Source: Anaerotruncus colihominis (GTDB lineage: Bacteria > Bacillota > Clostridia > Oscillospirales > Ruminococcaceae). Taken from it: 64,000 nucleotides of DNA. This document shows, piece after piece, positions 1-64,000 of the stretch (position 1 is the first letter of the stretch; each line of letters opens with the position of its first letter). The notes below the pieces were generated by a model, which did not search any database, was not told the origin of the DNA, and was given only the letters and a program-made list of their open reading frames with translations. Where the stretch lies: NCBI GenBank assembly GCA_025146135.1, contig CP102255.1, positions 186,001 to 250,000 on the forward strand, written 5' to 3'. Both the position numbers and the translations under genes were made by a program.

Positions 1-1
1 G

Positions 2-382
2 CCGAAGGCAGAAAAACAGCTCTCTAGCCCTCCAGCGTTGCGAGGGATCATGGGATACTCCCTGGCTGGCCTATTCGGCCTTTACACCATTTACCAGACG
101 GACGAGTTCTCCTGGAGGGGCATGTCTGGCTCCTTGTGGTTTTCTGGATTCAAGGAATATATTTTCTCCCGCAGTCCCAAGCGTCGGCTGGACTGCATGT
201 ATTTCTCCCTGGGGAACAAGGAGGCCAAGCCCCGCTGTTCCTGCTGGATGTGCCGCAGGAAGTCGTATGATGAAACTCAGGTCCGGGATAAGCGGGCGGC
301 AATTGTACGTTTGGATGAGCAACAGCGAGTTGCTTTGCTTTTCTCTCCCGCCATGGTACAATCTAAGCAAGGTGGTGATTAA
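2..382 (+). pseudogene. Remnant of an alpha/beta-hydrolase (putative esterase)
   Basis: The frame is open from the left edge. Its translation contains the nucleophile elbow GYSLAGLF followed by YQTDEFS, SGSLWFSGFKEY and YFSLGNKEAK, a pattern I know from the putative esterase family of Firmicutes (about 240 residues). Similarity stops near position 236. The next 45 codons look unrelated, and no C-terminal catalytic histidine motif is present before the stop. I read it as the middle of an esterase gene whose 3' end has been lost or frameshifted; the 5' part lies outside the window. It abuts the start of the XRE gene at 384. Confidence 0.5.
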
Positions 383-383
383 C

Positions 384-833
384 ATGGATACCAAAGAGAT
401 TCTTTTGAAACTGCGCACCACAAATGGATTATCTCAGGATCAGCTTGCGGAAAAGGTCCATGTGACCCGGCAAGCGGTCTCCCGTTGGGAGACCGGCGAA
501 ACGGTGCCAAACACGGAAACACTAAAATTGCTTTCCAAGCTGTTCGACGTTTCCATCAATACCTTACTGGGTTCGCCCAGACAGCTAATCTGCCAATGCT
601 GTGGTATGCCATTGGAGGATACCAGCATCAGCAAAGAGCTGGATGGCGCATTCAACGAGGAGTACTGCAAATGGTGCTACGCCGATGGGAAATTCGTTTA
701 TACGAACCTCGAGGAGCTGCTGGATTTTCTGGAGGGTCATATGTCCAGCGAACAATGGCCCCCGGAACAGGTCAGGGCTTACTTCACAACCCAGCTGCCA
801 AAACTGAACCACTGGAAGCCGTTTGAGACATGA
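384..833 (+). CDS. XRE-family HTH regulator with zinc-ribbon domain
   Basis: 149 residues. Residues 1-60 form a Cro/CI-type helix-turn-helix (LSQDQLAEKVHVTRQAVSRWE, NTETLKLLSKLF). Residues about 73-105 carry paired cysteines, CQCCGMPL and later YCKWCYADG, typical of the small zinc-ribbon domain often fused to such HTH proteins. The ATG at 384 is chosen because AAGGTGGTG lies just upstream and the HTH begins at once; a longer in-frame extension to 267 runs through the esterase remnant. A TTGCTT-N16-TACAAT pair (335-362) could drive it but leaves almost no leader. It is probably a DNA-binding regulator; target unknown. A strong terminator follows directly. Confidence 0.85.
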   Translation: MDTKEILLKLRTTNGLSQDQLAEKVHVTRQAVSRWETGETVPNTETLKLLSKLFDVSINTLLGSPRQLICQCCGMPLEDTSISKELDGAFNEEYCKWCYADGKFVYTNLEELLDFLEGHMSSEQWPPEQVRAYFTTQLPKLNHWKPFET

Positions 834-877
834 CTATACCCTCTGAAATCTATGATTTCAGAGGGTATAGCCTTTGT
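834..877 (+). terminator. Rho-independent terminator after the XRE gene
   Basis: A perfect 17-bp inverted repeat (834-850 with 854-870, loop TAT) begins one base after the stop codon and is followed by CCTTTGTTT. Positions 871-1082 downstream hold no gene I can support. Confidence 0.85.
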
Positions 878-1082
878 TTATTGTTGGCAAAAGACTGGTA
901 GGCTTAAGATTAGGTTACTCATTTATTAAAGTGCAGAAGTTTAACTTTGTTGCCAATATCAAATATTATCAATTATTTCGCAACACAGTCAACAACGGAT
1001 ATTCAATGACCCTTATTATTTCTCCGGCCTGCTTAACAAGAGGGACGCCAGCCCAAATAGATGCCCGGCTTTATTTTACAGC

Positions 1083-1877
1083 TCACTTTGCAGATACACC
1101 ATATCCGCCCTTTTTCAGAAACCGCTTCAAAGCGGCGGCGTCCAGCAGATTCACCGTCACGAACTTTCCCTGATAAAATACCGCCCAGTTGTTGAATGCA
1201 CCAGGCAAGGTTTTGGCTTTTTCCAGAGTATCCACCAGAATGAGGGTATAAGGCGCCCGCATCTCTTGGCAGATCTTGCGTACCAATTCCACACTCTGAT
1301 GGATATAGGGACACTGGGGCTGTAATAGATGGTCAATTTTTGGCCCGCTATCTCCAGCCGCTTGGCGTTTTCTGTAAACCAAGGCTTCGTCCCGTCGAAG
1401 GAAAGAACCAGCAGCCGATACCCATCCGGAGTAGTATCCACCGTTTCAAACCCATATTTCTCTGCAAAGGCCTGGCCCGAGAGCCAGGCCTTCTGCGTTT
1501 TTGCGCCCAACATACATACACCGGCTTTTTCCCTGGCTTTGGCGTTGGCCAAACAGTACTCCATCAACTGTCTGCCGTAGCCCTTCCCTTGCCCTTGAAT
1601 TCGCCGGTGACCCATAAGCAGTAGATGTAAAGATAGTGCTCTCCCTCCACCGGCATCCAAGCGGTTTACAACGGAGCGTACTTGATAAAAACCACGCCCT
1701 TGGTAAAACCACGCCCTTGGTGTCCAGTTTGCGGAATACATGGCCTTCTTCCAGCCGCTCGTTGAGCCAAGACCGCTTGGACTCCACACCGGGATGGGGT
1801 TTCTTGCTGCGGATGATACAGCATAGGTGCTCCTGCATCAGATTTTCTACAGTTAGATTGATAAATTGATTGCTCAC
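1083..1877 (-). pseudogene. GNAT-YoaP acetyltransferase pseudogene
   Basis: The translation starts (GTG, 1877-1875) as MSNQFINLTVENLMQEHLCC and continues through three frames to GKGYGRQLMEYC (the GNAT acetyl-CoA loop), KLTIYYSP..CPYIHQSVELV and FLKKGGYGVSAK, the last part being the YoaP-like C-terminal domain. I see four lesions: a 17-bp tandem duplication at 1688-1721, a premature TAA just after the KYAPL codons, a 5-bp AAGGG duplication before the GYGRQL codons, and a 1-base deletion near YYSP. Removing the two duplications and restoring the base gives 774 bp, or 257 residues, the expected family length. The start overlaps the stop of the DHFR-like gene as GTGA, so they once formed a coupled operon. 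Confidence 0.85.
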
Positions 1878-2404
1878 CGCTTTTCATACACCAGATCCAC
1901 GATCCCGTTGTAATGCTGCGCTCTCACCAGCTTCAGCAGCAGTTCCTGCCCCTGTTCTGCAAACAGCCGCACGCCTTTGCCCAGTACTGTGGGGATTACT
2001 GACAGCCACAGTTTATCGATGCGGCCTTCTTTCAATAGCTGCCCAGCCACAGACGCACCGACGCAGATCCAGATATTGCCCTCCCGCTCTGTCTTCAGCT
2101 TGTCCGCCAGGACTGTGAGTTTTCCATTCCAGAAGCAGATGCTCTCCCGGTCTTGCTCCTGCCGGTGTGTTACCACATAGCAGGGGAGGCCCGGGTAGGG
2201 CCAGCTTTCCCAAACCAGTTCCGTGATGATCTGATGATAGGTGGTCCAACCCATGACGATGGTATCCACCGTCTCGTAAAATGCCGGGTAACTGCCGGGG
2301 GCACCCGGTTCACTGCCGTCACCGCCCAGCCAGCCCACGCCGCCCTGTTCGTCTGCAATATATCCATCCACGCTCATGGCAAGATACAAAACGATCTTTC
2401 CCAT
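1874..2404 (-). CDS. Dihydrofolate reductase-family protein (RibD C-terminal-like)
   Basis: 176 residues. The N-terminus KIVLYLAMSVDGYIAD and the later DTIVMGWTTYHQI, YVVTHR and ICVGASVAGQLLKEGRIDKLWLS segments are the hallmarks of the RibD-C/DHFR-like reductase family common in Firmicutes. The fold binds NADPH; the physiological substrate of these small members is generally unknown and this is not necessarily a true DHFR. The ATG at 2404 is preceded by AAAGGAG. The ORF can be extended upstream but would then read through the promoter. The stop overlaps the GTG of the downstream acetyltransferase pseudogene. Confidence 0.85.
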   Translation of the reverse strand: MGKIVLYLAMSVDGYIADEQGGVGWLGGDGSEPGAPGSYPAFYETVDTIVMGWTTYHQIITELVWESWPYPGLPCYVVTHRQEQDRESICFWNGKLTVLADKLKTEREGNIWICVGASVAGQLLKEGRIDKLWLSVIPTVLGKGVRLFAEQGQELLLKLVRAQHYNGIVDLVYEKR

Positions 2405-2426
2405 ATCATTCAGCTCCTTTGCCACT

Positions 2427-2455
2427 ATTGTACCCGGTGGGCGCAAAAAGAACAA
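2427..2455 (-). promoter_or_regulatory. Sigma-A promoter of the DHFR-like gene
   Basis: Read on the minus strand: TTGTTC, a 17-bp spacer, TACAAT, about 20 bases upstream of the start codon. Confidence 0.65.
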
Positions 2456-2493
2456 GATGGAAAGAAACATGACAGACCGTTGTCTGGTTTCTA

Positions 2494-2502
2494 TGCTATA
2501 AT
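2494..2502 (+). promoter_or_regulatory. Extended -10 promoter of the WYL regulator
   Basis: TGCTATAAT is an extended -10 element 33 bases before the start codon. No good -35 box is seen at 17 bp. The divergent gene starts at 2404, so the regulator may control it. Confidence 0.5.
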
Positions 2503-2534
2503 ATAAATAAATGCAGGGAAGGCGGTGGAATGAC

Positions 2535-3427
2535 ATGAAACCGGACCGGCTCATCGGTATTTTGTCCATCCTGCTTCAGCGGGAGAAGGTCACCGCCCCG
2601 GAGCTGGCGGAGCAATTTGAAGTATCCCACAGGACCGTCCATAGGGACATAGAAACCCTGTGCCTATCTCCACAGCCCAGGGAGCTGGCGGCATCTCCAT
2701 CCAGAAGGACTATCGGGTGGACCGTACCGTGCTCACCGTCCCGGAAATGCAGGCCATCCTGACGGGTCTGGGCAGTCTGGACAGCGTCAGCGGCACACGG
2801 CGTTATACCCGGCTGATGGAAAAGCTGTCCGCCGGGACGGGCGGATTGGCGCCTGGCGGCGCCCACGTGCTTATCGATCTCTCCTCTTGGTATAAAACTA
2901 GCTTGCCGCCGAAAATGGAGCTAATCCCGAGAGCTATTGAACAGCACCTCACCATCCAATTTACCTATTTCTCGCCTAAAGAGGAATCTGTGCGGAACAT
3001 CGAACCCTATTACCTGGTATTCCACTGGTCCGACTGGTATGTGTGGGGCTGGTGCCAAATACGAAAGGATTTCCGTCTCTTTAAGCTAAACCGCATAACG
3101 GAACTCGCTTCCCACAAGCCCTTTGACCCTCGCTGCGCACCCCTGCCCGATCTGGTCCCCGAGCGGATTTTCCCAGCTAAATATCGGGTGAAGGCCCTCT
3201 TTGATCCGGCCTGTCGCTGGCGGCTGGTGGAGGAGTACGGCGAGGACAGCTTCACGGTGGAATCAGGCGGCAGACTGCGCTTCACTGGAGATTTTCCTGA
3301 CGCGGACAGCGTGCTCAGATGGATTTTGTCTTTCGCAGACAGGGCGGAGCTGCTGGAACCGGAGGAACTGCGGGAGCGGCTTAGGAATTTGGCCGAAACA
3401 TTGGCCGGCCGTTACAGGAGGAATTGA
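2535..3427 (+). pseudogene. YafY-type HTH/WYL-domain regulator, frameshifted
   Basis: The N-terminus DRLIGILSILLQREKVTAPE and VSHRTVHRDIETLC is the HTH_11 domain of YafY/DeoR-like WYL regulators. The rest (AQGAGGISIQKDYRVDRTVLT, then the WYL-type region FTYFSPKEES.VRNIEPYYLVF, W.LFKLNRI) continues in another frame. At the join the usual residues between ETLC and ISTAQG are missing; restoring 13 bases gives 906 bp (301 residues), the normal family length. Start at ATG 2535 after AGGGAAGG. The stop is one base from the start of the TfoX-N gene, indicating an operon. Family members bind DNA and sense ligands via the WYL domain; this copy is probably inactive. Confidence 0.8.
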
Positions 3428-3428
3428 T

Positions 3429-3749
3429 ATGGCATCTCATCCGGATTTTGTGAACTATGTGGCCGAACAGTTGAGGGAGGCCGGAACCATCCGCAGCCGC
3501 AAGATGTTTGGAGAATACGGACTTTACTGCGGCGATGTGTTCTTCGCTGTCATCTGTGACGATCAACTTTTCGTAAAGATCACCCCGCAAGGGGAAGCGG
3601 CGTACCCCGATTTGCCCAAGGCGCCGCCCTATAAGGGAGCCAAAGACTCCTTTTTAGTGGAGGATGTGGAGGACCGGGAGTGGATGACGGAACTGGTTCG
3701 CATCACTTGTGGGGCACTGAAAAGCAAATCAAAAAAACGGCAGAAATGA
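3429..3749 (+). CDS. TfoX N-terminal domain protein
   Basis: 106 residues spanning one TfoX-N domain: YVAEQLREAG..RSRKMFGEYGLYCGDVFFAVICDDQLFVK, YPDLPKAPPYKGAKDSFLVE and a C-terminal helix ending KSKSKKRQK. AGGAGG lies 5 bases before the ATG, one base after the WYL regulator stop. Free-standing TfoX-N proteins are common in Firmicutes and their function is not established; the name comes from the competence regulator TfoX/Sxy but this does not imply competence. Nothing odd is seen in the frame. Confidence 0.9.
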   Translation: MASHPDFVNYVAEQLREAGTIRSRKMFGEYGLYCGDVFFAVICDDQLFVKITPQGEAAYPDLPKAPPYKGAKDSFLVEDVEDREWMTELVRITCGALKSKSKKRQK

Positions 3750-3928
3750 CCATGCCTCTTGACTCAAGCAAAGAGAGTACAGAGCGTTCTGGACGCCGCT
3801 TAACACGTCCGGCTGCGAAGCTGCCGGCGCCGTAAAAGAAAACAAAAGCATACAACCATGTCCAGTATCCATTGCAGGCCGTTCTTCTTTACATTACAAT
3901 GAGGACAAAAAAGCCAAGAATCAGACGC

Positions 3929-5668
3929 CTATGGCAAAAAGCGCTGCACCGCATGCTTTTTCCCTCTGAGAGAAAGCTCCGCCGCCTTGCTGCTGACCGT
4001 CGTATCAATGTACAGTTTCCAGGCGGGCGCCTCCAGAATATCTCTGGCGGCCGCGCATTCTGCAATCAGCTCTCTGAGCCGTTCGGGAGCGGCCTGCTTT
4101 GCCTGAAACATTGCCTCAAAGTATTTTTGGTATTGCGCCAATGTAAGCGGAATAATGTTCAGACGCTGCTTTTCATCCCCCTTGGCATACCAGACGCCAT
4201 GCCGGAACGTTTCCGCGGTATTTGTATCAATCCTTATGGCGATGAACAGCCCATATACAGGTTTATTGTATTTCAGGACGGCGTCCGAAACATGACGCCT
4301 GACCGGCTCGCCTTCCATGGCCTCCTGGCGGGATGATGCCGACATTGTGACTTCCGTTAAAATTGTAAAGTCCTCAAATTCACAATACAGATCGCCTCTC
4401 CCGCCGGCTGCGGCTGAAACAGGCAAAAAATCAGAATCCAATCGAAAGCCGCGCGCCTCATAAGGCTTATTAACCATATGGTCGATCGCCAACGCCGCTC
4501 TCCACATAATCCACTCGAGGTAAGCGGGGGTTTCATCCTTGGGAACTTCGATGACATGATCTTCATCGTATTCCTTTCTGCCGCCTCCTTTGATGAGAAG
4601 GGTCATATAGTCCGATATTTCTTTCCATTGGCGGCATTGCGCATCTGCATAGCTGATCTCATCCGTTTGGGACATAATGCTTTCAAGCCGCTGTCTTGCA
4701 ATATTTATTTCTGCGGGCGTAGTAAATGGCAGGTCTGAAATGTCAAAAACAATGTGGCGGGCATTCATCTGTTTTACCAGATCATCAAGCAGAGCCTTTG
4801 CAACCTCCATATCGTCCGTCGGCAATGGCGCGCCGGCGCAAAGCGTCCTGTACGCATCCATGATGGAGCCGTTTGCCGGGGTGCTTTTGGCAAGCTTTTC
4901 TGCTAAGACATGCTTGGCTGGGGCGATCATAAGGCCGCGGCCCTTGCGCTGAAAAACGCCGGAAATACGAAGGTATCGCATATTCATGTCGCTATAGTCT
5001 AAAAAATTATCCGCCTTTTTATCATAGCTTTTTTTGCGCTTGGCAATTTCACCTTTGTCAAACAGCCGTTTGGCCGGGGCTGCCTTTCTGCGCTCGCGCA
5101 GATCGAGAATATGATCGACGACCTCGTTCAGATCGCAGCTAGGATTTGTCGTATGTCCCCATAATGCAAATTCAAGCCTGCTGAGTTGAGAGGAGCCGGT
5201 TCTGCGCTCAAGCTCCAGCATAATTGCCAACAGCCACCTAAGCGGCGAAAAAAAGTGGATACCGTCGGGCATTTGGAACTGTTCGACACTCATGGAGCGA
5301 AGGAAGCATTCCTGAATAGCAGGATATGTATCTGCCTGCAAAAAGACCTTTCCAAATGGGGTAAGCTCGTCCATGCTTCCCAGATCAGCTTGGTTGCCGT
5401 CTTTTTTCTTTACCTGCGGATAAATAAAACCGTTTTTGGAGAACATCAGCCTCCATTTTCTGGCATGGCTGCCAGACTCGTCTTTTCCGCTTTCATTTTG
5501 TATAATCCCCTTTTCGTTAAGCAGTTTCATAAATCCGATTTCATGATCGCGGCCATGGAGCTTTCCGACATAAGAAGAATTAGCAAAAACTGCAAGGCCC
5601 TCCTGAATTCGATTGGGGTTGCGCAAACCGGTATTGCCTACAAGCCATATATCGATTTTTGCATTCAT
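3929..5668 (-). CDS. AlwI-family type IIS restriction endonuclease
   Basis: 579 residues. The N-terminal block WLVGNTGLRNPNRIQEGL matches the AlwI-like endonuclease family (AlwI recognises GGATC; N.BstNBI, PleI and MlyI are relatives). The putative nuclease core is near residues 423-460: GGRGDLYCEF, then TILTEVTM and EGEPVRRH, giving D426, E439 and E453 as candidate metal and catalytic residues. The ATG at 5668 lies 13 bases after the methylase stop and follows AGGGGGAG; an upstream in-frame ATG (5749) overlaps the methylase and adds an unrelated-looking stretch. The gene pairs with the upstream dual methylase. The recognition site is inferred from family only. The 179 bases between its end and the TfoX-N gene hold no gene. 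Confidence 0.85.
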   Translation of the reverse strand: MNAKIDIWLVGNTGLRNPNRIQEGLAVFANSSYVGKLHGRDHEIGFMKLLNEKGIIQNESGKDESGSHARKWRLMFSKNGFIYPQVKKKDGNQADLGSMDELTPFGKVFLQADTYPAIQECFLRSMSVEQFQMPDGIHFFSPLRWLLAIMLELERRTGSSQLSRLEFALWGHTTNPSCDLNEVVDHILDLRERRKAAPAKRLFDKGEIAKRKKSYDKKADNFLDYSDMNMRYLRISGVFQRKGRGLMIAPAKHVLAEKLAKSTPANGSIMDAYRTLCAGAPLPTDDMEVAKALLDDLVKQMNARHIVFDISDLPFTTPAEINIARQRLESIMSQTDEISYADAQCRQWKEISDYMTLLIKGGGRKEYDEDHVIEVPKDETPAYLEWIMWRAALAIDHMVNKPYEARGFRLDSDFLPVSAAAGGRGDLYCEFEDFTILTEVTMSASSRQEAMEGEPVRRHVSDAVLKYNKPVYGLFIAIRIDTNTAETFRHGVWYAKGDEKQRLNIIPLTLAQYQKYFEAMFQAKQAAPERLRELIAECAAARDILEAPAWKLYIDTTVSSKAAELSLRGKKHAVQRFLP

Positions 5669-5681
5669 ACGGCTCCCCCTG

Positions 5682-7562
5682 TCAATATCCAACGAATAAG
5701 TATTCCTGTACGGAATTCCTGTGCGTTTTTGCAGAGCCTTGATTGCCAAACGAGTATTTATAGTCTATGGGAATCACCTCGACATGCTGCTTGTACCTGG
5801 CCATGATTGCAACCATTTCATCCTGGGTGGGCAGGCTGTTGGAAGAATAGGAGACGATCAGGATGCTGTTTGCAAATTTTTTGAACAGGCGGTCGAACGC
5901 ATCCGCCACGCCGTTTCTGGTGGAGAATGGCGTCGGATAAGATTTGAATTTCTTGGTTTGCGTGTGCTGTTGAATTTCGACATCCTTCCAATCCCTTGCC
6001 AGACCTTCAACAAAGTGATACCTGCGTACATATTCGTTATCCGACAGAGGCGAATAATACGGAGGATCGATATAGACCAGACCGGCGTGCTCAACACGTA
6101 AATCCATGGCGTCCCCATGCCGGGAACGATTCTGCTTTCCATTGTCAAATACCGCCTTGTTTACAGCTTCCACGGCTTCTAAAAATTGCTTCGAAAGTGA
6201 TTTTTTCAGATCCTTTCGGCCATCGTTATACCGCTCTCCAGTGTATGTAAATATTCCCCGAGGCCGTTTTTTTGTACAGGCCCGGATAAGGGCGGTCATG
6301 GCGATTGCATGCTTGTATGGTTCCTTGATATCGGCGATATTGCTTCTCAGAATATCGATCAGCTCATTTTCTTCGTCTGTATAATACAAGCCCTGAAATG
6401 TCGCCGCAACAAAATGATCGGACGGCTTATGCTGCATCAACAGGCTTTTCGCTTCTTCGATTGGCAGAGTAACCGTATTGTTTTCAATCATCGCCTTGGC
6501 AAAGGTAGAGGACATGGCCATATAGTCGTTGCTGACCACAGATTTACCCTGTGCCTTGAACATATATCCAACAATGCCGGAACCAGCAAACAGGTCAATG
6601 ACCGTATCAAATTTAAACTGAGACGCAACGGCCCAGATTTCAGACAGAAGCTTGCTTTTCGAACCCATGAAGCGCGTGGGCGGATAGCAGGCAACCTGGG
6701 CGGGAAGCGGTTCGGAAAGCGGCCTGAGCCGCGAGGCTTGCTTCGGCGGGATTGTTACGATCACATCTTCGCCTTTGCGGGTGTTGCCGTTGCACGAAAT
6801 ATGACGCTTTGTTTGGATCACATCGATTGTGAATGGAGCATACAGCTCGTGGACCAGCGGATGGTTTGAATTTGTCAGAAGCACATGGCAGCCGCGCTCA
6901 TGTAAATGGATAACCATTTTGGCCAGCTCAACATGATCCTCCTCATAAAACTGTTCTTTGGTGTACCGTTTGAAATCAGCATATTCGGAGATGGGCAGAT
7001 ATGGAGGATCGAGGAATACAAAATCACCAGGCCGTGCATAGTGCTCCAGCACAGGCAAATAATCGCTGCATACGATTTCGGCAGCTTTCAAGGCTTCAGC
7101 TGCGGCATACAAGCCTTCCCGGTCACAAATTTTCGGGTTTTTGTATTTCCCATAAGGCACGTTGAATTGTCCCTTCCTATTGACCCGGTACAAGCCGTTG
7201 AAGCAAGTTCTGTTAAGGAAAATCGTTCGCGCTGCTGCTTCGGCCTCAGGCAGGGCCAGCCATTCCTGTCCGCGGACAGAATAGAATCGCTCCGGTGTGT
7301 TTTCATATTTCTCAAGATAAGCAATCACATCGTCTACATGCCCGGCGACCTGACGGTACAGATTGATAAGCTCCGGATTGCTGTCTGCGATGATTGCGTT
7401 TTCCGGATGCAGCGCGAAGAACATTGCGCCGCCGCCGAAAAACGGCTCTATATATCGCCCGTAAGAGTCCGGCACCTTGGGCAGCAGATCATTTAACATC
7501 TGTGTTTTACCGCCTGCCCACTTTAAAATGGGCTTTGCCTGAATGCCTGCTTTCTCTGCCAA
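5682..7562 (-). CDS. Fused dual DNA adenine methyltransferase (D12 class)
   Basis: About 626 residues with two complete Dam-like domains. Domain 1 begins ILKWAGGKTQML, has the SAM motif PFFGGGAMF (about 41-48) and catalytic DPPY (185-188). Domain 2 begins TRFMGSKSKLL, has DLFAGSGIVGYMF (about 323-335) and DPPYYS (499-504). Type IIS enzymes cutting an asymmetric site need both strands methylated by different specificities, which a fusion supplies. I chose TTG at 7562 because GGAAGGGAGGTG sits at correct spacing; an in-frame ATG at 7619 has no ribosome site and adds 19 residues. It lies upstream of and close to the endonuclease, so protection can precede cutting. Confidence 0.9.
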   Translation of the reverse strand: MAEKAGIQAKPILKWAGGKTQMLNDLLPKVPDSYGRYIEPFFGGGAMFFALHPENAIIADSNPELINLYRQVAGHVDDVIAYLEKYENTPERFYSVRGQEWLALPEAEAAARTIFLNRTCFNGLYRVNRKGQFNVPYGKYKNPKICDREGLYAAAEALKAAEIVCSDYLPVLEHYARPGDFVFLDPPYLPISEYADFKRYTKEQFYEEDHVELAKMVIHLHERGCHVLLTNSNHPLVHELYAPFTIDVIQTKRHISCNGNTRKGEDVIVTIPPKQASRLRPLSEPLPAQVACYPPTRFMGSKSKLLSEIWAVASQFKFDTVIDLFAGSGIVGYMFKAQGKSVVSNDYMAMSSTFAKAMIENNTVTLPIEEAKSLLMQHKPSDHFVAATFQGLYYTDEENELIDILRSNIADIKEPYKHAIAMTALIRACTKKRPRGIFTYTGERYNDGRKDLKKSLSKQFLEAVEAVNKAVFDNGKQNRSRHGDAMDLRVEHAGLVYIDPPYYSPLSDNEYVRRYHFVEGLARDWKDVEIQQHTQTKKFKSYPTPFSTRNGVADAFDRLFKKFANSILIVSYSSNSLPTQDEMVAIMARYKQHVEVIPIDYKYSFGNQGSAKTHRNSVQEYLFVGY

Positions 7563-7830
7563 TGTGCGCACCTCCCTTCCATTAACTGTGCCGATTGTCA
7601 ATTTCGTGATGCCGTCCATATCGCATTGTAATGCGGCACATCTTTTTCAGATGGCAGGCATATGCAATCCACTCCAACACTACAGTGCACACTGCGATAA
7701 GTATACCGCGCTTTCTCATCGTTTGCAACCGTTTCCATACAGGCATGTTTTGTATGCTTGCGTTGTAGCACATCCCGTTGTTGGGGGCAGGGGAGTCGCG
7801 GCGGTGAAAAAGGCAGGCGCGGTCAGACGC

Positions 7831-7862
7831 ACAGGCCCGGGCTGAAAACAGCCCGGGCCTGT
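7831..7862. terminator. GC-rich hairpin downstream of the sugar operon
   Basis: A perfect 14-bp stem (7831-7844 with 7849-7862, loop AAAA) without an adjacent T-run. On the minus strand a CTTTTT tract lies about 20 bases beyond. It may end transcription from the alsBAC-like operon. No gene is seen in 7563-8083. Confidence 0.45.
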
Positions 7863-7885
7863 ACGGTTAGGAGGATCACATATTA

Positions 7886-8048
7886 AGAACCTGTATTCAC
7901 AGCCGCAAAACGCCGTCCAGGCGGGCCTTTTGCCCCCGCTCCACGTTAAATTTTCTTGCCGGGCGACAGCCCGCCTGCAAAAATTTGCCTTGATCGGGTA
8001 CAAAATCCCTCGCCTGTCCAGTATCCTCCGGGTGTGAATACAGGTTCT
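7886..8048. repeat. MITE-like element with 16-bp terminal inverted repeats
   Basis: AGAACCTGTATTCACA at 7886-7901 is repeated exactly, inverted, at 8033-8048. Inside, CAGGCGGGC and GCCCGCCTG form a nested inverted repeat, so the 163-bp unit can fold on itself. It has no ORF, and no clear target duplication is visible. A 12-base match to one end occurs at 54201-54212. Confidence 0.6.
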
Positions 8049-8083
8049 AAAAGCAATAACAAGGAATAAAATGATGAAGATCC

Positions 8084-9034
8084 TTATTTTTTGCGGGAGA
8101 TGAACATATCAAGCGTCACAGCGCCGATGATGAGCGCGCCGGTGGCAACCTGCTGGAAGTAAGTTTCGACACTGAGCATGTTGAGCGCATTATTGATCAG
8201 GCCGATGATGAGCGCGCCGACAATGACATTTGGAATTTTGCCCTTGCCGCCGAAGAAACTGGTGCCGCCGATGATCGCCGCCGCGATGGCAAAGGTTTCA
8301 TGGCCCGAGCCGGCCATCGGTTCGGCAGAGCCGAGACGGGCGATCATGACGACGCCGCAGATGCCCGCGCAGATGCCGGAGATGATGTGAACCAGCAGGG
8401 TATGCAGGCGGACGTTGATGCCGGAAAACCAGGCGGCTTCCTTGTTGCCGCCGAGCGCGTAGAAGTTGCGGCCCATTTTGCTTTTGGTGGTGACGAACCA
8501 CAAAATCGCAGCTACCAGCAGCGCCCACACCACAGGCATGGGAATTTTGCCGCCGATCATGCCGCCGAAGGCTGTTTTAAAGCTCTGGGGAAAGCCAAAG
8601 ATGGGCTTTGCATCGGAAATGATCATTGTGACGCCGCGAAATATAGACTGCGTACCCAGGGTAATGATGAACGGATGCAGCTTGGTGAAGTTGATCAGCG
8701 CGCCGTTGATCGCGCCCAGCAGCGCGCCGACGCCGACGCCGCCCAACAGCACGGCCAGGCCGAACGGCATGCCCGCCACCATCATTTTTGCAGTGACAAC
8801 ACCGGAAAGCGCGAGCACCGAGCCGACCGACAGGTCAATACCGGCAATCAAAATCGCAAAGAACTCGCCGCAGGCGATCAGCATCGTCGTTGCGCTCTGG
8901 GTGAGAATCTGTACCAGGTTGCCCGGCGACAAAAACTGCGGCGGCGCAAAAACGGAGGTCACCAGGATCATAAAAACGAAGATCATAAGCGTGCCGATAC
9001 GTTCCCAGTAATAGGCGAAATTTTTCTTTTCCAT
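8084..9034 (-). CDS. alsC: Sugar ABC transporter permease, AlsC/RbsC family
   Basis: 316 residues, largely hydrophobic with about 8-10 membrane segments. It carries the family loop GEFFAILIAGIDLSVGSVLAL and the C-terminal AAAIIGGTSFFGGKGK signature of ribose/allose-type permeases. AAGGAGG precedes the ATG at 9034. It is the last gene of the operon, 11 bases after the ATPase. The Als assignment rests mainly on the strong AlsB- and AlsA-like sequences of its neighbours; by itself the permease only says ribose-class sugar. It forms the membrane channel of the importer. Confidence 0.85.
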   Translation of the reverse strand: MEKKNFAYYWERIGTLMIFVFMILVTSVFAPPQFLSPGNLVQILTQSATTMLIACGEFFAILIAGIDLSVGSVLALSGVVTAKMMVAGMPFGLAVLLGGVGVGALLGAINGALINFTKLHPFIITLGTQSIFRGVTMIISDAKPIFGFPQSFKTAFGGMIGGKIPMPVVWALLVAAILWFVTTKSKMGRNFYALGGNKEAAWFSGINVRLHTLLVHIISGICAGICGVVMIARLGSAEPMAGSGHETFAIAAAIIGGTSFFGGKGKIPNVIVGALIIGLINNALNMLSVETYFQQVATGALIIGAVTLDMFISRKK

Positions 9035-9045
9035 CGTGTTCCTCC

Positions 9046-10560
<1,515 letters not shown>

Positions 10561-10577
10561 AGCGCGCCTCCCTTTAT

Positions 10578-10615
10578 ACGAAGGCGCTGTTTTTTCTTAA
10601 AAACAGCGCCTTCGT
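10578..10615 (-). terminator. Intra-operon hairpin between binding protein and ATPase genes
   Basis: A 17-bp perfect stem (10578-10594 with 10599-10615) with a T-run inside the arm, 18 bases before the ATPase start. Such hairpins after binding-protein genes usually cause partial termination or protect the upstream mRNA. Confidence 0.65.
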
Positions 10616-10629
10616 CATGCTGCCGCTGG

Positions 10630-10674
10630 GGGCTGTTTGAAAAGTCGGCAACTCCGCTATTTTCAAACAAGCCC
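10630..10674. repeat. Small palindromic repeat, copy A
   Basis: An imperfect palindrome starting GGGCTGTTTGAAAA and ending TTTTCAAACAAGCCC. Its reverse complement aligns with copy B at 18061-18106 through GGGCTTGTTTGAAAATAG and a following CGG. Both copies sit directly downstream of a gene. Confidence 0.6.
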
Positions 10675-10697
10675 TGAATTGCGTTTTTAACAGGCGG

Positions 10698-11762
10698 TCA
10701 GGCCACGTTTTCCTTTGTGACCAGGTTGGCGTCGACCAGTTTGGATACAGCTTCATAATCCGGGGAGCCGGTTTCGCCGGCCTTGATGGCGTCCACAAGA
10801 ATATCCAGACAGGTTGCGCCGATCGCTGCGGGGTCCTGGCAGACGGCGACCATATTGCCGGCCTTGATCGCCTCCTTGGTTTCATCGGAAGCGTCGGTGC
10901 CGACCAGAAGGATCTTGCCGGTGTTTCCGGTGTTGGCAATCGCCTGCATAACGCCGAGCGCCATGGTGTCGTTGGCTACAAAGAACGCGTTCAGGTCAGG
11001 CGTTTTTGTGATGATGTTGGTGGCGACATCGAGCGCCTTTTGGCGGTCCCAATCTGCCGGCTGCACATCGACAACCTGATACTTGCCGGAACCGTCGGCC
11101 TCCAGCGTCTCTTTGCAGCCGTCGCGGCGAAGCTCGCCGGACAGGTCGCCGGCGCGGCCCTCGATGATGGCGACCTTGCCGCCGTCGGGAAGCTGTTCCA
11201 TGATATACTGAGCGCCGATTGCGCCAACCTTGTGGTTATCGCTCGTCGCAAAGCCGACCACATAGCCGCCGGCCTCCTTGAGCGCGTCCTCATCGATCTT
11301 CGCATCGATGTTCACCACAGGCATCCCCTTTTGATTGGCCGCCACAACGGCGGAAATCAGGTTGGTCGCTGTGATCGGCGCGACGCCCAGACCGTCGTAG
11401 GAGCCGCTGTTGATGGCGTCCTCGCACTTTTTAAGCTGGCCGTCGATGTCAGTTTCAGCGTCGACAGCGAAAATATCCGCTGTCACGCCGAGCTTTTCGG
11501 CCTCCGCCTGGATGCCGTCCGCCATATCGACCCAAAACGGGTTGGACAAAGTTTTTAGTACCATGGCGACGCGGATTTCGTCGCCCGCCGGTGTGGACGC
11601 TGCCTCGGACGATTCTGCCGGAGCCGGCGCGGACGCTGTCGGGGAAGCGGGCGCAGAGCCTGCGCCGGAAGCGGATGAGGCCGAGGATGAGGCGCCGCCG
11701 CAGCCGGCCAGAGCGCCCATCGCCAATGTGGCGGCCAGGATCAGGGATATCGCTTTTTTCAT
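10698..11762 (-). CDS. alsB: Sugar-binding lipoprotein, AlsB-like
   Basis: 354 residues. MKKAISLILAATLAMGALAGC is a lipoprotein signal with Cys21 as the lipidation site, followed by a Ser/Ala/Pro-rich linker to about residue 65. The mature part (VLKTLSNPFWVDM, DIFAVDAETD, VVNIDAKID, AIIEGRAG, QPADWDRQKALDVATN, ANDTMALGVMQAIAN) closely follows E. coli D-allose-binding protein AlsB as I remember it. It is therefore an extracytoplasmic receptor for D-allose or a related rare hexose. AAGGAGG precedes the ATG. It is the first transporter gene, downstream of the kinase, epimerase and transketolase genes on the same strand. Confidence 0.9.
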   Translation of the reverse strand: MKKAISLILAATLAMGALAGCGGASSSASSASGAGSAPASPTASAPAPAESSEAASTPAGDEIRVAMVLKTLSNPFWVDMADGIQAEAEKLGVTADIFAVDAETDIDGQLKKCEDAINSGSYDGLGVAPITATNLISAVVAANQKGMPVVNIDAKIDEDALKEAGGYVVGFATSDNHKVGAIGAQYIMEQLPDGGKVAIIEGRAGDLSGELRRDGCKETLEADGSGKYQVVDVQPADWDRQKALDVATNIITKTPDLNAFFVANDTMALGVMQAIANTGNTGKILLVGTDASDETKEAIKAGNMVAVCQDPAAIGATCLDILVDAIKAGETGSPDYEAVSKLVDANLVTKENVA

Positions 11763-11831
11763 TTCTGATTCCTCCTTGAAATTCTGCGGTTGTTTACATG
11801 GTTGATAACGAAAACCTGTTTGGTTTTTGCT

Positions 11832-13343
11832 TCATTTTTCCTGGCGGGAAAGGGCCGTGCATCGATGCATCAGTTCCCGGTTGGATTGGTAAAGCGCGCG
11901 GAAAAGCTCCCTGTATTCTGCATAGCGGGCTGTTCCCTTTAAATCCGGAACGGCCGGCGTATCGTTCCAGCGGATGACTGTGTCGCAGGCCTGCTGCCAG
12001 CTTTCGTACACGCCCGCGCCGACGCCTGCGCAGATGGCGGCGCCAACGCCCGCCTGCTCGAGCATTTTGGAGGTATAAACCTCTTTGCCGAAGATATCCG
12101 CCTGCATTTGCAGCCATGGCGCGCTGCGCGCGCCGCCGCCGGAGGCAATCACGCGCCGGCAGCTCTGGCCGAGCTGCTCATAAAGCTCCAGGCAGTCGCG
12201 CAGGGAGAACACCACCCCTTCCATCACGGCGCGCATCAGGTGCGCGCGGCTATGCTTGAGGGTCAGCCCAAAGAACATGCCGCGGGCCAGCGGGTCCATG
12301 TGCGGCGTGCGTTCGCCGGACAGATAAGGCAGATAGATCAGCCCATCGCTGCCGCGGGGAACCGCTTCCACCTGCGTGTCCATCTCGCGATAGGGCATAC
12401 CGCCCAGCACCGTGTCCCGCAGCCAGCGCAACGAAAGCCCTCCGCAAAGGGTCGCGCCCATGAAATACCAGCTGTCCTGCTGAAAGTTATTGAAGGTGTG
12501 CGCACGCAGCTGCTTATCATAAATCGCAGAGGCGATGGGCGCGAATACCTGTGCGCCGGTGCCGATGGTGACGGATACCTGTCCTGGCGCGATGATCCCG
12601 TTGCCGATTGCCTGCATCACCTGATCCGCGCCGCCATGGAATACTTTTGTGCCGGCTTTCAGGCCGGTTTCTGCGGACGCCGCGGCTGTGACCTCGCCAG
12701 CAAAGTCCTGCGGGAGATAAATTTTAGGATAAAGCGAGCGGCGCAGCCCCAGTGTCCGAATCAATTCGTCCGACCATGCCGCCTGGCGAACGTTCAGGGC
12801 GAGCGTACCCGCCGCGTCGGTCACGTCGGTTGAAAGACAGCCCGTCAGCCGGTAGCGCAGATAATCCTTGGGCAGCAAAACCGTCTCGGTTTTCTCATAA
12901 AGCGCCGGCTCATGTTTTTTCATCCACAGCAGGGATGCAGTCTGAAATCCGGCGGCGATCTGGTTGCAGGTGATTTCGCCAAGCCGTTCGTTTCCGAGCA
13001 GCCGGCGGATATCCTCCACCTCGTCCACGGAACGGGCGTCGCACCAGATGATCGCTTTGCGCACAGGCTGGCCCTGCCGGTCGAGCGGGACAAGTCCGTG
13101 CATTTGTCCGGAGAAGCCGACGCCGTCGATGTCGTCTGGCGAAACGGCCGCCTGAGCCAGCGCGCCTCGGATCGTCGCAACCGCTGCCTGCCACCAGACC
13201 ACGGGATCCTGTTCCGCCCAGCCCTCCCGGGGGATGTCAAATGTATATTCCTGCTGGCAGATAGCGGCCAGCTTGCCGTGATGATCCATCAACACGGTTT
13301 TTACACTGGAGGTGCCCAGGTCCACTCCAAGCAGATATGCCAT
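11832..13343 (-). CDS. FGGY-family sugar kinase (xylulokinase-like)
   Basis: 503 residues with the FGGY two-domain layout: N-terminal GVDLGTSSVKTVLMD phosphate loop, VGFSGQMHGLV (the xylulokinase-type QMHG motif), KDYLRYRLTG, GGADQVMQAIGNG, SVTIGTGAQVF, and C-terminal VIASGGGARSAPWLQMQADIFG. QMHG points to a D-xylulose-type ketose kinase; in this operon a ketohexose such as D-allulose, or D-xylulose feeding the transketolase, would fit. The start ATG at 13343 lies 20 bases downstream of the epimerase gene. The exact substrate cannot be read from the sequence. Confidence 0.88.
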   Translation of the reverse strand: MAYLLGVDLGTSSVKTVLMDHHGKLAAICQQEYTFDIPREGWAEQDPVVWWQAAVATIRGALAQAAVSPDDIDGVGFSGQMHGLVPLDRQGQPVRKAIIWCDARSVDEVEDIRRLLGNERLGEITCNQIAAGFQTASLLWMKKHEPALYEKTETVLLPKDYLRYRLTGCLSTDVTDAAGTLALNVRQAAWSDELIRTLGLRRSLYPKIYLPQDFAGEVTAAASAETGLKAGTKVFHGGADQVMQAIGNGIIAPGQVSVTIGTGAQVFAPIASAIYDKQLRAHTFNNFQQDSWYFMGATLCGGLSLRWLRDTVLGGMPYREMDTQVEAVPRGSDGLIYLPYLSGERTPHMDPLARGMFFGLTLKHSRAHLMRAVMEGVVFSLRDCLELYEQLGQSCRRVIASGGGARSAPWLQMQADIFGKEVYTSKMLEQAGVGAAICAGVGAGVYESWQQACDTVIRWNDTPAVPDLKGTARYAEYRELFRALYQSNRELMHRCTALSRQEK

Positions 13344-13363
13344 ATCTTCACCTCCGAGCGGGC

Positions 13364-14248
13364 TTACTTCATCAGCTCTTTGACAAACTTGAGAGATTTT
13401 TTCAGGTTTTCATGACGCGCCTCTTTTGATACATCCGCATCCAGGTCGCGCCAGATACGCAGATCGTTGCCGACAGGGCCGCCCGCCGCTACAAACGGCT
13501 CCAAAACGATGCGTCCCTGATAATTGATATCCTTGAGCGCCTGAGCAATCTGCGCCCAGGGGATGTTGCCGCCGCAGCCAGGCAGGCGGCGGTTGGCCTC
13601 GCTCATGTGGATATGCGCGAGCAACGGGCCTGCGCTGCGGATGGCGTCGGGGATGGAATCCTCCTCAATGTTGGCGTGGAACACGTCGAGCAACAGCTTT
13701 GCGTTGGGGTGGCCGATATCCGCTATGAACTGCCTACCCTCCGCCACGGTATTGACAATGAACTGTTCAAACCGGTTGACAAGTTCGATAGCGTAAACCA
13801 TACCCGCATCAGCGGCAAAGGGGATCACCTGCCGGACAGATTCGACGCCGCGTTTCCAACAGTCCCGCTTGTACTGCGGGGTAATCTCGCTGTCATAGAG
13901 ATAGGGCCACCAGGAGTACAGGATGCCCGAGAGTATTTTGCCGCCCATATACTCGGCGGCTTCGATCATGCGCTTGGAATAATCAATACCGGCCTGACGG
14001 ACTTTCGGGTCGGGAGAGGCCATATCCTTGGACTTGGGAAATCCGATGCAGAAGCTCATTTCAACGCCGTAATCGCTGGCGCATTGTTTAAGCTCATTCA
14101 TCTTGTCCTTTTCCAGATTGGTCATAAAATCGGGCGGAGTGACCTCCAGGTCGTCAAAGCCGGCGTCGGCCGCCAGCCGGATTCGTTCGCACATGTCCAC
14201 CTTCCACTCATTGCCCCAATACGCATAATGGATTCCGAATTGATTCAT
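13364..14248 (-). CDS. D-psicose (allulose) 3-epimerase-family isomerase
   Basis: 294 residues, a TIM-barrel of the D-tagatose/D-psicose 3-epimerase family. The start GIHYAYWGNEW and the blocks IELVNRFEQFIVNTVAEG, LLLDVFHANIEEDSI, AHIHMSEANRR and VLEPFVAAGG match characterised psicose epimerases as I recall them. The metal ligands fall at E155, D188, H214 and E250, matching E152, D185, H211 and E246 of the Agrobacterium enzyme; E155 and E250 would be the catalytic pair. It would interconvert D-allulose and D-fructose or a similar ketose pair. It sits between the kinase and split transketolase genes, so it likely acts on the imported sugar or its ketose form. Confidence 0.88.
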   Translation of the reverse strand: MNQFGIHYAYWGNEWKVDMCERIRLAADAGFDDLEVTPPDFMTNLEKDKMNELKQCASDYGVEMSFCIGFPKSKDMASPDPKVRQAGIDYSKRMIEAAEYMGGKILSGILYSWWPYLYDSEITPQYKRDCWKRGVESVRQVIPFAADAGMVYAIELVNRFEQFIVNTVAEGRQFIADIGHPNAKLLLDVFHANIEEDSIPDAIRSAGPLLAHIHMSEANRRLPGCGGNIPWAQIAQALKDINYQGRIVLEPFVAAGGPVGNDLRIWRDLDADVSKEARHENLKKSLKFVKELMK

Positions 14249-14267
14249 ACGGTACGCCTCCTGTCAT

Positions 14268-15221
14268 TTATTTCAAAGCGACAAGCTCTTTTGCCAGTCC
14301 GGCGATTGCCGGCGCGTCCATGCCGAATTTTTTCAGGATATAGGGCACGTCCGCCGTCTCGCCGGTCACATCGCGAAAGCCGATTCGTCCAAATGGCACG
14401 GCCAGACGGCGCTCGGCCAGCACCTCTGCGACTGCGGAACCCAGTCCGTTATAAACGCTGTGGTTTTCCGCGGTGAGCACCGCGCCGGTTTCCCGGGCGG
14501 CGGCGGTGACAGCCTCGGCGTCGAGCGGCTTGATTGTGAACAGATCGATCACACGGGCGCTGATGCCCGCGTCCTCCAGCAGCTCGGCCGCCTTGAGCGC
14601 CTCCGGAACCATCACGGGACCCTCCGCGATGATGGCGACGTCGCTGCCCATCCGGACGGTATGCGCTTTTCCCAGGGTGAAGGCGGTCCCGTCCGGATAA
14701 ATTTTCAGGTTCGTTTTCCGGTAAAGGCGGATGTAACTGACGCCAGGCGCCTGAATGATCTGCGGCAGGATGCTGCGAAGCATCGTCTCATCCGTGGGAT
14801 CGACGATCGTTGTTCCGGCGAGCGAACGCAGGATGCCGATATCCTCCAGCGCCATATGCGAACCGCCGTTTGCGGTGTTGCAGGCGCCAGGGTCGGTGCC
14901 GATGATTTTTATATTCTGCCCGGCATAGACGCCGGACATGAAAATTTGATCGGCTACACGGCGCGATGCGAAACAGGCAAAGGAATGCGCAACCGGAATC
15001 ATCCCCACGGCGGAAAGCCCGCCCGCAACGCCGATCATATTGCTTTCCGCGATTCCGCAGTTGAAAATCCGGTTGGGATATCGGTCCGCAAATTGATGAA
15101 AGGCCGACGCATTCATCAGATCCGCGTCCAGCAGCACAATCCGGCCGTCCTGTTCGGCCAGCTGCATGAGCACCTGGCTGTTGACTTCGCGCAGCAGCAG
15201 GCTGCTTTTTGCAAATTCCAT
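14268..15221 (-). CDS. Transketolase, C-terminal subunit
   Basis: 317 residues: the pyrimidine-binding domain (LLDADLMNASAFHQFADRYP, FNCGIAESNMIGVAGGLS, HSFACFASRRVADQIFMS) and the C-terminal transketolase domain (AIIAEGPVMVPEALKAAELL, VIDLFTIKPLDAEAV, GLGSAVAEVLAER). E of CGIAESN is the conserved glutamate that activates thiamine diphosphate. Split transketolases are common in Firmicutes and archaea. The ATG at 15221 is separated from the N-subunit stop by one base and has AGGAGGTG upstream, so the two are translated together. Next downstream is the epimerase. Confidence 0.93.
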   Translation of the reverse strand: MEFAKSSLLLREVNSQVLMQLAEQDGRIVLLDADLMNASAFHQFADRYPNRIFNCGIAESNMIGVAGGLSAVGMIPVAHSFACFASRRVADQIFMSGVYAGQNIKIIGTDPGACNTANGGSHMALEDIGILRSLAGTTIVDPTDETMLRSILPQIIQAPGVSYIRLYRKTNLKIYPDGTAFTLGKAHTVRMGSDVAIIAEGPVMVPEALKAAELLEDAGISARVIDLFTIKPLDAEAVTAAARETGAVLTAENHSVYNGLGSAVAEVLAERRLAVPFGRIGFRDVTGETADVPYILKKFGMDAPAIAGLAKELVALK

Positions 15222-15222
15222 A

Positions 15223-16083
15223 TCAGCACACCTCCTGCAGCTTCGCCTGCAAAGCCGAAATTTGCGCGCCCAATTCCTTTTTTGCGGCCGCGGCCTGTTC
15301 CGGCGTAATCGGAATATGGTGGATGCCTGTACGGCCCTCCGTGACGCTCCAGCCCTTGCCCTTGACTGTGTCGAGCACAATCATCGAGGGGACCCCGGCG
15401 CGGCTTTTGGCATCTTCGATCGCGTCGTGAATGGCGGATACGTCATGTCCGTCCACCTCAACCGCGTGCCAGCCGAAATCCTCGAATTTACGGCGCAGAT
15501 CTCCCAACGCTAAAATTTCATCCGTATAGCCGTCGAGCTGCTGGCGGTTGAGATCTACAAATGCAATCAGATGGTCCAGCTTTTGTTGGGCTGCAAAGAG
15601 CGCCATCTCCCATACCTGACCTTCGTCGCATTCGCCGTCGCCCAAAATCAGATAGGTATAGGCGTCGTTTTTGCGCATCTTCAGCCCCAGCGCCATCCCT
15701 GCGGCAAGAGAAGCGCCCTGCCCCAGAGAGCCTGTACTCATGTCGATGCCTGGCGTATCGTGCATATTGCAATGGCTGGGCAGTGTCGAGCCGGGTTTGT
15801 TAAGGGTGCTCAACAGCTCCTTTGGGAAAAACCCCTCAAGCGCCAGCGCCGCGTAGAGTATGGGGCCGCAGTGGCCTTTTGAAAGGACGATGCGGTCGCG
15901 TCCGTCCCAGTCCGGTTCAGCCGGACGGTAACGCGCTTGGTCGCCGTAAAGGACGGCAACCAGTTCGGCTGCAGAGAGCACCCCGCCCACATGACCGGAA
16001 CCGCAGGACGCCATCGAAAGGATACTTTCCAGGCGCAGCTGCGCGGCAAAAAGATTGAGTTCATTCCGTTTATCTTCTTTCAA
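15223..16083 (-). CDS. Transketolase, N-terminal subunit
   Basis: 286 residues, the diphosphate-binding half: GSGHVGGVLSAAELVAVLY, DRIVLSKGHCGPILYAALA, SLGQGASLAAGMALG and the ThDP motif LGDGECDEGQVWE with Mg ligands, then FVDLNRQQLDGYTDE. It transfers two-carbon units between sugar phosphates in the pentose phosphate pathway, together with the adjacent C-subunit. It is the first gene of the minus-strand sugar operon, about 100 bases downstream of a strong promoter at 16188-16216 with repeated operator-like motifs. This placement suggests the imported sugar is processed through pentose phosphates. Confidence 0.93.
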   Translation of the reverse strand: MKEDKRNELNLFAAQLRLESILSMASCGSGHVGGVLSAAELVAVLYGDQARYRPAEPDWDGRDRIVLSKGHCGPILYAALALEGFFPKELLSTLNKPGSTLPSHCNMHDTPGIDMSTGSLGQGASLAAGMALGLKMRKNDAYTYLILGDGECDEGQVWEMALFAAQQKLDHLIAFVDLNRQQLDGYTDEILALGDLRRKFEDFGWHAVEVDGHDVSAIHDAIEDAKSRAGVPSMIVLDTVKGKGWSVTEGRTGIHHIPITPEQAAAAKKELGAQISALQAKLQEVC

Positions 16084-16161
16084 AGCAGAGCCTCCTGAAC
16101 ATTAACATTCATCAATAAAAATGAGTCCTCCGGGGAAATGGTTGTTGTTTGGTGTCGTTTT

Positions 16162-16302
16162 TGATTGTTTTCTGTTCTTTGTTCCATATCATATCATTGG
16201 ACGCGATAAAAGTCAACAAGTTTAGCTGGTGATCCCTCTCGTTTTATAGGAATATACACAATTGTCGATTGTTTTTTGTTGCTTTTTTATATTGATTGTT
16301 AT
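16162..16302. promoter_or_regulatory. Putative DeoR operator repeats
   Basis: Three direct copies of (C/T)GATTGTT(T/A)T occur at 16162-16171, 16266-16275 and 16293-16302. The first lies in the leader just beyond the minus-strand promoter; the third overlaps the plus-strand -35 box. DeoR-type repressors often bind such direct repeats. The rest of 16084-16578 holds no gene. Confidence 0.45.
16188..16216 (-). promoter_or_regulatory. Sigma-A promoter of the transketolase/als operon
   Basis: On the minus strand TTGACT, 17-bp spacer, TATGAT; expected start near 16181 gives a leader of about 100 bases. Confidence 0.8.
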
Positions 16303-16320
16303 CGTATTCTGTTATATAAT
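16292..16320 (+). promoter_or_regulatory. Sigma-A promoter of the deoR-type regulator
   Basis: TTGATT, 17-bp spacer, TATAAT on the plus strand, about 260 bases before the regulator start. One operator-like repeat overlaps the -35 box, suggesting autoregulation. Confidence 0.7.
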
Positions 16321-16578
16321 AATCTTGAACAGTACTGCATTCCTGTTAGCGGAATGCGGATGAAGAAACCGCGCCAGGTTATCTATCTGCTGCCATGAGG
16401 TGCGCTTTACAAATCAATATGCGGGCAAAATGGGCAGGTCCCGGCGCGGCGGTTCTCATTGCGCCGGCCAGGGGCCGCCGCACGCTGAAAAGCCCCGGCC
16501 TGAAAACGCTTGCGGCTTTGTCGTGCGCACAGTATAATAGAAAAAATGGTTCATTTTGTCTGTGAAGGAGGGTGCGCT

Positions 16579-17364
16579 TTGGAGGAGCGGAGACAAACGG
16601 TATTTGCTGAGGAACGTAAGCAGCAGATTTTGGAGCTGATCAGTAAAAATCAGAAAATTGTCGTACCGGAGCTGTGCAATTATTTCGGGGTATCGCCATC
16701 CACCATCCGCAACGATCTGCGTGTGTTACAGGAAAACGGGCTGATCACCCGCACACATGGGGGGGCGATCCGAAACAGCAAAGTAAGCCTGGAACCGCCG
16801 CCGGTCACAAAGCAGACACAGATGCTTCGCCAAAAGGAAGCGATCGCGAGGGCTGCGGTCGATTTAGTGGACGATGGGGATATCATTGCGATCGGATCGG
16901 GGACCACTACCCTGGAATTTGCAAGAAAGCTCATTCACAAGGAAAAGCTTACGGTTGTGCTCAACGACATCCGGCTTGCTTCCTTCTTGGAGGAGCACAC
17001 CAATTTTACGCTTTTCATGCTGGGAGGCGTGCTGCGCAATGGCTTCCATTATGTGAACACAGCAGGTACGCCGCTGCCGCGGGTCAGCCTGGATAAGCTG
17101 TTTTTTACCTGCAACGGACTGAATGCTGCGATGGGCGCGACTGTGCCGGATTTTCATTTGGCCGCCAATGTAGCTGCCATCCTGGAGCGCAGCTCCCAGG
17201 CCGTGCTGCTTTGCGACAGCAGCAAGCTGGGCAGCGTGACCTTTGCCCAAATCGCTCCTTTGGATCAATTGGATACCATTGTGATTGACAGTGATGCCGA
17301 CCCCGACGACCTTCGGGAGCTGGAGGCGCAGGGAGCCGAGCTGATTGTCGCACCGGTGGAATAG
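16579..17364 (+). CDS. DeoR-family transcriptional regulator
   Basis: 261 residues. Residues about 8-65 are the DeoR HTH (RKQQILELISKNQKIVVPEL, VSPSTIRNDLRVLQENGLITRTHGGA). The remainder is the DeoRC sugar-phosphate sensor domain (IGSGTTTLEFARKL, VVLNDIRLASFL, MLGGVLRNGF, LLCDSSKLGSV). The TTG at 16579 is preceded by AAGGAGGG six bases away; longer in-frame ATG starts lack this. It is divergent from the sugar operon and is the likely repressor, probably sensing a sugar phosphate. deoC follows 31 bases later. Confidence 0.9.
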   Translation: MEERRQTVFAEERKQQILELISKNQKIVVPELCNYFGVSPSTIRNDLRVLQENGLITRTHGGAIRNSKVSLEPPPVTKQTQMLRQKEAIARAAVDLVDDGDIIAIGSGTTTLEFARKLIHKEKLTVVLNDIRLASFLEEHTNFTLFMLGGVLRNGFHYVNTAGTPLPRVSLDKLFFTCNGLNAAMGATVPDFHLAANVAAILERSSQAVLLCDSSKLGSVTFAQIAPLDQLDTIVIDSDADPDDLRELEAQGAELIVAPVE

Positions 17365-17395
17365 TTTAAAAACCATATTCATGGAGGGAACCAGT

Positions 17396-18061
17396 ATGAC
17401 GAACCAGGAAATTTTAAAACACATCGACCATACGCAGCTAAAAGCCTTTGCGACCTGGCAGGATATTCAGAAGCTTTGCGATGAAGCGGCCCAATATCAT
17501 ACGGCGTCGGTCTGCGTGCCGCCCTGTTATATCAAGCGTATCCATGACGCCTATGGCGGACGAGTGAATATCTGCACAGTGATTGGGTTCCCTCTCGGCT
17601 ACAGCGTCACCTCCGCGAAGGTGGAGGAAGCCCGCGCCGCGCTCGCAGACGGCGCTAATGAAATCGATATGGTCATCAATATTTCCGACGCCAAAAACGG
17701 CCGCTTCGAGGCCATTCTGGAGGAGATTAAAGCCGTCAAGGAGGCCGTCGGGGATCATATTCTCAAGGTGATTATTGAAACCTGTTACCTGACCGAGCAG
17801 GAAAAGATCAAGCTTTGCGAGGTCGTGACGGCGTCGGGCGCCGACTATATCAAAACCTCCACAGGTTTTGGAACCGGCGGCGCGACGCTGGAGGATATCC
17901 GCCTGTTCAAGGCTCATATCGGACCGCATGTCAAAATGAAGGCCGCCGGCGGCGTTAAGAATGCGGAGGACTTAAAAGCGTTTTTGGCGGAGGGCTGCGA
18001 GCGCATCGGAACAAGCTCCGCCGTCACGTTGCTCACCGGCGGGCAGGCAGGCAGCTACTAG
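17396..18061 (+). CDS. deoC: Deoxyribose-phosphate aldolase
   Basis: 221 residues, the family length. DHTQLKAFAT, SVCVPPCYI, TVIGFPLGYS, ANEIDMVINIS and ADYIKTSTGFG identify DeoC. K153 in YIKTSTGF forms the Schiff base; K182 (MKAAGGVK) and D91 are the partner residues. It cleaves 2-deoxyribose 5-phosphate to glyceraldehyde 3-phosphate and acetaldehyde. In this locus it may serve as an aldolase for a related sugar phosphate, since no other deoxynucleoside genes are nearby. GGAGGG precedes the ATG at 17396. It likely shares the regulator's transcript. Confidence 0.95.
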   Translation: MTNQEILKHIDHTQLKAFATWQDIQKLCDEAAQYHTASVCVPPCYIKRIHDAYGGRVNICTVIGFPLGYSVTSAKVEEARAALADGANEIDMVINISDAKNGRFEAILEEIKAVKEAVGDHILKVIIETCYLTEQEKIKLCEVVTASGADYIKTSTGFGTGGATLEDIRLFKAHIGPHVKMKAAGGVKNAEDLKAFLAEGCERIGTSSAVTLLTGGQAGSY

Positions 18062-18106
18062 GGCTTGTTTGAAAATAGACGGCAATTTTAATTTCTCAAA
18101 CAAACC
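18061..18106. repeat. Small palindromic repeat, copy B
   Basis: Starts at the last base of the deoC stop codon with GGGCTTGTTTGA and ends TCAAACAAACC. It is homologous to the reverse complement of copy A at 10630-10674. Confidence 0.6.
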
Positions 18107-18138
18107 TTTGAACAAGATGTTCAAAAGGAGGAACCTGG

Positions 18139-18531
18139 ATGCGGATCAAGGGTATTGACCATGTGACCATCAATTTAAAAGATGTTGCGCGATCGCTGTG
18201 GTTTTACGGGGAGCTGCTGGGATTTGAGCGCCTGCCGGATGTTGATATGGGCGACCATCTTCTGCGGTATTTTGCCCTGCCGGGCGGCGGGCGTTTGGAG
18301 CTGACCGAATACCGGTATGAAACGGCTGACTGCGGCAATACGGCAACGGACAAGGGCCGGGCGCGCCATCTGGCCTTTGAAGTGGAGGATGTGTACGCAC
18401 TTGAGAAAAAGCTCACGGATGCGGGATATCTCTTTCATGTGCCGGTAAGCCATGTGGAAAAGCTGGGCTTTTCCGGCGGGCTGACGCGCGATCCAAACGG
18501 ATTTGAACTGGAGTTTCTCCAGTACGATTAA
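18139..18531 (+). CDS. VOC-family (glyoxalase-like) protein
   Basis: 130 residues, one VOC module pair: GIDHVTINLKDVARSLWFYGELLGFERL, RLELTEY, RHLAFEVEDVYALEKKL and DPNGFELEFLQYD. H8, the glutamate in LELTEY, H75 or so and the near-C-terminal glutamate are the usual metal ligands. AAGGAGG sits six bases before the ATG. The family includes glyoxalases, dioxygenases and isomerases, so the reaction is not defined; a role in detoxifying or isomerising a product of sugar catabolism is a guess from position after deoC. Confidence 0.88.
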   Translation: MRIKGIDHVTINLKDVARSLWFYGELLGFERLPDVDMGDHLLRYFALPGGGRLELTEYRYETADCGNTATDKGRARHLAFEVEDVYALEKKLTDAGYLFHVPVSHVEKLGFSGGLTRDPNGFELEFLQYD

Positions 18532-18543
18532 CCAATCAAAAAA

Positions 18544-18570
18544 GGAGCGGGCTGGCAGCCCGCTCCTTTT
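18544..18570 (+). terminator. Terminator after the VOC gene
   Basis: GGAGCGGGCTG pairs with CAGCCCGCTCC, followed by TTTT and preceded by AAAAAA. Confidence 0.85.
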
Positions 18571-18629
18571 AATGGGACTGGAGACGCAATAGAGGTCAGG
18601 GACGGCCGCCTGAACAAAAAACATAGTAT

Positions 18630-18666
18630 AAAAAGCATCGGAAGGCCAGCCGGCCTTCCGATGCTT
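18630..18666 (-). terminator. Terminator after cstA
   Basis: AAAAAGCATCGGAAGGCC pairs with GGCCTTCCGATGCTTTTT around a short loop; A/T runs on both sides make it usable in both directions. Confidence 0.85.
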
Positions 18667-18722
18667 TTTGATTAGGAGCGCAGGCGAGGCGCATCCGCTC
18701 TGCTTTTGATTATCGTCACGTG

Positions 18723-20453
18723 TCAGGAAGCGGTGCGCGTCTTGTTGGGTACGGTGGGTCTTGTCTCGGAATTGCGTTTGGAGGAGAAATAAACCCGCAG
18801 AGAATTGACGACGATGATGACGCCTAGAACCATCAGCAAAAGGGCGATGATCAGTTGCAGCCCTTCAACAAGAAAGACCGCGTTTCCGGCGGAAAAAGCT
18901 TTGACCAGCCCGACCGTGCGCTGGACAAGCGCGGTCGCAGTGACGCAGAGCATGATAACCAGCGGTGGAAAGAGCATTTTGTTGCTGCGTCCGGTGACTT
19001 TCATGAACACGCAGAGCGTCACAAGCACCAGTGCGGAAAGGAGCTGGTTGGCTGAACCAAACAGCGGCCAGATATTGGAATAACCGATGCGCGTCAGAAC
19101 AAAGCTGAGGACGAGGGTGAGCACGGTTGAAAAATATTTTCCGCACAGCAGCCTGCGCCAGGGGGCGGCGTTTGCCATGTCGTCAACGCTGAACAGCTCC
19201 TGAAAGCTCATCCGGCCGATACGCGCCACAGCGTCCAGGCTGGTCAGCGCCAGCGCGGAGACGCACATGGTCATAAAGCACTGGGCGATATAGAGCGGGA
19301 CGCCGAACATTTCAAAGAACCCAGCCACGCCGTTTGAGAAGATCTGAAACGGTGTCCCTGCCGCGGGCGTTCCGTCAGCGGCCGCCGCGGCGCCCGCGAC
19401 ACACAGCGCCAGCACCGCCAGCAGGCTTTCCAGCACCATCGCGCCGTAACCGACCTTAAGCATATCGCGTTCATTTGAAACGGTCTTGGAGGAGGTCCCG
19501 GAGGAAACAAGGCTGTGAAAGCCGGAAACCGCACCGCAGGCCACCGTTACAAACAGGATCGGGAACAAATTGCCAAGGCTGTCGTTGTGGAACCCTGTAA
19601 AAACCGGGAGATTCATGGTGGGATGGGCGACCAGAAGGCCCAGAGCCGCCCCTGCGATCATGCCGATAAACATATAGGTGGTCATGGCGTCGCGCGGCTG
19701 CTTGAGAAGCCACATGGGCAGCACGGCGGCAAAGAAGATATAAATAAAGGTGATATAGGTCCAGGCTTCCTTGCCGGCGATGAGCGGCGTCAGCATACCG
19801 CCGGCCAGCGCGGCGGCGGTGCAGATAAGACCCAGGCCCGTCTTTTTCCAGCCGGTGAAGTGCATCCGCTTTTGAATCAGGCCGTATGCCATGGCGAATA
19901 CGATAAACAGCAGAGAGATGGAACCGGCCGCACCGTTGGAACGCGCGGCAGCGGCGAGCTGTGTCGCGCCGCCGGCCGTTTCATAGGCGTTGAAGGTGCC
20001 GGCGACCATGTCTGCAAAGGCGGCGATCACCAGCAGGGTGAACAGCCAGCAGAACAGCAGGAACAATTTGCGTCCGAGCTTGCCGATGTATTTTTCGATC
20101 AGCAGGCCCATGGATTTGCCTTCATTTTTGACGCTGGCGTAAAGCGCGCCGAAGTCGGTGACAGCGCCAAAAAAGATGCCGCCGAGCAGGACCCAGAGCA
20201 GCACAGGCAGCCAGCCGAAAGCGGCTGCCTGGATGGCCCCGGTGACAGGGCCGGCGCCGGCAATGGAAGAAAACTGATGGCTGAAAACGGTCCAGCCGTC
20301 GGTGGGGACATAGTCCTGGCCATCCTCATGGGTATAGGCCGGGGTTTTTGCTCTGGGGTCGATGCCCCATTTGTTGGCAAGCCAGCGGCCGTAAAGCACA
20401 TAGGCTCCGACCAGACAGACTGCCGAGATCAGGATGATAACAAGCACATTCAT
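18723..20453 (-). CDS. cstA: CstA-family carbon starvation/peptide transporter
   Basis: 576 residues, a polytopic membrane protein with about 14-16 segments. DGWTVFSHQFSSIAGAGPVTGAI, GGIFFGAVTDFGALYASV and the C-terminal GYSNIWPLFGSANQLLSA are CstA signatures. Known family members import peptides or pyruvate. It is preceded by a T-box leader, so transcription here should respond to an uncharged tRNA, favouring an amino-acid or peptide uptake role. The ATG is at 20453 with an AGGAGGC-type site upstream. It stands alone between terminators. Confidence 0.92.
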   Translation of the reverse strand: MNVLVIILISAVCLVGAYVLYGRWLANKWGIDPRAKTPAYTHEDGQDYVPTDGWTVFSHQFSSIAGAGPVTGAIQAAAFGWLPVLLWVLLGGIFFGAVTDFGALYASVKNEGKSMGLLIEKYIGKLGRKLFLLFCWLFTLLVIAAFADMVAGTFNAYETAGGATQLAAAARSNGAAGSISLLFIVFAMAYGLIQKRMHFTGWKKTGLGLICTAAALAGGMLTPLIAGKEAWTYITFIYIFFAAVLPMWLLKQPRDAMTTYMFIGMIAGAALGLLVAHPTMNLPVFTGFHNDSLGNLFPILFVTVACGAVSGFHSLVSSGTSSKTVSNERDMLKVGYGAMVLESLLAVLALCVAGAAAAADGTPAAGTPFQIFSNGVAGFFEMFGVPLYIAQCFMTMCVSALALTSLDAVARIGRMSFQELFSVDDMANAAPWRRLLCGKYFSTVLTLVLSFVLTRIGYSNIWPLFGSANQLLSALVLVTLCVFMKVTGRSNKMLFPPLVIMLCVTATALVQRTVGLVKAFSAGNAVFLVEGLQLIIALLLMVLGVIIVVNSLRVYFSSKRNSETRPTVPNKTRTAS

Positions 20454-20502
20454 GATTTTTGCCTCCTCAATATGCGCTCAACATTCTTCTGCAAATAAAA
20501 AA

Positions 20503-20805
20503 GCCTTCGTCTCCCGCGCCGGAAATATTAATCCGGTCGACTGAAGACGAAGGCAAGCCTCCGCGTTACCACTTCATTTGCCGCCAGGACGGCGGCCGCT
20601 CTGCCATGGCTTCTCCGCTGTGGAGGGCACCATGCTCCCGGATAACGGTGGGACTCCGGCCCGCGGCTACTGAGGGGAAAACCTGTTCACCGGGCTGCTT
20701 TCAGGTGATAGCCGCCGAAACCGCTGCCGGCTCGCACCAACGCCGGCTCTCTGGGAGCGGGGAACTTCGGACGGTTGTATCCTGGTCGCTGCATTTGAAT
20801 GTTGA
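20503..20805 (-). promoter_or_regulatory. T-box riboswitch upstream of cstA
   Basis: On the minus strand the leader contains AGAGAGCCGGCGTTGGTGCG (Stem I distal motifs with the GGUG apical loop), the T-box core AAGTGGTAACGCGGAGGC (20555-20574) and a terminator GCCTTCGTC/GACGAAGGC (20503-20511 with 20546-20554) followed by a T-run. The core and the terminator arm abut, as needed for antitermination. A specifier candidate near GGCTATCACCTG is ATC (isoleucine), with TAT (tyrosine) possible. Confidence 0.88.
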
Positions 20806-20814
20806 TTTTTCTAT

Positions 20815-20843
20815 ACTTTAAATCAGCAGCGTGCATTTGTCAA
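20815..20843 (-). promoter_or_regulatory. Promoter of the T-box/cstA transcript
   Basis: TTGACA, 17-bp spacer, TAAAGT on the minus strand; the start would fall near 20808, just before Stem I. Confidence 0.75.
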
Positions 20844-20964
20844 TCCCTTTCATTAAATTCGGAAAATTATGTATATTTAATAACTAATCATATAAAATTT
20901 TATAAAATTTGACAGTTGGGGTAATGACAATACGAACGTTGGAAGCACTTGGAAATCACAGGCA

Positions 20965-20993
20965 TTTTCAAACGGCGCGGTATGTGGTATGAT
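20965..20993 (+). promoter_or_regulatory. Promoter of yaaA
   Basis: TTTTCA, 17-bp spacer, TATGAT with a TGTGG just upstream of the -10; 40 bases before the start codon. The AT-rich stretch 20844-20964 holds no gene. Confidence 0.5.
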
Positions 20994-21033
20994 CGGAATG
21001 GTTCTTGTTTAGCCGTTCTGAAAGGAGACAGCC

Positions 21034-21780
21034 ATGCGGATCATCATTTCGCCCGCCAAAAAGATGCACGTGGATACCGACAGCCTTGCGCCGGAGGGCC
21101 TGCCGCAGTTTCTGCCCGAGGCGCGGCGGTTGCTGTCCGCGCTGCGCGCCATGCCGGGGCCGGCCCTGCAAGCCCTTTGGAACTGCAACGACGCCATCGC
21201 AGCCCTCAATATGGAGCGGCTGCGCCATATGGATCTGGAGCGGGATTTGACGCCCGCGATTCTGTCCTATGAGGGCATCCAATATCAGTATATGGCGCCG
21301 GGGGTTTTTGAAACGGGACAATTTGAATTTATTCAGGAGCATCTGCGCATCCTCTCAGGCTTTTATGGGTTGCTGCGCCCCTTTGACGGCGTGGTCCCTT
21401 ACCGACTGGAGATGCAGGCGCGCCTGGCTGTCGATGGCCATCGGGATTTATACGCGTTTTGGGGGGACAAATTGGCCCTGGCTCTGGCGCGGGAGACGGA
21501 CTGGGTGCTCAATCTGGCTTCCAAAGAATACAGCCGTGCCGTACAGGCGCATCTGCCGGGGCCGGTGCGTCTGGTTAACTGTGTGTTCGGAGAAGCTGTC
21601 AATGGAAAAGTGGTGGAAAAAGGCACGCTTTGCAAAATGGCCCGCGGTCAAATGGTGCGTTTTATTGCTGAACATGCAATTATGCAGCCGGAGGGGCTGA
21701 AAGATTTTTGCGACCTGGGATACCGGTTCGACGCCGCCCGTTCCGGGGCGGACCGTTTTGTATTTATCAAAGAGAAGTGA
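21034..21780 (+). CDS. yaaA: YaaA-family peroxide stress protein
   Basis: 248 residues, the normal length for the DUF328/YaaA family. The start MRIIISPAKKM and the blocks ALSYEGIQYQYM-like (AILSYEGIQYQYM), LRILSGFYGLLRPFDGVVPYRLEM, NLASKEYSRAV and KMARGQMVRFIAEH are diagnostic. E. coli YaaA lowers intracellular free iron during peroxide stress and has a DNA-binding fold. AAAGGAGA precedes the ATG at 21034. Monocistronic by spacing. Confidence 0.93.
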   Translation: MRIIISPAKKMHVDTDSLAPEGLPQFLPEARRLLSALRAMPGPALQALWNCNDAIAALNMERLRHMDLERDLTPAILSYEGIQYQYMAPGVFETGQFEFIQEHLRILSGFYGLLRPFDGVVPYRLEMQARLAVDGHRDLYAFWGDKLALALARETDWVLNLASKEYSRAVQAHLPGPVRLVNCVFGEAVNGKVVEKGTLCKMARGQMVRFIAEHAIMQPEGLKDFCDLGYRFDAARSGADRFVFIKEK

Positions 21781-21857
21781 CGATTTGAACGCGCGCAGAA
21801 AGCGGCGCGTCCGTTGCTTGATGAATCTATTAATTTGAAAAATTTTACTGTAAATAC

Positions 21858-21886
21858 TTTACTTTTATTATAAATAATTGTATAAT
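21858..21886 (+). promoter_or_regulatory. Promoter of the secreted cysteine peptidase
   Basis: TTTACT, 17-bp spacer, TATAAT; transcription should begin near 21892. This lies beyond the ATG at 21888 and argues against that ATG as the start. Confidence 0.65.
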
Positions 21887-21932
21887 AATGAAAAATAACC
21901 CAACAAAGTTAAGGAGGGCAAAGAATGAAAAA

Positions 21933-23024
21933 ATGATCTCCATTTTGCTGGCGCTTTCCACAGCTATTGTGATGTGCATGCCTCTGTGTGCGGAGGAACC
22001 GGAATCAGGCGGCATCAGAAACGTTTTTTCTGATAATGACATTTCATGTATTCAAAATTTATTGCTTGCCTGGTTGTCAACGGATGGGCCATCCGAAAAC
22101 ATAGACAGTGTACAAGTCGGCGATAAAATCCCTGCTTACGAATATGTAGATTCATCACTTGTAACATTTGATTCTGCAAGCTATTACCCTGTTTATTCAG
22201 ATCATGAGATACTTGGAGTTTTGGGGATTCACGGAAACAAATCGGATCCGACATATTCCTTCGGTTCGGAATGGGCGTCTCAAATCGATGAATACATAAA
22301 GAGTAATCGTTCGGAATTTTGCATCGTAGTAACAGAAAATCAGTTGTTCTTTAAGACTTCCGATGAAGCCGAGCTGATAGAAGAATACCGGTTTGCCATG
22401 CCGGAAGTAAATGCTGTTGCTGATTCGCCGTCTGCAGAGAGCATCCTTGCCGCGCAAAACAGCGATCAGACTGAATATTATTCAGATCGGGAAAAGTACA
22501 GCCTTGCAATTCCGCCGCAGACAAGGGCGGCATATGTGGCCAACATTAATGTAGGCACTTATAAACAGACACGCGGTGAGTGTTGGGCGGCCGCCACTAT
22601 GCTGATTGGGAAATTTATTACAAAAAATAATGCCTATACACCGTTTGCAATTTGTGATAAAATGGGCATAGGATATGATGCGGGCGGTTCGGATCAAGAT
22701 ATTGTCGATGCACTAAATACCTGCTATGGCGTTAAAGGCACGCTGCAGGGCGTTTTGACCCCGAATCAGATGGAGCCCCATGTGAGTAAACAGCGTCCGG
22801 GCTGCATAAACTGGCTCGAGGTGAACCGCAGATATGGGCACTCCACGGCGTTTTGCGGTTATTCAAGCGATTCCTCGGCCTCTCGATACGGCATAAGAAT
22901 CAGTGATTCAAATACGGGCGCCTACAAATGGCTCTACAAAAATGGTCAGCCGTCTCAGAAGCTCGGGTTCCAATATACATATGGGGGCTTAACCTACAAT
23001 TGGAAATCCACAATTACGACCTGA
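21933..23024 (+). CDS. Secreted papain-like cysteine peptidase
   Basis: About 363 residues from ATG 21933. MISILLALSTAIVMCMPLCAEE is a signal-peptide core; a pro-region of about 180 residues follows, then a papain-like domain with catalytic Cys in RGECWAAATM, His in YGHSTAFCGY and an Asx in RISDSNTG. AAGGAGG (21911-21917) is ideally placed for ATG 21925, but that frame reads ATG, two AAA codons and TGA because only six A lie between; a seventh A would give MKKMISILL. The TGA overlaps ATG 21933, so reinitiation or A-tract slippage is possible. ATG 21888 is in frame but has no ribosome site. AT-rich compared with its neighbours. Substrate unknown. Confidence 0.75.
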   Translation: MISILLALSTAIVMCMPLCAEEPESGGIRNVFSDNDISCIQNLLLAWLSTDGPSENIDSVQVGDKIPAYEYVDSSLVTFDSASYYPVYSDHEILGVLGIHGNKSDPTYSFGSEWASQIDEYIKSNRSEFCIVVTENQLFFKTSDEAELIEEYRFAMPEVNAVADSPSAESILAAQNSDQTEYYSDREKYSLAIPPQTRAAYVANINVGTYKQTRGECWAAATMLIGKFITKNNAYTPFAICDKMGIGYDAGGSDQDIVDALNTCYGVKGTLQGVLTPNQMEPHVSKQRPGCINWLEVNRRYGHSTAFCGYSSDSSASRYGIRISDSNTGAYKWLYKNGQPSQKLGFQYTYGGLTYNWKSTITT

Positions 23025-23079
23025 TATGCGCGCCAGACCATCCGTTGCTTTTAAGCCGTTTGCGGGAGGTTGAATATTT

Positions 23080-23562
23080 ATGAAACGGTATGCGCTGATA
23101 GGACTGCTTTCGGTTCTGCTGTCAATCATGCTCAGTTTTGAAGCCTATGCGCAGACGTTCGTGACGCTTACCTACCGGGGGGCGACCCGTGTTTATGGAC
23201 AAAAAAGAATTGACGACAGTAAGGAAATGGAATCCATTCTGCAGCTTGTACAGAACGGACAACCGCTTGAATCCGGTGTAAATATTGATGTCAGAAACGG
23301 CGGCCCGGTTATTGAGCTGCTGGTTGAGGACGAGCAGAACGGGGTCCTGGACTTTACGCTCTACACAATATACCCCGGAATCCCGGAGAATGTGGGATAT
23401 GAGGTCACTATCATATTGGATGACGATGCCAATTTCTCCTATGATGATTTGGAGCTTTTTCAGGAGCTGGCCGACTATATCATGCAAAATCCTGTCGAAA
23501 AGACAATTCCTGATACCGGCAGAGGAGGCAGGTACCGGCCGGCACAGGAAGGCGCTTCATAG
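23080..23562 (+). CDS. Secreted protein of unknown function
   Basis: 160 residues. MKRYALIGLLSVLLSIMLSFEAYA is a clear signal peptide (cleavage near residue 24). The mature part is acidic, with GATRVYGQKRIDD, GGPVIELLVEDEQNGVLDFTLYT and DDDANFSYDDLELFQELADYIM, and ends in a short Arg/Gly-rich tail. I do not recognise the family. GGGAGG precedes the ATG by about 13 bases. It follows the cysteine peptidase by 55 bases on the same strand and could be a partner or inhibitor; that is only a positional guess. A strong terminator closes the pair. Confidence 0.75.
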   Translation: MKRYALIGLLSVLLSIMLSFEAYAQTFVTLTYRGATRVYGQKRIDDSKEMESILQLVQNGQPLESGVNIDVRNGGPVIELLVEDEQNGVLDFTLYTIYPGIPENVGYEVTIILDDDANFSYDDLELFQELADYIMQNPVEKTIPDTGRGGRYRPAQEGAS

Positions 23563-23595
23563 CAGCCGTTATGAGAGGCGCTGTTTCCCCAAAAG

Positions 23596-23630
23596 CGCGC
23601 CCGCAGCGATACGCTGCGGGCGCGTCCTGT
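23596..23630. terminator. Bidirectional terminator
   Basis: CGCGCCCGCAGCG (23596-23608) pairs perfectly with 23612-23624 around ATA, followed by TCCTGTTCTTTT on the plus strand and CTTTT on the minus strand. It lies between converging genes. Confidence 0.8.
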
Positions 23631-23634
23631 TCTT

Positions 23635-23934
23635 TTACTGCGCCGACGGGATGGAGGGCAGACTGCTCAAATTGTTCTGCTCGCTGCCGTCCGGGATGGA
23701 TTTGAGATATTCCGTGTCGCCCCGGTGCGCGATGCCGACGCCGGCGATGCCGCCCTGCCGCGCCAGCTCGACCGCCTGCTGCTTGCCAAGCGTGGTGTGG
23801 TCGGAGAGCTGATAGCCGACCACCTTGCCGCGCTGCTTGACCAGCGCGGTGATTCTGCGGGCGTTTGGAGCGGGGGACGGAATTTGATCAAGCGTATTCT
23901 GTGCCAGAGACGGACCAATTTGATTTTGTTCCAT
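23635..23934 (-). CDS. DUF3892-domain protein
   Basis: 99 residues. ARRITALVKQRGKVVGYQLSD, KQQAVELARQGGIAGVGIAHR and GDTEYLKSIPDG form the small DUF3892 fold seen in many Clostridia. No function is established for the family. AAGGAGAATGATCG precedes the ATG at 23934. The N-terminus (NQIGPSLAQNTLDQIPSPAP) looks unstructured. Stands alone. Confidence 0.85.
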   Translation of the reverse strand: MEQNQIGPSLAQNTLDQIPSPAPNARRITALVKQRGKVVGYQLSDHTTLGKQQAVELARQGGIAGVGIAHRGDTEYLKSIPDGSEQNNLSSLPSIPSAQ

Positions 23935-24082
23935 CGATCATTCTCCTTTTTTATCATTCTGCGCAGCCTGGGTTCAGTATGCCCAAAAACAGCCGGAGTA
24001 CAACGGCTGGCAGCCATTGGATTTTATAGAATGGGAACAGGAAATTTTTTTAAATTTGTTTTAACACAGAAGGGTAAATGAT

Positions 24083-24778
24083 ATGACGAATGAAACAATG
24101 AGGATAGGAGATCTCCCCGCCGTGCTTTACGGCGGCCAGGCGGAACGCGTCTGGCTGTATGTCCACGGCAGGTACGGCTGCAAGGAGGAGGGGGAGCCGT
24201 TTGCCCGTATCGTCTGCCCTGAGGGCTGGCAGGTTCTGGCCATTGATTTACCGGAGCACGGCGCGCGCCGCGGCGGCCCCGCGGGCTTCGACCCGTGGCA
24301 CGCGGTCCCGGAGCTGCGGTCGGTATTGGACTGGGCGCGCCGGCGCTGGCCCTGCGCGGCCCTGCGGGCAACCAGCCTGGGCGCCTGGTTTTCCATGCTG
24401 GCGTTTGCCGGCCAGCCGCTTATAAAGGCGCTGTTTGTTTCGCCGGTGCTCGATATGGAGCGGCTGATCTGTGATATGATGCGCTGGGCGGGCGTCGGCG
24501 AACAGCGCCTGCGCCGTGAGGGCGAGATCGCAACGGATTTCGGGGAAACGCTGTCGTGGCGTTATCTTGCATATGCGCGGGAACACCCTGTTGCGCAGTG
24601 GGATGTGCCGACGGAAATTTTGTATGCCGGCGGGGACAATCTGACGGCGCGTGAGACGGTGGACGGCTTTGCCCGCCGGTTTGGCTGTGGGGTAACGGTG
24701 ATGGAAAACGGCGAGCATTGGTTTCACACGCCAGAGCAGCTCTCGGTGCTGGAGCAGTGGACCGCAGCGCATATGTAA
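24083..24778 (+). CDS. Alpha/beta-hydrolase
   Basis: 231 residues with an alpha/beta-hydrolase layout: VWLYVHGRYGCKEEGEPFA (oxyanion strand HG), VLAIDLPEHGAR, nucleophile elbow ATSLGAWFSML, acid region LYAGGDNLT and catalytic His in ENGEHWFH. The serine in TSLGAW is the likely nucleophile. No signal peptide, so cytoplasmic; substrate not predictable. GAAGGG precedes the ATG. The EndoQ-UvrD gene starts 41 bases after its stop on the same strand and may share the transcript. Confidence 0.85.
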   Translation: MTNETMRIGDLPAVLYGGQAERVWLYVHGRYGCKEEGEPFARIVCPEGWQVLAIDLPEHGARRGGPAGFDPWHAVPELRSVLDWARRRWPCAALRATSLGAWFSMLAFAGQPLIKALFVSPVLDMERLICDMMRWAGVGEQRLRREGEIATDFGETLSWRYLAYAREHPVAQWDVPTEILYAGGDNLTARETVDGFARRFGCGVTVMENGEHWFHTPEQLSVLEQWTAAHM

Positions 24779-24819
24779 CAGGACGCGGCGGTATGGATAT
24801 GGAAAGGGGACGGTCATCG

Positions 24820-27800
24820 ATGCGTTTTACAGCGGATTTTCACATTCATTCCAAATATTCAAGGGCGACCAGCCGGGACTGCATTCCGGAAATGCTCGAC
24901 CTTTGGGCCAGGCGAAAGGGGCTTGACCTGATCGGTACAGGCGATTTTACGCATCCCGCCTGGCGGGAGGAACTGAGGGAAAAGCTTGCGCCGGCGGGCG
25001 ACGGCGTCTTTGTCCTCAAGGACGCGTACAGGGCCGACGCGTCGGCGCTGCCCGGCGGCGCGTCCGGCGCGAGCCGGCGCTTTGCCGCAGCGTTCGATTC
25101 ATCGGCGTGCAGGCCGCGTTTTTTATTGAGCACGGAGATCAGCTCCATCTACAAAAAGGACGGGAAAACGAGAAAGGTCCACAATGTGATTCTGTTGCCG
25201 GATTTTGAAGCGGCCGACGCGCTCTCTCACCGGCTGGAGCAGATTGGGAATCTGCATTCCGACGGCAGGCCGATTTTGGGGCTTGACAGCCGCGATCTGC
25301 TGGAAATCACCCTGGAGATCTGCCCGCGCGCAATCTTTATCCCGGCGCATATCTGGACGCCGCATTTTTCCCTGTTTGGAGCGTATTCGGGTTTTGATAC
25401 GATCGAGGCGTGCTTCAGCGATTTGACGCCGCATATCCACGCGCTGGAAACGGGCCTTTCCTCCGATCCCCCGATGAATTGGCGTATTTCGGCGCTCGAC
25501 CGGTTCACGCTCGTTTCAAACTCGGACGCGCATTCCCCGTCGAAGCTCGCGCGGGAGGCCAATTTGTTCAATACGGAGCTTTCCTTCTCAGCGATTGCGC
25601 ACGCGCTGGCGCATCCTGAAACGGACGAATTTTTGGGGACGCTTGAATTTTATCCCGAGGAGGGCAAATATCATATGGACGGGCACCGCGGCTGCAAGGT
25701 GTGCCTGACGCCGGCTGAGACGGCCGCGGCGGGCGGCGTCTGCCCGGTCTGCGGGCGGCGGATCACCGTGGGGGTGCTGCACCGCGTGGAGGAGCTGGCC
25801 GACCGCCCGGAGGGGTTCAGGCCGAAGCTGGCGAAGGATTTTGAGAGTATCATTCCGCTGCCTGAGACAATCGCCGCCTGCATCGGGTCGACGCCCGCAA
25901 GCAAGAAGGTGCAGGTCCGGTATGAGGAGCTGCTCCAGGAGCTTGGCCCGGAGCTTTCGGTCCTGCGGCAGATCCCCCTTGAGGAGCTTTCCAGGCTGGC
26001 GGGGCCCTGCGTGGCGGAGGGCGTGCGCCGCCTGCGCGCCGGCGAGGTCGCCTGGGAACCGGGATACGACGGCGAATATGGGCGGGCCGCGCTTCTGGAC
26101 GCGCGTGAGATCGCCGCCTATTCCGGCCAGGTAAGCTTTTTTGCGGGGAGCGGCGAAAAACCGTCCCGAAAAAAAGCGGCCGCGCCAATAAACGATGCGC
26201 CGAAAAAGGCGGCCACAGGTTCGGCCGCGCTGAAACATGCGGCTGCCTTGGCCGGCGCGGCCGCGCATTACGGATTGAACGAGCGCCAATGGGAGGCGGT
26301 CAGCGCGCAGGGGCGGCAAATTACAGTCGTCGCGGGACCCGGCACAGGCAAGACGCGTACGCTTGTGTACCGCATCCGCCGCCTGATCGAGACAGGCGCG
26401 GCCGCGCCGGGGCAAATCACAGCCGTGACCTTTACAAACAAGGCCGCGGCTGAGCTTGCCGGACGGCTGGAACAGGAGCTTGGCAGGCGGACGGCCCGGA
26501 AGGTGTCGGTGGGGACCTTTCACGGGCTTTGCATGAAGCTGCTCAGGGACAGGCTGGGCGATGTGACGCTGATCGACGAGACGGCTGCGCTGGCCCTTGT
26601 GGAGGAGCTTTGCGCGGAGCTTGGGCTGAAAAAAAGGCCCCGCGACGCGCTGGCGGCTGTTTCGGCGCGAAAGAACGGGCTGACCGCCGGGAAAGAGGCG
26701 GATGAAGCGGAGCAAACGCTGTTTGCATACTATTGCGAACGCCTGGAGGAATACGGCGCCCTCGACTATGACGACCTGATCCTGCAAACGCTTGCGCTTT
26801 TTGAACAGGGCGCGCTCGCCGGACAGGAGCGCGAACCGTTCCGGCGGTTGCTGGTCGACGAGTTCCAGGACATCAACCCAATGCAATACCGGCTGGTGCG
26901 CGCATGGAACAGGGACGGGGACGAGCTGTTTGTAATCGGCGATCCGGACCAGGCGATTTACAGTTTCCGCGGTTCGGACCCCCGGTGCTTTGAGACGCTT
27001 GCGCGCGACTGCCCGGACGGACGCGTGATCCGCTTAAACGAAAATTACCGCTCCACGCCGCAGATTCTTGACTGCGCTCTGCCGGTGATCGCAAGCGGTC
27101 TGCCGCCGCAGGAGCGCGAAACGCGCCGGCTGGGGGCTATGCGGCCGGATGGCTGCGCGGTCCGGCTGCTCACGGCCGAAACCCCGTTTTCCGAGGCTTT
27201 GTTTATCGCCAAGGAGATCAACCGGATGGTGGGCGGCATCGACATGCTCGACGCCCACCGGCAGGGCGGCGCGCCCATGCGGGAGGAGTCCGCGCCGCGC
27301 GGCTTTGGAGATATCGCGGTGCTGTACCGCACGCACAGGCAGGCGTCGCTGCTGGAGGAGTGCTTTCAAAAAGAGGGCATCCCCTACAACGTGGCCGGTC
27401 GGGAAAGCTATCTGACCGACAAGGCGGTCCGGACGGCGCTTGCTTTTTTCCGCAGCCTGCCTGCAAAGCGGCAGCGACCGCCTGTCCGCGCATCTGGCGT
27501 CGGCCGGCTTGGGGAAAGAGCGCATGGAGGCGCTGCGGATGGCGTTTGCGGAGCTGGCGGTTCAAAAGGAAAAGCCCGTAAAGCTGGTTGATCTGTGGAT
27601 TGGTCAAATGGGACTTGAGGATGACGCCGCCTTCCGGCGGCTGCGCGGCTTGGCCGCCTGCGCCAAAAGTATGCCGGAGCTGCTCGCCAGCATCGCGCTG
27701 GGACAGGAGGGCGACCTGCGCCGCAGCGGAACCAGAACGTACCACAGCGACGCGGTCACGCTCATGACGCTGCATGGCTCCAAAGGGCTTGAATTCCCCG

Positions 27801-28042
27801 TTGTGTTCCTCTGCGGCGTCAATGAAGGGATCATCCCGCATACCGGGACGCGCGGGCAGAGCGATCCGGGGGAGGAGCGCAGGCTCTTTTACGTTGGCAT
27901 GACGCGGGCGCAGGAGGAGCTTTTGCTTTTGACCTCGGGCGCGCCGTCTGTTTTCCTCGGCGATATTCCAAAGGACCGCCTGGAGCGGTCGGCCGTATGG
28001 ACGCGTCCGGAGGAGCCGGCCAAACAGATGAGCCTGTTTTAA
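24820..28042 (+). pseudogene. EndoQ (PHP) - UvrD helicase fusion, frameshifted
   Basis: A fusion of about 1072 residues when repaired. Residues 1-435 are an endonuclease Q-type PHP domain: DFHIHSKYS, GTGDFTH, LLSTEIS, PAHIWTPHF, SNSDAHSP, and a zinc finger C292-C295-C308-C311. After a Lys/Ala-rich linker (445-475) comes a UvrD/Rep helicase: Walker A AGPGTGKTRT (505-514), TFTNKAAAE, VDEFQDINPMQ (679-689), IGDPDQAIYSFRGSD; in the second frame LMTLHGSKGLEFPVVF and RRLFYVGMTRAQEE. The frame changes near 27460 at CCTGCCTG, a 4-bp repeat; removing one copy restores FFRSLQSGSDRL. All motifs are intact, so the lesion is recent or a sequence error. Family knowledge: EndoQ nicks at deaminated or abasic DNA; the helicase would unwind from there. 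Confidence 0.88.
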
Positions 28043-28060
28043 GGAAAGCGCATAAACAAC

Positions 28061-28100
28061 AAGGCCGGGCGGGTCCTCGCACGAGGACCCGCCCGGCCTT
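28061..28100. terminator. Bidirectional terminator between convergent genes
   Basis: A 19-bp perfect stem starting AAGGCCGGGCGGG (28061-28079 with 28082-28100) with flanking T on the plus strand. Confidence 0.85.
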
Positions 28101-28125
28101 TCATGACGGGATATTCGCCTGGCGG

Positions 28126-28716
28126 TTACCCCTTCTGCGGCAACCGGGTTTTTATCAGTTTTCCTTTGACCGCCCTGTATACACCCCACAACGCGCCATA
28201 GGCCAGCGTGATTGCAAGCCATTTGACAGCGTCGCTCCGCAGCAGATACAGAAAGAATTCAATCGAAGTGTCGAGCGAACGGAAGAAATCCTCCGCCGCG
28301 CAGAGCGCCGCCATCACCCCGCCAAAGCAGATATCAGCAAAGAGGAAAGCCCGGCCGCGAAACAGCAGCAGATGAAGGAGCGGAATCAAAAACAACAGGC
28401 ATTGCAACGCATAGTGGACAGAAAGCGAGGGGGAAAGCTGCATGGCCGTCTCCCAGGCGAGCAGCAGAAAAACGTTCAGCGCCATGCTGAGAACAACCGT
28501 TTTCGTAAACAGCTCCCGATCTGCGGGCACAAAGCCGAACCGGACGCGGACATTGACGTGCCCATCGCCGCGCTCAAGCCCGGCTGAAAAACGCACGCGG
28601 TGCAGCAGGGGAGCGAGCGTCAGGAAAGCCAGGAAAACGAGATCGACCCGCATGATATTATAGTTAGCCCGTGTCACCCACGCGGCCAGAGCGACCGACG
28701 CCAAAAAAAGCACCAC
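28126..28716 (-). CDS. Integral membrane protein of unknown function
   Basis: 196 residues with about five hydrophobic segments (near residues 2-16, 22-42, 75-92, 98-118, 120-140, 160-180). I do not recognise a family and see no conserved catalytic motif. The start is GTG at 28716, with GGGAGG seven bases upstream; a second GTG codon follows. It ends just before a bidirectional terminator. It lies 18 bases downstream of the secreted-protein gene, so the two are probably cotranscribed. Confidence 0.7.
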   Translation of the reverse strand: MVLFLASVALAAWVTRANYNIMRVDLVFLAFLTLAPLLHRVRFSAGLERGDGHVNVRVRFGFVPADRELFTKTVVLSMALNVFLLLAWETAMQLSPSLSVHYALQCLLFLIPLLHLLLFRGRAFLFADICFGGVMAALCAAEDFFRSLDTSIEFFLYLLRSDAVKWLAITLAYGALWGVYRAVKGKLIKTRLPQKG

Positions 28717-28734
28717 AGCCGATTCCTCCCTTCC

Positions 28735-29307
28735 TCAGCCGCTTGCGCCAGTGCTGACTTTTCCAAGATAGCTGCATGAAACCCATATGCTCGGCTTTTT
28801 AGTCATTGTCCCTCCGATAGTACCAGATGCGCCTTCTTTGTATTTAACCAGATAGTAAGTTTTTATTTTTGCGGAGGTGGCGGTGCTTGTCTGCTCCATA
28901 TCGGTTTCCTCATAGCTGACGACATACGATTTGTTGTGGACAGTATAAGACGAGTAATATCTGGGGCAACGCACAGAATTTTTCTGATTATTTATATAAT
29001 AGAAATCCGCGTCCAATTTAATCGTCAGAATATCTCCGACACCTTGAGCGGAAATGGTATAATTTTTTACCGCGGTTTTTTTCTTTTCTGCCGCACGTGT
29101 CAAAGCGGGATATGTATAGACCTCTGTTTCCTCTGTAATCAGAAACCCATTTTCATCGGTATACTGGTCAACCGTGCGGGATTCCAAAACTCCGCTGCTG
29201 TCTGTGAGTAGGCTTCGGACAGGAGCTTCGGTATCCTTGGCGCTTATCGGCAAACAAGTTGTGACAGTCAACATAAGGATGGTCAAAAAAATTTCAAATT
29301 TTTTCAT
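28735..29307 (-). CDS. Secreted protein of unknown function
   Basis: 190 residues. MKKFEIFLTILMLTVTTCLPISA is a signal peptide. The mature domain has YTDENGFLITEETEVYTYP, VGDILTIKLDADFYYINN and a C-terminal beta-rich stretch with a TSTATSAKIKTYYLVKY segment; no family recognised. Start ATG 29307 follows AAGGAGA by seven bases; an upstream in-frame ATG at 29334 overlaps the ribosome site. AT-rich like the other secreted genes at 22-23.5 kb. Promoter at 29427-29455. Confidence 0.75.
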   Translation of the reverse strand: MKKFEIFLTILMLTVTTCLPISAKDTEAPVRSLLTDSSGVLESRTVDQYTDENGFLITEETEVYTYPALTRAAEKKKTAVKNYTISAQGVGDILTIKLDADFYYINNQKNSVRCPRYYSSYTVHNKSYVVSYEETDMEQTSTATSAKIKTYYLVKYKEGASGTIGGTMTKKPSIWVSCSYLGKVSTGASG

Positions 29308-29426
29308 TTTCCATTCTCCTTCCATGTGCGGCATTTTTACTGCTGATAATTTAAAAAAACATACTTACCTATTAATTTTACTCCTTTCTCAGATGGGATT
29401 ATTTTGATGTATTTCCATCTATTTGT

Positions 29427-29455
29427 ATTATAAAGGCTTGTTAATAAATTTGCAA
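29427..29455 (-). promoter_or_regulatory. Promoter of the secreted-protein gene
   Basis: TTGCAA, 17-bp spacer, TATAAT on the minus strand, with a leader of about 110 bases. The rest of the AT-rich 29308-29550 shows nothing else. Confidence 0.7.
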
Positions 29456-29554
29456 TAGAATAATCACCTATTTATCACAATAAATAAAATTTGTAATTTA
29501 TGACATCACAGAACGACAGCTTTTTAGTGATTTTGCAGTATCCTAAACAAAAAA

Positions 29555-29587
29555 ACAGCCGGCCGGGTACGAAGACCGACTGGCTGT
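29555..29587 (-). terminator. Terminator of the ABC exporter operon
   Basis: Imperfect GC-rich hairpin (ACAGCCGG.. with ..CTGGCTGT) followed on the minus strand by TTTTTTTG. Confidence 0.7.
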
Positions 29588-29612
29588 GCGGGCTGCCTGG
29601 CAAAACAGCGCG

Positions 29613-31514
29613 TCACTCCAGCTCGAATGCGCCTGTATAAAGCTGGTAATACTGGCCGCGCGCGGCGATGAGCTGGTCGTGGCTGCCGCGCTCAATGATG
29701 CGCCCGTGATCGAGCACCATGATCACATCCGCGTTTTTGACTGTGGACAGGCGGTGCGCGATGACAAACACGGTGCGTCCGTACATCAGGGCGTCCATGC
29801 CGCGCTGGACAATGGCCTCGGTACGCGTATCGATGGACGAGGTGGCTTCGTCCAGAATCATGACCGGCGGATCGGCGACAGCAGCTCGCGCAATGGCCAG
29901 AAGCTGGCGCTGCCCCTGTGAAAGGTTGGACCCGTTTCCGGAAAGCGGCGTATCGTATCCATTAGGCAGGCGCGTAATAAAATCATGCGCCCCCGCAAGC
30001 TTTGCCGCAGCAATGCATTCCTCATCGACGGCGTCAAGGCGGCCGTAGCGGATATTGTCCATAACGGTGCCTGTAAACAGGTTTGTATCCTGAAGGACAA
30101 CGCCGAGGCTGCGGCGAAGGTCGGATTTTTTAATCTGCCCGATATCGATGCCGTCATAGAGGATAACGCCGTCGGAAATATCATAAAAACGGTTGATCAG
30201 GTTGGTGATCGTTGTTTTGCCGGCGCCCGTGGCCCCGACAAACGCCACCTTCTGCCCAGGCTCGGCATAGAGGGTGATGTCGTGCAGGACGGTTTTTCCC
30301 GGCACATACCCAAAATCCACATCCTTCAGGCGCACGTCGCCGGCCAGCCGCGTATAGGCCGCGCCGCCGCCGTCCGGCTTTTTCCAGGCCCAAAGTCCGG
30401 TGCGCTCGGCGCTTTCGACTAGCGCGCCGTTTTCATCCTCCCGGACATTGACGAGCGTCACAACCCCCTCGTCCGATTCCGGCTGCTCGTCAAGCAGCGC
30501 AAAAATGCGCTGCGCGCCCGCCAGCCCCATAATGACCGCGTTGAGCTGCTGGGAAACCTGGTTGATGTTACCCGAAAACTGGCGCGTCATGCTTAAAAAC
30601 GGCACAACGATGCTGATGCTGAATCCAAGGCCGCAGATACTGAAATTGGGCGCGCCGGACAAAAGCAGCACGCCGCCGGTCAGCGCGACAACCACATAGA
30701 GGATATTGCCGATATTATTGAGGATCGGGCCGAGGGTGTTTGCGTAGCGGTTGGCAAGTTCGGCATCCGAAAACAGCTCGTCATTGAGACGGTCGAAATC
30801 GGCCTTGCTTTGCTCCTCATGGCAGAATACCTTGACGACCTTCTGACCTGTCATCATTTCTTCAACAAAGCCCTCCACCTTGCCGAGCGCATGCTGCTGA
30901 CGGATGAAGTAACGGGCGGAGCCGCCGCCAACATGCTTTGTGACAAGCGCCATGCAGACGACGCCGGCGATGACGACCAGCGCCAGCCAGACGCTGTAAT
31001 AGATCATGATTGCAAAGATGGTGATTACGACAACGCCCGCGCTGACAAGCTGCGGGAAGCTCTGTGAAATCATCTGGCGCAGCGTGTCGATATCGTTTGT
31101 GTAATAGCTCATCACATCGCCGTGGTTGTTCGTGTCAAAATAGCGGATGGGAAGATCCTGCATCCGGCTGAACATGTTTTCGCGCAGCTTGCGCAGAAAG
31201 CCCTGCGTGATAACAGCCATAAGCTGTGTAAACGTCATGGCTGCGGCAAGCGACAGCACATAAAACACACAAAGGATGCCGACAAGCGGCAGAATCCGCC
31301 CTGCGGCCGCGCCCCAATCGCCGCTTTGCCAGCTCGCCTCAACGGCCGCGATGACATTCTGCATGAAAACCGCCGGAATGGAGCTGACCACGGCGCTGAA
31401 CAGGATGCAGACAAGCGTCAGCGGCATCATGACCGGATAGAAGCGAAACAGCGTGGAAAACAGCCGCGCAAGCGTATTTTTTACCGGGACCGGCGCGCCT
31501 TTAGTTATATTCAT
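29613..31514 (-). CDS. ABC exporter half-transporter, canonical subunit
   Basis: 633 residues: six membrane segments (about residues 20-330) and a C-terminal ATPase with Walker A GATGAGKTT, Q-loop VVLQDTNLF, signature NLSQGQRQ, Walker B VMILDEATSSID and H-loop VIAHRLSTV, all canonical. About 65 extra residues lie between the membrane part and the ATPase core (ESDEGVVTL..LWAWKKP), an insertion seen in some Clostridial exporters. The ATG at 31514 overlaps the end of the partner gene by 14 bases, giving coupled translation. With that partner it forms a heterodimeric multidrug-type exporter (BmrCD/TM287-288 class). Confidence 0.9.
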   Translation of the reverse strand: MNITKGAPVPVKNTLARLFSTLFRFYPVMMPLTLVCILFSAVVSSIPAVFMQNVIAAVEASWQSGDWGAAAGRILPLVGILCVFYVLSLAAAMTFTQLMAVITQGFLRKLRENMFSRMQDLPIRYFDTNNHGDVMSYYTNDIDTLRQMISQSFPQLVSAGVVVITIFAIMIYYSVWLALVVIAGVVCMALVTKHVGGGSARYFIRQQHALGKVEGFVEEMMTGQKVVKVFCHEEQSKADFDRLNDELFSDAELANRYANTLGPILNNIGNILYVVVALTGGVLLLSGAPNFSICGLGFSISIVVPFLSMTRQFSGNINQVSQQLNAVIMGLAGAQRIFALLDEQPESDEGVVTLVNVREDENGALVESAERTGLWAWKKPDGGGAAYTRLAGDVRLKDVDFGYVPGKTVLHDITLYAEPGQKVAFVGATGAGKTTITNLINRFYDISDGVILYDGIDIGQIKKSDLRRSLGVVLQDTNLFTGTVMDNIRYGRLDAVDEECIAAAKLAGAHDFITRLPNGYDTPLSGNGSNLSQGQRQLLAIARAAVADPPVMILDEATSSIDTRTEAIVQRGMDALMYGRTVFVIAHRLSTVKNADVIMVLDHGRIIERGSHDQLIAARGQYYQLYTGAFELE

Positions 31515-33249
31515 CCTGATCACCTGCCTTGTTCTGTGATGTATAGACCTCCTGATAGATCGGGTTAGCCGCGAGAAGCTCCTGATGCGTGCCGATGGCG
31601 TTGATCGTGCCGCCGTCCAGGACGACGATGCGGTCCGCATCCTCCACGGATGAGGTGCGCTGCGCGATGATGATCTTGGTGGTTTCGGGGATATACTCCC
31701 GCATCGCCTTGCGGATCAACGCGTCGGTGCGCGTATCGACCGCACTGGTCGAATCGTCCAGGATCAGGATCTTAGGACGCTTCAGCAGCGCACGCGCGAT
31801 ACATAACCGCTGCTTCTGCCCGCCGGAGACGTTGGAGCCGCCCTGCTCGATATAGGTGTCGTAGCCCTTTGGAAACTGCGAAATAAATTCATCCGCCTGT
31901 GCGAGCCGGCACGCCTCCTTTAGCTGCTCGTCGGTGGCGTCCGGGTTGCCCCAGCGCAGGTTTTCGCTGATCGTGCCGGAAAAAAGCACGTTCTTTTGCA
32001 GCACGACGGCCACCTGATTGCGCAGCGCCTCCAGATCATATTGGCGCACGTCAACGCCGCCGACGCGCACACAGCCTTCCGTCACGTCATAAAGGCGCGA
32101 TATGAGCTGGATCAGCGTCGATTTTGAGGAACCGGTTCCGCCGATGATGCCGATGGTTTCACCGGAACGGATGTGCAGGTCGATGTTTGAAAGCGCCATC
32201 CGCTTGGCCGTCTTGGCATACTTGAAGCTGACGCCGTCAAAGTCGACCGAACCGTCGCGCACCTCTGTCACAGCCTGCGGGGGCGAGGTGAGGGAGCTTG
32301 TTTCCCCAAGCACCTCGGCGATACGCTGCGCCGATTCGGTGGCCAGGGTAATCATGACAAATACCATGGAAAGCATCATCAGGCTGCTTAAAATCTGGAA
32401 ACTGTATGTCAGCAGAGCGGAAAACTGCCCCACATCGAGCGCCAGACCGCGCGTTGTGATGATCGTATAGGAACCGAACGACAGCACGAAGATCATCACC
32501 GTATACAGGCAAAACTGCATGAGCGGATTGTTGAACGCCAGGATGCGCTCGGCACGCGTAAAGTCGGCGCAGACGTCGCCGGCGGCTGCGGAAAACTTTT
32601 GCTTTTCATAATCCTCGCGCACATAGGATTTGACGACGCGCATGCCCTGGATATTTTCCTGTACGGAGTTGTTGAGCGCGTCGTATTTTTTAAAAACCCT
32701 GCGGAAAAGCGGCATGACCATACGAATGATGGTGAACAGGCCGATTCCGAGCAGAGGCGCTACAATCAGGAAAATGAGCGCCATGCGCCCGCCCATGATA
32801 AAAGCCATGATGAATGAAAACAGAAGCATCAGAGGGCTGCGCACGGCGATACGGATAATCATCATATAGGCCATCTGGACATTGGTGATATCCGTGGTCA
32901 GCCGCGTGACGAGCGACGAGGATGAAAAGCGGTCGATGTTTTCAAAGGAATAGGATTGTATCTGGTAAAACATATCCTTGCGCAGGTTGCGCGCAAAGCC
33001 GCAGGACGCCTTGGCGCATGCATTGCCCGCCAGCACGCCGAACAACAGCGACAGGCCGGCCATAGCGATCAGCGCAGCTCCGAAGCCGGCGATTACGCCC
33101 ATACCGCATCCCGCCTTGATCTGGTTGACAAGCTGTGCAATGACAAACGGGATGACGCATTCCATCACCACCTCCAGCGAAACAAAAACTGGAGAAAGAA
33201 TGGAAGGCCGTTTGAATTCGCGGATACTTTTTATAAGTTGCCGATACAT
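31501..33249 (-). CDS. ABC exporter half-transporter, degenerate-site subunit
   Basis: 582 residues with six membrane segments and an ATPase domain. Walker A reads GGTGSSKST, Walker B LILDDSTSAVD (Asp where the catalytic Glu normally stands) and the H-loop IIAQRTSSV (Gln for His). These changes mark the non-hydrolysing partner of heterodimeric exporters such as TM287. The signature SNVSGGQKQR is intact. Start ATG 33249 follows GAAGGGGGAAAT; a longer ORF to 33327 has no ribosome site. The exported compound is unknown. It is the first gene of the two-gene operon, behind a 230-base leader. Confidence 0.9.
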   Translation of the reverse strand: MYRQLIKSIREFKRPSILSPVFVSLEVVMECVIPFVIAQLVNQIKAGCGMGVIAGFGAALIAMAGLSLLFGVLAGNACAKASCGFARNLRKDMFYQIQSYSFENIDRFSSSSLVTRLTTDITNVQMAYMMIIRIAVRSPLMLLFSFIMAFIMGGRMALIFLIVAPLLGIGLFTIIRMVMPLFRRVFKKYDALNNSVQENIQGMRVVKSYVREDYEKQKFSAAAGDVCADFTRAERILAFNNPLMQFCLYTVMIFVLSFGSYTIITTRGLALDVGQFSALLTYSFQILSSLMMLSMVFVMITLATESAQRIAEVLGETSSLTSPPQAVTEVRDGSVDFDGVSFKYAKTAKRMALSNIDLHIRSGETIGIIGGTGSSKSTLIQLISRLYDVTEGCVRVGGVDVRQYDLEALRNQVAVVLQKNVLFSGTISENLRWGNPDATDEQLKEACRLAQADEFISQFPKGYDTYIEQGGSNVSGGQKQRLCIARALLKRPKILILDDSTSAVDTRTDALIRKAMREYIPETTKIIIAQRTSSVEDADRIVVLDGGTINAIGTHQELLAANPIYQEVYTSQNKAGDQDEYN

Positions 33250-33391
33250 GGATTTCCCCCTTCTTTGAGTAGTATATGGATGCGCCGCAGGCATCCATGG
33301 CGCTGACGGCTGCTGCTGCTTTTCCAAATCAAGTTCATCTCGAAAGCTGCTGCGCAGACAGCCGCCATTTTTTAATTCAGAAAAGCAAAAC

Positions 33392-33420
33392 GCGTAAGTC
33401 CCGCGAATTTGGACTTACGC
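33392..33420 (-). promoter_or_regulatory. Leader hairpin, possible attenuator
   Basis: GCGTAAGTCC pairs with GGACTTACGC (33392-33401 with 33411-33420) and on the minus strand is followed by GTTTTGCTTTTCTG, so it can act as a terminator inside the exporter leader. A 7-codon ORF (ATG CAG CGG GCT GGA AAT GCG TAA) ends inside its first arm but lacks a clear ribosome site. Confidence 0.45.
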
Positions 33421-33483
33421 ATTTCCAGCCCGCTGCATTGCAACGGCGCGCTGCAAGCGGCCGCACCGCTTGCCCTTTAAGAT

Positions 33484-33513
33484 ATTATAGCGGACGCAGG
33501 GGTTTCATGTCAA
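33484..33513 (-). promoter_or_regulatory. Promoter of the ABC exporter operon
   Basis: TTGACA, 18-bp spacer, TATAAT on the minus strand, both boxes at consensus; start near 33477. Confidence 0.85.
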
Positions 33514-33643
33514 GCGTCCGTTTGGATACGGGCGTGAAAACGGGGTACATAGGAAATATGCAGGGGCAGCCACCTGTACGGCCGGCCCATCCGTAAAATA
33601 TGGAAAAGGGCGCGCCCATACATGTGGACGCGCCCTGCCGGGA

Positions 33644-34096
33644 TTACATCAGATTATCAAACACCGCATCAATCTTGATCTTGAGCAACTGAAGCTTGCG
33701 TTGCAGAAGCTGGTTTTCCTCCTTGAGCTGATGGATGTACAGCTGACGCCTGATTTTCATTTTCAAAAGCTGCGCGTGGATTGGCTTTTGAATAAAATCC
33801 TCGGCGCCATGCGTAAAGCCCTCGACTTCAAAATCCATCCCCTCCATGCTTGAAAGAAAGATGACAGGGATATCCGCCAGCTTGGGGATTTCTTTAAGCG
33901 CCTTGAGTACGTCCATCCCGCTTGTGCCTGGCATGACCATGTCGAGCAGAATCAATTCAGGCGGCTGGTGATCCTGGAGATATCCAAGGGCCTGCAGGCC
34001 CGACTGCATGGTGGCAACCTCATATTCTGATTCAAGCAGCGCCTTGGCGATCGCGAGGCTGGTTGTGTCATCATCGATTATCATTATTTTTTTCAT
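33644..34096 (-). CDS. Single-domain response regulator with C-terminal coiled coil
   Basis: 150 residues. KKIMIIDDDTTSLAIAKALL holds the acidic pocket, LILLDMVMPGTSG the phosphoacceptor D52, and VIFLSS..DFIQKPI the switch Thr/Ser and Lys. The last 35 residues (QLKEENQLLQRKLQLLKIKID) look like a short coiled coil; no DNA-binding domain. ATG 34096 is at good spacing from GGGGGAG, better than ATG 34102. It probably works with the Hpt and hybrid kinase upstream, although a terminator lies between. Output could be protein-protein contact. Confidence 0.88.
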   Translation of the reverse strand: MKKIMIIDDDTTSLAIAKALLESEYEVATMQSGLQALGYLQDHQPPELILLDMVMPGTSGMDVLKALKEIPKLADIPVIFLSSMEGMDFEVEGFTHGAEDFIQKPIHAQLLKMKIRRQLYIHQLKEENQLLQRKLQLLKIKIDAVFDNLM

Positions 34097-34293
34097 GACC
34101 ATTTCTCCCCCACATACGCGATATAAACTCGTTTAATATTTAGAAGCCTGCATTCATGCGCCTGAAAGACGGCGCGGTCAAATGAAGCTGCACCGGGGCC
34201 GCGGCTATTTTGTCATATCCACAGCGCGGCATGATAAAATTGGCCGTCAGGGCGGCAGCGGGACGCGCCCGAGCATCGTCCCGACCATAGAGG

Positions 34294-34360
34294 AAAAAAT
34301 AATCGCAGGGCGATTATTTTTACACATACGGGCGCTTTCCCGCAAAAAAGCGCCCGTATG
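34294..34360 (-). terminator. Tandem hairpins after the Hpt gene
   Basis: Two hairpins in a row: a GC-rich one (34325-34338 with 34347-34360) and AAAAATAATCG..CGATTATTTTT (34294-34321), the latter with a T-run on the minus strand. The rest of 34097-34293 shows no gene. Confidence 0.75.
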
Positions 34361-34395
34361 GTTGACATACTCACCTTATGAATATAATTCCTTGT

Positions 34396-34749
34396 TTATG
34401 AATGATATTCACTGATCAATTCAACGACCCGGTCATATTCCTCCTGAATGCGCAGATATAATTCCGGAAGCAACGTGGTTTTGCGCTGCCGCAGATAATC
34501 GAGGCACTCGCTGCAAATTTGATTCAATCCAGAGATGCCGAGGTTGGCCGTCAGCCCTTTGAGCGTGTGTACCTCCCGTTCCACATCCTCAAGCACGCCG
34601 TTCTCAATCACATTCACAAGGCGTCCATATGTGGGGTCCTCTGGGAATTTCAGAATAAATTTTTTCAGCAGCTCGCTCATGCCGCCAAAGCGTTCCAGCG
34701 TTGCTTTTTCATCCACCCCAATGTCCCTGAGCAGTTGTCCAAACTCCAT
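34396..34749 (-). CDS. Hpt phosphotransfer protein
   Basis: 117 residues, a four-helix Hpt domain. REVHTLKGLTANLG carries the phosphorylatable H61 with the conserved K and G residues. ATG 34749 follows GAGGGTGG; a GTG three codons upstream is an alternative. It lies 14 bases after the hybrid kinase gene and so most likely accepts phosphate from the kinase's receiver domains and passes it on, possibly to the receiver protein at 33644. Confidence 0.88.
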   Translation of the reverse strand: MEFGQLLRDIGVDEKATLERFGGMSELLKKFILKFPEDPTYGRLVNVIENGVLEDVEREVHTLKGLTANLGISGLNQICSECLDYLRQRKTTLLPELYLRIQEEYDRVVELISEYHS

Positions 34750-34762
34750 ATAATCCACCCTC

Positions 34763-37700
34763 TCAAATATAGATTTGTGTCAACCCCTGGTTTAAAAGCT
34801 GGTTCAACCCCTTAAACAGGGATTTTATGTCAATTGGTTTAATTAAATAACCGTTCATCCCGATCTGACCGGCATACTCCTCGTCCTCCTGAAAGGCGTT
34901 GGCTGTCATCGCCACGATGGGGACGGTTGCGGCGTCGGCGCGCGGAAGCGCGCGGATTTTTTGCGTGGCGGTGACACCGTCCATGACCGGCATACGGATA
35001 TCCATCAAAATAACGCGGTAATAGCCAGGTGCCGACGCCTGAAATCGATCGACAGCTTCCTGGCCGTTGCTGGCTTCGTCAACGGTCAACCCCTGCATTT
35101 CCAGCAGCGTGCGCGCAATTTCCATATTGATCTCGTTGTCCTCCACTAGCAATATCCGTTCCCCGCAAAATTGGTAGGAATCCGGCTCCTGTGCGGGCGG
35201 TGCGTCCTGCACGGCCCGGCTGAGAGCGTCGCGCACGCTCTCGGGGAACATCGGTTTGGAAATGAAATGGTCCACGCCGGCGGCACGCGCCTCGGATTCA
35301 ATCTGTGCCCAGTCGTAGGCGGACATAATGATAACGAGCGTTTCAGGCCCGACAAGCTCGCGCATACGGCGTGCGGTTTCAAGCCCGTCCATTCCAGGCA
35401 TCTTCCAATCGATAAACGCTACGTCATAATTTTGATTTTTGGCGCGCGCCTCGCGCAGCTCCCGCAGGGTCTGCTCGCCGGACGTAACCCAGACAGACTC
35501 AAGCCCCATGTGCAGCAGAATAGTCTGCGTATGCTCGCAGGTGATCACGTCGTCGTCGACGATAAGGACACGCAGATGGCCGATAGACTCGCTGTCGACT
35601 ACCGCAGGCTCAACAGCCTCGCCCAATTCCAGCGGCAGCTCCACAATAAACCGCGAACCCTTTCCGGGTTCACTTTCCAGCGAGATGCGGCCGTCCATCA
35701 GCGCCACGAGGTTCTGGGTGATCGTCATCCCAAGCCCCGTCCCCTCAAAGACGCGTCCGCTGCCGGCGGACTCCTGCTCAAACGGATCGAAGATGCGCTT
35801 TTGGAATTCCGGGCTGATGCCGACGCCGGTATCAGCGACCTCGAAACGCACAAGAGTGATGTGTTCCTTGGCCTTTTTGCGTTCAATGCGCAGGGATACG
35901 CGCCCGCCCTCCGGTGTGAATTTGATTGCGTTGCTGAGCAGATTCATCAGGATCTGGTTGATGCGCAGTTCGTCGCCCGTACAGGTCAACGGAAAGTTTT
36001 CTTCAAGATAGACGTTGAACGCAAGATGCTTTTGTGCGGCCTGCTGTCCGAATACGGATGAAATACCCTGGATCATGCGGTGAAAATTGAATTCGCACTG
36101 CGCAATGACAACCTTGCCGCTTTCGATCTTGGACATATCAAGAATATCGTTGATCAGCGACAGAAGAAATTTGGCCGATACGCCGATCTTTTGCAGGCAA
36201 TCAGAGATTTTGGCCTCGTTGCCGAGATTGGCGGCCGCGATGGCAGTCATGCCGATAATCGCATTCATCGGCGTGCGGATATCGTGGGACATACGCGAAA
36301 TAAAATCGGACTTTGCCCGATTGGCGTCGCGCGCCAGCACAAGCGCGTCCTGCAAGGCACGTTTATTGCGTTCGTCCTCACGGCGCGTTTGATCGATGTC
36401 GCGCATGTACAGCATGATTTTATAACTGTCATAAGATTTTGATAAAAATTGAATCTGTATCGAATACCAGTGGTACTCGTCACTTGTAAAAGAGGTCTTG
36501 CGCCGGACCTCAAAATAAATGCTCGGGGAGCTGGCCAGCCGCTCAGGGATCGTGTCCATATCCATTTCCTGCATATACTGGCGGCGAAAATCCGGATGGA
36601 TCAGGTGCTCCCAGCGGTAGTCAATTACCTCTCGCAGCGTCTGCCCACCCGGGATGCGCTGGATTCCATCCTCATCACAGATGATTTCATGGATTTCATT
36701 TGTAATGAGATCCGCTTCGAACACCTGGTCATACAGGTCACGGAAGGCGGTTGCAAAAATCCGGTTGCGCACCAGCTCACGGTTCTTGGCCTCACGCACC
36801 TCCTGAACGTCCTGTATGGTTAGCAGGATATGCGTCTGGTCGCCCTCATAATATGTAAAACGGATGCGCTTCCAGCGGAAGGCGCCGTCGTTGCTCAGGA
36901 TACGGCAGTAAAGGCGGCACTCCTGATCGGACTGCTTCAGATGGGAGATCAGCGTGGGCAGATCGAGCTGTCTTATAAATTCACCGCGGTCGTCCGGATA
37001 TACCGCGAGCTGCGCAATGCGCGCAACCTGATCGGGATATGCGCCGGCCTGCGGGAGCTGATAGATGGAGCCAAGCGAACAGAAGCGGATGACATACGTC
37101 TCTGTCGGCACTTCAATGGTGGCGACGAGGTTGTAATCCTGATTGACCGTAAAATGATAGATGCGTTCGAGCGACTCCCGTTCCAGCTCAAGCTGCTTAA
37201 TATGGGTGATGTCGCGCAACATACCGATCATAAGCACGGGGCGGTTGTTTTCGTAGAGCATATTGCCCCGGATGAGAAACCAGTGGTATTCCTGTGTATA
37301 CGGTGTAAGCATACGGATTTCAATATCCTCGAGTGTACGGCCGTTGAGCTTGTCGCGCATACGTTCGATATAGTCCGGATGTATAAAGCCTGTAAGTTCC
37401 ATCCGGCTAAGATACCCCGGCTGTTCAAATCGTTGCGTACAGCGCACGCCATCCTGAAAGACGCCCTCAAAAGCTGTGAAAAAATCGGATGAGACATCAT
37501 ATTCAAACATGATGTCGTCCGTACTTTCGACAGCCGTCTGATAACGGATTCGCTCGCGTTCCATCTCCTGCTGGACCTTGAGCCTTTCCTCAAGCTGCTT
37601 TTCGTGATCGATGTTGCGCGAGAGTGTGATCTCAAGAACGTCGCTGCTCATAGGGTTTTCCACGCGGACGACCCGTGTCACGGTCCAGTGGTATTCCCCA

Positions 37701-38335
37701 TCGTCGCCTAGCTGGCGGTGCTCCATATAAATATTGGTTTCACCATTTGCAAACCGCTCAAGCAACTGCTTGCGGCCAAAGGTGTTTTTAAACTGTTCGC
37801 GGAAATCGGGATGCATGGTTTGCGCACCGATTTCAATCAGTTCGTCAAAGTTGCCCTCATCGGGCGCCTGCTTTGTATCGAACCGTTCGTATTCAACCAT
37901 GAAAAAACGGTTTCTGGTCAGGTTGACATAGATGACCATTGAATAAACATACGAAATCGCCTGCAGCATCCGCCGCCGGCCCCACTCCAGCTCCTGCTCG
38001 CGCCTTGTGAGCGTGTGCGGGCCGACCGTTATGATATAGGCCGGTATCCCCTCGGCCCAGAGCATTCTGGTGGCCGTGATATCGACCATTCCACCGAATG
38101 GATCGTTATACGATACCGTTGTATGCGACTCCCGGTCGCCGATGGAAAGCAGCGGGCAGTTGGAACATGTGTCGGGCCACAGCTCGTGGCAGACGGATCC
38201 AATGCGCACAGCGGGCGCGACCGCCCGGACACGGTCGTTGAAATAAAGCATTTCATGCGTATCGCGCCGGATAACATAGATGCCGATGCTGGTGATATGA
38301 TCGAGAACCTTTTCCAATTGTTCCAGATACGACAT
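34763..38335 (-). CDS. Soluble multi-PAS hybrid histidine kinase with two receiver domains
   Basis: 1190 residues without membrane segments or signal. The N-terminal part holds at least four PAS-like modules (repeated F-hP.Y, YHWF or YHW.S and IG..RDIT motifs); residues 45-62 include CHELWPDTCSNCPLL, a Cys-rich patch that might bind metal. Then HisKA with H684 in SRMSHDIRTPMNAIIG, HATPase (NQILMNLLSNAIKFTPEGG, ADTGVGISPEF, GTGLGMTI), receiver 1 (LIVDDDVITCEH, IDWKMPGMDG) and receiver 2 (LLVEDNEINMEI, LMDIRMPVMDG). ATG 38335 follows AGGGGTGATCG. The signal is cytoplasmic and unknown. No DNA-binding output gene lies next to it. Confidence 0.9.
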   Translation of the reverse strand: MSYLEQLEKVLDHITSIGIYVIRRDTHEMLYFNDRVRAVAPAVRIGSVCHELWPDTCSNCPLLSIGDRESHTTVSYNDPFGGMVDITATRMLWAEGIPAYIITVGPHTLTRREQELEWGRRRMLQAISYVYSMVIYVNLTRNRFFMVEYERFDTKQAPDEGNFDELIEIGAQTMHPDFREQFKNTFGRKQLLERFANGETNIYMEHRQLGDDGEYHWTVTRVVRVENPMSSDVLEITLSRNIDHEKQLEERLKVQQEMERERIRYQTAVESTDDIMFEYDVSSDFFTAFEGVFQDGVRCTQRFEQPGYLSRMELTGFIHPDYIERMRDKLNGRTLEDIEIRMLTPYTQEYHWFLIRGNMLYENNRPVLMIGMLRDITHIKQLELERESLERIYHFTVNQDYNLVATIEVPTETYVIRFCSLGSIYQLPQAGAYPDQVARIAQLAVYPDDRGEFIRQLDLPTLISHLKQSDQECRLYCRILSNDGAFRWKRIRFTYYEGDQTHILLTIQDVQEVREAKNRELVRNRIFATAFRDLYDQVFEADLITNEIHEIICDEDGIQRIPGGQTLREVIDYRWEHLIHPDFRRQYMQEMDMDTIPERLASSPSIYFEVRRKTSFTSDEYHWYSIQIQFLSKSYDSYKIMLYMRDIDQTRREDERNKRALQDALVLARDANRAKSDFISRMSHDIRTPMNAIIGMTAIAAANLGNEAKISDCLQKIGVSAKFLLSLINDILDMSKIESGKVVIAQCEFNFHRMIQGISSVFGQQAAQKHLAFNVYLEENFPLTCTGDELRINQILMNLLSNAIKFTPEGGRVSLRIERKKAKEHITLVRFEVADTGVGISPEFQKRIFDPFEQESAGSGRVFEGTGLGMTITQNLVALMDGRISLESEPGKGSRFIVELPLELGEAVEPAVVDSESIGHLRVLIVDDDVITCEHTQTILLHMGLESVWVTSGEQTLRELREARAKNQNYDVAFIDWKMPGMDGLETARRMRELVGPETLVIIMSAYDWAQIESEARAAGVDHFISKPMFPESVRDALSRAVQDAPPAQEPDSYQFCGERILLVEDNEINMEIARTLLEMQGLTVDEASNGQEAVDRFQASAPGYYRVILMDIRMPVMDGVTATQKIRALPRADAATVPIVAMTANAFQEDEEYAGQIGMNGYLIKPIDIKSLFKGLNQLLNQGLTQIYI

Positions 38336-38455
38336 CCGATCACCCCTGTCCGATATATACAAATTTATTTTGCCGCAGCGCAAGCCCTTTCGGGTTTGGA
38401 TACGCAAAACAGCAGCGAAACCAGCGGAGCTGGTTTCGCTGGTTGCCCTGTGCAT

Positions 38456-38483
38456 ATTGTAGCATATTTTCGGGAAAAATCAA
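38456..38483 (-). promoter_or_regulatory. Promoter of the hybrid kinase operon
   Basis: TTGATT, 16-bp spacer, TACAAT on the minus strand. The early leader contains a perfect hairpin GCGAAACCAGC/GCTGGTTTCGC (38415-38439). Confidence 0.7.
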
Positions 38484-38521
38484 TCATTTATACACTTTTA
38501 TGCAACCGATGTTTGTATGGA

Positions 38522-38550
38522 TTGTCTCGCTGTCCCGGCTGTGATACAAT
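38522..38550 (+). promoter_or_regulatory. Promoter of the flavodoxin/ferredoxin gene
   Basis: TTGTCT, 17-bp spacer, TACAAT with a TGTGA extended -10. Confidence 0.75.
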
Positions 38551-38611
38551 AGCTGAAAAAAACAGCGCGCCGCGCGTTTTCCCAAAGCCTGCGGCGCGGG
38601 GAGGAATGGCA

Positions 38612-39370
38612 ATGCATCAAACGGTTCGCGTGTTTTATTTCAGCCCGACCGGCGGCGTCCGGCGCGTGGCGCGCGCACTGGGCAGCGCGCTGGCCAAAGC
38701 GCCGGAGTTTTTCGACCTGTCGGACCAAGACGTTTTCATACCAAAGGCGGACGGCGAACTGCCCGCTGTATTTGCTGTGCCGGTGTTCGCGGGACGCGTC
38801 CCCGCGCCCGCGCGCGAAGCGGTGCGCCGCATCGCGGGCGCGGGCGCGCCTGCCGTGGCGGTTGCCGTATACGGCAACCGCGCGTTTGAAGACGCTCTGC
38901 TTGAGTTGTGCGACCTGCTCACAGCGCAGGCGTTTGTACCTGTGGCGGCCGGCGCTTTTATTGCGGGGCACTCCATGCTGCGCACAGTCGCGGCCGGCCG
39001 GCCGGATGCGCGCGACATGCAGGAGATTGAAGCTTTCGCGGCGGCGGTGCAGGAAAAATTGGACAGCTGCAGGCATGCGGCGGTATCTGTTCCGGGCAGC
39101 CGGCCGTACTGCGCGGGCAAACCGCTCCCGCTGCGGCCACAGGCTTCGGACAGATGCGTGAGCTGCGGGCTTTGCGCGCGGCGCTGTCCGGTGGGCGCCA
39201 TCCCGCCGGACGCGCCGGATAAGACGGGGGAGGCGTGTATTCTCTGTATGCGTTGCGTTGCAGTCTGCCCGCGCCAGGCGCGTGCGCTGCCGCCCGCGGG
39301 ACTGATGGCTGTGCAGGCAAAGCTGGGCGGCCTGACACAGGTGCGGCGTGAAAATCAGACATGGCTGTAA
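38612..39370 (+). CDS. EFR1-type flavodoxin-ferredoxin fusion
   Basis: 252 residues. VRVFYFSPTGGVRRVARALG is a flavodoxin FMN loop, and VPVFAGRVPAPAREAVRRI and AVYGNRAFEDALLEL continue the flavodoxin fold. Near the C-terminus two 4Fe-4S motifs appear: CVSCGLCARRCPVGAI and CILCMRCVAVCPRQA. Such proteins shuttle electrons in anaerobes; partner unknown. ATG 38612 is seven bases after GGGGAGG; ATG 38606 lies too close. Codon use is strongly GC-rich. Stands alone with its own promoter and terminator. Confidence 0.88.
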   Translation: MHQTVRVFYFSPTGGVRRVARALGSALAKAPEFFDLSDQDVFIPKADGELPAVFAVPVFAGRVPAPAREAVRRIAGAGAPAVAVAVYGNRAFEDALLELCDLLTAQAFVPVAAGAFIAGHSMLRTVAAGRPDARDMQEIEAFAAAVQEKLDSCRHAAVSVPGSRPYCAGKPLPLRPQASDRCVSCGLCARRCPVGAIPPDAPDKTGEACILCMRCVAVCPRQARALPPAGLMAVQAKLGGLTQVRRENQTWL

Positions 39371-39382
39371 AAGAAGCGGCTG

Positions 39383-39420
39383 AAGGCTTCTCGGGATTGG
39401 CGGTCCCGGGGAGCCTTTTT
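39383..39420 (+). terminator. Terminator after the flavodoxin gene
   Basis: AAGGCTTCTCGGGA pairs with TCCCGGGGAGCCTT (one mismatch pair), followed by TTT. Confidence 0.75.
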
Positions 39421-39522
39421 GATGTGTAGAAGGTTGCAGCAAAATCTGTGATCGCTATATCCAAATTGGTTGTTCGATTTTGGTTTGAAATGACGATTGA
39501 ATAAACATAATTTAAAAAGTAG

Positions 39523-39551
39523 TTGCACTTATTACGATTATTTGTTACAAT
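39523..39551 (+). promoter_or_regulatory. Promoter of the second DeoR regulator
   Basis: TTGCAC, 17-bp spacer, TACAAT. The 9-mer TTGTTACAA overlapping the -10 (39542-39550) recurs inside the promoter at 41840-41868, a candidate shared operator. Confidence 0.7.
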
Positions 39552-39590
39552 GCAATTGAAGTAACCAAGCTTGACACGGGAGGTGTGCGC

Positions 39591-40400
39591 ATGCGTAAGA
39601 GCGTTTTTCAGGTTAACAAACGCCAAAAAGAGGTTCTTTCGCAGCTCGAACAGGACGGCGTGGTTTATGTGACGCGCCTGAGCGAGCGTTTCGGCGTATC
39701 AGAAATCACAATTCGCCGCGATCTGGAGACGATGGAACGGGCCAGGCTGCTTACCCGTTTTCATGGCGGCGCCCGCCTGCCGGAGGAGCCGGCAGAGGCG
39801 GTGCCGCTGTTTGACGAGAAGGGCCGCCGCAATCTTGATGAAAAGATTCTGATCGCCCGCCGTGTAGCCGAATTGATCCATGAGGACGATATGGTATTTA
39901 TGAACAGCGGCTCTACGGTCACGCACATCCCTCAATTTTTGCAGAATAAACGCGTTACGATCATCACAAACAACGCACGGATGGCTTGTGTCGATTATGG
40001 CGAGTCGGTCAGCCTTCTGCTGACCGGCGGTATCCACAACAAGATTACACAGTCGTTGACGGGCGATCTGGCCAAGCGCGCGCTCGAACAGGTCTATGCG
40101 ACCGTCTGCGTACTCGGGGTGAACGGTATTTCCGCCGAGGATGGAATAACAACCTCGCTTTACCAGGAAACGGAGATCAACGACGCGATGCTCAACCGCT
40201 GCCGCGGCAAGCGCATCGTTGCGGCGGACAGCAGCAAGGTGGGCCGCACGCTCAATTTTATCAGCGCGCCGATCGATAAGATCGATATGCTCGTGACCAC
40301 CTCCCGCGCCGACCCTGCGGAGGTTGAAAAGCTCAAGGCGCGCGGCGTGGAAGTGCTTGTGGTGCCGTGCGAGCCGGCGGGCGGGGAACACTGCATGTAA
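39591..40400 (+). CDS. DeoR-family transcriptional regulator
   Basis: 269 residues. The HTH (NKRQKEVLSQLEQDGVVYVT, VSEITIRRDLETMERA, FHGGAR) is followed by a DeoRC sensor (MNSGSTVTHIPQFL, IITNNARMA, LTGGIHNKI, VAADSSKVGR). Start ATG 39591 behind GGGAGGTG; a GTG two codons upstream overlaps the ribosome site. It precedes the PLP lyase and transporter genes and is the likely regulator of this regulon, sensing a phosphorylated sugar-like intermediate by analogy with the family. Confidence 0.88.
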   Translation: MRKSVFQVNKRQKEVLSQLEQDGVVYVTRLSERFGVSEITIRRDLETMERARLLTRFHGGARLPEEPAEAVPLFDEKGRRNLDEKILIARRVAELIHEDDMVFMNSGSTVTHIPQFLQNKRVTIITNNARMACVDYGESVSLLLTGGIHNKITQSLTGDLAKRALEQVYATVCVLGVNGISAEDGITTSLYQETEINDAMLNRCRGKRIVAADSSKVGRTLNFISAPIDKIDMLVTTSRADPAEVEKLKARGVEVLVVPCEPAGGEHCM

Positions 40401-40482
40401 AGCGACCGGATCGTCGAGGCCGCGCGGGGACAATCAACAAAGGCGCGCCGGCGCCATGTTCGATAGGAAGGATGCGGTTAAA

Positions 40483-41649
40483 ATGAGTAAAAGCAGCGAA
40501 TTGATGCCGAATATCGATCGGAAATTGACCTTTGTGGACAATGGCGCTTATGACCGGATGGCGTTTGACACACGCGCCATCGAAATCGGTAACGACACGG
40601 ACCGTTCGGCGGTGCCGATTTATGCGTCGGTGACGTCGGGCGCTGGTTACCAGCGCCACGGCGACCCGTCGCGCGATGCCGTTTCGCGTAACATCGCGTC
40701 GCTTGAGGGGACGCGCTGCGCCCTGATGACCGCAAGCGGCGTTTCCGCCATGACGCTGCCGCTGCTCGCGCTTTTGGGCCGCGGCGACCGGATCATCTGC
40801 CACTACGATTTGTACATCTGGACGTATTTTTTCGTACGGGAGGATCTGCCGCGCCTGTGCGGCGCGCAGGCCGACATGATCGATATGACCGACCTGAACC
40901 AGCTTGAGGACGCGCTCAGTCGGGGAAAAACAAAAATGATCGTGCTGGAAACGATCGCCAACCCGCTGATGAACGTGATCGATATCAAAGCCTGCGCGGA
41001 GCTGGCGCACCGCTACGGCGCGCTGGTGTTGGTGGACAATACGTTCGCGTCGCCTTATCTCTGCCGTCCGGCGGAGCTTGGTGCGGATATCGTGGCTGAA
41101 AGCCTGACAAAATATCTCAACGGCCACGGCGACGCCATGGGCGGTGCAATCTGTACCAGTGACGAACAGCTTTACCTTCAGTTCCAGCGGATGATGGGCG
41201 TGATCGGCTGCTGCATGAGTCCGTTCAATTCGTTTCTGATCATGCGCGGCATCCAGACGCTGCCGCTGCGCATGGAGCGCCACTGTGACAACGCCGAGGC
41301 GCTTGTGGCCTGGCTGGCCAAACAGCCGCATGTGTATAACCTGACGTACCCCGGGCTGGCCGAGCATCCGCAGCATGCGCTTGCAAAACGGCAGCTCAAG
41401 CGGTTTGGAGGCATGTTGGGGTTCCAGCTTGCGTGCGATCACGGCACGCTGTACAATGTGATCCTCAAGGAGCTCAGGCTGTTCAAGCACTGGGTCAGCC
41501 TGGGCGAGGCGCATTCGCTCATCAGCCCCAAGGACGCCGACCCTGAAAAGGGGATCCCGGCGGACTTTATCCGCGTTTCAGCCGGGCTGGAAAACAGCGG
41601 CGATCTGATCGCCGACCTGGAGCAGGCCTTTTCCAAGGTGCGCTGGTAA
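40483..41649 (+). CDS. Cys/Met-metabolism PLP-dependent lyase
   Basis: 388 residues of the cystathionine/methionine gamma-lyase family: YQRHGDPSRDAVSRNIASLEG, ASGVSAMTLPLLALL, VLVDNTFASPYL with D185, and the PLP lysine K210 in ESLTKYLNGHGD. The usual DLYGGT loop reads DLYIWT here, so substrate preference may differ from standard lyases. Family reactions are beta- or gamma-eliminations of sulfur amino acids. ATG 40483 follows AGGAAGGATG. Position 80 bases after the DeoR gene suggests it acts in the same pathway as the transporter and lactonase below. Confidence 0.88.
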   Translation: MSKSSELMPNIDRKLTFVDNGAYDRMAFDTRAIEIGNDTDRSAVPIYASVTSGAGYQRHGDPSRDAVSRNIASLEGTRCALMTASGVSAMTLPLLALLGRGDRIICHYDLYIWTYFFVREDLPRLCGAQADMIDMTDLNQLEDALSRGKTKMIVLETIANPLMNVIDIKACAELAHRYGALVLVDNTFASPYLCRPAELGADIVAESLTKYLNGHGDAMGGAICTSDEQLYLQFQRMMGVIGCCMSPFNSFLIMRGIQTLPLRMERHCDNAEALVAWLAKQPHVYNLTYPGLAEHPQHALAKRQLKRFGGMLGFQLACDHGTLYNVILKELRLFKHWVSLGEAHSLISPKDADPEKGIPADFIRVSAGLENSGDLIADLEQAFSKVRW

Positions 41650-41686
41650 CGGCCGGAAACGCGCCTGCGTATGCAGGCTGAAGAAT

Positions 41687-41714
41687 AAAAAAACACCCGC
41701 GCGGGTGTTTTTTT
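41687..41714 (+). terminator. Terminator after the PLP lyase gene
   Basis: AAAAAAACACCCGC directly pairs with GCGGGTGTTTTTTT; classic intrinsic terminator. Confidence 0.88.
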
Positions 41715-41839
41715 ATTGCTTATTTTTGTAAACGATCGTAAACACCAACAATTATGATCGAATATTTAAACGAATTGAATAAATTCAGCAATAAAAACAT
41801 ATATAATCCTCTAAAAGTGAAAAATTCAGTTGATTTTGA

Positions 41840-41868
41840 TTGACTTTTATGATTGTTACAAATAAAAT
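41840..41868 (+). promoter_or_regulatory. Promoter of the Dpp-type transport operon
   Basis: TTGACT, 17-bp spacer, TAAAAT. TTGTTACAA lies in the spacer (41853-41861), and AAACGATC-like motifs recur at 41738 and 41899 or so. The AT-rich 41715-41962 holds no gene. Confidence 0.7.
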
Positions 41869-41962
41869 AGAGTTAAACAGATCGAAAACAAGAAAAAACG
41901 ATCATTATACGAAAAGAAAATCGTGCAAAAAAGGTTATACCGTTCAGACAGGAGGAAGGATT

Positions 41963-43606
41963 ATGAAAAGAAAACTGGCAGCACTTCTTGCGGCGGCGGC
42001 CCTGGCGTCCACACTTGCGGCGTGCGGCGGCGGCACGCAGACCCCGGCTTCACAGCCCGGCGCGCCCGCTTCACAGGCGGCGCCGCTCGAACCGACCGAG
42101 GCCCCGACAACGACCGACGCCGTCAAGCGCGGCGGCGTGCTCACGACGAGCCGCCTGGGCATCACGCCGCTCAACCCCACCAAGTATATCGCCATGCAGG
42201 GCGATAAGATCATCGAGGGGCTTTTCTTCGACAGCCTGGTCAACATCAATGAAAAGATGGAGGTCGAACCGTTTCTGGCCGAATCGTGGACGGTCTCCGA
42301 GGACGGCCTGACCATCGATATGAAGCTCAAGGAGGGCGTCAAATATTTTGACGGCACAGAGATGACCGCCGAGACGGTCAAATACTGTTGGGATTGGTAC
42401 CTTGACCCCGATACGGCCGCCAACTTCTATCCGCTGATCTCCGATGTGCAGTCGGTGGATGCGGTGGACCAATACAACCTGCGTTTCAATTTCTCGCAGC
42501 CAAACGCCGGCTTTATCGAGCTGATGTCGTATCAGGCGGGCTATGTGCTCTCCCCCGCGTCGATTGACAAGTATAAGCAAACCGGCGATGAAACCGTCTT
42601 TGCGCGCGAGGGCGGAACCGGCGCCTTCAAGCTGGTCGAGAATGTGGACGGCGTGAGCATCACCGCCGAAAAGAACCCGGACTATCATGTGATGGGCGAG
42701 GACGGCCAGCCGCTTCCGTACCTGGACGGCGTTGTCGTCAAGATCATCGGCGACGAGGCGGTCGCAGCATCCAACCTGATCAGCGGAGACCTCGATATGA
42801 TCGACGTGGTCAGCCAGCCGGCCGTCGTCAGCCAGATCAGCAACGCCCAGGGCTGCCAGATCAAGATCAACGCTCCGCGCGAGGTATTCCATTTGTATAT
42901 GAATATGGAGCAGGAGCCGTTTGACGATCCGCTTGTGCGCCAGGCGATGTGCTACGCGGTCAACCGCGACGAACTCAACCAGGTGGTCAGTATGGGACAG
43001 GCCATCCAGACGCCGTGGCTGACGCTGCCCGATCAGTGGTACTACAAGGACGGCGAGATCATCGGCTACGACCCGGCCAAGGCAAAGGAGCTGCTGGCCC
43101 AGGCCGGCTATCCCGACGGCGTGGAGGTCGAGCTTTACTACGGCACTTACGGCGTCATGCAGGCTGAATGCGAACTGATCCAGGCGCAGGCGAAAGAGGC
43201 CGGCTTCAATATCAAGCTGGTCGGCATGGACGGCGCATCCGTCAAAACGCTCTGGGCGCTCCAGAACACCGACGCCCCGGCCGGTATGCGCCTGCAAAAC
43301 AACATCATCCCCAAATCCGACCCGTATACACAGATGGAATATATCTTCGGTGAAAATGCGATCCAGAACTGTTCGCGCTGGATCGACGCGGAATACCAGG
43401 AACTGCTCAAGAAAGTCAAAGTGACTTTTGACCGCGACGAGGCCAAGACGATGCTCGACCGGATGCAGGATATCGGCCTTGAGCAGATGCCGACCGTCGT
43501 ATTGCAGGCGGGACCGCGCCGCAGCGCGCTGGCCGATCATACAATGGGCGTCTATTTCGACTGCGACGCGTCGATGAATTTCCGCGCCGCATGGCTGAAC
43601 AAATAA
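41963..43606 (+). CDS. ABC transporter substrate-binding lipoprotein (family 5)
   Basis: 547 residues. MKRKLAALLAAAALASTLAAC gives a lipobox with Cys21 followed by a Pro/Ala/Ser/Thr linker. The mature domain is of the DppA/OppA type: FFDSLVNINEKMEVEPFLAESW, TIDMKLKEGVKYFDGTEMTAE, GTGAFKLVE, PLVRQAMCYAVNRDEL. The family binds peptides, nickel chelates or oligosaccharides; enzymes encoded downstream suggest a sugar-acid-like ligand. GGAGGA precedes the ATG. First gene of an operon to about 51.2 kb. Confidence 0.9.
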   Translation: MKRKLAALLAAAALASTLAACGGGTQTPASQPGAPASQAAPLEPTEAPTTTDAVKRGGVLTTSRLGITPLNPTKYIAMQGDKIIEGLFFDSLVNINEKMEVEPFLAESWTVSEDGLTIDMKLKEGVKYFDGTEMTAETVKYCWDWYLDPDTAANFYPLISDVQSVDAVDQYNLRFNFSQPNAGFIELMSYQAGYVLSPASIDKYKQTGDETVFAREGGTGAFKLVENVDGVSITAEKNPDYHVMGEDGQPLPYLDGVVVKIIGDEAVAASNLISGDLDMIDVVSQPAVVSQISNAQGCQIKINAPREVFHLYMNMEQEPFDDPLVRQAMCYAVNRDELNQVVSMGQAIQTPWLTLPDQWYYKDGEIIGYDPAKAKELLAQAGYPDGVEVELYYGTYGVMQAECELIQAQAKEAGFNIKLVGMDGASVKTLWALQNTDAPAGMRLQNNIIPKSDPYTQMEYIFGENAIQNCSRWIDAEYQELLKKVKVTFDRDEAKTMLDRMQDIGLEQMPTVVLQAGPRRSALADHTMGVYFDCDASMNFRAAWLNK

Positions 43607-43622
43607 GTCTGCCGGATTGCAC

Positions 43623-43655
43623 GCGGCCGCGGCGGCCCCGGGCCGCCGCGGCCGC
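43623..43655 (+). terminator. Intra-operon hairpin after the binding-protein gene
   Basis: Two 16-base arms (GCGGCCGCGGCGGCCC and its complement) separated by one base, followed by TTCGCTTTTT. Probably partial termination or mRNA protection, favouring high binding-protein levels. Confidence 0.7.
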
Positions 43656-43687
43656 TTCGCTTTTTGGCGGAATGCGGGGGAATGAGC

Positions 43688-44647
43688 ATGGCCGCTTCCA
43701 TAGGCAAGAAACTATTATCCATGATACCGCTCGCGCTGATCGTCAGCATCATCCTGTTCGGGCTGATCAACCTGCTGCCGGGCAATGCGGCGATGGCGAT
43801 TCTGGGCGATTCGGGCAACCTCGAGCAGATCGAACAGCTCGAGGCGGAGCTGGGGCTGGACCAGCCGGTTTATATCCAGTATATAAACTGGCTCAAGGGC
43901 GTCTGCACCGGCGATCTGGGCACGTCGATTCTAACCGGCCAGCCGGTGATCGACCGCATCGCCGAGCGTATGCCCGTCACCTTCGAGCTGATCGTCCTGT
44001 CGGTGGTGTTCGCGGCCGCCGTCGGCGTGCCGCTCGGGATTATCTGCGCGGTCCGGCGAAACCGCGCGTCGGATTACATATTAAGCTCCGTGTCGATCAT
44101 CGGCGTGGCAATGCCCGCCTTCTGGGTGGGGATGCTGCTGATCATGCTGTTTTCAATCAAGCTGCACTGGCTGCCCGCGTCCGGCTATACGCCGTTTTTT
44201 GAAAACCCGGTGGAAAACCTGCGCTCCATGGCGCTGCCTGTATTTGCGACCGGCATCGCGCTGGCGGCGACGATTGTGCGCCAGACGCGCTCGGCGGTGC
44301 TCGATGTGCTCGGGCAGGACTACATGATGACGGCCAAGTCGAAGGGCGTCCGCTATCGGACGCAGCTTTGGCGGCACGCGCTCAAAAACGCGCTGATCCC
44401 TGTGATCACAGCGATCTCGATGCAGATCGCCGGCATGATCGGCGGGTCGGTCGTCATCGAGACGGTCTTTCTGCTGCCGGGGATGGGCAAATCGATGGTG
44501 GACGCCATCTTCCAGCGCGACTACCCGATCGTCATGGGCGAGGCGCTTGTGATCGCGGTGTTTATCATCCTGCTCAATACGCTGGTGGATGTGATCTATA
44601 TTTTTGTGGACCCAAGGATTTCCCGCTCCGGGAAAAAAGGCAGGTGA
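43688..44647 (+). CDS. Dpp-type ABC permease B
   Basis: 319 residues with six membrane segments: N-terminal LLSMIPLALIVSIILFGLINLLPG, a large extracytoplasmic loop, and the EAA loop ARSKGVRYRTQLWRHALKNA-like region (MTAKSKGVRYRTQLWRHA). GGSVVIETVFLLPGMGKSMVDA is the DppB signature. ATG 43688 is seven bases from GGGGGA; ATG 43682 is too close. Forms the membrane channel with the next gene. Confidence 0.9.
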   Translation: MAASIGKKLLSMIPLALIVSIILFGLINLLPGNAAMAILGDSGNLEQIEQLEAELGLDQPVYIQYINWLKGVCTGDLGTSILTGQPVIDRIAERMPVTFELIVLSVVFAAAVGVPLGIICAVRRNRASDYILSSVSIIGVAMPAFWVGMLLIMLFSIKLHWLPASGYTPFFENPVENLRSMALPVFATGIALAATIVRQTRSAVLDVLGQDYMMTAKSKGVRYRTQLWRHALKNALIPVITAISMQIAGMIGGSVVIETVFLLPGMGKSMVDAIFQRDYPIVMGEALVIAVFIILLNTLVDVIYIFVDPRISRSGKKGR

Positions 44648-44655
44648 ACGGCGGT

Positions 44656-45522
44656 ATGAAACGATGGGAACAGTTTTTGGAATCGAACTTTTACAAGGTC
44701 TGGCGCAAGCTGATCCGCCGCCGCGTGGCGGCTGCGGGGCTGATTGTCTGCGCGGTCATTTTGATACTGGTCGTTTTCGGCGATCTGATCAGCCCGTATG
44801 ACCCGCAGCAGATCAACACGATCGAGGCGCTCCAGCCGCCGAGCGCCGCCCATTGGTTCGGCACCGACGAGATGGGCCGCGACCTGTTTTCGCGTGTGAT
44901 TTACGGCGCGCGCCTTACAATGGCGGTCAGCGTTGTGGCGGTGGCCATCTCGCTGGCGGCCGGTACGGCGCTCGGCCTGATCTCCGGTTATGCAGGCGGC
45001 GCGGTCGACCTGGTCATTTCCAAATTTATCGAGGCGCTTTCCGCCTTCCCGATGATCATGTTCGCGCTCACAATCACAGCGATCCTTGGGCCGGGGCTGC
45101 GCAATGTCATGATCGCCATCGGCGTGGCGTATGTGCCGGCGTTCGCGCGCATTGTGCGCGGTATGACGCTCACCGTCCGGGAACGGGAATACATCGAAAG
45201 CGCCGTATCCATCGGGCTGAACCGGGTTGAAATCCTGCTGCGGTACGTGCTGCCGAACGTCTCGTCGGTCATCATCGTGCAGGCGTCGCTGGCGGCCGCG
45301 TCGGCCATTCTGTCGGAGGCGTCGATGAGCTTTCTCGGCGTGGGCGTGCAGGCGCCGCAGGCAAGCTGGGGCGCGATGCTCAAGGCGGGCTACAATTATC
45401 TGTCGATGGCTCCGTGGATGAGCGTTTTTCCGGGCGTGGCGATCGTGCTGGCGGTGCTGGCGCTCAACTTTGTCGGCGACGGCCTGCGCGACGCGCTCGA
45501 CGTCCGTCTGAAAATGGACTAG
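44656..45522 (+). CDS. Dpp-type ABC permease C
   Basis: 288 residues: N-terminal membrane helix (AAAGLIVCAVILILVVFG), the DppC motif SAAHWFGTDEMGRDLFSRVIYGARLT, the EAA loop ESAVSIGLNRVEILLRYVLPN and SMSFLGVGVQAPQASWG. ATG 44656 is eight bases after the previous stop. Typical second permease of the peptide/nickel family. Confidence 0.9.
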   Translation: MKRWEQFLESNFYKVWRKLIRRRVAAAGLIVCAVILILVVFGDLISPYDPQQINTIEALQPPSAAHWFGTDEMGRDLFSRVIYGARLTMAVSVVAVAISLAAGTALGLISGYAGGAVDLVISKFIEALSAFPMIMFALTITAILGPGLRNVMIAIGVAYVPAFARIVRGMTLTVREREYIESAVSIGLNRVEILLRYVLPNVSSVIIVQASLAAASAILSEASMSFLGVGVQAPQASWGAMLKAGYNYLSMAPWMSVFPGVAIVLAVLALNFVGDGLRDALDVRLKMD

Positions 45523-45535
45523 GGGGAGCAAAGGC

Positions 45536-46567
45536 ATGAAAGAGGTGCTTGTGCAGGTTAAAAACCTGTCGACGGCGTTTAAAAGCGAAGGGAAGCTGAT
45601 AAAGATCATCGACGACGTCAGCTTTGATATCTATCGGGGCGAGGTGCTCGGGATCGTCGGCGAGTCGGGTTCGGGCAAGAGCGTCACGTCCAAGACGATC
45701 ATGCGCCTGCTGCCGGAGCCGCCCGCGCGGATTCTCGGCGGGCAGATCCTTTTTGAGGGCGACCCGGCGCAGGACGTGCTGCAATTTAACGAAAAGCAGC
45801 TCTGCCGGTTCCGCGGTGAAAAGGCCGCGATGATCTTCCAGGAGCCGATGACCTCCTTAAATCCCGTGCTGACCTGCGGCTATCAGATCAGCGAGGCGAT
45901 TTTGCAGCACAAGGATTTAAGCAGATCTTCCGCGCGTGAAAAAGCGATCCGCATGCTCAAAAAGGTGGGCATCCAGTCGCCGGAGACGCGCTACAACTGC
46001 TACCCGCACGAGCTTTCGGGCGGTATGCGCCAGCGCGTGATGATTGCGATGGCCCTGTGCTGCAGCCCCGAGCTGCTCATCGCCGACGAGCCGACAACGG
46101 CGCTCGACCCGACGATCCAAGCGCAGATCCTGGAGCTGATCGGCGATTTGCAGCGCGAGACGGGGATGACGGTCGTATATATCACGCACGATCTCGGCGT
46201 TGTGGCGGAAACCTGCCGCCGGGCGATCGTCATGTATGCCGGGCGCGTCATGGAGACGGCCGGCGTGCGCGACCTGTTCCGTAGCCCGGCGCACCCGTAC
46301 ACAGCCGGGCTGATGAAGGCCATGCCAAAGCTCAATGAGAAGTGCGGCCGCCTTTACAGCATTGAGGGCAACGTCCCAAACTTTGCGGATATGCCGGCCG
46401 GCTGCGCGTTCCACGACCGCTGCCCGGTCCGCATGGATATCTGCGCGCGCGAGCGCCCCGGCGTCTGCACGGTGGGACCGGAACATACGGTTTGCTGCTG
46501 GCGGGCGCAGAAGAACGCCGCCGGCGGCGCGCGGGAGGTGTCAGGATGGAAGCCTTGCTTGAAGTGA
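45536..46567 (+). CDS. Dpp-type ABC ATPase D
   Basis: 343 residues. Walker [13 protein letters not shown]-loop [13 protein letters not shown], signature [12 protein letters not shown], Walker [14 protein letters not shown]-loop YITHDLGVV, and the oligopeptide-ABC C-terminal motif with [14 protein letters not shown], which in the family can hold an Fe-S cluster. GGGGGAGC precedes the ATG. Overlaps the next ATPase by 22 bases. Confidence 0.9.
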
Positions 46568-47523
46568 AGCATTTGAAAAAATACTTTCCCATTACAAAGG
46601 GCGTGCTGAAGCGGACGGTGGGCCATGTGCGCGCGGTGGACGGCGTGAGCTTTTTTATCGGCGCGGGCGAGACGTTCGGCCTTGTCGGCGAGAGCGGCTG
46701 CGGGAAAACGACCGTCGGCAAGATGGTCATGCGGCTGACGGACCCGAACAGCGGCGAAATCCTGTTCGAGGGCAGGGATTTGACAAAGCTTAAAAAGGAG
46801 GAAATCCGCCGCGAACGCAAAAACATCCAGATTGTGTTCCAGGACCCGTTCGGTTCGCTCAACCCGCAGATGACGGTCGGGGAGCTGTTCATGGAGCCGC
46901 TGCGCAAGCACCGCTGCGGCAGCGGGCAGGAAATCCGCAAACAGGCGGCGCAGATGCTTGAGACGGTGCGTTTAAGCCAGCGCGACGCGGGCAAATATCC
47001 GCACGAGTTTTCAGGCGGGCAGCGCCAGCGCATCGCCATCGGGCGCGCGCTGATCCTGCGCCCGAAGCTGATCGTCTGCGACGAACCGGTTTCCGCGCTC
47101 GACGTGTCGGTCCAGGCGCAGATACTCAATCTGCTCAAGGATTTGCAGGAGCAGTACGGCGTGTCCTACCTGTTTATTGCGCACGGCATGGCGGCGGTCA
47201 AGCACATCTCCAGCCGGGTGGGCGTCATGTACCTGGGCAAGCTGGTAGAGGTCGCGCCGTCCGATGAAATCTTTGAACGCTGTATGCATCCATACACGCG
47301 GGCGCTGATGTCGTCGATACCGATCCCGGACCCGTTTTATGAGAAAAAACGGATCGTGCTGCGCGGCGAGGTGCCAAATCCGATCGATCCGCCGTCCGGC
47401 TGCAAGTTCCACACGCGCTGTGAGCGCGCCTGCGAACGCTGCAAAACAGAGGAACCGGCGCTGCGCGAAATCACGCCGGGCCATTTTGCGGCCTGCCATT
47501 TCGCGGGCGAAGCCGCCGGTTAG
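46546..47523 (+). CDS. Dpp-type ABC ATPase F
   Basis: 325 residues. Walker [13 protein letters not shown]-loop [13 protein letters not shown], signature [12 protein letters not shown], Walker [13 protein letters not shown]. The H-loop reads [11 protein letters not shown], with Gly in place of the usual Asp after His. C-terminal [14 protein letters not shown] is the four-Cys motif of the family. ATG 46546 follows GGGAGGTG inside the end of the D gene, so translation is coupled. Confidence 0.9.
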
Positions 47524-47540
47524 ATGCGGGGGGTGAAGCG

Positions 47541-49034
47541 ATGGGATACCTTCTTGCGCTTGATGCCGGCACCTCCAGCATGCGCGGCGGGATATGGGAC
47601 CATACGGGCGCCCTGTTATGGATGCATCAGGCGGCCTATCGGGTGCGGTCGGCCCAGGGCGGGCGCGTCGAACAGGACCCGCGAAGCTTTCTTTCGGCGC
47701 TTGAGGAAATCGCCGCGGCCGCCGGCGCCTGCTGCCGGGAACACGGTATCGAACTGGCGGGCGTGGGGCTTGCCTCACAGCGGTCGTCGCTGATCGCCGT
47801 GGATGAAAACGGCGGCGCGCTGCGCGACGCCATCATGTGGCAGGATAAGCGTTCCGAGCCGCTGTGCGCGGCCGTCGACGAACGGTATGATCCGTATGCG
47901 GTCTGCGGCATGCGTCCCACGCCGGTGTATACCGGGCCGAAAATCCTGTGGCTGCGGCAGAACGAACCGGACGTCTTTATGTCCGCGTACAAATTCCTCG
48001 GCGTCCATGAATATCTGCTGCACCGGATGACCGGGCGCTTTGTGACCGACGAATCGGTCGCCAGCCGCTCCTGCATGCTCGACCTATACACGCGCCGCTG
48101 GTCGCCGCGACTGCTCGAGGCGTTCGGCGCGCCGCCCGAAAAGCTCTGTGAAATCGTGCCGCCCGGCGCAATCTGCGGGGAGACGGCGCCGGATTTTACG
48201 GCGCTGCTCGGCCAGCCGCGTGCGCTGCCGGTGGTAAGCGCGGGCGGCGACCAGCAGTGCGCGGCGCTCGGGCTTGGCGTGACGCGCGCATGCGCGCTTT
48301 CGATCAACTGCGGCACAGGCGCCTATGTGGCGGCGCAGGCGCAAAGCCCGGTCCTCGACCCGCGCAAGGATGTGATCTGCAACTGCTCCGCGCTGCCCGG
48401 CGCATATGTGCTGGAGGCTTCGACAATGGCCTCCGGAATGGTTTACGACTGGTTTGTCCATGCGGTCTGCCAATCGACGGACTATCAAAGCGCGGACGCC
48501 GGCGCGGCGGCCTCTCCGCCGGGCGCGGGCGGCGTGCTTGCGCTGCCGGATTTAATGGGGCGCGGGATGCCGGCCTGGGACGGCGCGGCGCGCGGCGTTT
48601 TTTACAACATCGGTTTTCACACGACGCGCGGCGACCTTGCCCGCGCCGTGCTGGAGGGGCTGGCCGCGGGGCTGTGCGCCTGCGTGGAGCTGATGCGCGC
48701 GGCGGGCGTGGACCCGGCGGAGGCCGTCTGCTCGGGCGGGCTTTCCAAAAGCCCGCTGTTCGTCCAGATCCTCGCGGACATGACCGGGCTAAAGATCCAA
48801 ACGCCGCGCGTCTGTGAAGCTACGCTGCGCGGCGTCTGGGCGTCGTCGGCCGCCGCGTTCGGTTGGTATGCCGACATGCGGGAGGCAGCCGGCGCGCCGC
48901 CGGCGCAGGCGCGCTATCGCCCCGACGGCGCGACTGGAGCCGTTTACAAAAAAGCGAACGAGGCGCGCCGGCTCCTGTACGACGCGCTCGACACCAGGCG
49001 GCTTGGCTCCCTGCTTGGAAGCGTGTGCGGCTGA
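47541..49034 (+). CDS. FGGY-family carbohydrate kinase
   Basis: 497 residues: LLALDAGTSSMRGGIWD phosphate loop, GVGLASQRSSLIAVDENG, AIMWQDKRS, VVSAGGDQQCAALGLG, SINCGTGAYVAA and VCSGGLSKSPLFVQILADMTG. The layout is that of glycerol, gluconate, L-xylulose or AI-2 kinases, and QRSS in place of QMHG sets it apart from the first FGGY kinase in this window. The substrate is unknown; given the UlaG-like lactonase next door, it may phosphorylate a sugar acid or lactone. Starts 17 bases after the F gene. Confidence 0.88.
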   Translation: MGYLLALDAGTSSMRGGIWDHTGALLWMHQAAYRVRSAQGGRVEQDPRSFLSALEEIAAAAGACCREHGIELAGVGLASQRSSLIAVDENGGALRDAIMWQDKRSEPLCAAVDERYDPYAVCGMRPTPVYTGPKILWLRQNEPDVFMSAYKFLGVHEYLLHRMTGRFVTDESVASRSCMLDLYTRRWSPRLLEAFGAPPEKLCEIVPPGAICGETAPDFTALLGQPRALPVVSAGGDQQCAALGLGVTRACALSINCGTGAYVAAQAQSPVLDPRKDVICNCSALPGAYVLEASTMASGMVYDWFVHAVCQSTDYQSADAGAAASPPGAGGVLALPDLMGRGMPAWDGAARGVFYNIGFHTTRGDLARAVLEGLAAGLCACVELMRAAGVDPAEAVCSGGLSKSPLFVQILADMTGLKIQTPRVCEATLRGVWASSAAAFGWYADMREAAGAPPAQARYRPDGATGAVYKKANEARRLLYDALDTRRLGSLLGSVCG

Positions 49035-49079
49035 TACGTGGCCGCGCCGATGAAAAAAGATGGTATGGAGGAATTGTCA

Positions 49080-50144
49080 ATGGGCAAAGTGGATGAAGTC
49101 ACCAGGGAATCCTGGATTTTAAGCACCTTTCCGGAGTGGGGCACCTGGCTCAACGAGGAGATCGACGAGGAACAGGTGGAAAAAGGCACGTTCGCGATGT
49201 GGTGGCTCGGCTGCACAGGGGTGTGGATCAAAACGGAAAAAGCGACGAATATCTGCGTCGACGTTTGGTGCGGGACCGGCAAGCGCACAAGGAAAAAGAA
49301 ACGGATCGACCCGCAGCACCAGATGGCGCGCATGTCCGGCGGCAAAAAGCTCCAGCCGAACCTGCGCGCGGTGCCCGCCGTATTCGATCCCTTCGCCATC
49401 ACATCGGTCGACGCGGTGCTCTCCACACACGATCACAACGACCACATGGACATCAACGTATGCGCGGCGGTGCTTAAAAACTGTAGGCCCGACGTTCCGT
49501 TCATCGGTCCGCGCGCCGTTGTCGACAAGCTGGTCGGATGGGGCGTGCCCGCGTCGCGCTGCGTCGTCGTGAAGCCCGGCGATACGCTCACAGTCGGGGA
49601 CCTGCGCGTCACGGCGGTTGAATCGTTCGACCGCACAGCCCTGATCACCGCGCCGCCCGACGGCGACCTATACGGCATCACGCTCGATTTTATGGATAAA
49701 AAGGCTGTTAATTACGTCATCGAGACGCCCGCCGGCACCATCTATCACAGCGGCGATTCCCACTATTCCAACTACTACGCCAAGCACGGCAACGACTATC
49801 GGATCGACGTCGCGTTCGGCTCGTTCGGCGAGAACCCGCGCGGCATTACCGACAAGATGACCGCGAGCGACATCCTGCGCATGGCCGAGGCTCTGCGCGC
49901 AAGGGTGGTCATCCCGCTGCACCACGATATCTGGACGAACTTCCAGGCGGACCCGATGGAGATCCTCGACCTGTACGACCGCAAAAAGGATCTGCTGCAA
50001 TATGCGTTTACCCCCTTTATCTGGCAGGTGGGCGGCAAGTTCATCTGGCCGGGCGACGCCGGTAAACGCCGCTACCATTATCCGCGCGGCTTTGACGACT
50101 GCTTTACCGTGCCGATCAACATACCCTACAACAGCTTTTTATAA
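49080..50144 (+). CDS. ulaG: UlaG-like L-ascorbate-6-phosphate lactonase
   Basis: 354 residues, the length of E. coli UlaG. The start [20 protein letters not shown] and blocks [69 protein letters not shown] and [11 protein letters not shown] follow UlaG nearly word for word from memory. The metallo-beta-lactamase metal motif [10 protein letters not shown] has H117, H119, D121 and H122. UlaG hydrolyses L-ascorbate 6-phosphate lactone. Here there is no ascorbate PTS; uptake would be by the ABC system and phosphorylation by the preceding kinase. ATG 49080 follows GGAGGAA. Confidence 0.9.
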
Positions 50145-50157
50145 GCGGAGGCGCGCA

Positions 50158-51207
50158 ATGAGGTTTGAAAAAAAGGCGCTGGCGGCACTGGAGCGGTGCT
50201 ATGCCGTCAGCACGCTTTTCATCCGGGGGAAAAAGCATTTTGTCGTCGCCTCCGAAAAGGATTTTCCGTGCCTGCTGCTCGACGAGCACGGCGCGTTTGT
50301 CGAACAGGTCTGGCCGGGCGAGCCGGGCGGGACCATGTCGCTGGTGCCCTCGGAGACAGGCGACGGCAGCTTTCTGGCGACGTGGCAGTTTTATTCGCCC
50401 AACGATTCCAAACAGGCGCGGATTGTCCGCGCCGCGCCGCGCCCGGGCGGCGGATGGGCGGTCGCGACGCTCGCGCGCCTGCCGCATGTCCACCGCTTCG
50501 ATGTGCTCCGGCGCGGCGGCGTGTCCTATATGATCGCCTGCACCATCTGCTCTGGACGCGATTATAAGGACGATTGGAGCCACCCGGGCAAGGTGTATGC
50601 CTGCGCGCTGCCGGACGATCTGTCCGCTGCCGGCCAGGCGCATCCGCTGGCGTTTGAGACGCTTTCCGAGGGGATGCTCAAAAATCACGGCTACCTGCGC
50701 TGTCATAAAAATGGCGCGCCTGCAGCGCTTGTGACGTGCGAAAGCGGCGTCTACCGCTATACGCCGCCAGCGGCGCCAGGCGGCGCGTGGGAGGTGGAGC
50801 ATCTGCTTGAGGAGCCGGTCAGCGACGTCTGCCTGGTCGATTTTGACGGCGACGGCGTGGAGGAAATGGTTACGATCGGGCCGTTTCACGGCGACACGCT
50901 TCAAATTTATAAGCGCGACGGAGGCGTGTATCGCAAGATCTATACCCATCCGAAGCCGCTGCCGTTCGCGCACGCTATCTGGGGCGGGCTGCTCTGCGGC
51001 CGGCCGGCCGCGGTCATCGGCTGCCGCGGCGGCGCGCGGGAGCTTTGTTGTTTTACAGGCTCGGAATCCGACGGCTTTCACTGCCAGGTGATCGACAGCG
51101 GTACAGGCGCCGCCAATGTCCTGCACGACACAGTGGACGGCCGGGAGGTTCTCTTGGCCGCCAATCGCGAGATCGGAGAGGTGGCGCTTTACACAGCCGC
51201 CGGTTAG
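50158..51207 (+). CDS. Predicted beta-propeller (VCBS/FG-GAP-like) protein
   Basis: 349 residues, no signal peptide or membrane segment. Several blade-like repeats are visible, including VCLVDFDGDGVEEMVTIGPF (a DxDxDG calcium-loop motif of FG-GAP/VCBS blades) and repeats beginning GKKHFVVA, GVSYMIAC and GREVLLAA. Function is not known to me. It is the last gene of the transporter/kinase/lactonase operon, 13 bases after ulaG, so it likely acts on the same substrate, perhaps as a cytoplasmic isomerase-like or sugar-binding propeller. ATG 50158 sits behind GCGGAGGC. Confidence 0.8.
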   Translation: MRFEKKALAALERCYAVSTLFIRGKKHFVVASEKDFPCLLLDEHGAFVEQVWPGEPGGTMSLVPSETGDGSFLATWQFYSPNDSKQARIVRAAPRPGGGWAVATLARLPHVHRFDVLRRGGVSYMIACTICSGRDYKDDWSHPGKVYACALPDDLSAAGQAHPLAFETLSEGMLKNHGYLRCHKNGAPAALVTCESGVYRYTPPAAPGGAWEVEHLLEEPVSDVCLVDFDGDGVEEMVTIGPFHGDTLQIYKRDGGVYRKIYTHPKPLPFAHAIWGGLLCGRPAAVIGCRGGARELCCFTGSESDGFHCQVIDSGTGAANVLHDTVDGREVLLAANREIGEVALYTAAG

Positions 51208-51217
51208 CGGGAGAGAC

Positions 51218-51264
51218 GGCAAGGCCCCGCGGGAATACTATGTGTATTCCCGCGGGGCCTTGCC
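51218..51264. terminator. Bidirectional terminator, 21-bp perfect stem
   Basis: GGCAAGGCCCCGCGGGAATAC (51218-51238) pairs exactly with 51244-51264 around TATGT. It lies between the converging propeller and LysR genes. No long T-run is present. Confidence 0.75.
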
Positions 51265-51279
51265 GTGCCGCCAGCTTTG

Positions 51280-52236
51280 TCACAGGACCAGCGGCGAGCC
51301 TGTCTGGCGGCGCGGGATACCCGCGCGGAAAAACTCCCGCGCGATCTCCAGTGCGCACTGTTCCGGCTCGGTCAGCTCGCTTTCGCGGTAAAGCGCATAG
51401 ACGCCCACTTCGTTCTTTTCGGCAAGCCCTGTCAGTGGGATCACACGCAGCGCGCCTGATGCTGCGTTCTCATCGCGGATAAAGTTGATGCCGGCTAAAA
51501 AAGCGATCAAATCGCTGTTGAGCACGGAGAGCTTGACAAGCTCGTTGCTTGTGAAGGACGCGACCCGGGGGACGCTGCGGAACGCCTGGGCAAAAACAGA
51601 GTTGACCGAATTTGTAAAATAATAGTGCGGCGTCACCTGACGTTCGTCAGCAAGCTCTGCGATGTCAACGCTCTCGCGGTCCGCATATTTGGAATGCGCG
51701 CTTACGCACAGATAAAAGCTGTCCGAATATAAAAGCTCCATCGTGATGCCGTTTGTACGGGCGATCTGCTCCGCCTGCTTCAATTCACTGCTTTCCCAGT
51801 GGCCGATTGCCAGATTGGCGATTCCTTCAAACATGCTGGCCAGCATTTTGGTGCGCATCGGTTCATGAAAGATCAGAGCCGACTGAGGGCTGCGTATCTG
51901 CATCTGCTGTGTAAGAAAGACGCTCAGATTGCTGTTGGCTGAGGTGGACGCCAGAATATGGACTGTTTGCTCCCGCACACTTGCCTCGCGTTCAATCTCT
52001 GTCATTTCACCATACAAGTCAATGATCTTTTTGGCCAGCCCGAGCACCTTTTCGCCCTCCTGCGTGGCGATCACGCCGCTGTATGTGCGCTGGAAAATCT
52101 GGATGTCAAGCTCATCCTCAATTGATTTGACGATGGCGCTGAGCGTGGTCTGCCCGATATAAAGCTGTTTGGCCGCCAACGATATGGATCTGCGCTTTGC
52201 AATCTCTGTGATGTAGATCAGATGTTCAATTTTCAC
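51280..52236 (-). CDS. LysR-family transcriptional regulator
   Basis: 318 residues. The winged HTH occupies residues 1-60 (HLIYITEIAKRRSISLAAKQL, GQTTLSAIVKSIEDELDIQIF) and an effector-binding domain follows. The GTG at 52236 is preceded by AAAGGGGAAGC; longer in-frame extensions read through the leader and would add an unrelated N-terminus. It is on the same strand as, and downstream of, the carboxylate operon, separated by a terminator. By position it is the best candidate activator of that operon. Confidence 0.88.
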   Translation of the reverse strand: MKIEHLIYITEIAKRRSISLAAKQLYIGQTTLSAIVKSIEDELDIQIFQRTYSGVIATQEGEKVLGLAKKIIDLYGEMTEIEREASVREQTVHILASTSANSNLSVFLTQQMQIRSPQSALIFHEPMRTKMLASMFEGIANLAIGHWESSELKQAEQIARTNGITMELLYSDSFYLCVSAHSKYADRESVDIAELADERQVTPHYYFTNSVNSVFAQAFRSVPRVASFTSNELVKLSVLNSDLIAFLAGINFIRDENAASGALRVIPLTGLAEKNEVGVYALYRESELTEPEQCALEIAREFFRAGIPRRQTGSPLVL

Positions 52237-52554
52237 CGCAATGCTTCCCCTTTCACAGCAATTCTTTCCCCGATAAGCCTTGATGTATTTATGGTGCACC
52301 TCCTGTATATGCCTGTTGCAGCACAGCGACAAGCCCATTTGAACTTGTGTGCCGCAAAGCGTCGGTAAAACCGGCAAGGCCGGTTTTGTCTGTGGTGCGG
52401 CATACGCAATCCGCTGCAAAGCAGCGGCCGCCGCCGAATGGCGGCCGCGAACGGCAAAGTCATTTTCCTTGGGCATATTGTAACATAAACGGCGTTCGAT
52501 TTTACAGGATAAATCCATTCTGGAAATGTGCTTAAAAAGTCGAAATTTATCGAA
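52237..52554 (-). promoter_or_regulatory. Leader and promoter region of the LysR gene
   Basis: An extended -10 (TGTTACAAT, minus strand, -10 at 52477-52482) would start a leader of about 230 bases. The leader contains hairpins GTAAAACCGGC/GCCGGTTTTGTC-like and a GC-rich GCGGCCGCC repeat, and a strong AGGAGGTG near 52300 with no obvious start codon after it apart from the GTG inside it. Confidence 0.45.
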
Positions 52555-52556
52555 AA

Positions 52557-52591
52557 TGCAGGGACAGCCTTGGATAAAGGCTGTCCCTGCA
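52557..52591 (-). terminator. Terminator after the carboxylate transporter
   Basis: TGCAGGGACAGCCTT pairs with AAGGCTGTCCCTGCA (15 bp, loop of 5), flanked by A/T-rich DNA. Confidence 0.8.
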
Positions 52592-52616
52592 AAATAAAAA
52601 GGGTTTAAGATGGGTT

Positions 52617-54104
52617 TCAGACGATTGCGTTTGCCACAACCAGGGTCGGGATGGCGACGAGCAGCGTCAGGGCCATGGAGAAGCACAGAACTTTGTAGAT
52701 CTCCTTGGAATCCATCCATTCGGTGTTGGAATGGATGATCGCTGCGGGAGCAGAAGCGCCGGGGAGAATTAGCCCCATGTTGACAACGTAGATCAGCGCG
52801 ATACCAACGACGACGGGATTGGCTCCGGTCGGCGCCAAAAAAGGCGTGACCATTGGGATCAACAGCGCGCCGAAACCGATATTGCTGCCGATGTTGGTCA
52901 ACAGCGCGGACAGCAGGATGACAATCAGCAGGACGCCGATGGGGCCTTTGCCTACAAACAGGGGGCCAAGGGCAGTACTGGCAAAGGCCAGCAGGCCGCT
53001 TTGCTCGGAGATCACCGCGCTTGCCACCGCCATGGTTGCGCCGACCATGAGGATAACCTCCCAGCGCATGCTAAAGGCGGCGACATCAAAGAATTCAATC
53101 AGCGGCTGGCGCTTTTTGTTGAGCGGGATCAGGCACAGCGCAATGGCGCCGATGCCGTAAATACCGGCCGTGGACAGGGTGTTGTTGAAAAACTCATAGA
53201 TGAACGAGGACGACGGCACAATGGAGGCGAGCAGGATGACGCCGATGACAACCGCGTTAACGACCAGGACGATCGTTTGCCGCTTGTTCATATGCGCGTA
53301 TTCGCTCTTGAGCGACTGTGGGTCAAAGTCACGCAGTTTGGAGAAATCGGTCTTAAAGACATATTTCATGGCCAGCGTGTAAAGCGTGATGGTGCCGAAG
53401 GTGATGATCGCGCCGACCGCCATAAAGACGGCGAAATTGATCTCAATGCCCGCAGCTTCGCCATACTGCATGACCAGGCTGTACTGCCAGCTTCGGAACG
53501 GCACGACCGCGCCGCCCATCATAAAGCTGAGAACCAGTCCGATCAGGCTCAGGGTGACGTACTTATCCCCTCGCTTATATCCGGTCATACGGTAGACGCC
53601 GTACAGAATGGTCCAGCCAAGGAAGATCATCGCGACGGAGTTGATGATGATGCACACAAAGGTAAACGCCAGGAAATAAGCATAGGTGAACACCATCGGC
53701 CGCCCGCGGAAACACTTGCGGGAGATGATCCAGCGCGCGACAAACTCCGCCACGCCGTAATACTGCATCGCGCCCGTGACCAGATAGGCCATGATGCTCT
53801 GGAATACGACCGGGTGCCCCATGCTGGCCGCGATCGCTTCATTGATGGTGCAGTACCCGCTCAGGCCGAGTGCGATGATTGCGGCGATGGACGGCCATGT
53901 GACATCGCAGACCGTAAAAAGATAAACCATGCCTAAAAAGATGCCGAGCAGCTTCATGCCAAGGGGGGTGAGCGGCTCAATAGCCGGCAGGAAGCCAAAG
54001 CCAAAGATCAGCGCCAGGCCGATGATCGAATTGATAAAATAGCCCGGCTTAAACGGTTTGTATTCCTGCTGTGCGGGATGCACAAAGTTGGTCATTTCTG
54101 CCAT
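52617..54104 (-). CDS. SLC13/DASS-type carboxylate transporter
   Basis: 495 residues with about 11-13 membrane segments. The arrangement of GMVYLFTVCDVTWPSIAAIIALGLSG, ITLYTLAMKY loop, LTNIGSNIGFGALLIPMVTPFL and a C-terminal NMGLILPGASAPAAIIHSN resembles the divalent-anion/sodium symporter family; the SNIGFGALLIPM and LPGASAPAA stretches are the repeated anion-binding loops. It probably imports a di- or tricarboxylate. It is the last gene of the operon, 137 bases after the ferredoxin gene. ATG 54104 has an AGGAGG-like site upstream. Confidence 0.82.
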   Translation of the reverse strand: MAEMTNFVHPAQQEYKPFKPGYFINSIIGLALIFGFGFLPAIEPLTPLGMKLLGIFLGMVYLFTVCDVTWPSIAAIIALGLSGYCTINEAIAASMGHPVVFQSIMAYLVTGAMQYYGVAEFVARWIISRKCFRGRPMVFTYAYFLAFTFVCIIINSVAMIFLGWTILYGVYRMTGYKRGDKYVTLSLIGLVLSFMMGGAVVPFRSWQYSLVMQYGEAAGIEINFAVFMAVGAIITFGTITLYTLAMKYVFKTDFSKLRDFDPQSLKSEYAHMNKRQTIVLVVNAVVIGVILLASIVPSSSFIYEFFNNTLSTAGIYGIGAIALCLIPLNKKRQPLIEFFDVAAFSMRWEVILMVGATMAVASAVISEQSGLLAFASTALGPLFVGKGPIGVLLIVILLSALLTNIGSNIGFGALLIPMVTPFLAPTGANPVVVGIALIYVVNMGLILPGASAPAAIIHSNTEWMDSKEIYKVLCFSMALTLLVAIPTLVVANAIV

Positions 54105-54241
54105 ACCTGTTTTCCTCCTCGTTCGTTCTCAGTTTGCCTTTCTGTCAGCCGTATTCTTAACGGTATGGTGCGGCCTGCCAATTTGGGCGGCGCGCCGCGC
54201 TGTGAATACAGGCCTGTTATCTGGAACCCGGCCCGGCGCGC

Positions 54242-54760
54242 TTATTCCATGATCCGAAGGGTCCGAACCAGCGCGCCGGCCGCTTTTTCGCCGCTTTTTT
54301 CACTGAACTGCCGCTCTGTCATGCATTCAAGCGCGCCGAAGGAGCATGCCCGCACACATGCCGGCTTCAGGCCGTTTTGAAGCCGCAGGTAGCATCCGTC
54401 GCATTTGACCATTTTTCCATCTGAGGGCCGGTAGCGCGGCGCGCCGAACGGACAGGCCATCGCGCAGCTTTTGCAGCCGATACAATTGTGATTGTCATAA
54501 ATGGTCATCCCTGTTTTTGGATCTTTTTTGATGCACCCGACCGGACACGCCGCGATACACGGCGCATCCGCGCAGTGGTTGCAGGCGGACGAGAGGTAAG
54601 CGCAGTAAAGCCCGCCGTCTTCGTCAAGCTCCAGGTCAAAGGTCCTGCGGTAGCTTTCCTCGCGCGCCTGCACATCGATGTCGTTTTGATCCATGCAGGC
54701 GACCGCACACGCCGAGCACGCGCAGCATTTGTCCGGATCGAACACAATGACCGATTTCAT
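54242..54760 (-). CDS. Four-cluster ferredoxin-type electron-transfer subunit (DmsB-like)
   Basis: 172 residues with four 4Fe-4S motifs: CCACSACAVAC, CNHCADAPCIAAC, CIGCKSCAMAC and CDGC..KPACVRAC. This is the pattern of the iron-sulfur subunit of molybdopterin oxidoreductases. ATG 54760 overlaps the stop of the molybdopterin subunit as ATGA, so the pair is translated together. No membrane anchor gene is present, so the complex is likely soluble, with the FAD protein upstream as a possible NAD(P)H partner. Confidence 0.9.
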   Translation of the reverse strand: MKSVIVFDPDKCCACSACAVACMDQNDIDVQAREESYRRTFDLELDEDGGLYCAYLSSACNHCADAPCIAACPVGCIKKDPKTGMTIYDNHNCIGCKSCAMACPFGAPRYRPSDGKMVKCDGCYLRLQNGLKPACVRACSFGALECMTERQFSEKSGEKAAGALVRTLRIME

Positions 54761-56910
54761 TCTCCCACCCCCGAAAGCTTTCTGATATTGCAGCGGGCGC
54801 CCTTGAAGCCCGGATAGCCGGAATACGGATCGAGATGCTTTTCCCCGATGAGCAGATTGACGTTCGCTTCGGTGTAGCCGTGGACCATGAAAATCTGCCC
54901 GCGTTTGATCTTGCGGGTAAGCTTGGCTTTTACACGGATTTCGCCGTGACGGTTGTAAAGCGCCACATCGTCCCCCTCCGCAATGCCGAGCGCGGCGGCG
55001 TCCTCGCGGTTGATTTCGCAGCACGGGTCGGGGCGCAGGCTGCGCGCCCAGGGGACTTCGTGCAGGCGCGAGTGAATTGTGTTCGGCACACGCACGCCCG
55101 TCGAGAGCAAAAACGGATAGTCGCGGCGCATATCGTCGCTGTTTTCATCGGCCAGCGGATCGGAGTAGACCGGCAGCGGTTCAAGCCCGCAGTCCTTTGT
55201 AAAGCGCGCCAGCGTTTCCGAATAGAACTCAAATTTCCCGGTTGGCGTCTTGCAGCCCTTGGCCAGGTATTGTCCGGGCTGAACCGGCTTTGCGGCGGGC
55301 ACGGGAACCGGCATGTCGTGTTTTTTCAAGTCGGCGACCGTCAGGCCGCAGCCGTCGATGATCCAGTCGATGCACGCCTCATACCCCTTTTCAAGCATCT
55401 CGTCCCCGAGCTTCATCGAGCGCGCCAGCTCGCAGAGGATATCGGTGTCCGGTTTGGACTCGTACAGTGGTTCGATCACCGGCTTTGTCAGCACCGCATA
55501 GCCGCCCTGGTAGGCTTTGAATTCGCTGCGCTCCAGCGAGGAGCACGACGGCAGAACGATATCGGCGTATTTGGCGGTCTGGCTCATGAACATGTCGGCG
55601 TCGACGAAAAAGTCGAGCTGTTTAATCGCCTCAAGCAGCTTATCCGTCGCCGGGAACATCTTGACGTTCATACCAAGCCCAAAGATCGCCTTTACCGGGT
55701 ACGGCGTGCCCTCGATGATCTGCCGCGCCAGGTCCATCGCCTGGAACTCGTCGCACATCAGATCCCACACCGGGAACTTTCCTTCGGCGATCCGCCGCTG
55801 CCCCTCGGGCTTTTTGCAGGTGTAAAATTCGTGCTCGCGCGTTTTAAAACCGGCGGGCTTATGCAGATAGGTCGGCGGATTCGGGAAGTTGCCGCCCGGC
55901 TGGTCGAAGTTGCCGGTCAGGGCGGACAGGCACAGGATTGCGCGGAACGCCTGGAAGCCGTTGATGAAATGGACCATTGTCGAGGCGGACTGGTTGATCG
56001 CCGCCGGGCCGTTCGTCGCGAAGATGCGCGTGGCCTCCATAATACCGGCCGGGTCAAGACCGCAGATGGAAGCGACTTTTTCAAGGCCGAACTGCTTGAC
56101 ATACTGTGCGTACTGCTCGTAGCCATGCGTATATTTTTTGATGAAGTCCATGTCGGCCCAGCCGTTTTCAATGATGATCTTAGCCATACCGAGCGCGAGC
56201 GCGCCGTCGGTGCCGGGGTTGATCTGCAAATGGATGTCCGCCAGGTTTTTGACGGCGGGCGTGATGCGCGGGTCGACAATGATGACCTTGCCTCCGCGCT
56301 CCTTGAGGGCGCGCACACCCGCTATGGAAAGATGGCTCGAATAGTAGCCGCTGAACGCCCATCCAAGGAAGGTGTTGGCGCGGCCGGTGTCGGGACCGGC
56401 GGGCGCGCCGCTTGTGACCATGCCGGCGACGACGCTCGCCTGGTTGCAGGTGCTGTCGTCGGTGCCGTAGTTGATCGAGCCGAACGAATAGGCGAACCTG
56501 TGAAACAGCGGGCGGTACCATTTGCAGTAGCCGCTGAAAAACGCGACCGCCTGCGGGCCATACTGCGCCTTGACCGCGTTGAGTTTTTCGCCGATGATTT
56601 TATATGCTTCTTCCCAACTGACCGGCTCGAATTTGCCCTCGCCGCGCTCTCCAACGCGGCGCAGCGGCGTGCGGATGCGGTCGGCACGGTAAACGTACTG
56701 CCGGTTGTTGACGCCCTTCGAACAGATTTTCCCGCGGTTGTACGGATGGTCCGGCGTGCCCTCCACCTTTAAAATAACGCCATCCTTCACATAGCAGTCA
56801 AGCCCGCAGTGGTGGCCCGGACTGCAAATCGCACACAGGGAATGCTTGATTTCAATGCCGGTCCTTTCGCCGGGGATTTTCGCCTTGAGCAGTCTTTCAA
56901 GCTCTGTCAT
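54757..56910 (-). CDS. Molybdopterin-dependent oxidoreductase, catalytic subunit
   Basis: 717 residues of the DMSO-reductase family. The N-terminal 4Fe-4S motif has C26, C29, C35 or C39 and C63 (GKICSKG). C155 in DDSTCNQAS is a candidate Mo/W ligand. GWAFSGYYSS, VIIVDPRITPAVKNLADIHLQI, PGTDGALALGMAKIII and the C-terminal molybdopterin dinucleotide domain (LLSTGVRVPNTIHSRL, GYTEANVN) are in order. There is no Tat signal, so it is cytoplasmic. It forms a unit with the four-cluster ferredoxin and the FAD oxidoreductase. The reaction is unknown. Confidence 0.9.
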   Translation of the reverse strand: MTELERLLKAKIPGERTGIEIKHSLCAICSPGHHCGLDCYVKDGVILKVEGTPDHPYNRGKICSKGVNNRQYVYRADRIRTPLRRVGERGEGKFEPVSWEEAYKIIGEKLNAVKAQYGPQAVAFFSGYCKWYRPLFHRFAYSFGSINYGTDDSTCNQASVVAGMVTSGAPAGPDTGRANTFLGWAFSGYYSSHLSIAGVRALKERGGKVIIVDPRITPAVKNLADIHLQINPGTDGALALGMAKIIIENGWADMDFIKKYTHGYEQYAQYVKQFGLEKVASICGLDPAGIMEATRIFATNGPAAINQSASTMVHFINGFQAFRAILCLSALTGNFDQPGGNFPNPPTYLHKPAGFKTREHEFYTCKKPEGQRRIAEGKFPVWDLMCDEFQAMDLARQIIEGTPYPVKAIFGLGMNVKMFPATDKLLEAIKQLDFFVDADMFMSQTAKYADIVLPSCSSLERSEFKAYQGGYAVLTKPVIEPLYESKPDTDILCELARSMKLGDEMLEKGYEACIDWIIDGCGLTVADLKKHDMPVPVPAAKPVQPGQYLAKGCKTPTGKFEFYSETLARFTKDCGLEPLPVYSDPLADENSDDMRRDYPFLLSTGVRVPNTIHSRLHEVPWARSLRPDPCCEINREDAAALGIAEGDDVALYNRHGEIRVKAKLTRKIKRGQIFMVHGYTEANVNLLIGEKHLDPYSGYPGFKGARCNIRKLSGVGE

Positions 56911-58177
56911 TTCCCGCCCTCCTCATAAACGCAATGAACGATTCCGGGATGCCGCCTGCAAGCAGGCGGCAGATCGCGGCGCGGTCCCAGATGGGTCCGC
57001 TGCACAGCAGGGATTTGATAAAGCCGTTTTTAAGCGCCCCGCTGCTGTCCGCGCGGCCGAGCAGGTTGATGCACTTGACGCCGGATCCGTCCCGCGCGGC
57101 CTTGATATAGTATGGGCCGCCGCTGTTTTCATAATAGTCGTCCTGCTCGCCGCACAGGTGGACGTCGCCCATGCTTATGAAATCGACGTCCATAAAATGA
57201 CTGATGTTTTGTACTATGTTAAAATCAAACTTCGCCTGCCCGCCGGCCATATTTTCGCCGGCGGCGCGCCCCTGAAGCCCCGCGTTCATCCACAGGCCCA
57301 CGACGCGCTGCGTGCCGGACTGAAGCTCGAAGCTTTCGCAGCAGTCGCCCGCCGCGTAAATACCCGGCGCGCTTGTGCGCATGGTATGGTCGACAAGCAC
57401 GCCGCGGTTGATCTCAATGCCGCTGTCTTTCAAAAACGCCAAATTTGTGCGCGTGCCGATGCAGACCAGCACGATATCCGCCGGAAAGCTGCGTCCGTCC
57501 TTCATCACGCCGCACAGCCGGCCGTCCTGCTCCTGGATTTGTGAAAGCAGCGCGTTAAACGCGAGCGACACGCCCTTTTGCTCCAGGCGCGCCTGGATGC
57601 GCTGCGCCGTCGACTGGAAGGCGGCCAGCGGGAACATCCAGCCGGCGCCGTCGACCATTGTCGTTTTGACGCCGGCGGCGCACAGCAGCTCCACCAGCTT
57701 GATGCCCGTCATCGAAGCGCCCACCACAAGCGCCGTGCGGATCGGCTGGCCGGCGAGCGCCCGTTTGAGCCGTTCGGCGTCGGCGGCCGTGCGCATGGGC
57801 ATGACGCCGGGCAGGTCATGCCCCGGGATCGGCGGCACGAACGCCGAAGCGCCGGTGGAAATCAGGATTTTATCATAAGGGCCGGCTTCCCGGCCGCCCG
57901 CGACAAGCGTGCGCCTTTTGGCGTCGAGGCCCGTCACGGGCTGGCCCCCATGGAAGCGGATGGAAAGCTGTTCCGCAATTTGCGGCAGCGTCCCGAACGG
58001 GAACATACCCTCATAATGAAGCGCGCCCTTTGTATAATAGGTGGTCAGCATCGGGTTGGACGGCGCAAGCCCGACGTCAGAAAAGACGTCGATCACGCCG
58101 CTTTCGTCCCGCCCCCGGATGGCGCGCGCGGCCTGATAGCCCGCGCAGCCGAATCCGATGATCGCGTAGCTGGACAC
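56897..58177 (-). CDS. FAD-dependent pyridine nucleotide-disulfide-type oxidoreductase
   Basis: 426 residues: FAD-binding GFGCAGYQAARAI at the N-terminus, TYYTKGAL, ILISTGASAFVPPIPG, the NAD(P)-binding ALVVGASMTGIKLVELL, and a second FAD motif SAPGIYAAGDCCES. It resembles the NirB/rubredoxin-reductase type oxidoreductases. The stop overlaps the molybdopterin gene start by 14 bases. It could pass electrons between NAD(P)H and the Mo/Fe-S unit; that is inference from gene order. Confidence 0.88.
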   Translation of the reverse strand: MSSYAIIGFGCAGYQAARAIRGRDESGVIDVFSDVGLAPSNPMLTTYYTKGALHYEGMFPFGTLPQIAEQLSIRFHGGQPVTGLDAKRRTLVAGGREAGPYDKILISTGASAFVPPIPGHDLPGVMPMRTAADAERLKRALAGQPIRTALVVGASMTGIKLVELLCAAGVKTTMVDGAGWMFPLAAFQSTAQRIQARLEQKGVSLAFNALLSQIQEQDGRLCGVMKDGRSFPADIVLVCIGTRTNLAFLKDSGIEINRGVLVDHTMRTSAPGIYAAGDCCESFELQSGTQRVVGLWMNAGLQGRAAGENMAGGQAKFDFNIVQNISHFMDVDFISMGDVHLCGEQDDYYENSGGPYYIKAARDGSGVKCINLLGRADSSGALKNGFIKSLLCSGPIWDRAAICRLLAGGIPESFIAFMRRAGNDRA

Positions 58178-58200
58178 GTGTTCACCCCCTTGCCGGTGGC

Positions 58201-59613
58201 TTAATAAAGAAATTCGTGCAGCCTGGAAATGTCGTCGCAGTCCTCGATGTGGAGCAGGGCGTCAAGCGCGCGCTCCATGCGTTCGCCGTCGAGCACGGGG
58301 GAGGCCTGGATACGGAACCGGTCGGCGAACTGCTCGCGGCTCATCATATTGGCCGGGTGGCCGAGCTGGCAGTCGAGCGACGCGGAGTAGCTGCGGCCGT
58401 CCTTGAGATTGATCGTGACCGTCTTGCGCGGGAACGAACCCTGCTGGAACATCTTAAAGCCAACGCCCATCGCGTCGCGATCGGAATCCCCAGGCAGCAC
58501 GCGCTGCGCCAGGGAGATGACGCTCGGGTTCTGGAGCATCGCGGGAGAATACCAATGCGCGCCGGGATGGCGGTCGTGAATCAGCGCGGAGATAACGTAC
58601 GGCGTGCTGAACTGCGCGTGCGTGAGCGAGCGGAAGCCTTCGTCGGGCGGCGTGTCCATGCGGCCCTCCTTTGGCGGGTCAACAATGATGTCGCGGATGT
58701 CCCCGGGCTTGACGTCGTGCTCCGTAACAAGGTCATACGCAATTTCCACCGGCGTCTGCACCCACATGTTCGCGGGCCAGTGTTTGAGCAGCGTCGTCAT
58801 GATCAGCCAACGCTCGCCGAGCTCCTTTGTATACCACTCGGGGCGCGGTTCGTCCGTGATGTGCGCTTCGTAATCGGCCGGGTTGTCAAGCGCGTTGAGG
58901 CAGCCTTTGACGCCCTTTTCCACCAGTTCGGCGATCATGACGCCTTCCCGGGCGCGCAGGCCGTGCTCATAGTGATAGAAATCGGACATGCAGAATTCAT
59001 GGAAACTCGTCGGCAGCGTGCTGCACGCAGCGCCAAGTCCGAGCGCCTGATTGACCTGCTCACTTGTAAAGCCTTTGAGCTTCACGGCTGGGACAATGCA
59101 GCCGAACAGCTGCCAGCTTGTAAGCCCCCAACCCTTGGTGCGCTGCCGCGTCAGCGAGGGCTGGACCACCATCGCGATGCGCTGGTAAACCTCATATGCG
59201 GCGACGATCGCCGTGAGCAGCTCCCTGCCGCCTTTTTTAAGCGATTCGGCCATGACCCAGGCGACCGGCACGATGCCGGCCGAGGGGTGTCCGGTCCAGG
59301 CGGTGTCCTCCCAGTCGAGCAGATCGGCGAGCGTGCCGTTCTGGAGCGCGGCGCACGCGGGGGAAAGGCGGTCGCCTGTACCCCATCCGGTCGCCGTACC
59401 GCCGACGCCGCCGTTTGCATCGCGGGCAGTTTCAATGATCTTGCGGGCCTCAGGGGACGCTTTGGCCGCGAGCGCTACGCCCACGGTTTGCAGCATGACC
59501 ATTTTGGCCCGTTCCAATACCTCCGGGGGGATATCCTCATAGCGAAGGTTCGCCGTAAAATCGCTGAGTATCTTTGTATACTGCGTCGTGCAGGTTCGGT
59601 TGTTTTCGAGCAT
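58201..59613 (-). CDS. MmgE/PrpD-family protein, full length
   Basis: 470 residues, the usual family length. The all-helical domain 1 holds VMLQTVGVALAAKASPEARK, WGTGDRLSPACAALQNGTLADLLDWEDT and AYEVYQRIA; the alpha/beta domain 2 holds DIRDIIVDPPKEGRM, AQFSTPYVISALIHDR and MSREQFADRF. Known family members are 2-methylcitrate dehydratase, cis-aconitate decarboxylase and iminodisuccinate epimerase. It sits between the shortened paralogue and the FAD oxidoreductase gene. The substrate here is unknown. Confidence 0.9.
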   Translation of the reverse strand: MLENNRTCTTQYTKILSDFTANLRYEDIPPEVLERAKMVMLQTVGVALAAKASPEARKIIETARDANGGVGGTATGWGTGDRLSPACAALQNGTLADLLDWEDTAWTGHPSAGIVPVAWVMAESLKKGGRELLTAIVAAYEVYQRIAMVVQPSLTRQRTKGWGLTSWQLFGCIVPAVKLKGFTSEQVNQALGLGAACSTLPTSFHEFCMSDFYHYEHGLRAREGVMIAELVEKGVKGCLNALDNPADYEAHITDEPRPEWYTKELGERWLIMTTLLKHWPANMWVQTPVEIAYDLVTEHDVKPGDIRDIIVDPPKEGRMDTPPDEGFRSLTHAQFSTPYVISALIHDRHPGAHWYSPAMLQNPSVISLAQRVLPGDSDRDAMGVGFKMFQQGSFPRKTVTINLKDGRSYSASLDCQLGHPANMMSREQFADRFRIQASPVLDGERMERALDALLHIEDCDDISRLHEFLY

Positions 59614-59655
59614 CTCTGTTTCCTCCGGTCTATCAATTTGTTTGGCGGCGCGATT

Positions 59656-60630
59656 TCACAGTGTCAGCAGCTTTCCAATGGACGAGAGGTCCTCGCAGTA
59701 TTCGATCTCGAACAGCGCAGTTAATATCTGTCCGATCCTCTCCACGGAAAAGACGGAGGAGGCGCGCTTTTGGAAGTCGTTGGCTGTTTCGCCGGCGCTT
59801 TTTTCGGGGACGGCTTCCAGGATGCGGTAAACCTTGCCAACATCCTGCGTATATTGTTCCCCGTGTTCCTCGCCGGTAAAATGCAGCGGATAAGCCGAAG
59901 GGTCGTCGAACGCGTCCTCAAGGTTTTCTGTGCCGCGCAGCGCGCAGCAGGCGAGCGTCACGGCTGTCTGGCAGCGAAAGCCGTATTCGAACGCGAGCGT
60001 GTCGGCGCCGTCCGATTCATAGTGACTCGCCGGGATCACGCTGCATACGGTGCCCATGCTCAGGCCCTTGTTGATTTGAAGCGTATCAAGACCTGTCAGA
60101 CGCAGCGCCGGCACAAGCGCCGCGAAAAGCTGCCAGCTCGCACGGCCATACCCTTTTTCGGCGCGCTCCTTCGCCGTGGGCTGCACGGCCGCGGCCACGC
60201 GTTCATAAACCTCAAACGCGAGAATCAGCGATGTAAGCAGCTCCCTGCCGGATCTTTTTTTCGCCTCCGCAACCGCCCAGGCGGTCGGGACCGCCGCGCA
60301 GGCGGGCATACCGAAGGGGTTTTGCTCCCATCCGCCGGCGCAGGCGGCCGTGCCGTTGGCCATCGCCGCGTTTTCCATGCTCAGGCGCTTGCCTGTGCCC
60401 CAGACGGCACACGTCCCATCCGGGCCGCCGCAGGCGCACTCCGCCAGGGCAAGCGCCTTTTTGGCCGCTTCGCTTTCGACGGACGCGAGCGCCGCGCCGA
60501 TCGTCTCGATCAGGATCTGCTTGGCGCGCTCGACAACGTTTGCCGGAAAATCTTCAAACCGCGCTGAATTTATGTATTCAGATAAAACCTGGGTGCGATT
60601 TGTATTAATTTCATGGTGATTAAATCCCAT
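59656..60630 (-). CDS. MmgE/PrpD-family protein lacking most of domain 2
   Basis: 324 residues, about 145 shorter than its neighbour. The helical domain is kept (AKQILIETIGAALASVESEA, WGTGKRLSMENAAMANGTAACAGGWEQNP, AFEVYERVAAAV, GYGRASWQLFAALVPAL), as is the C-terminal end (SVERIGQILTALFEIEYCEDLSSI). The alpha/beta domain between is almost absent and the frame is clean. ATG 60630 is at good spacing after GGAGA. It may be a structural or regulatory partner of the full-length protein. First gene of the operon, behind candidate LysR boxes. Confidence 0.85.
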   Translation of the reverse strand: MGFNHHEINTNRTQVLSEYINSARFEDFPANVVERAKQILIETIGAALASVESEAAKKALALAECACGGPDGTCAVWGTGKRLSMENAAMANGTAACAGGWEQNPFGMPACAAVPTAWAVAEAKKRSGRELLTSLILAFEVYERVAAAVQPTAKERAEKGYGRASWQLFAALVPALRLTGLDTLQINKGLSMGTVCSVIPASHYESDGADTLAFEYGFRCQTAVTLACCALRGTENLEDAFDDPSAYPLHFTGEEHGEQYTQDVGKVYRILEAVPEKSAGETANDFQKRASSVFSVERIGQILTALFEIEYCEDLSSIGKLLTL

Positions 60631-60745
60631 TGCCATTCTCCGTTCCATCAAGAAATTTGCTGCGTAATTGATGAGAGACGCTTTCTTTTGTAAAAGCCTA
60701 TGGTCAGTATACTTCGGCAGATGACCAACCGTCCAATTCATGAAT

Positions 60746-60787
60746 TTGTTGGCGGCCAACAAAAAAAACGATAATCCACCCGATTAT
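60746..60787. promoter_or_regulatory. Two palindromes, candidate LysR operators
   Basis: TTGTTGG-CGG-CCAACAA (60746-60762) and ATAATC-N5-GATTAT (60771-60787) lie between the divergent mmgE/PrpD operon and the racemase gene, the expected place for a LysR-type operator. No clear minus-strand promoter is seen; the best match (TTGGAC-N19-TATACT) is weak. The rest of 60631-61030 holds no gene. Confidence 0.5.
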
Positions 60788-60938
60788 TCCCTGAACAATA
60801 AAAATATGGAAACGGGTAAAACTGATTTGAGATTTTAGTTATGCAAATCGTTGAATTTTCAGGGCCGGACTTTGTAAATGTTTCTTGACAGCGGCAGGGC
60901 TAGTCGATATTTTGTTGACAGTCTACAGAATTTTCGAT

Positions 60939-60967
60939 TAGACAGGTGGTTTTATGAATTTTATAAT
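60939..60967 (+). promoter_or_regulatory. Promoter of the racemase/isomerase gene
   Basis: TAGACA, 17-bp spacer, TATAAT. A second pair, TTGACA-N17-TATTTT at 60885-60913, lies upstream. Confidence 0.6.
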
Positions 60968-61030
60968 AAGGAAAACAGCGCGGTTGGATTTGTTTGGGAA
61001 ATCCACCGGATGGAAAGGATTGATCAACCT

Positions 61031-61753
61031 ATGATGACATGGCGCGGATACATTGGACTCATCTGCCCGAGCATGGCGGTCACAACGGAGGACGATTTTA
61101 ATCGGAACATGCCCGAAGGCGTCGGCGTGTGTTCCATGCACATCTACTTCGAACCGATCGGGCCTACCCCGGAAAACCTGCGCGAGATGGTAAAGGGGCT
61201 TGAGGGCGGCTGCAAAATATTCGACGAGCCGCGCGCGCGGCCGGACGTGATTATCTTTGGCTGTACATCCGGCAGCATGATCAACGGCTTTACCTTCGAC
61301 AAGGAGTGCATCAAGCTGATCGAGGATAAAACCGGCGTGCGCGGCCTGACGACAAGCACCGCCGTGCTCGAAGCGTTTGAGACGCTCGGCGTCAGCCGTC
61401 CGGCTGTCATCACGCCGTATCCTGAGGCCACCAACGTGATGGAAAAGGCGTTTTTGGAGGCCAACGGCCTGACCGTCACCAATATCGTCGATATGAACAA
61501 GCAGCGTCTGTGGGTCCCGCTGATTGAACCGACCTATGTCTATCAGCAGATCAAAAAGATGGACTTAAACGGCGCCGACTCCATCTTTATCAGCTGCACG
61601 GGGCTGAACATCCTCAGCATGATCCCCATGATCGAGGAGGATTTCGGCCTGCCTGTCATCACCAGCAACCAGGCCAGTATCTGGGCTTCGCTGCGTTATG
61701 CGCGCATCAGTGCGAAGAACCCGAAGCTCGGCAAATTGATGCGCGAGTTTTGA
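61031..61753 (+). CDS. Asp/Glu racemase / maleate isomerase-family protein
   Basis: 240 residues from ATG 61031 (ATG 61010 is a possible longer start). Two cysteines, C78 in IIFGCTSGSM and C189 in IFISCTGLNI, are the catalytic pair of the Asp/Glu racemase, arylmalonate decarboxylase and maleate cis-trans isomerase superfamily. GYIGLICPSMAVTTEDDF at the start matches the maleate isomerase branch. It stands opposite to the MmgE/PrpD operon across shared palindromes, so it likely isomerises or racemises a carboxylate of the same pathway. Confidence 0.85.
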   Translation: MMTWRGYIGLICPSMAVTTEDDFNRNMPEGVGVCSMHIYFEPIGPTPENLREMVKGLEGGCKIFDEPRARPDVIIFGCTSGSMINGFTFDKECIKLIEDKTGVRGLTTSTAVLEAFETLGVSRPAVITPYPEATNVMEKAFLEANGLTVTNIVDMNKQRLWVPLIEPTYVYQQIKKMDLNGADSIFISCTGLNILSMIPMIEEDFGLPVITSNQASIWASLRYARISAKNPKLGKLMREF

Positions 61754-61763
61754 GCCTTGTTAA

Positions 61764-61811
61764 AAAAAGGAATGGGTCCCCCGCATTGGGCGGGAGGACC
61801 CATTCCTTTTT
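61764..61811. terminator. Bidirectional terminator
   Basis: AAAAAGGAATGGGTCC (61764-61779) pairs with GGACCCATTCCTTTTT (61796-61811), serving the converging racemase and octopine-dehydrogenase-family genes. Confidence 0.88.
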
Positions 61812-61826
61812 ATATGGCGCTGTTGA

Positions 61827-62888
61827 TCAGATGCGCTTATAGATCTCCTCGAGCGTCATCTCCGGCGGGAAGCCGAGGTTTTCCAGCGTGCGGCCATCCT
61901 TGATATAATCTTCGCCGCACAGAACGCCGGCAATCTTTAAAAATGCTTCCAATACAGGCGCCTCAAGCCCCAGGCGCCTGGCGGCCGACAGCGCAAACGC
62001 GCCGCCGCAGGAGGCATCCTCCCGCAGATAGCGGTGTGTGACGCTGTCCGGCCCGGACAGTGTACGGAATACATCGAGCTGCGGGTTTTCTTTGACATTC
62101 ACAATAGCTTCGAACATGTCCATCGGGTTGGAGTGCTCCTGAAAGCCCATCGCTTCGATGATAGCCAGGCGTTCCTCCCGGATTTTTCCCGCGCAGCGGA
62201 TCGACGCGGGCGTAAAGCCCTCCTGGAACAGAATAAAGTTGTCGCGCATCGCCTCTATGCGCGTGGCGGAAAGCACCGTCGTGGCCAGATGCATCACGAC
62301 GTTGTCGGCATGGATCGCCGCCTCGAATACGTTTTTGACCGGCACAAAGTCCCAAACCCCCTTGAGCGCCTCGATGACGCGCGGCGTATCGCGGGCGGGC
62401 AGGGACGCGATCTTTTTCGGGCGCAGCGGCAGGCCGACCGTCACCTCAGCGTCCTGCGTCAGCCGGCAGGGACAGAGGTTGCCCTCCTGTTCGGTCAGGG
62501 TGACTTTTTTTGTCATATGAAGCTCATCAAATACCCGGCGGAATATGAACGCTCCCAGATTGCCGGGGACGATCAGGATATGCTGGCCGTCCTGCAAATA
62601 CGGCGCGATTTTGCGCGCGATCTCCTCATGGCGCGGCGACATTACATGGACTGCAATGAGCTGCGCGTCCGCAACAGCCTTTTCGATGTCGGTTGTGGCG
62701 GTTTCTATCCGTCCAATCGCATGGACCTTCCCGCGCAGCAGGATACCGCCGTTGGCTTCGATCTGTTTAAAACGTCCGGCGAACCGTTCGCCGTCGCAGA
62801 GCGTGACGCGAAAGCCCTTATCAGCATAGATCGCCGCAGCGGCGTGGCCGGTGGCCCCGCCGCCGATCACTGTGATTTTTTCGATCAA
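61827..62888 (-). CDS. NAD/NADP octopine/nopaline dehydrogenase-family protein
   Basis: 353 residues. The N-terminus KITVIGGGATGHAAAAIYADKGF is a Rossmann GxGxxG motif, and the C-terminal part holds HLATTVLSATRIEAMRDN and SVTHRYLREDASCGGAFALS. Opine dehydrogenases reductively condense an amino acid with an oxo acid or run in reverse. The TTG at 62888 follows AGAGGTG by about six bases; an upstream in-frame ATG at 62960 would lie at the transcription start. It ends facing the racemase gene. An opine or iminodiacid substrate would fit the neighbouring MmgE/PrpD genes. Confidence 0.82.
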   Translation of the reverse strand: MIEKITVIGGGATGHAAAAIYADKGFRVTLCDGERFAGRFKQIEANGGILLRGKVHAIGRIETATTDIEKAVADAQLIAVHVMSPRHEEIARKIAPYLQDGQHILIVPGNLGAFIFRRVFDELHMTKKVTLTEQEGNLCPCRLTQDAEVTVGLPLRPKKIASLPARDTPRVIEALKGVWDFVPVKNVFEAAIHADNVVMHLATTVLSATRIEAMRDNFILFQEGFTPASIRCAGKIREERLAIIEAMGFQEHSNPMDMFEAIVNVKENPQLDVFRTLSGPDSVTHRYLREDASCGGAFALSAARRLGLEAPVLEAFLKIAGVLCGEDYIKDGRTLENLGFPPEMTLEEIYKRI

Positions 62889-62963
62889 TTGGGCACCTCT
62901 TTTCCTGATTTTTAAAGGCGCTGCCGGCAGGCAGCTTCGCGAAAGCGCCGTCTCATCCATTTC

Positions 62964-62992
62964 ATTGTACGGCCTGTGCGTTTGACAGTCAA
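62964..62992 (-). promoter_or_regulatory. Promoter of the octopine-dehydrogenase-family gene
   Basis: TTGACT, 17-bp spacer, TACAAT on the minus strand; leader of about 70 bases to the TTG start. The AT-rich 62993-63256 shows no gene; TATAAT at 63167-63172 may be a plus-strand -10 for the cdaR-like gene but has no good -35. Confidence 0.8.
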
Positions 62993-63256
62993 ATCGTTTT
63001 AATTGTTGGGGTCAGCAAAAAATTCGGCGGATGCGCGCCGCCTTCCTGCCGGTGCTGTTCGATTTTACAGAAAATGAAGATATAATTTGTATGATATATT
63101 CTTTGTAATATAATATATGTATATATTTTAGTACAAAGAACATATCGGCCGCACGGATGTTGTTAGTATAATAATTGCAGAGCGGTTGTCATACTGCTGT
63201 GCAGCCGGCGCGTCCGCTCCGCAGATATGGACATATGGGAAAAAGGATGTGTTGTT

Positions 63257-63349
63257 ATGAAAACAGCCGGATGGACGGCTTGTTACGCCGGTATGCCCAT
63301 TATATTGACGGACTGGGATGAAGATACTTTTGAGGAGCCGGTACGATGA
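63257..63349 (+). CDS. Small upstream ORF (30 residues) coupled to the CdaR-type gene
   Basis: ATG 63257 follows AAAAGGATG; the frame encodes a short peptide beginning MKTAGWTACYAGMP and ending DTFEEPVR. Its TGA overlaps the next ATG as ATGA. It may be a leader peptide that controls translation of the regulator, or a small protein. No family recognised. Confidence 0.5.
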   Translation: MKTAGWTACYAGMPIILTDWDEDTFEEPVR

Positions 63350-64000
63350 GCGGTTTTCAGCTTTCAACTCAAAGCGCCCAGCGCATTGTCGCTGAGATCG
63401 GCGGCATCGTGGGGCAAAACATCAATATGATGGACGCGCAGGGCTACATCATTGCAAGCACCGATCCGGCGCGCATCGGCTTTTTACACGAGGGCGCGCG
63501 CCAGATTATTGAAGAACGGCTGCCGGAACTATATATCCGCGCGGAGGAGGCGACTGCCACAGCGCGCACCGGGCTTAACCTGCCGATTACGCACCGCGGC
63601 GATATTGTCGGCGTCATCGGGATTACCGGCGAGTACGGACAGGTGATCGGATATGGGCAGGTTGTCAAGAAGATGACCGAGATTTTAATCAGGGAGAGCA
63701 CGGAGCAGGACGACAAACGCCTTGACCTGCGCATGCGCAGCCGGTTTCTGGAGAACTGGGTGCTTGCTGGCGGCCCTGTGCAGGGGCAGGCGCTTGCGGA
63801 ACGCGGCCTTGCTCTCGGCATCGATATCACCATCCCACGGCGCGTCATGGTGATCAGTGCGCAGGAACTGGAGCATTATACCGACAATATGGCCGGCCAG
63901 AAGCTGATTGAAAATGTGGAAAATGCGGTTGCCGCGATTGTCGAAGCTGAAAACGGCAACATTATCCTGCGAAATGCAGCCCGTCAGATTTTGCTGGTGC
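63346..64000 (+). CDS. CdaR-family sugar-diacid regulator, partial
   Basis: 218 codons before the window ends. The start SAQRIVAEIGGIVGQNINMMDAQG and IIASTDPARIGFLHEGARQII, then GLNLPITHRGDIVGVIGITG, is the sugar-diacid recognition domain of CdaR; the linker and PucR-type part should follow beyond the edge. CdaR proteins activate diacid utilisation genes in other bacteria. GAGGAG lies eight bases before the ATG. Its targets here are unknown. Confidence 0.85.
   Translation, partial: MSGFQLSTQSAQRIVAEIGGIVGQNINMMDAQGYIIASTDPARIGFLHEGARQIIEERLPELYIRAEEATATARTGLNLPITHRGDIVGVIGITGEYGQVIGYGQVVKKMTEILIRESTEQDDKRLDLRMRSRFLENWVLAGGPVQGQALAERGLALGIDITIPRRVMVISAQELEHYTDNMAGQKLIENVENAVAAIVEAENGNIILRNAARQILLV

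Follow-up and report, generated by a model that had tools for sequence, protein, structure and literature searches.

Background

Iminodisuccinate (IDS) epimerase is an enzyme for an iminodiacid. In the route of Agrobacterium tumefaciens BY6 (see PMC7347537), this enzyme of the MmgE/PrpD fold takes part in iminodiacid catabolism together with a C-N lyase. The same two-domain fold is found in cis-aconitate decarboxylase (CAD) and 2-methylcitrate dehydratase. Other described systems share single components with the locus analyzed here. PsrA, acetylene hydratase and formate dehydrogenase (FDH) belong to the DMSO-reductase superfamily and, like the Mo protein of this locus, have a 4Fe-4S domain and a Cys as ligand candidate; in FDHs the residue after the metal-ligand Cys or Sec is His. 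EutA, arylmalonate decarboxylase and maleate isomerase offer the fold family and the two cysteines of the EutA-type protein of the locus, arylmalonate decarboxylase itself having a single Cys and a Gly at the first site. N-(1-D-carboxylethyl)-L-norvaline dehydrogenase (CENDH; 1bg6) and the octopine and nopaline dehydrogenases are distant relatives (129.6 bits for 1bg6) of its opine dehydrogenase, with which they share PF02317 and a His/Asp pair.

The window is a stretch of 64,000 nucleotides from Anaerotruncus colihominis, in which positions 51280-62888 hold a well-bounded cluster that is repeatedly conserved in Clostridia. Its gene families are familiar, and their combination is without assigned function: a soluble-looking Mo/W complex is combined in it with opine-type enzymes and with MmgE proteins whose catalytic residues are altered. 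Such a gene set belonged to no described pathway known to the sequence-only reading of this DNA, and no description of it was found in the open-access full-text literature (PMC). We tentatively favor, at somewhat less than even confidence, the view that the locus encodes a conserved anaerobic catabolism of an imported, probably N-containing di- or tricarboxylate, either an iminodiacid or a compound converted into one. Identification of the substrate would give a function to a clade of the DMSO-reductase superfamily and could uncover a new anaerobic reaction.

Results and discussion

Organization of the locus

All nine genes that had been reported from the sequence are present as ORFs at 51280-62888, and all of them score above the Pfam cut-off for a family of the expected kind. 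The LysR-family regulator (51280-52236, minus strand; PF00126/PF03466) has its start placed by the position of the HTH, probably at a GTG at 52236, and the longer ORF reaching 52719 is an over-extension. An SLC13/CitMHS-type di-/tricarboxylate transporter of 495 aa (52617-54104, minus strand; PF03600, 61.7 bits) is followed on its 3' side by a terminator-like hairpin with a 15-bp stem (52557-52591, minus strand), which is a consensus match only; terminator-like sites total 17 against a mean of 15.0 (sd 4.2) in shuffles and are thus not above them. Promoter-like sites were found by consensus scan on both strands of the divergent region between MmgE1 and EutA (60637-61009), at 60939-60967 on the plus strand (11/12) and at 60812-60783 on the minus strand (9/12); 12 such sites lie in 51000-63400, where shuffles give a mean of 5.7 (sd 2.5). 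Probable starts were revised to 60636 for MmgE1, 61010 for EutA and 62888 (TTG) for the opine dehydrogenase. CdaR, at 63346, was rejected as a regulator of the locus and left out of it because it is the first gene of a separate run that also contains genes for a GntP permease and a glycerate kinase.

Conservation among relatives

The gene set is co-conserved. Twelve close loci were defined by Mo enzymes of 65-67% identity, with L024-L028 (22-32% identity) excluded and with L020 and G1023 (L059), which have the same arrangement, counted once; MmgE, EutA, the octopine/opine-dehydrogenase-family protein (OcDH), FAD, Mo and ferredoxin genes stand together in 10 of them. Of the two loci without the full set, L017 ends at a contig edge and L021 is a true exception, in which Mo and ferredoxin are kept, FAD is present only as a C-terminal piece and the rest of the set is missing. 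The six genes also occur together in G184 (L030), and a LysR match is present in 7 of the 12 close loci. Among 21 distant Mo matches, 19 loci were examined (L049 and L051 were left out) and none has MmgE, EutA, OcDH or OCD, an absence that is weaker in some of them because their contigs are short (e.g. L036, L048, L058, L060, L064, L071). Since the set is together in 10/12 close loci against 0/19 distant ones, the arrangement is beyond chance. In a tree that included 15 of the 19 distant proteins, the 15 close Mo proteins (window, the 12 loci, L029 and L030) form one clade with branch support of 100/100. When MmgEb was used as a query against a phylum sample of 398 genomes, only 2 genomes gave more than 40% identity, and the Mo enzyme is present in both.

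Two architectures can be distinguished. Type A has two EutA genes, two full MmgE genes and an extra OCD-family gene, the last in 9/9 type A loci; type B, that of the window, has one EutA and one MmgE without the lid domain. The OCD protein of L023, a type A locus, matches PF02423 (146 bits), and its score against the SbnB-type model TIGR03944 is 117.6 bits, below the cut-off of 326.9. No OCD gene lies within 10 kb in L014, nor was any OCD relative detected in the window's genome at E 1e-5, an empty result that by itself shows little. The window transporter is 35-39% identical to that of type A loci. Record titles of the carriers name Oscillibacter, Flavonifractor, Clostridiales bacterium 1_7_47_FAA and uncultured Oscillospiraceae. 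Among the carriers of type A that bear no MAG label are Oscillibacter sp. PC13 (L015) and Flavonifractor sp. An92 (L016). Besides OCD, the genes that recur downstream of related loci are MobB, MoeA and MobA, and these downstream genes gave no clue to the substrate; relatives of MmgE, Mo, EutA and OcDH on plasmids (27-38% identity among the matches listed; six regions inspected) stand in mixed contexts that likewise pointed to no substrate. A second copy of the locus in the same genome is decayed and therefore the trait may be dispensable.

The Mo/FAD/ferredoxin complex

The redox part of the locus is an operon-like run on the minus strand, composed of a four-cluster (DmsB-like) ferredoxin subunit (54242-54757; Fer4_11 and others; TIGR02951 at 126 bits, cut-off 214), a molybdopterin (Mo or W) oxidoreductase of the DMSO-reductase superfamily with 717 aa (54757-56910; PF04879, PF00384, PF01568) and an NAD(P)H-using type of FAD oxidoreductase, akin to PadH, NirB and NorW (56897-58177; PF07992, 163 bits), whose gene shares 14 bases with the Mo gene and whose best NCBIfam match is NF045765 (PadH; 176 bits, below the cut-off of 475). 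Cys26, 29, 35, 63 and 155 of the Mo protein are invariant in 20/20 aligned rows, Cys155 being the metal-ligand candidate. The sequence-only reading had proposed a soluble, NAD(P)H-linked Mo/W enzyme working on an imported carboxylate or iminodiacid; the absence of an export signal (by eye), the PadH/NirB-type flavoprotein and the SLC13-type importer agree with the soluble enzyme, its electron partner and the import, and the iminodiacid part has gained some support. The genome of the window carries MoaC and MoeA as well as relatives of MobA, MobB and MoeA, and has a weak match only for MoaA.

The Mo protein stays below the cut-offs of 25/25 NCBIfam models among the matches listed. Its best solved match is 2vpw (E 2.2e-66), followed by the acetylene hydratase 2e7z (E 6.9e-65), and against the thiosulfate/polysulfide reductase model PhsA (PRK15488) it reaches 285.6 bits with a cut-off of 694. 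In contrast to PsrA, acetylene hydratase and FDH, its gene has a PadH-like FAD gene at its side, and the neighboring genes include no membrane subunit. The best NCBIfam match of all is the FDH alpha model TIGR01591, and in three distant relatives (L058, L063, L064) the residue following the ligand Cys is His, so that one might suppose an ordinary NAD-dependent FDH adjoining unrelated acid-metabolism genes by chance; we consider this extremely unlikely, as the score of 305.8 bits falls short of the 666-bit cut-off, His follows the ligand Cys in 0/15 close rows and the Mo clade tracks the MmgE/EutA/OcDH set.

The neighbors of some next-nearest Mo relatives (48-53%) raise the question of an aromatic or heteroaromatic (di)carboxylate, whose ring the Mo complex would reduce, hydroxylate or dehydroxylate while the other enzymes handle a ring-opened imino acid: these relatives adjoin a tryptophanase-family lyase and UbiD (L056), UbiD (L062) and amidohydrolase_2 (L061). 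However, all three fall outside the close Mo clade, and relatives of the UbiD, UbiX and lyase of L056 were not found in 12 set loci at E 1e-5, so that such a substrate appears unlikely.

The MmgE pair

MmgE2 (58201-59613, minus strand) is a full-length MmgE/PrpD protein, with PF03972 at 146 bits and the PF19305 lid at 65 bits, and the fold of its AF2 model (pLDDT 79.7) agrees, being that of IDS epimerase and CAD; by TM-score the model is nearest to 2hp3 (IDS epimerase; TMq 0.80, rmsd 3.4), and by E-value CAD comes first (TMq up to 0.77). In the tree MmgE2 is closest to MmgEb of type A loci, a placement that is weakly supported. MmgE1 (59656-60636, minus strand; 326 aa) is a lidless paralogue consisting of the helical domain only: it matches PF03972, PF19305 being matched in MmgE2 alone, its AF2 model is helical (pLDDT 85.7), the alignment likewise shows no C-terminal lid, and Met replaces the His of the HPS motif. 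Lidless paralogues occur in three genomes, those of the window, L013 and L014.

The active site of CAD and IDS epimerase is composed of an Asp, H103, H159, K207 and H277 in CAD numbering (in part after PMC7347537). In an alignment of three MmgE2, 6/10 MmgEb and 6/10 MmgEa proteins, K207 is replaced by Asp (Asp211) and H277 by Asn (Asn282) in 15/15 rows, the K207 column being less sure because its loop is poorly modeled (pLDDT <50 at 200-212). MmgE2 keeps the active-site Asp and H103, the His of the HPS motif; at the H159 position the window and six MmgEb have Lys, L013 and L014 have His, and six MmgEa have a deletion. With K207 and H277 changed, a canonical CAD or IDS epimerase was rejected, and so was a PrpD 2-methylcitrate dehydratase (NF042438, 42.6 bits with a cut-off of 950; TIGR02330, 28 bits with a cut-off of 458). 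The locus thus differs from CAD and 2-methylcitrate dehydratase in Asp211, Asn282, the low PrpD scores and the lidless MmgE1, and from the BY6 route in having an opine dehydrogenase where that route has a C-N lyase, changed equivalents of K207 and H277, and an added Mo complex. To judge from these residues, the MmgE proteins seem to form a subfamily that has not been described before. Their reaction need not be epimerization, because two residues of the CAD/IDS-epimerase site, the Lys and one His, are replaced.

The EutA-type enzyme and the opine dehydrogenase

The EutA/maleate-isomerase/Asp-Glu-racemase-type enzyme (61010-61753, plus strand) matches PF17645 at 89.5 bits and falls slightly under the cut-off of 31 for PF01177 (29.3 bits). 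Cys is present in both half-sites in 21/21 aligned rows, as in two-cysteine racemases and maleate isomerases, and these cysteines are probably of catalytic type. EutA proper (TIGR02990, 108.9 bits; cut-off 318) and arylmalonate decarboxylase proper (NF052327, 79.9 bits; cut-off 225; Cys at both sites) were rejected; unlike those enzymes, the EutA-type protein, far under both model cut-offs, has paralogues that are paired in type A loci.

Together with the other acid-handling proteins, this enzyme could also serve the catabolism of an N-free carboxylate, in which MmgE would (de)hydrate or decarboxylate, EutA would be a maleate-type cis-trans isomerase, OcDH would reduce or oxidize a 2-oxo or 2-hydroxy acid and the Mo enzyme would hydroxylate, dehydroxylate or hydrate. 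SLC13/CitMHS carriers transport carboxylates, solved MmgE/PrpD relatives mostly act on citrate-like acids, EutA matches the maleate isomerase structures 2xec and 4fq5, and among solved relatives of the Mo enzyme acetylene hydratase ranks second. It is nevertheless hard to find a place in such a route for both an opine dehydrogenase and an OCD-family enzyme, and OcDH keeps the opine-dehydrogenase dyad; we regard N-free catabolism as a rather unlikely, if serious, alternative.

OcDH (61827-62888, minus strand; PF02317 at 81.6 bits, cut-off 30) carries a Gly-rich NAD(P) motif and matches 1bg6 with E 1.4e-36 and 129.6 bits. Its His and Asp, kept in 13/13 rows, align with the catalytic H202 and D297 of 1bg6, and OcDH keeps an opine-dehydrogenase dyad of catalytic type. 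Metallophore pathways include opine dehydrogenases, racemases and SbnB-type OCD enzymes, a likeness that would suit biosynthesis of an opine-type metallophore, not catabolism. We judge this very unlikely indeed: the recurring neighbor clusters include neither a nicotianamine-synthase or NRPS/NIS gene nor one for an exporter, the carrier belongs to an importer family, and OcDH is of PF02317, presumably a family other than that of staphylopine dehydrogenase.

A proposed pathway

In the favored catabolism of an N-containing acid, for which an N-(carboxyalkyl)amino acid is a candidate iminodiacid type, the SLC13-type carrier would bring the acid into the cell. A soluble three-part enzyme would then carry out one redox step, the FAD subunit exchanging electrons with NAD(P)H, the four-cluster ferredoxin passing them on and the pterin Mo/W subunit working on the substrate. 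The two-cysteine EutA and the MmgE pair would shift protons at carbons adjoining carboxylates (epimerizing, isomerizing or (de)hydrating) and give an isomer accepted by the following enzyme. Finally the opine dehydrogenase, assisted in type A loci by the OCD-family dehydrogenase, would oxidatively cleave the C-N bond to yield an amino acid, a 2-oxo acid and NAD(P)H, which could supply the Mo step. We infer the direction of the reactions, the order of the steps, the nitrogen of the substrate and the assembly of the MmgE and EutA pairs as hetero-oligomers.

A bolder version, which we hold to be very improbable, is an undescribed anaerobic pathway in which the NAD(P)H-linked Mo/W complex acts as a reductase on a heteroaromatic or unsaturated imino-dicarboxylate and yields a cyclic or open iminodiacid, the EutA and MmgE pairs interconvert stereoisomers with the lidless MmgE as partner subunit, and OcDH and OCD open the C-N bond; on chemical grounds, a possible substrate is the dipicolinate of bacterial spores.

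The OcDH and OCD families include enzymes for other substrates, which counts against the iminodiacid. The idea gains some support from the OcDH dyad, the type A OCD gene and the occurrence of OcDH with MmgE in L086. This last locus belongs to a genome (G1001) in which a Mo match is absent at 1e-100; OcDH (37%), a sodium:solute symporter and MmgE (31%) lie there on one 7.8-kb contig, and the link between MmgE and OcDH in it is independent of the Mo gene.

Organization of the locus

The nine genes reported by the sequence-only reading at window positions 51280-62888 are all uninterrupted ORFs and all match named families. According to the ORF coordinates, MmgE1, MmgE2, a PadH/NirB-type FAD oxidoreductase, a molybdopterin (Mo or W) oxidoreductase (the Mo protein), a ferredoxin and an SLC13-type carrier form a single tight run on the minus strand. 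MmgE1 and MmgE2 are spaced by 42 bases and MmgE2 and FAD by 23 bases; the FAD and Mo genes overlap by 14 bases, Mo and ferredoxin by 1 base, and a gap of 137 bases leads from the ferredoxin to the carrier. A terminator-like hairpin (stem 15 bp), a consensus match only, lies 3' of the carrier, with the LysR gene past it. In the gap that separates MmgE1 from the divergent EutA, each strand has promoter-like sites, again consensus matches only. Shuffled sequences gave on average 5.7 (sd 2.5) promoter-like sites where 12 were observed, and 15.0 (sd 4.2) terminator-like sites where 17 were observed. The gene of the octopine-dehydrogenase-family protein (OcDH), whose probable start is TTG at 62888, is convergent with EutA.

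Just outside the locus, window positions 47541-51207 carry three ORFs, among them an FGGY kinase and a UlaG-type L-ascorbate 6-phosphate lactonase (612 bits against a cut-off of 306). A CdaR-type regulator gene heads another run (window 63346-64000 and fetched stretch L031, 1347-7862), in which GntP permease and glycerate kinase genes come next; this run is divergent from OcDH and is a unit of its own for glycerate use.

Conservation of the gene set

The Mo protein was searched for in one genome per species of 84,980 species, a scan whose patterns, built from one protein, recover close relatives only. It returned 17 loci, 12 at 65-67% identity and 5 at 22-32%. The expectation that the genes are co-conserved is borne out: 10/12 close loci combine EutA, MmgE, OcDH, FAD, Mo and ferredoxin, and genome G184 (locus L030), which belongs to the same taxonomic order as the window's genome, has the complete set. 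One of the 12, L017, is on a contig that starts 42 bases ahead of the Mo gene, too short a flank for a judgement; another, L021, retains Mo, ferredoxin and a FAD relative of which only the final 62 residues are present, and is a true exception because the remaining set genes are missing despite 10 kb on the relevant side. Of the distant Mo matches (33-53% identity), 19 of 21 were examined, several of them on short contigs, and MmgE, EutA, OcDH and the OCD/mu-crystallin-family gene (OCD) were found in 0/19. In the tree a 100/100 branch separates the close Mo proteins, 15 in all (from the window, the 12 loci, L030 and L029, the last being a second copy within the window's genome), from the rest. 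The locus is real and conserved, and is most likely catabolic; its composition, gene order, conservation and residues are read directly from sequence.

A query from MmgEb, one of two MmgE paralogue groups, matched 3 genomes of a 398-genome phylum sample at E 1e-45 or better. Two of these, G1023 and the genome of the window, also have the Mo enzyme; the third, G1001, gave a relative at 31% but no match for Mo. One contig of this third genome (L086, 711-7180) carries OcDH (37%), MmgE (31%), a sodium:solute symporter and an ORF that reads by eye as an MFS gene. It has no Mo gene and ties MmgE to OcDH independently of the Mo step.

The sequence-only reading knew of no described pathway with this gene set, and none appears among the open-access titles and abstract openings that were matched; the locus is a new combination of known families.

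Two types of locus and a second copy

Nine loci (L012, L015, L016, L018, L019, L020, L022, L023 and L030), here type A, have EutA and full-length MmgE each as a pair of paralogues, together with an SLC13-type carrier and an OCD gene (PF02423, checked on the L023 protein), and some have MobB, MoeA or MobA downstream. Type B, comprising the window, L013 and L014, has a single EutA and a short MmgE1. The L013 contig stops 883 bases past Mo, and in L014 OCD and SLC13 were not matched within 10 kb on either side. MmgE1 falls on the MmgEa side of the MmgE tree (96/92), MmgE2 is nearest MmgEb by path with a weakly supported placement (86/51), and EutA_a (80/56, weak) and EutA_b (99/99) are distinct paralogue groups, several long branches being flagged in these trees. 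The Mo enzymes of L013 and L014 group with those of the remaining close loci, but their MmgE and EutA are of the window's type B, a disagreement that suggests exchange of the module.

The window's genome has a second, type A-like copy in L029 (G000:C1:2246000-2265999; locus 8695-18396, about 2.255-2.264 Mb). Its OcDH, FAD, Mo and ferredoxin genes are uninterrupted and two LysR genes are present, the carrier and MmgEa are remnants only, MmgEb is shortened at the N terminus, and EutA was not matched in L029: this copy is decayed.

Residues of the enzymes

MmgE2 is full length and is modelled (pLDDT 79.7) with an MmgE/PrpD fold, with cis-aconitate decarboxylase (CAD) as first match by E-value and iminodisuccinate (IDS) epimerase by TM-score (TMq 0.80, rmsd 3.4). 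An alignment of 15 set MmgE proteins was read against CAD; its residues are given here in the usual CAD numbers, one below those of the structure chain. The Asp and the HPS-motif His of CAD are kept in 15/15; Lys207 is matched by Asp211 and His277 by Asn282 in 15/15, the former match being less sure because the Asp211 loop is modelled at pLDDT under 50. At the CAD His159 column, the window's protein shares Lys with the six MmgEb, L013 and L014 have His, and the six MmgEa have a deletion. Some of the roles of these CAD residues are general background. Others are drawn from PMC7347537. MmgE1 (326 aa; helical model, pLDDT 85.7) is without the lid domain and retains the last helices; the HPS His is Met in the window's MmgE1 and still His in L013 and L014. 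MmgE1 may serve as a partner subunit.

OcDH is matched by PF02317 and, among solved structures, by N-(1-D-carboxylethyl)-L-norvaline dehydrogenase (E 1.4e-36); its His and Asp align with H202 and D297, the catalytic residues of that enzyme, in 13/13 rows. EutA-type proteins keep both cysteines in 21/21 rows, as do racemases and maleate isomerase; they score far under the cut-offs of both EutA proper and arylmalonate decarboxylase. The Mo protein belongs to the DMSO-reductase superfamily, its best solved matches being PsrA (2vpw) and acetylene hydratase (2e7z), and is unlikely to be a formate dehydrogenase (305.8, cut-off 666). In the 15 close rows Cys155 is followed by Asn, Ser, Phe or Tyr, and by His in 0/15; His after the ligand Cys is seen in three distant relatives. 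The PadH/NirB-like character of the FAD subunit points to NAD(P)H as a likely partner.

Proposed pathway

In the reading we prefer, the locus serves to break down an imported di- or tricarboxylate that contains nitrogen. EutA and MmgE would act on protons adjacent to carboxylates, OcDH (plus OCD in type A) would split a C-N bond and produce NAD(P)H, and an FAD/ferredoxin/Mo complex would perform one redox step on the acid; the direction and order of these steps, like nitrogen in the substrate and heteromeric pairs, are what we infer. The main rival is a route for a nitrogen-free carboxylate. Counted against the preferred reading are MmgE residues unlike those of IDS epimerase, the decayed state of the second copy, and the failure to find an OCD relative in the window's genome, an empty answer that alone shows little.

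Cofactor genes and distant relatives

MoaC and MoeA are found in the genome above cut-off, together with MobA, MobB and MoeA relatives; the best MoaA match (G000:C1:1451394-1452224, L087) is weak, at 80.5 bits against a cut-off of 284, and contains an in-frame TGA. A xanthine-dehydrogenase-type three-gene run, read by eye, adjoins MoaC (L098, 1921-6270), and the genome therefore probably has a second Mo enzyme family.

In L056 (Mo 53%; 5423-15797), relatives of Mo, ferredoxin and FAD adjoin UbiD and a tryptophanase-family lyase that is under both the TnaA and the tyrosine phenol-lyase cut-offs, with UbiX and a RidA-like gene read by eye; no relative of its UbiD, UbiX or lyase occurs within 12 set loci, and L056 may represent a further, undescribed route for aromatic amino acids. 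Mo adjoins UbiD and a succinate-dehydrogenase-like flavoprotein in L062 (48%), an amidohydrolase_2 in L061 (about 50%) and a CocE-type hydrolase in L058 (43%); TRAP carriers are Pfam-confirmed in L060 and L062 only. Ferredoxin is matched in 12/19 distant loci and FAD in 5/19. Pieces of the Mo module therefore recur next to different genes.
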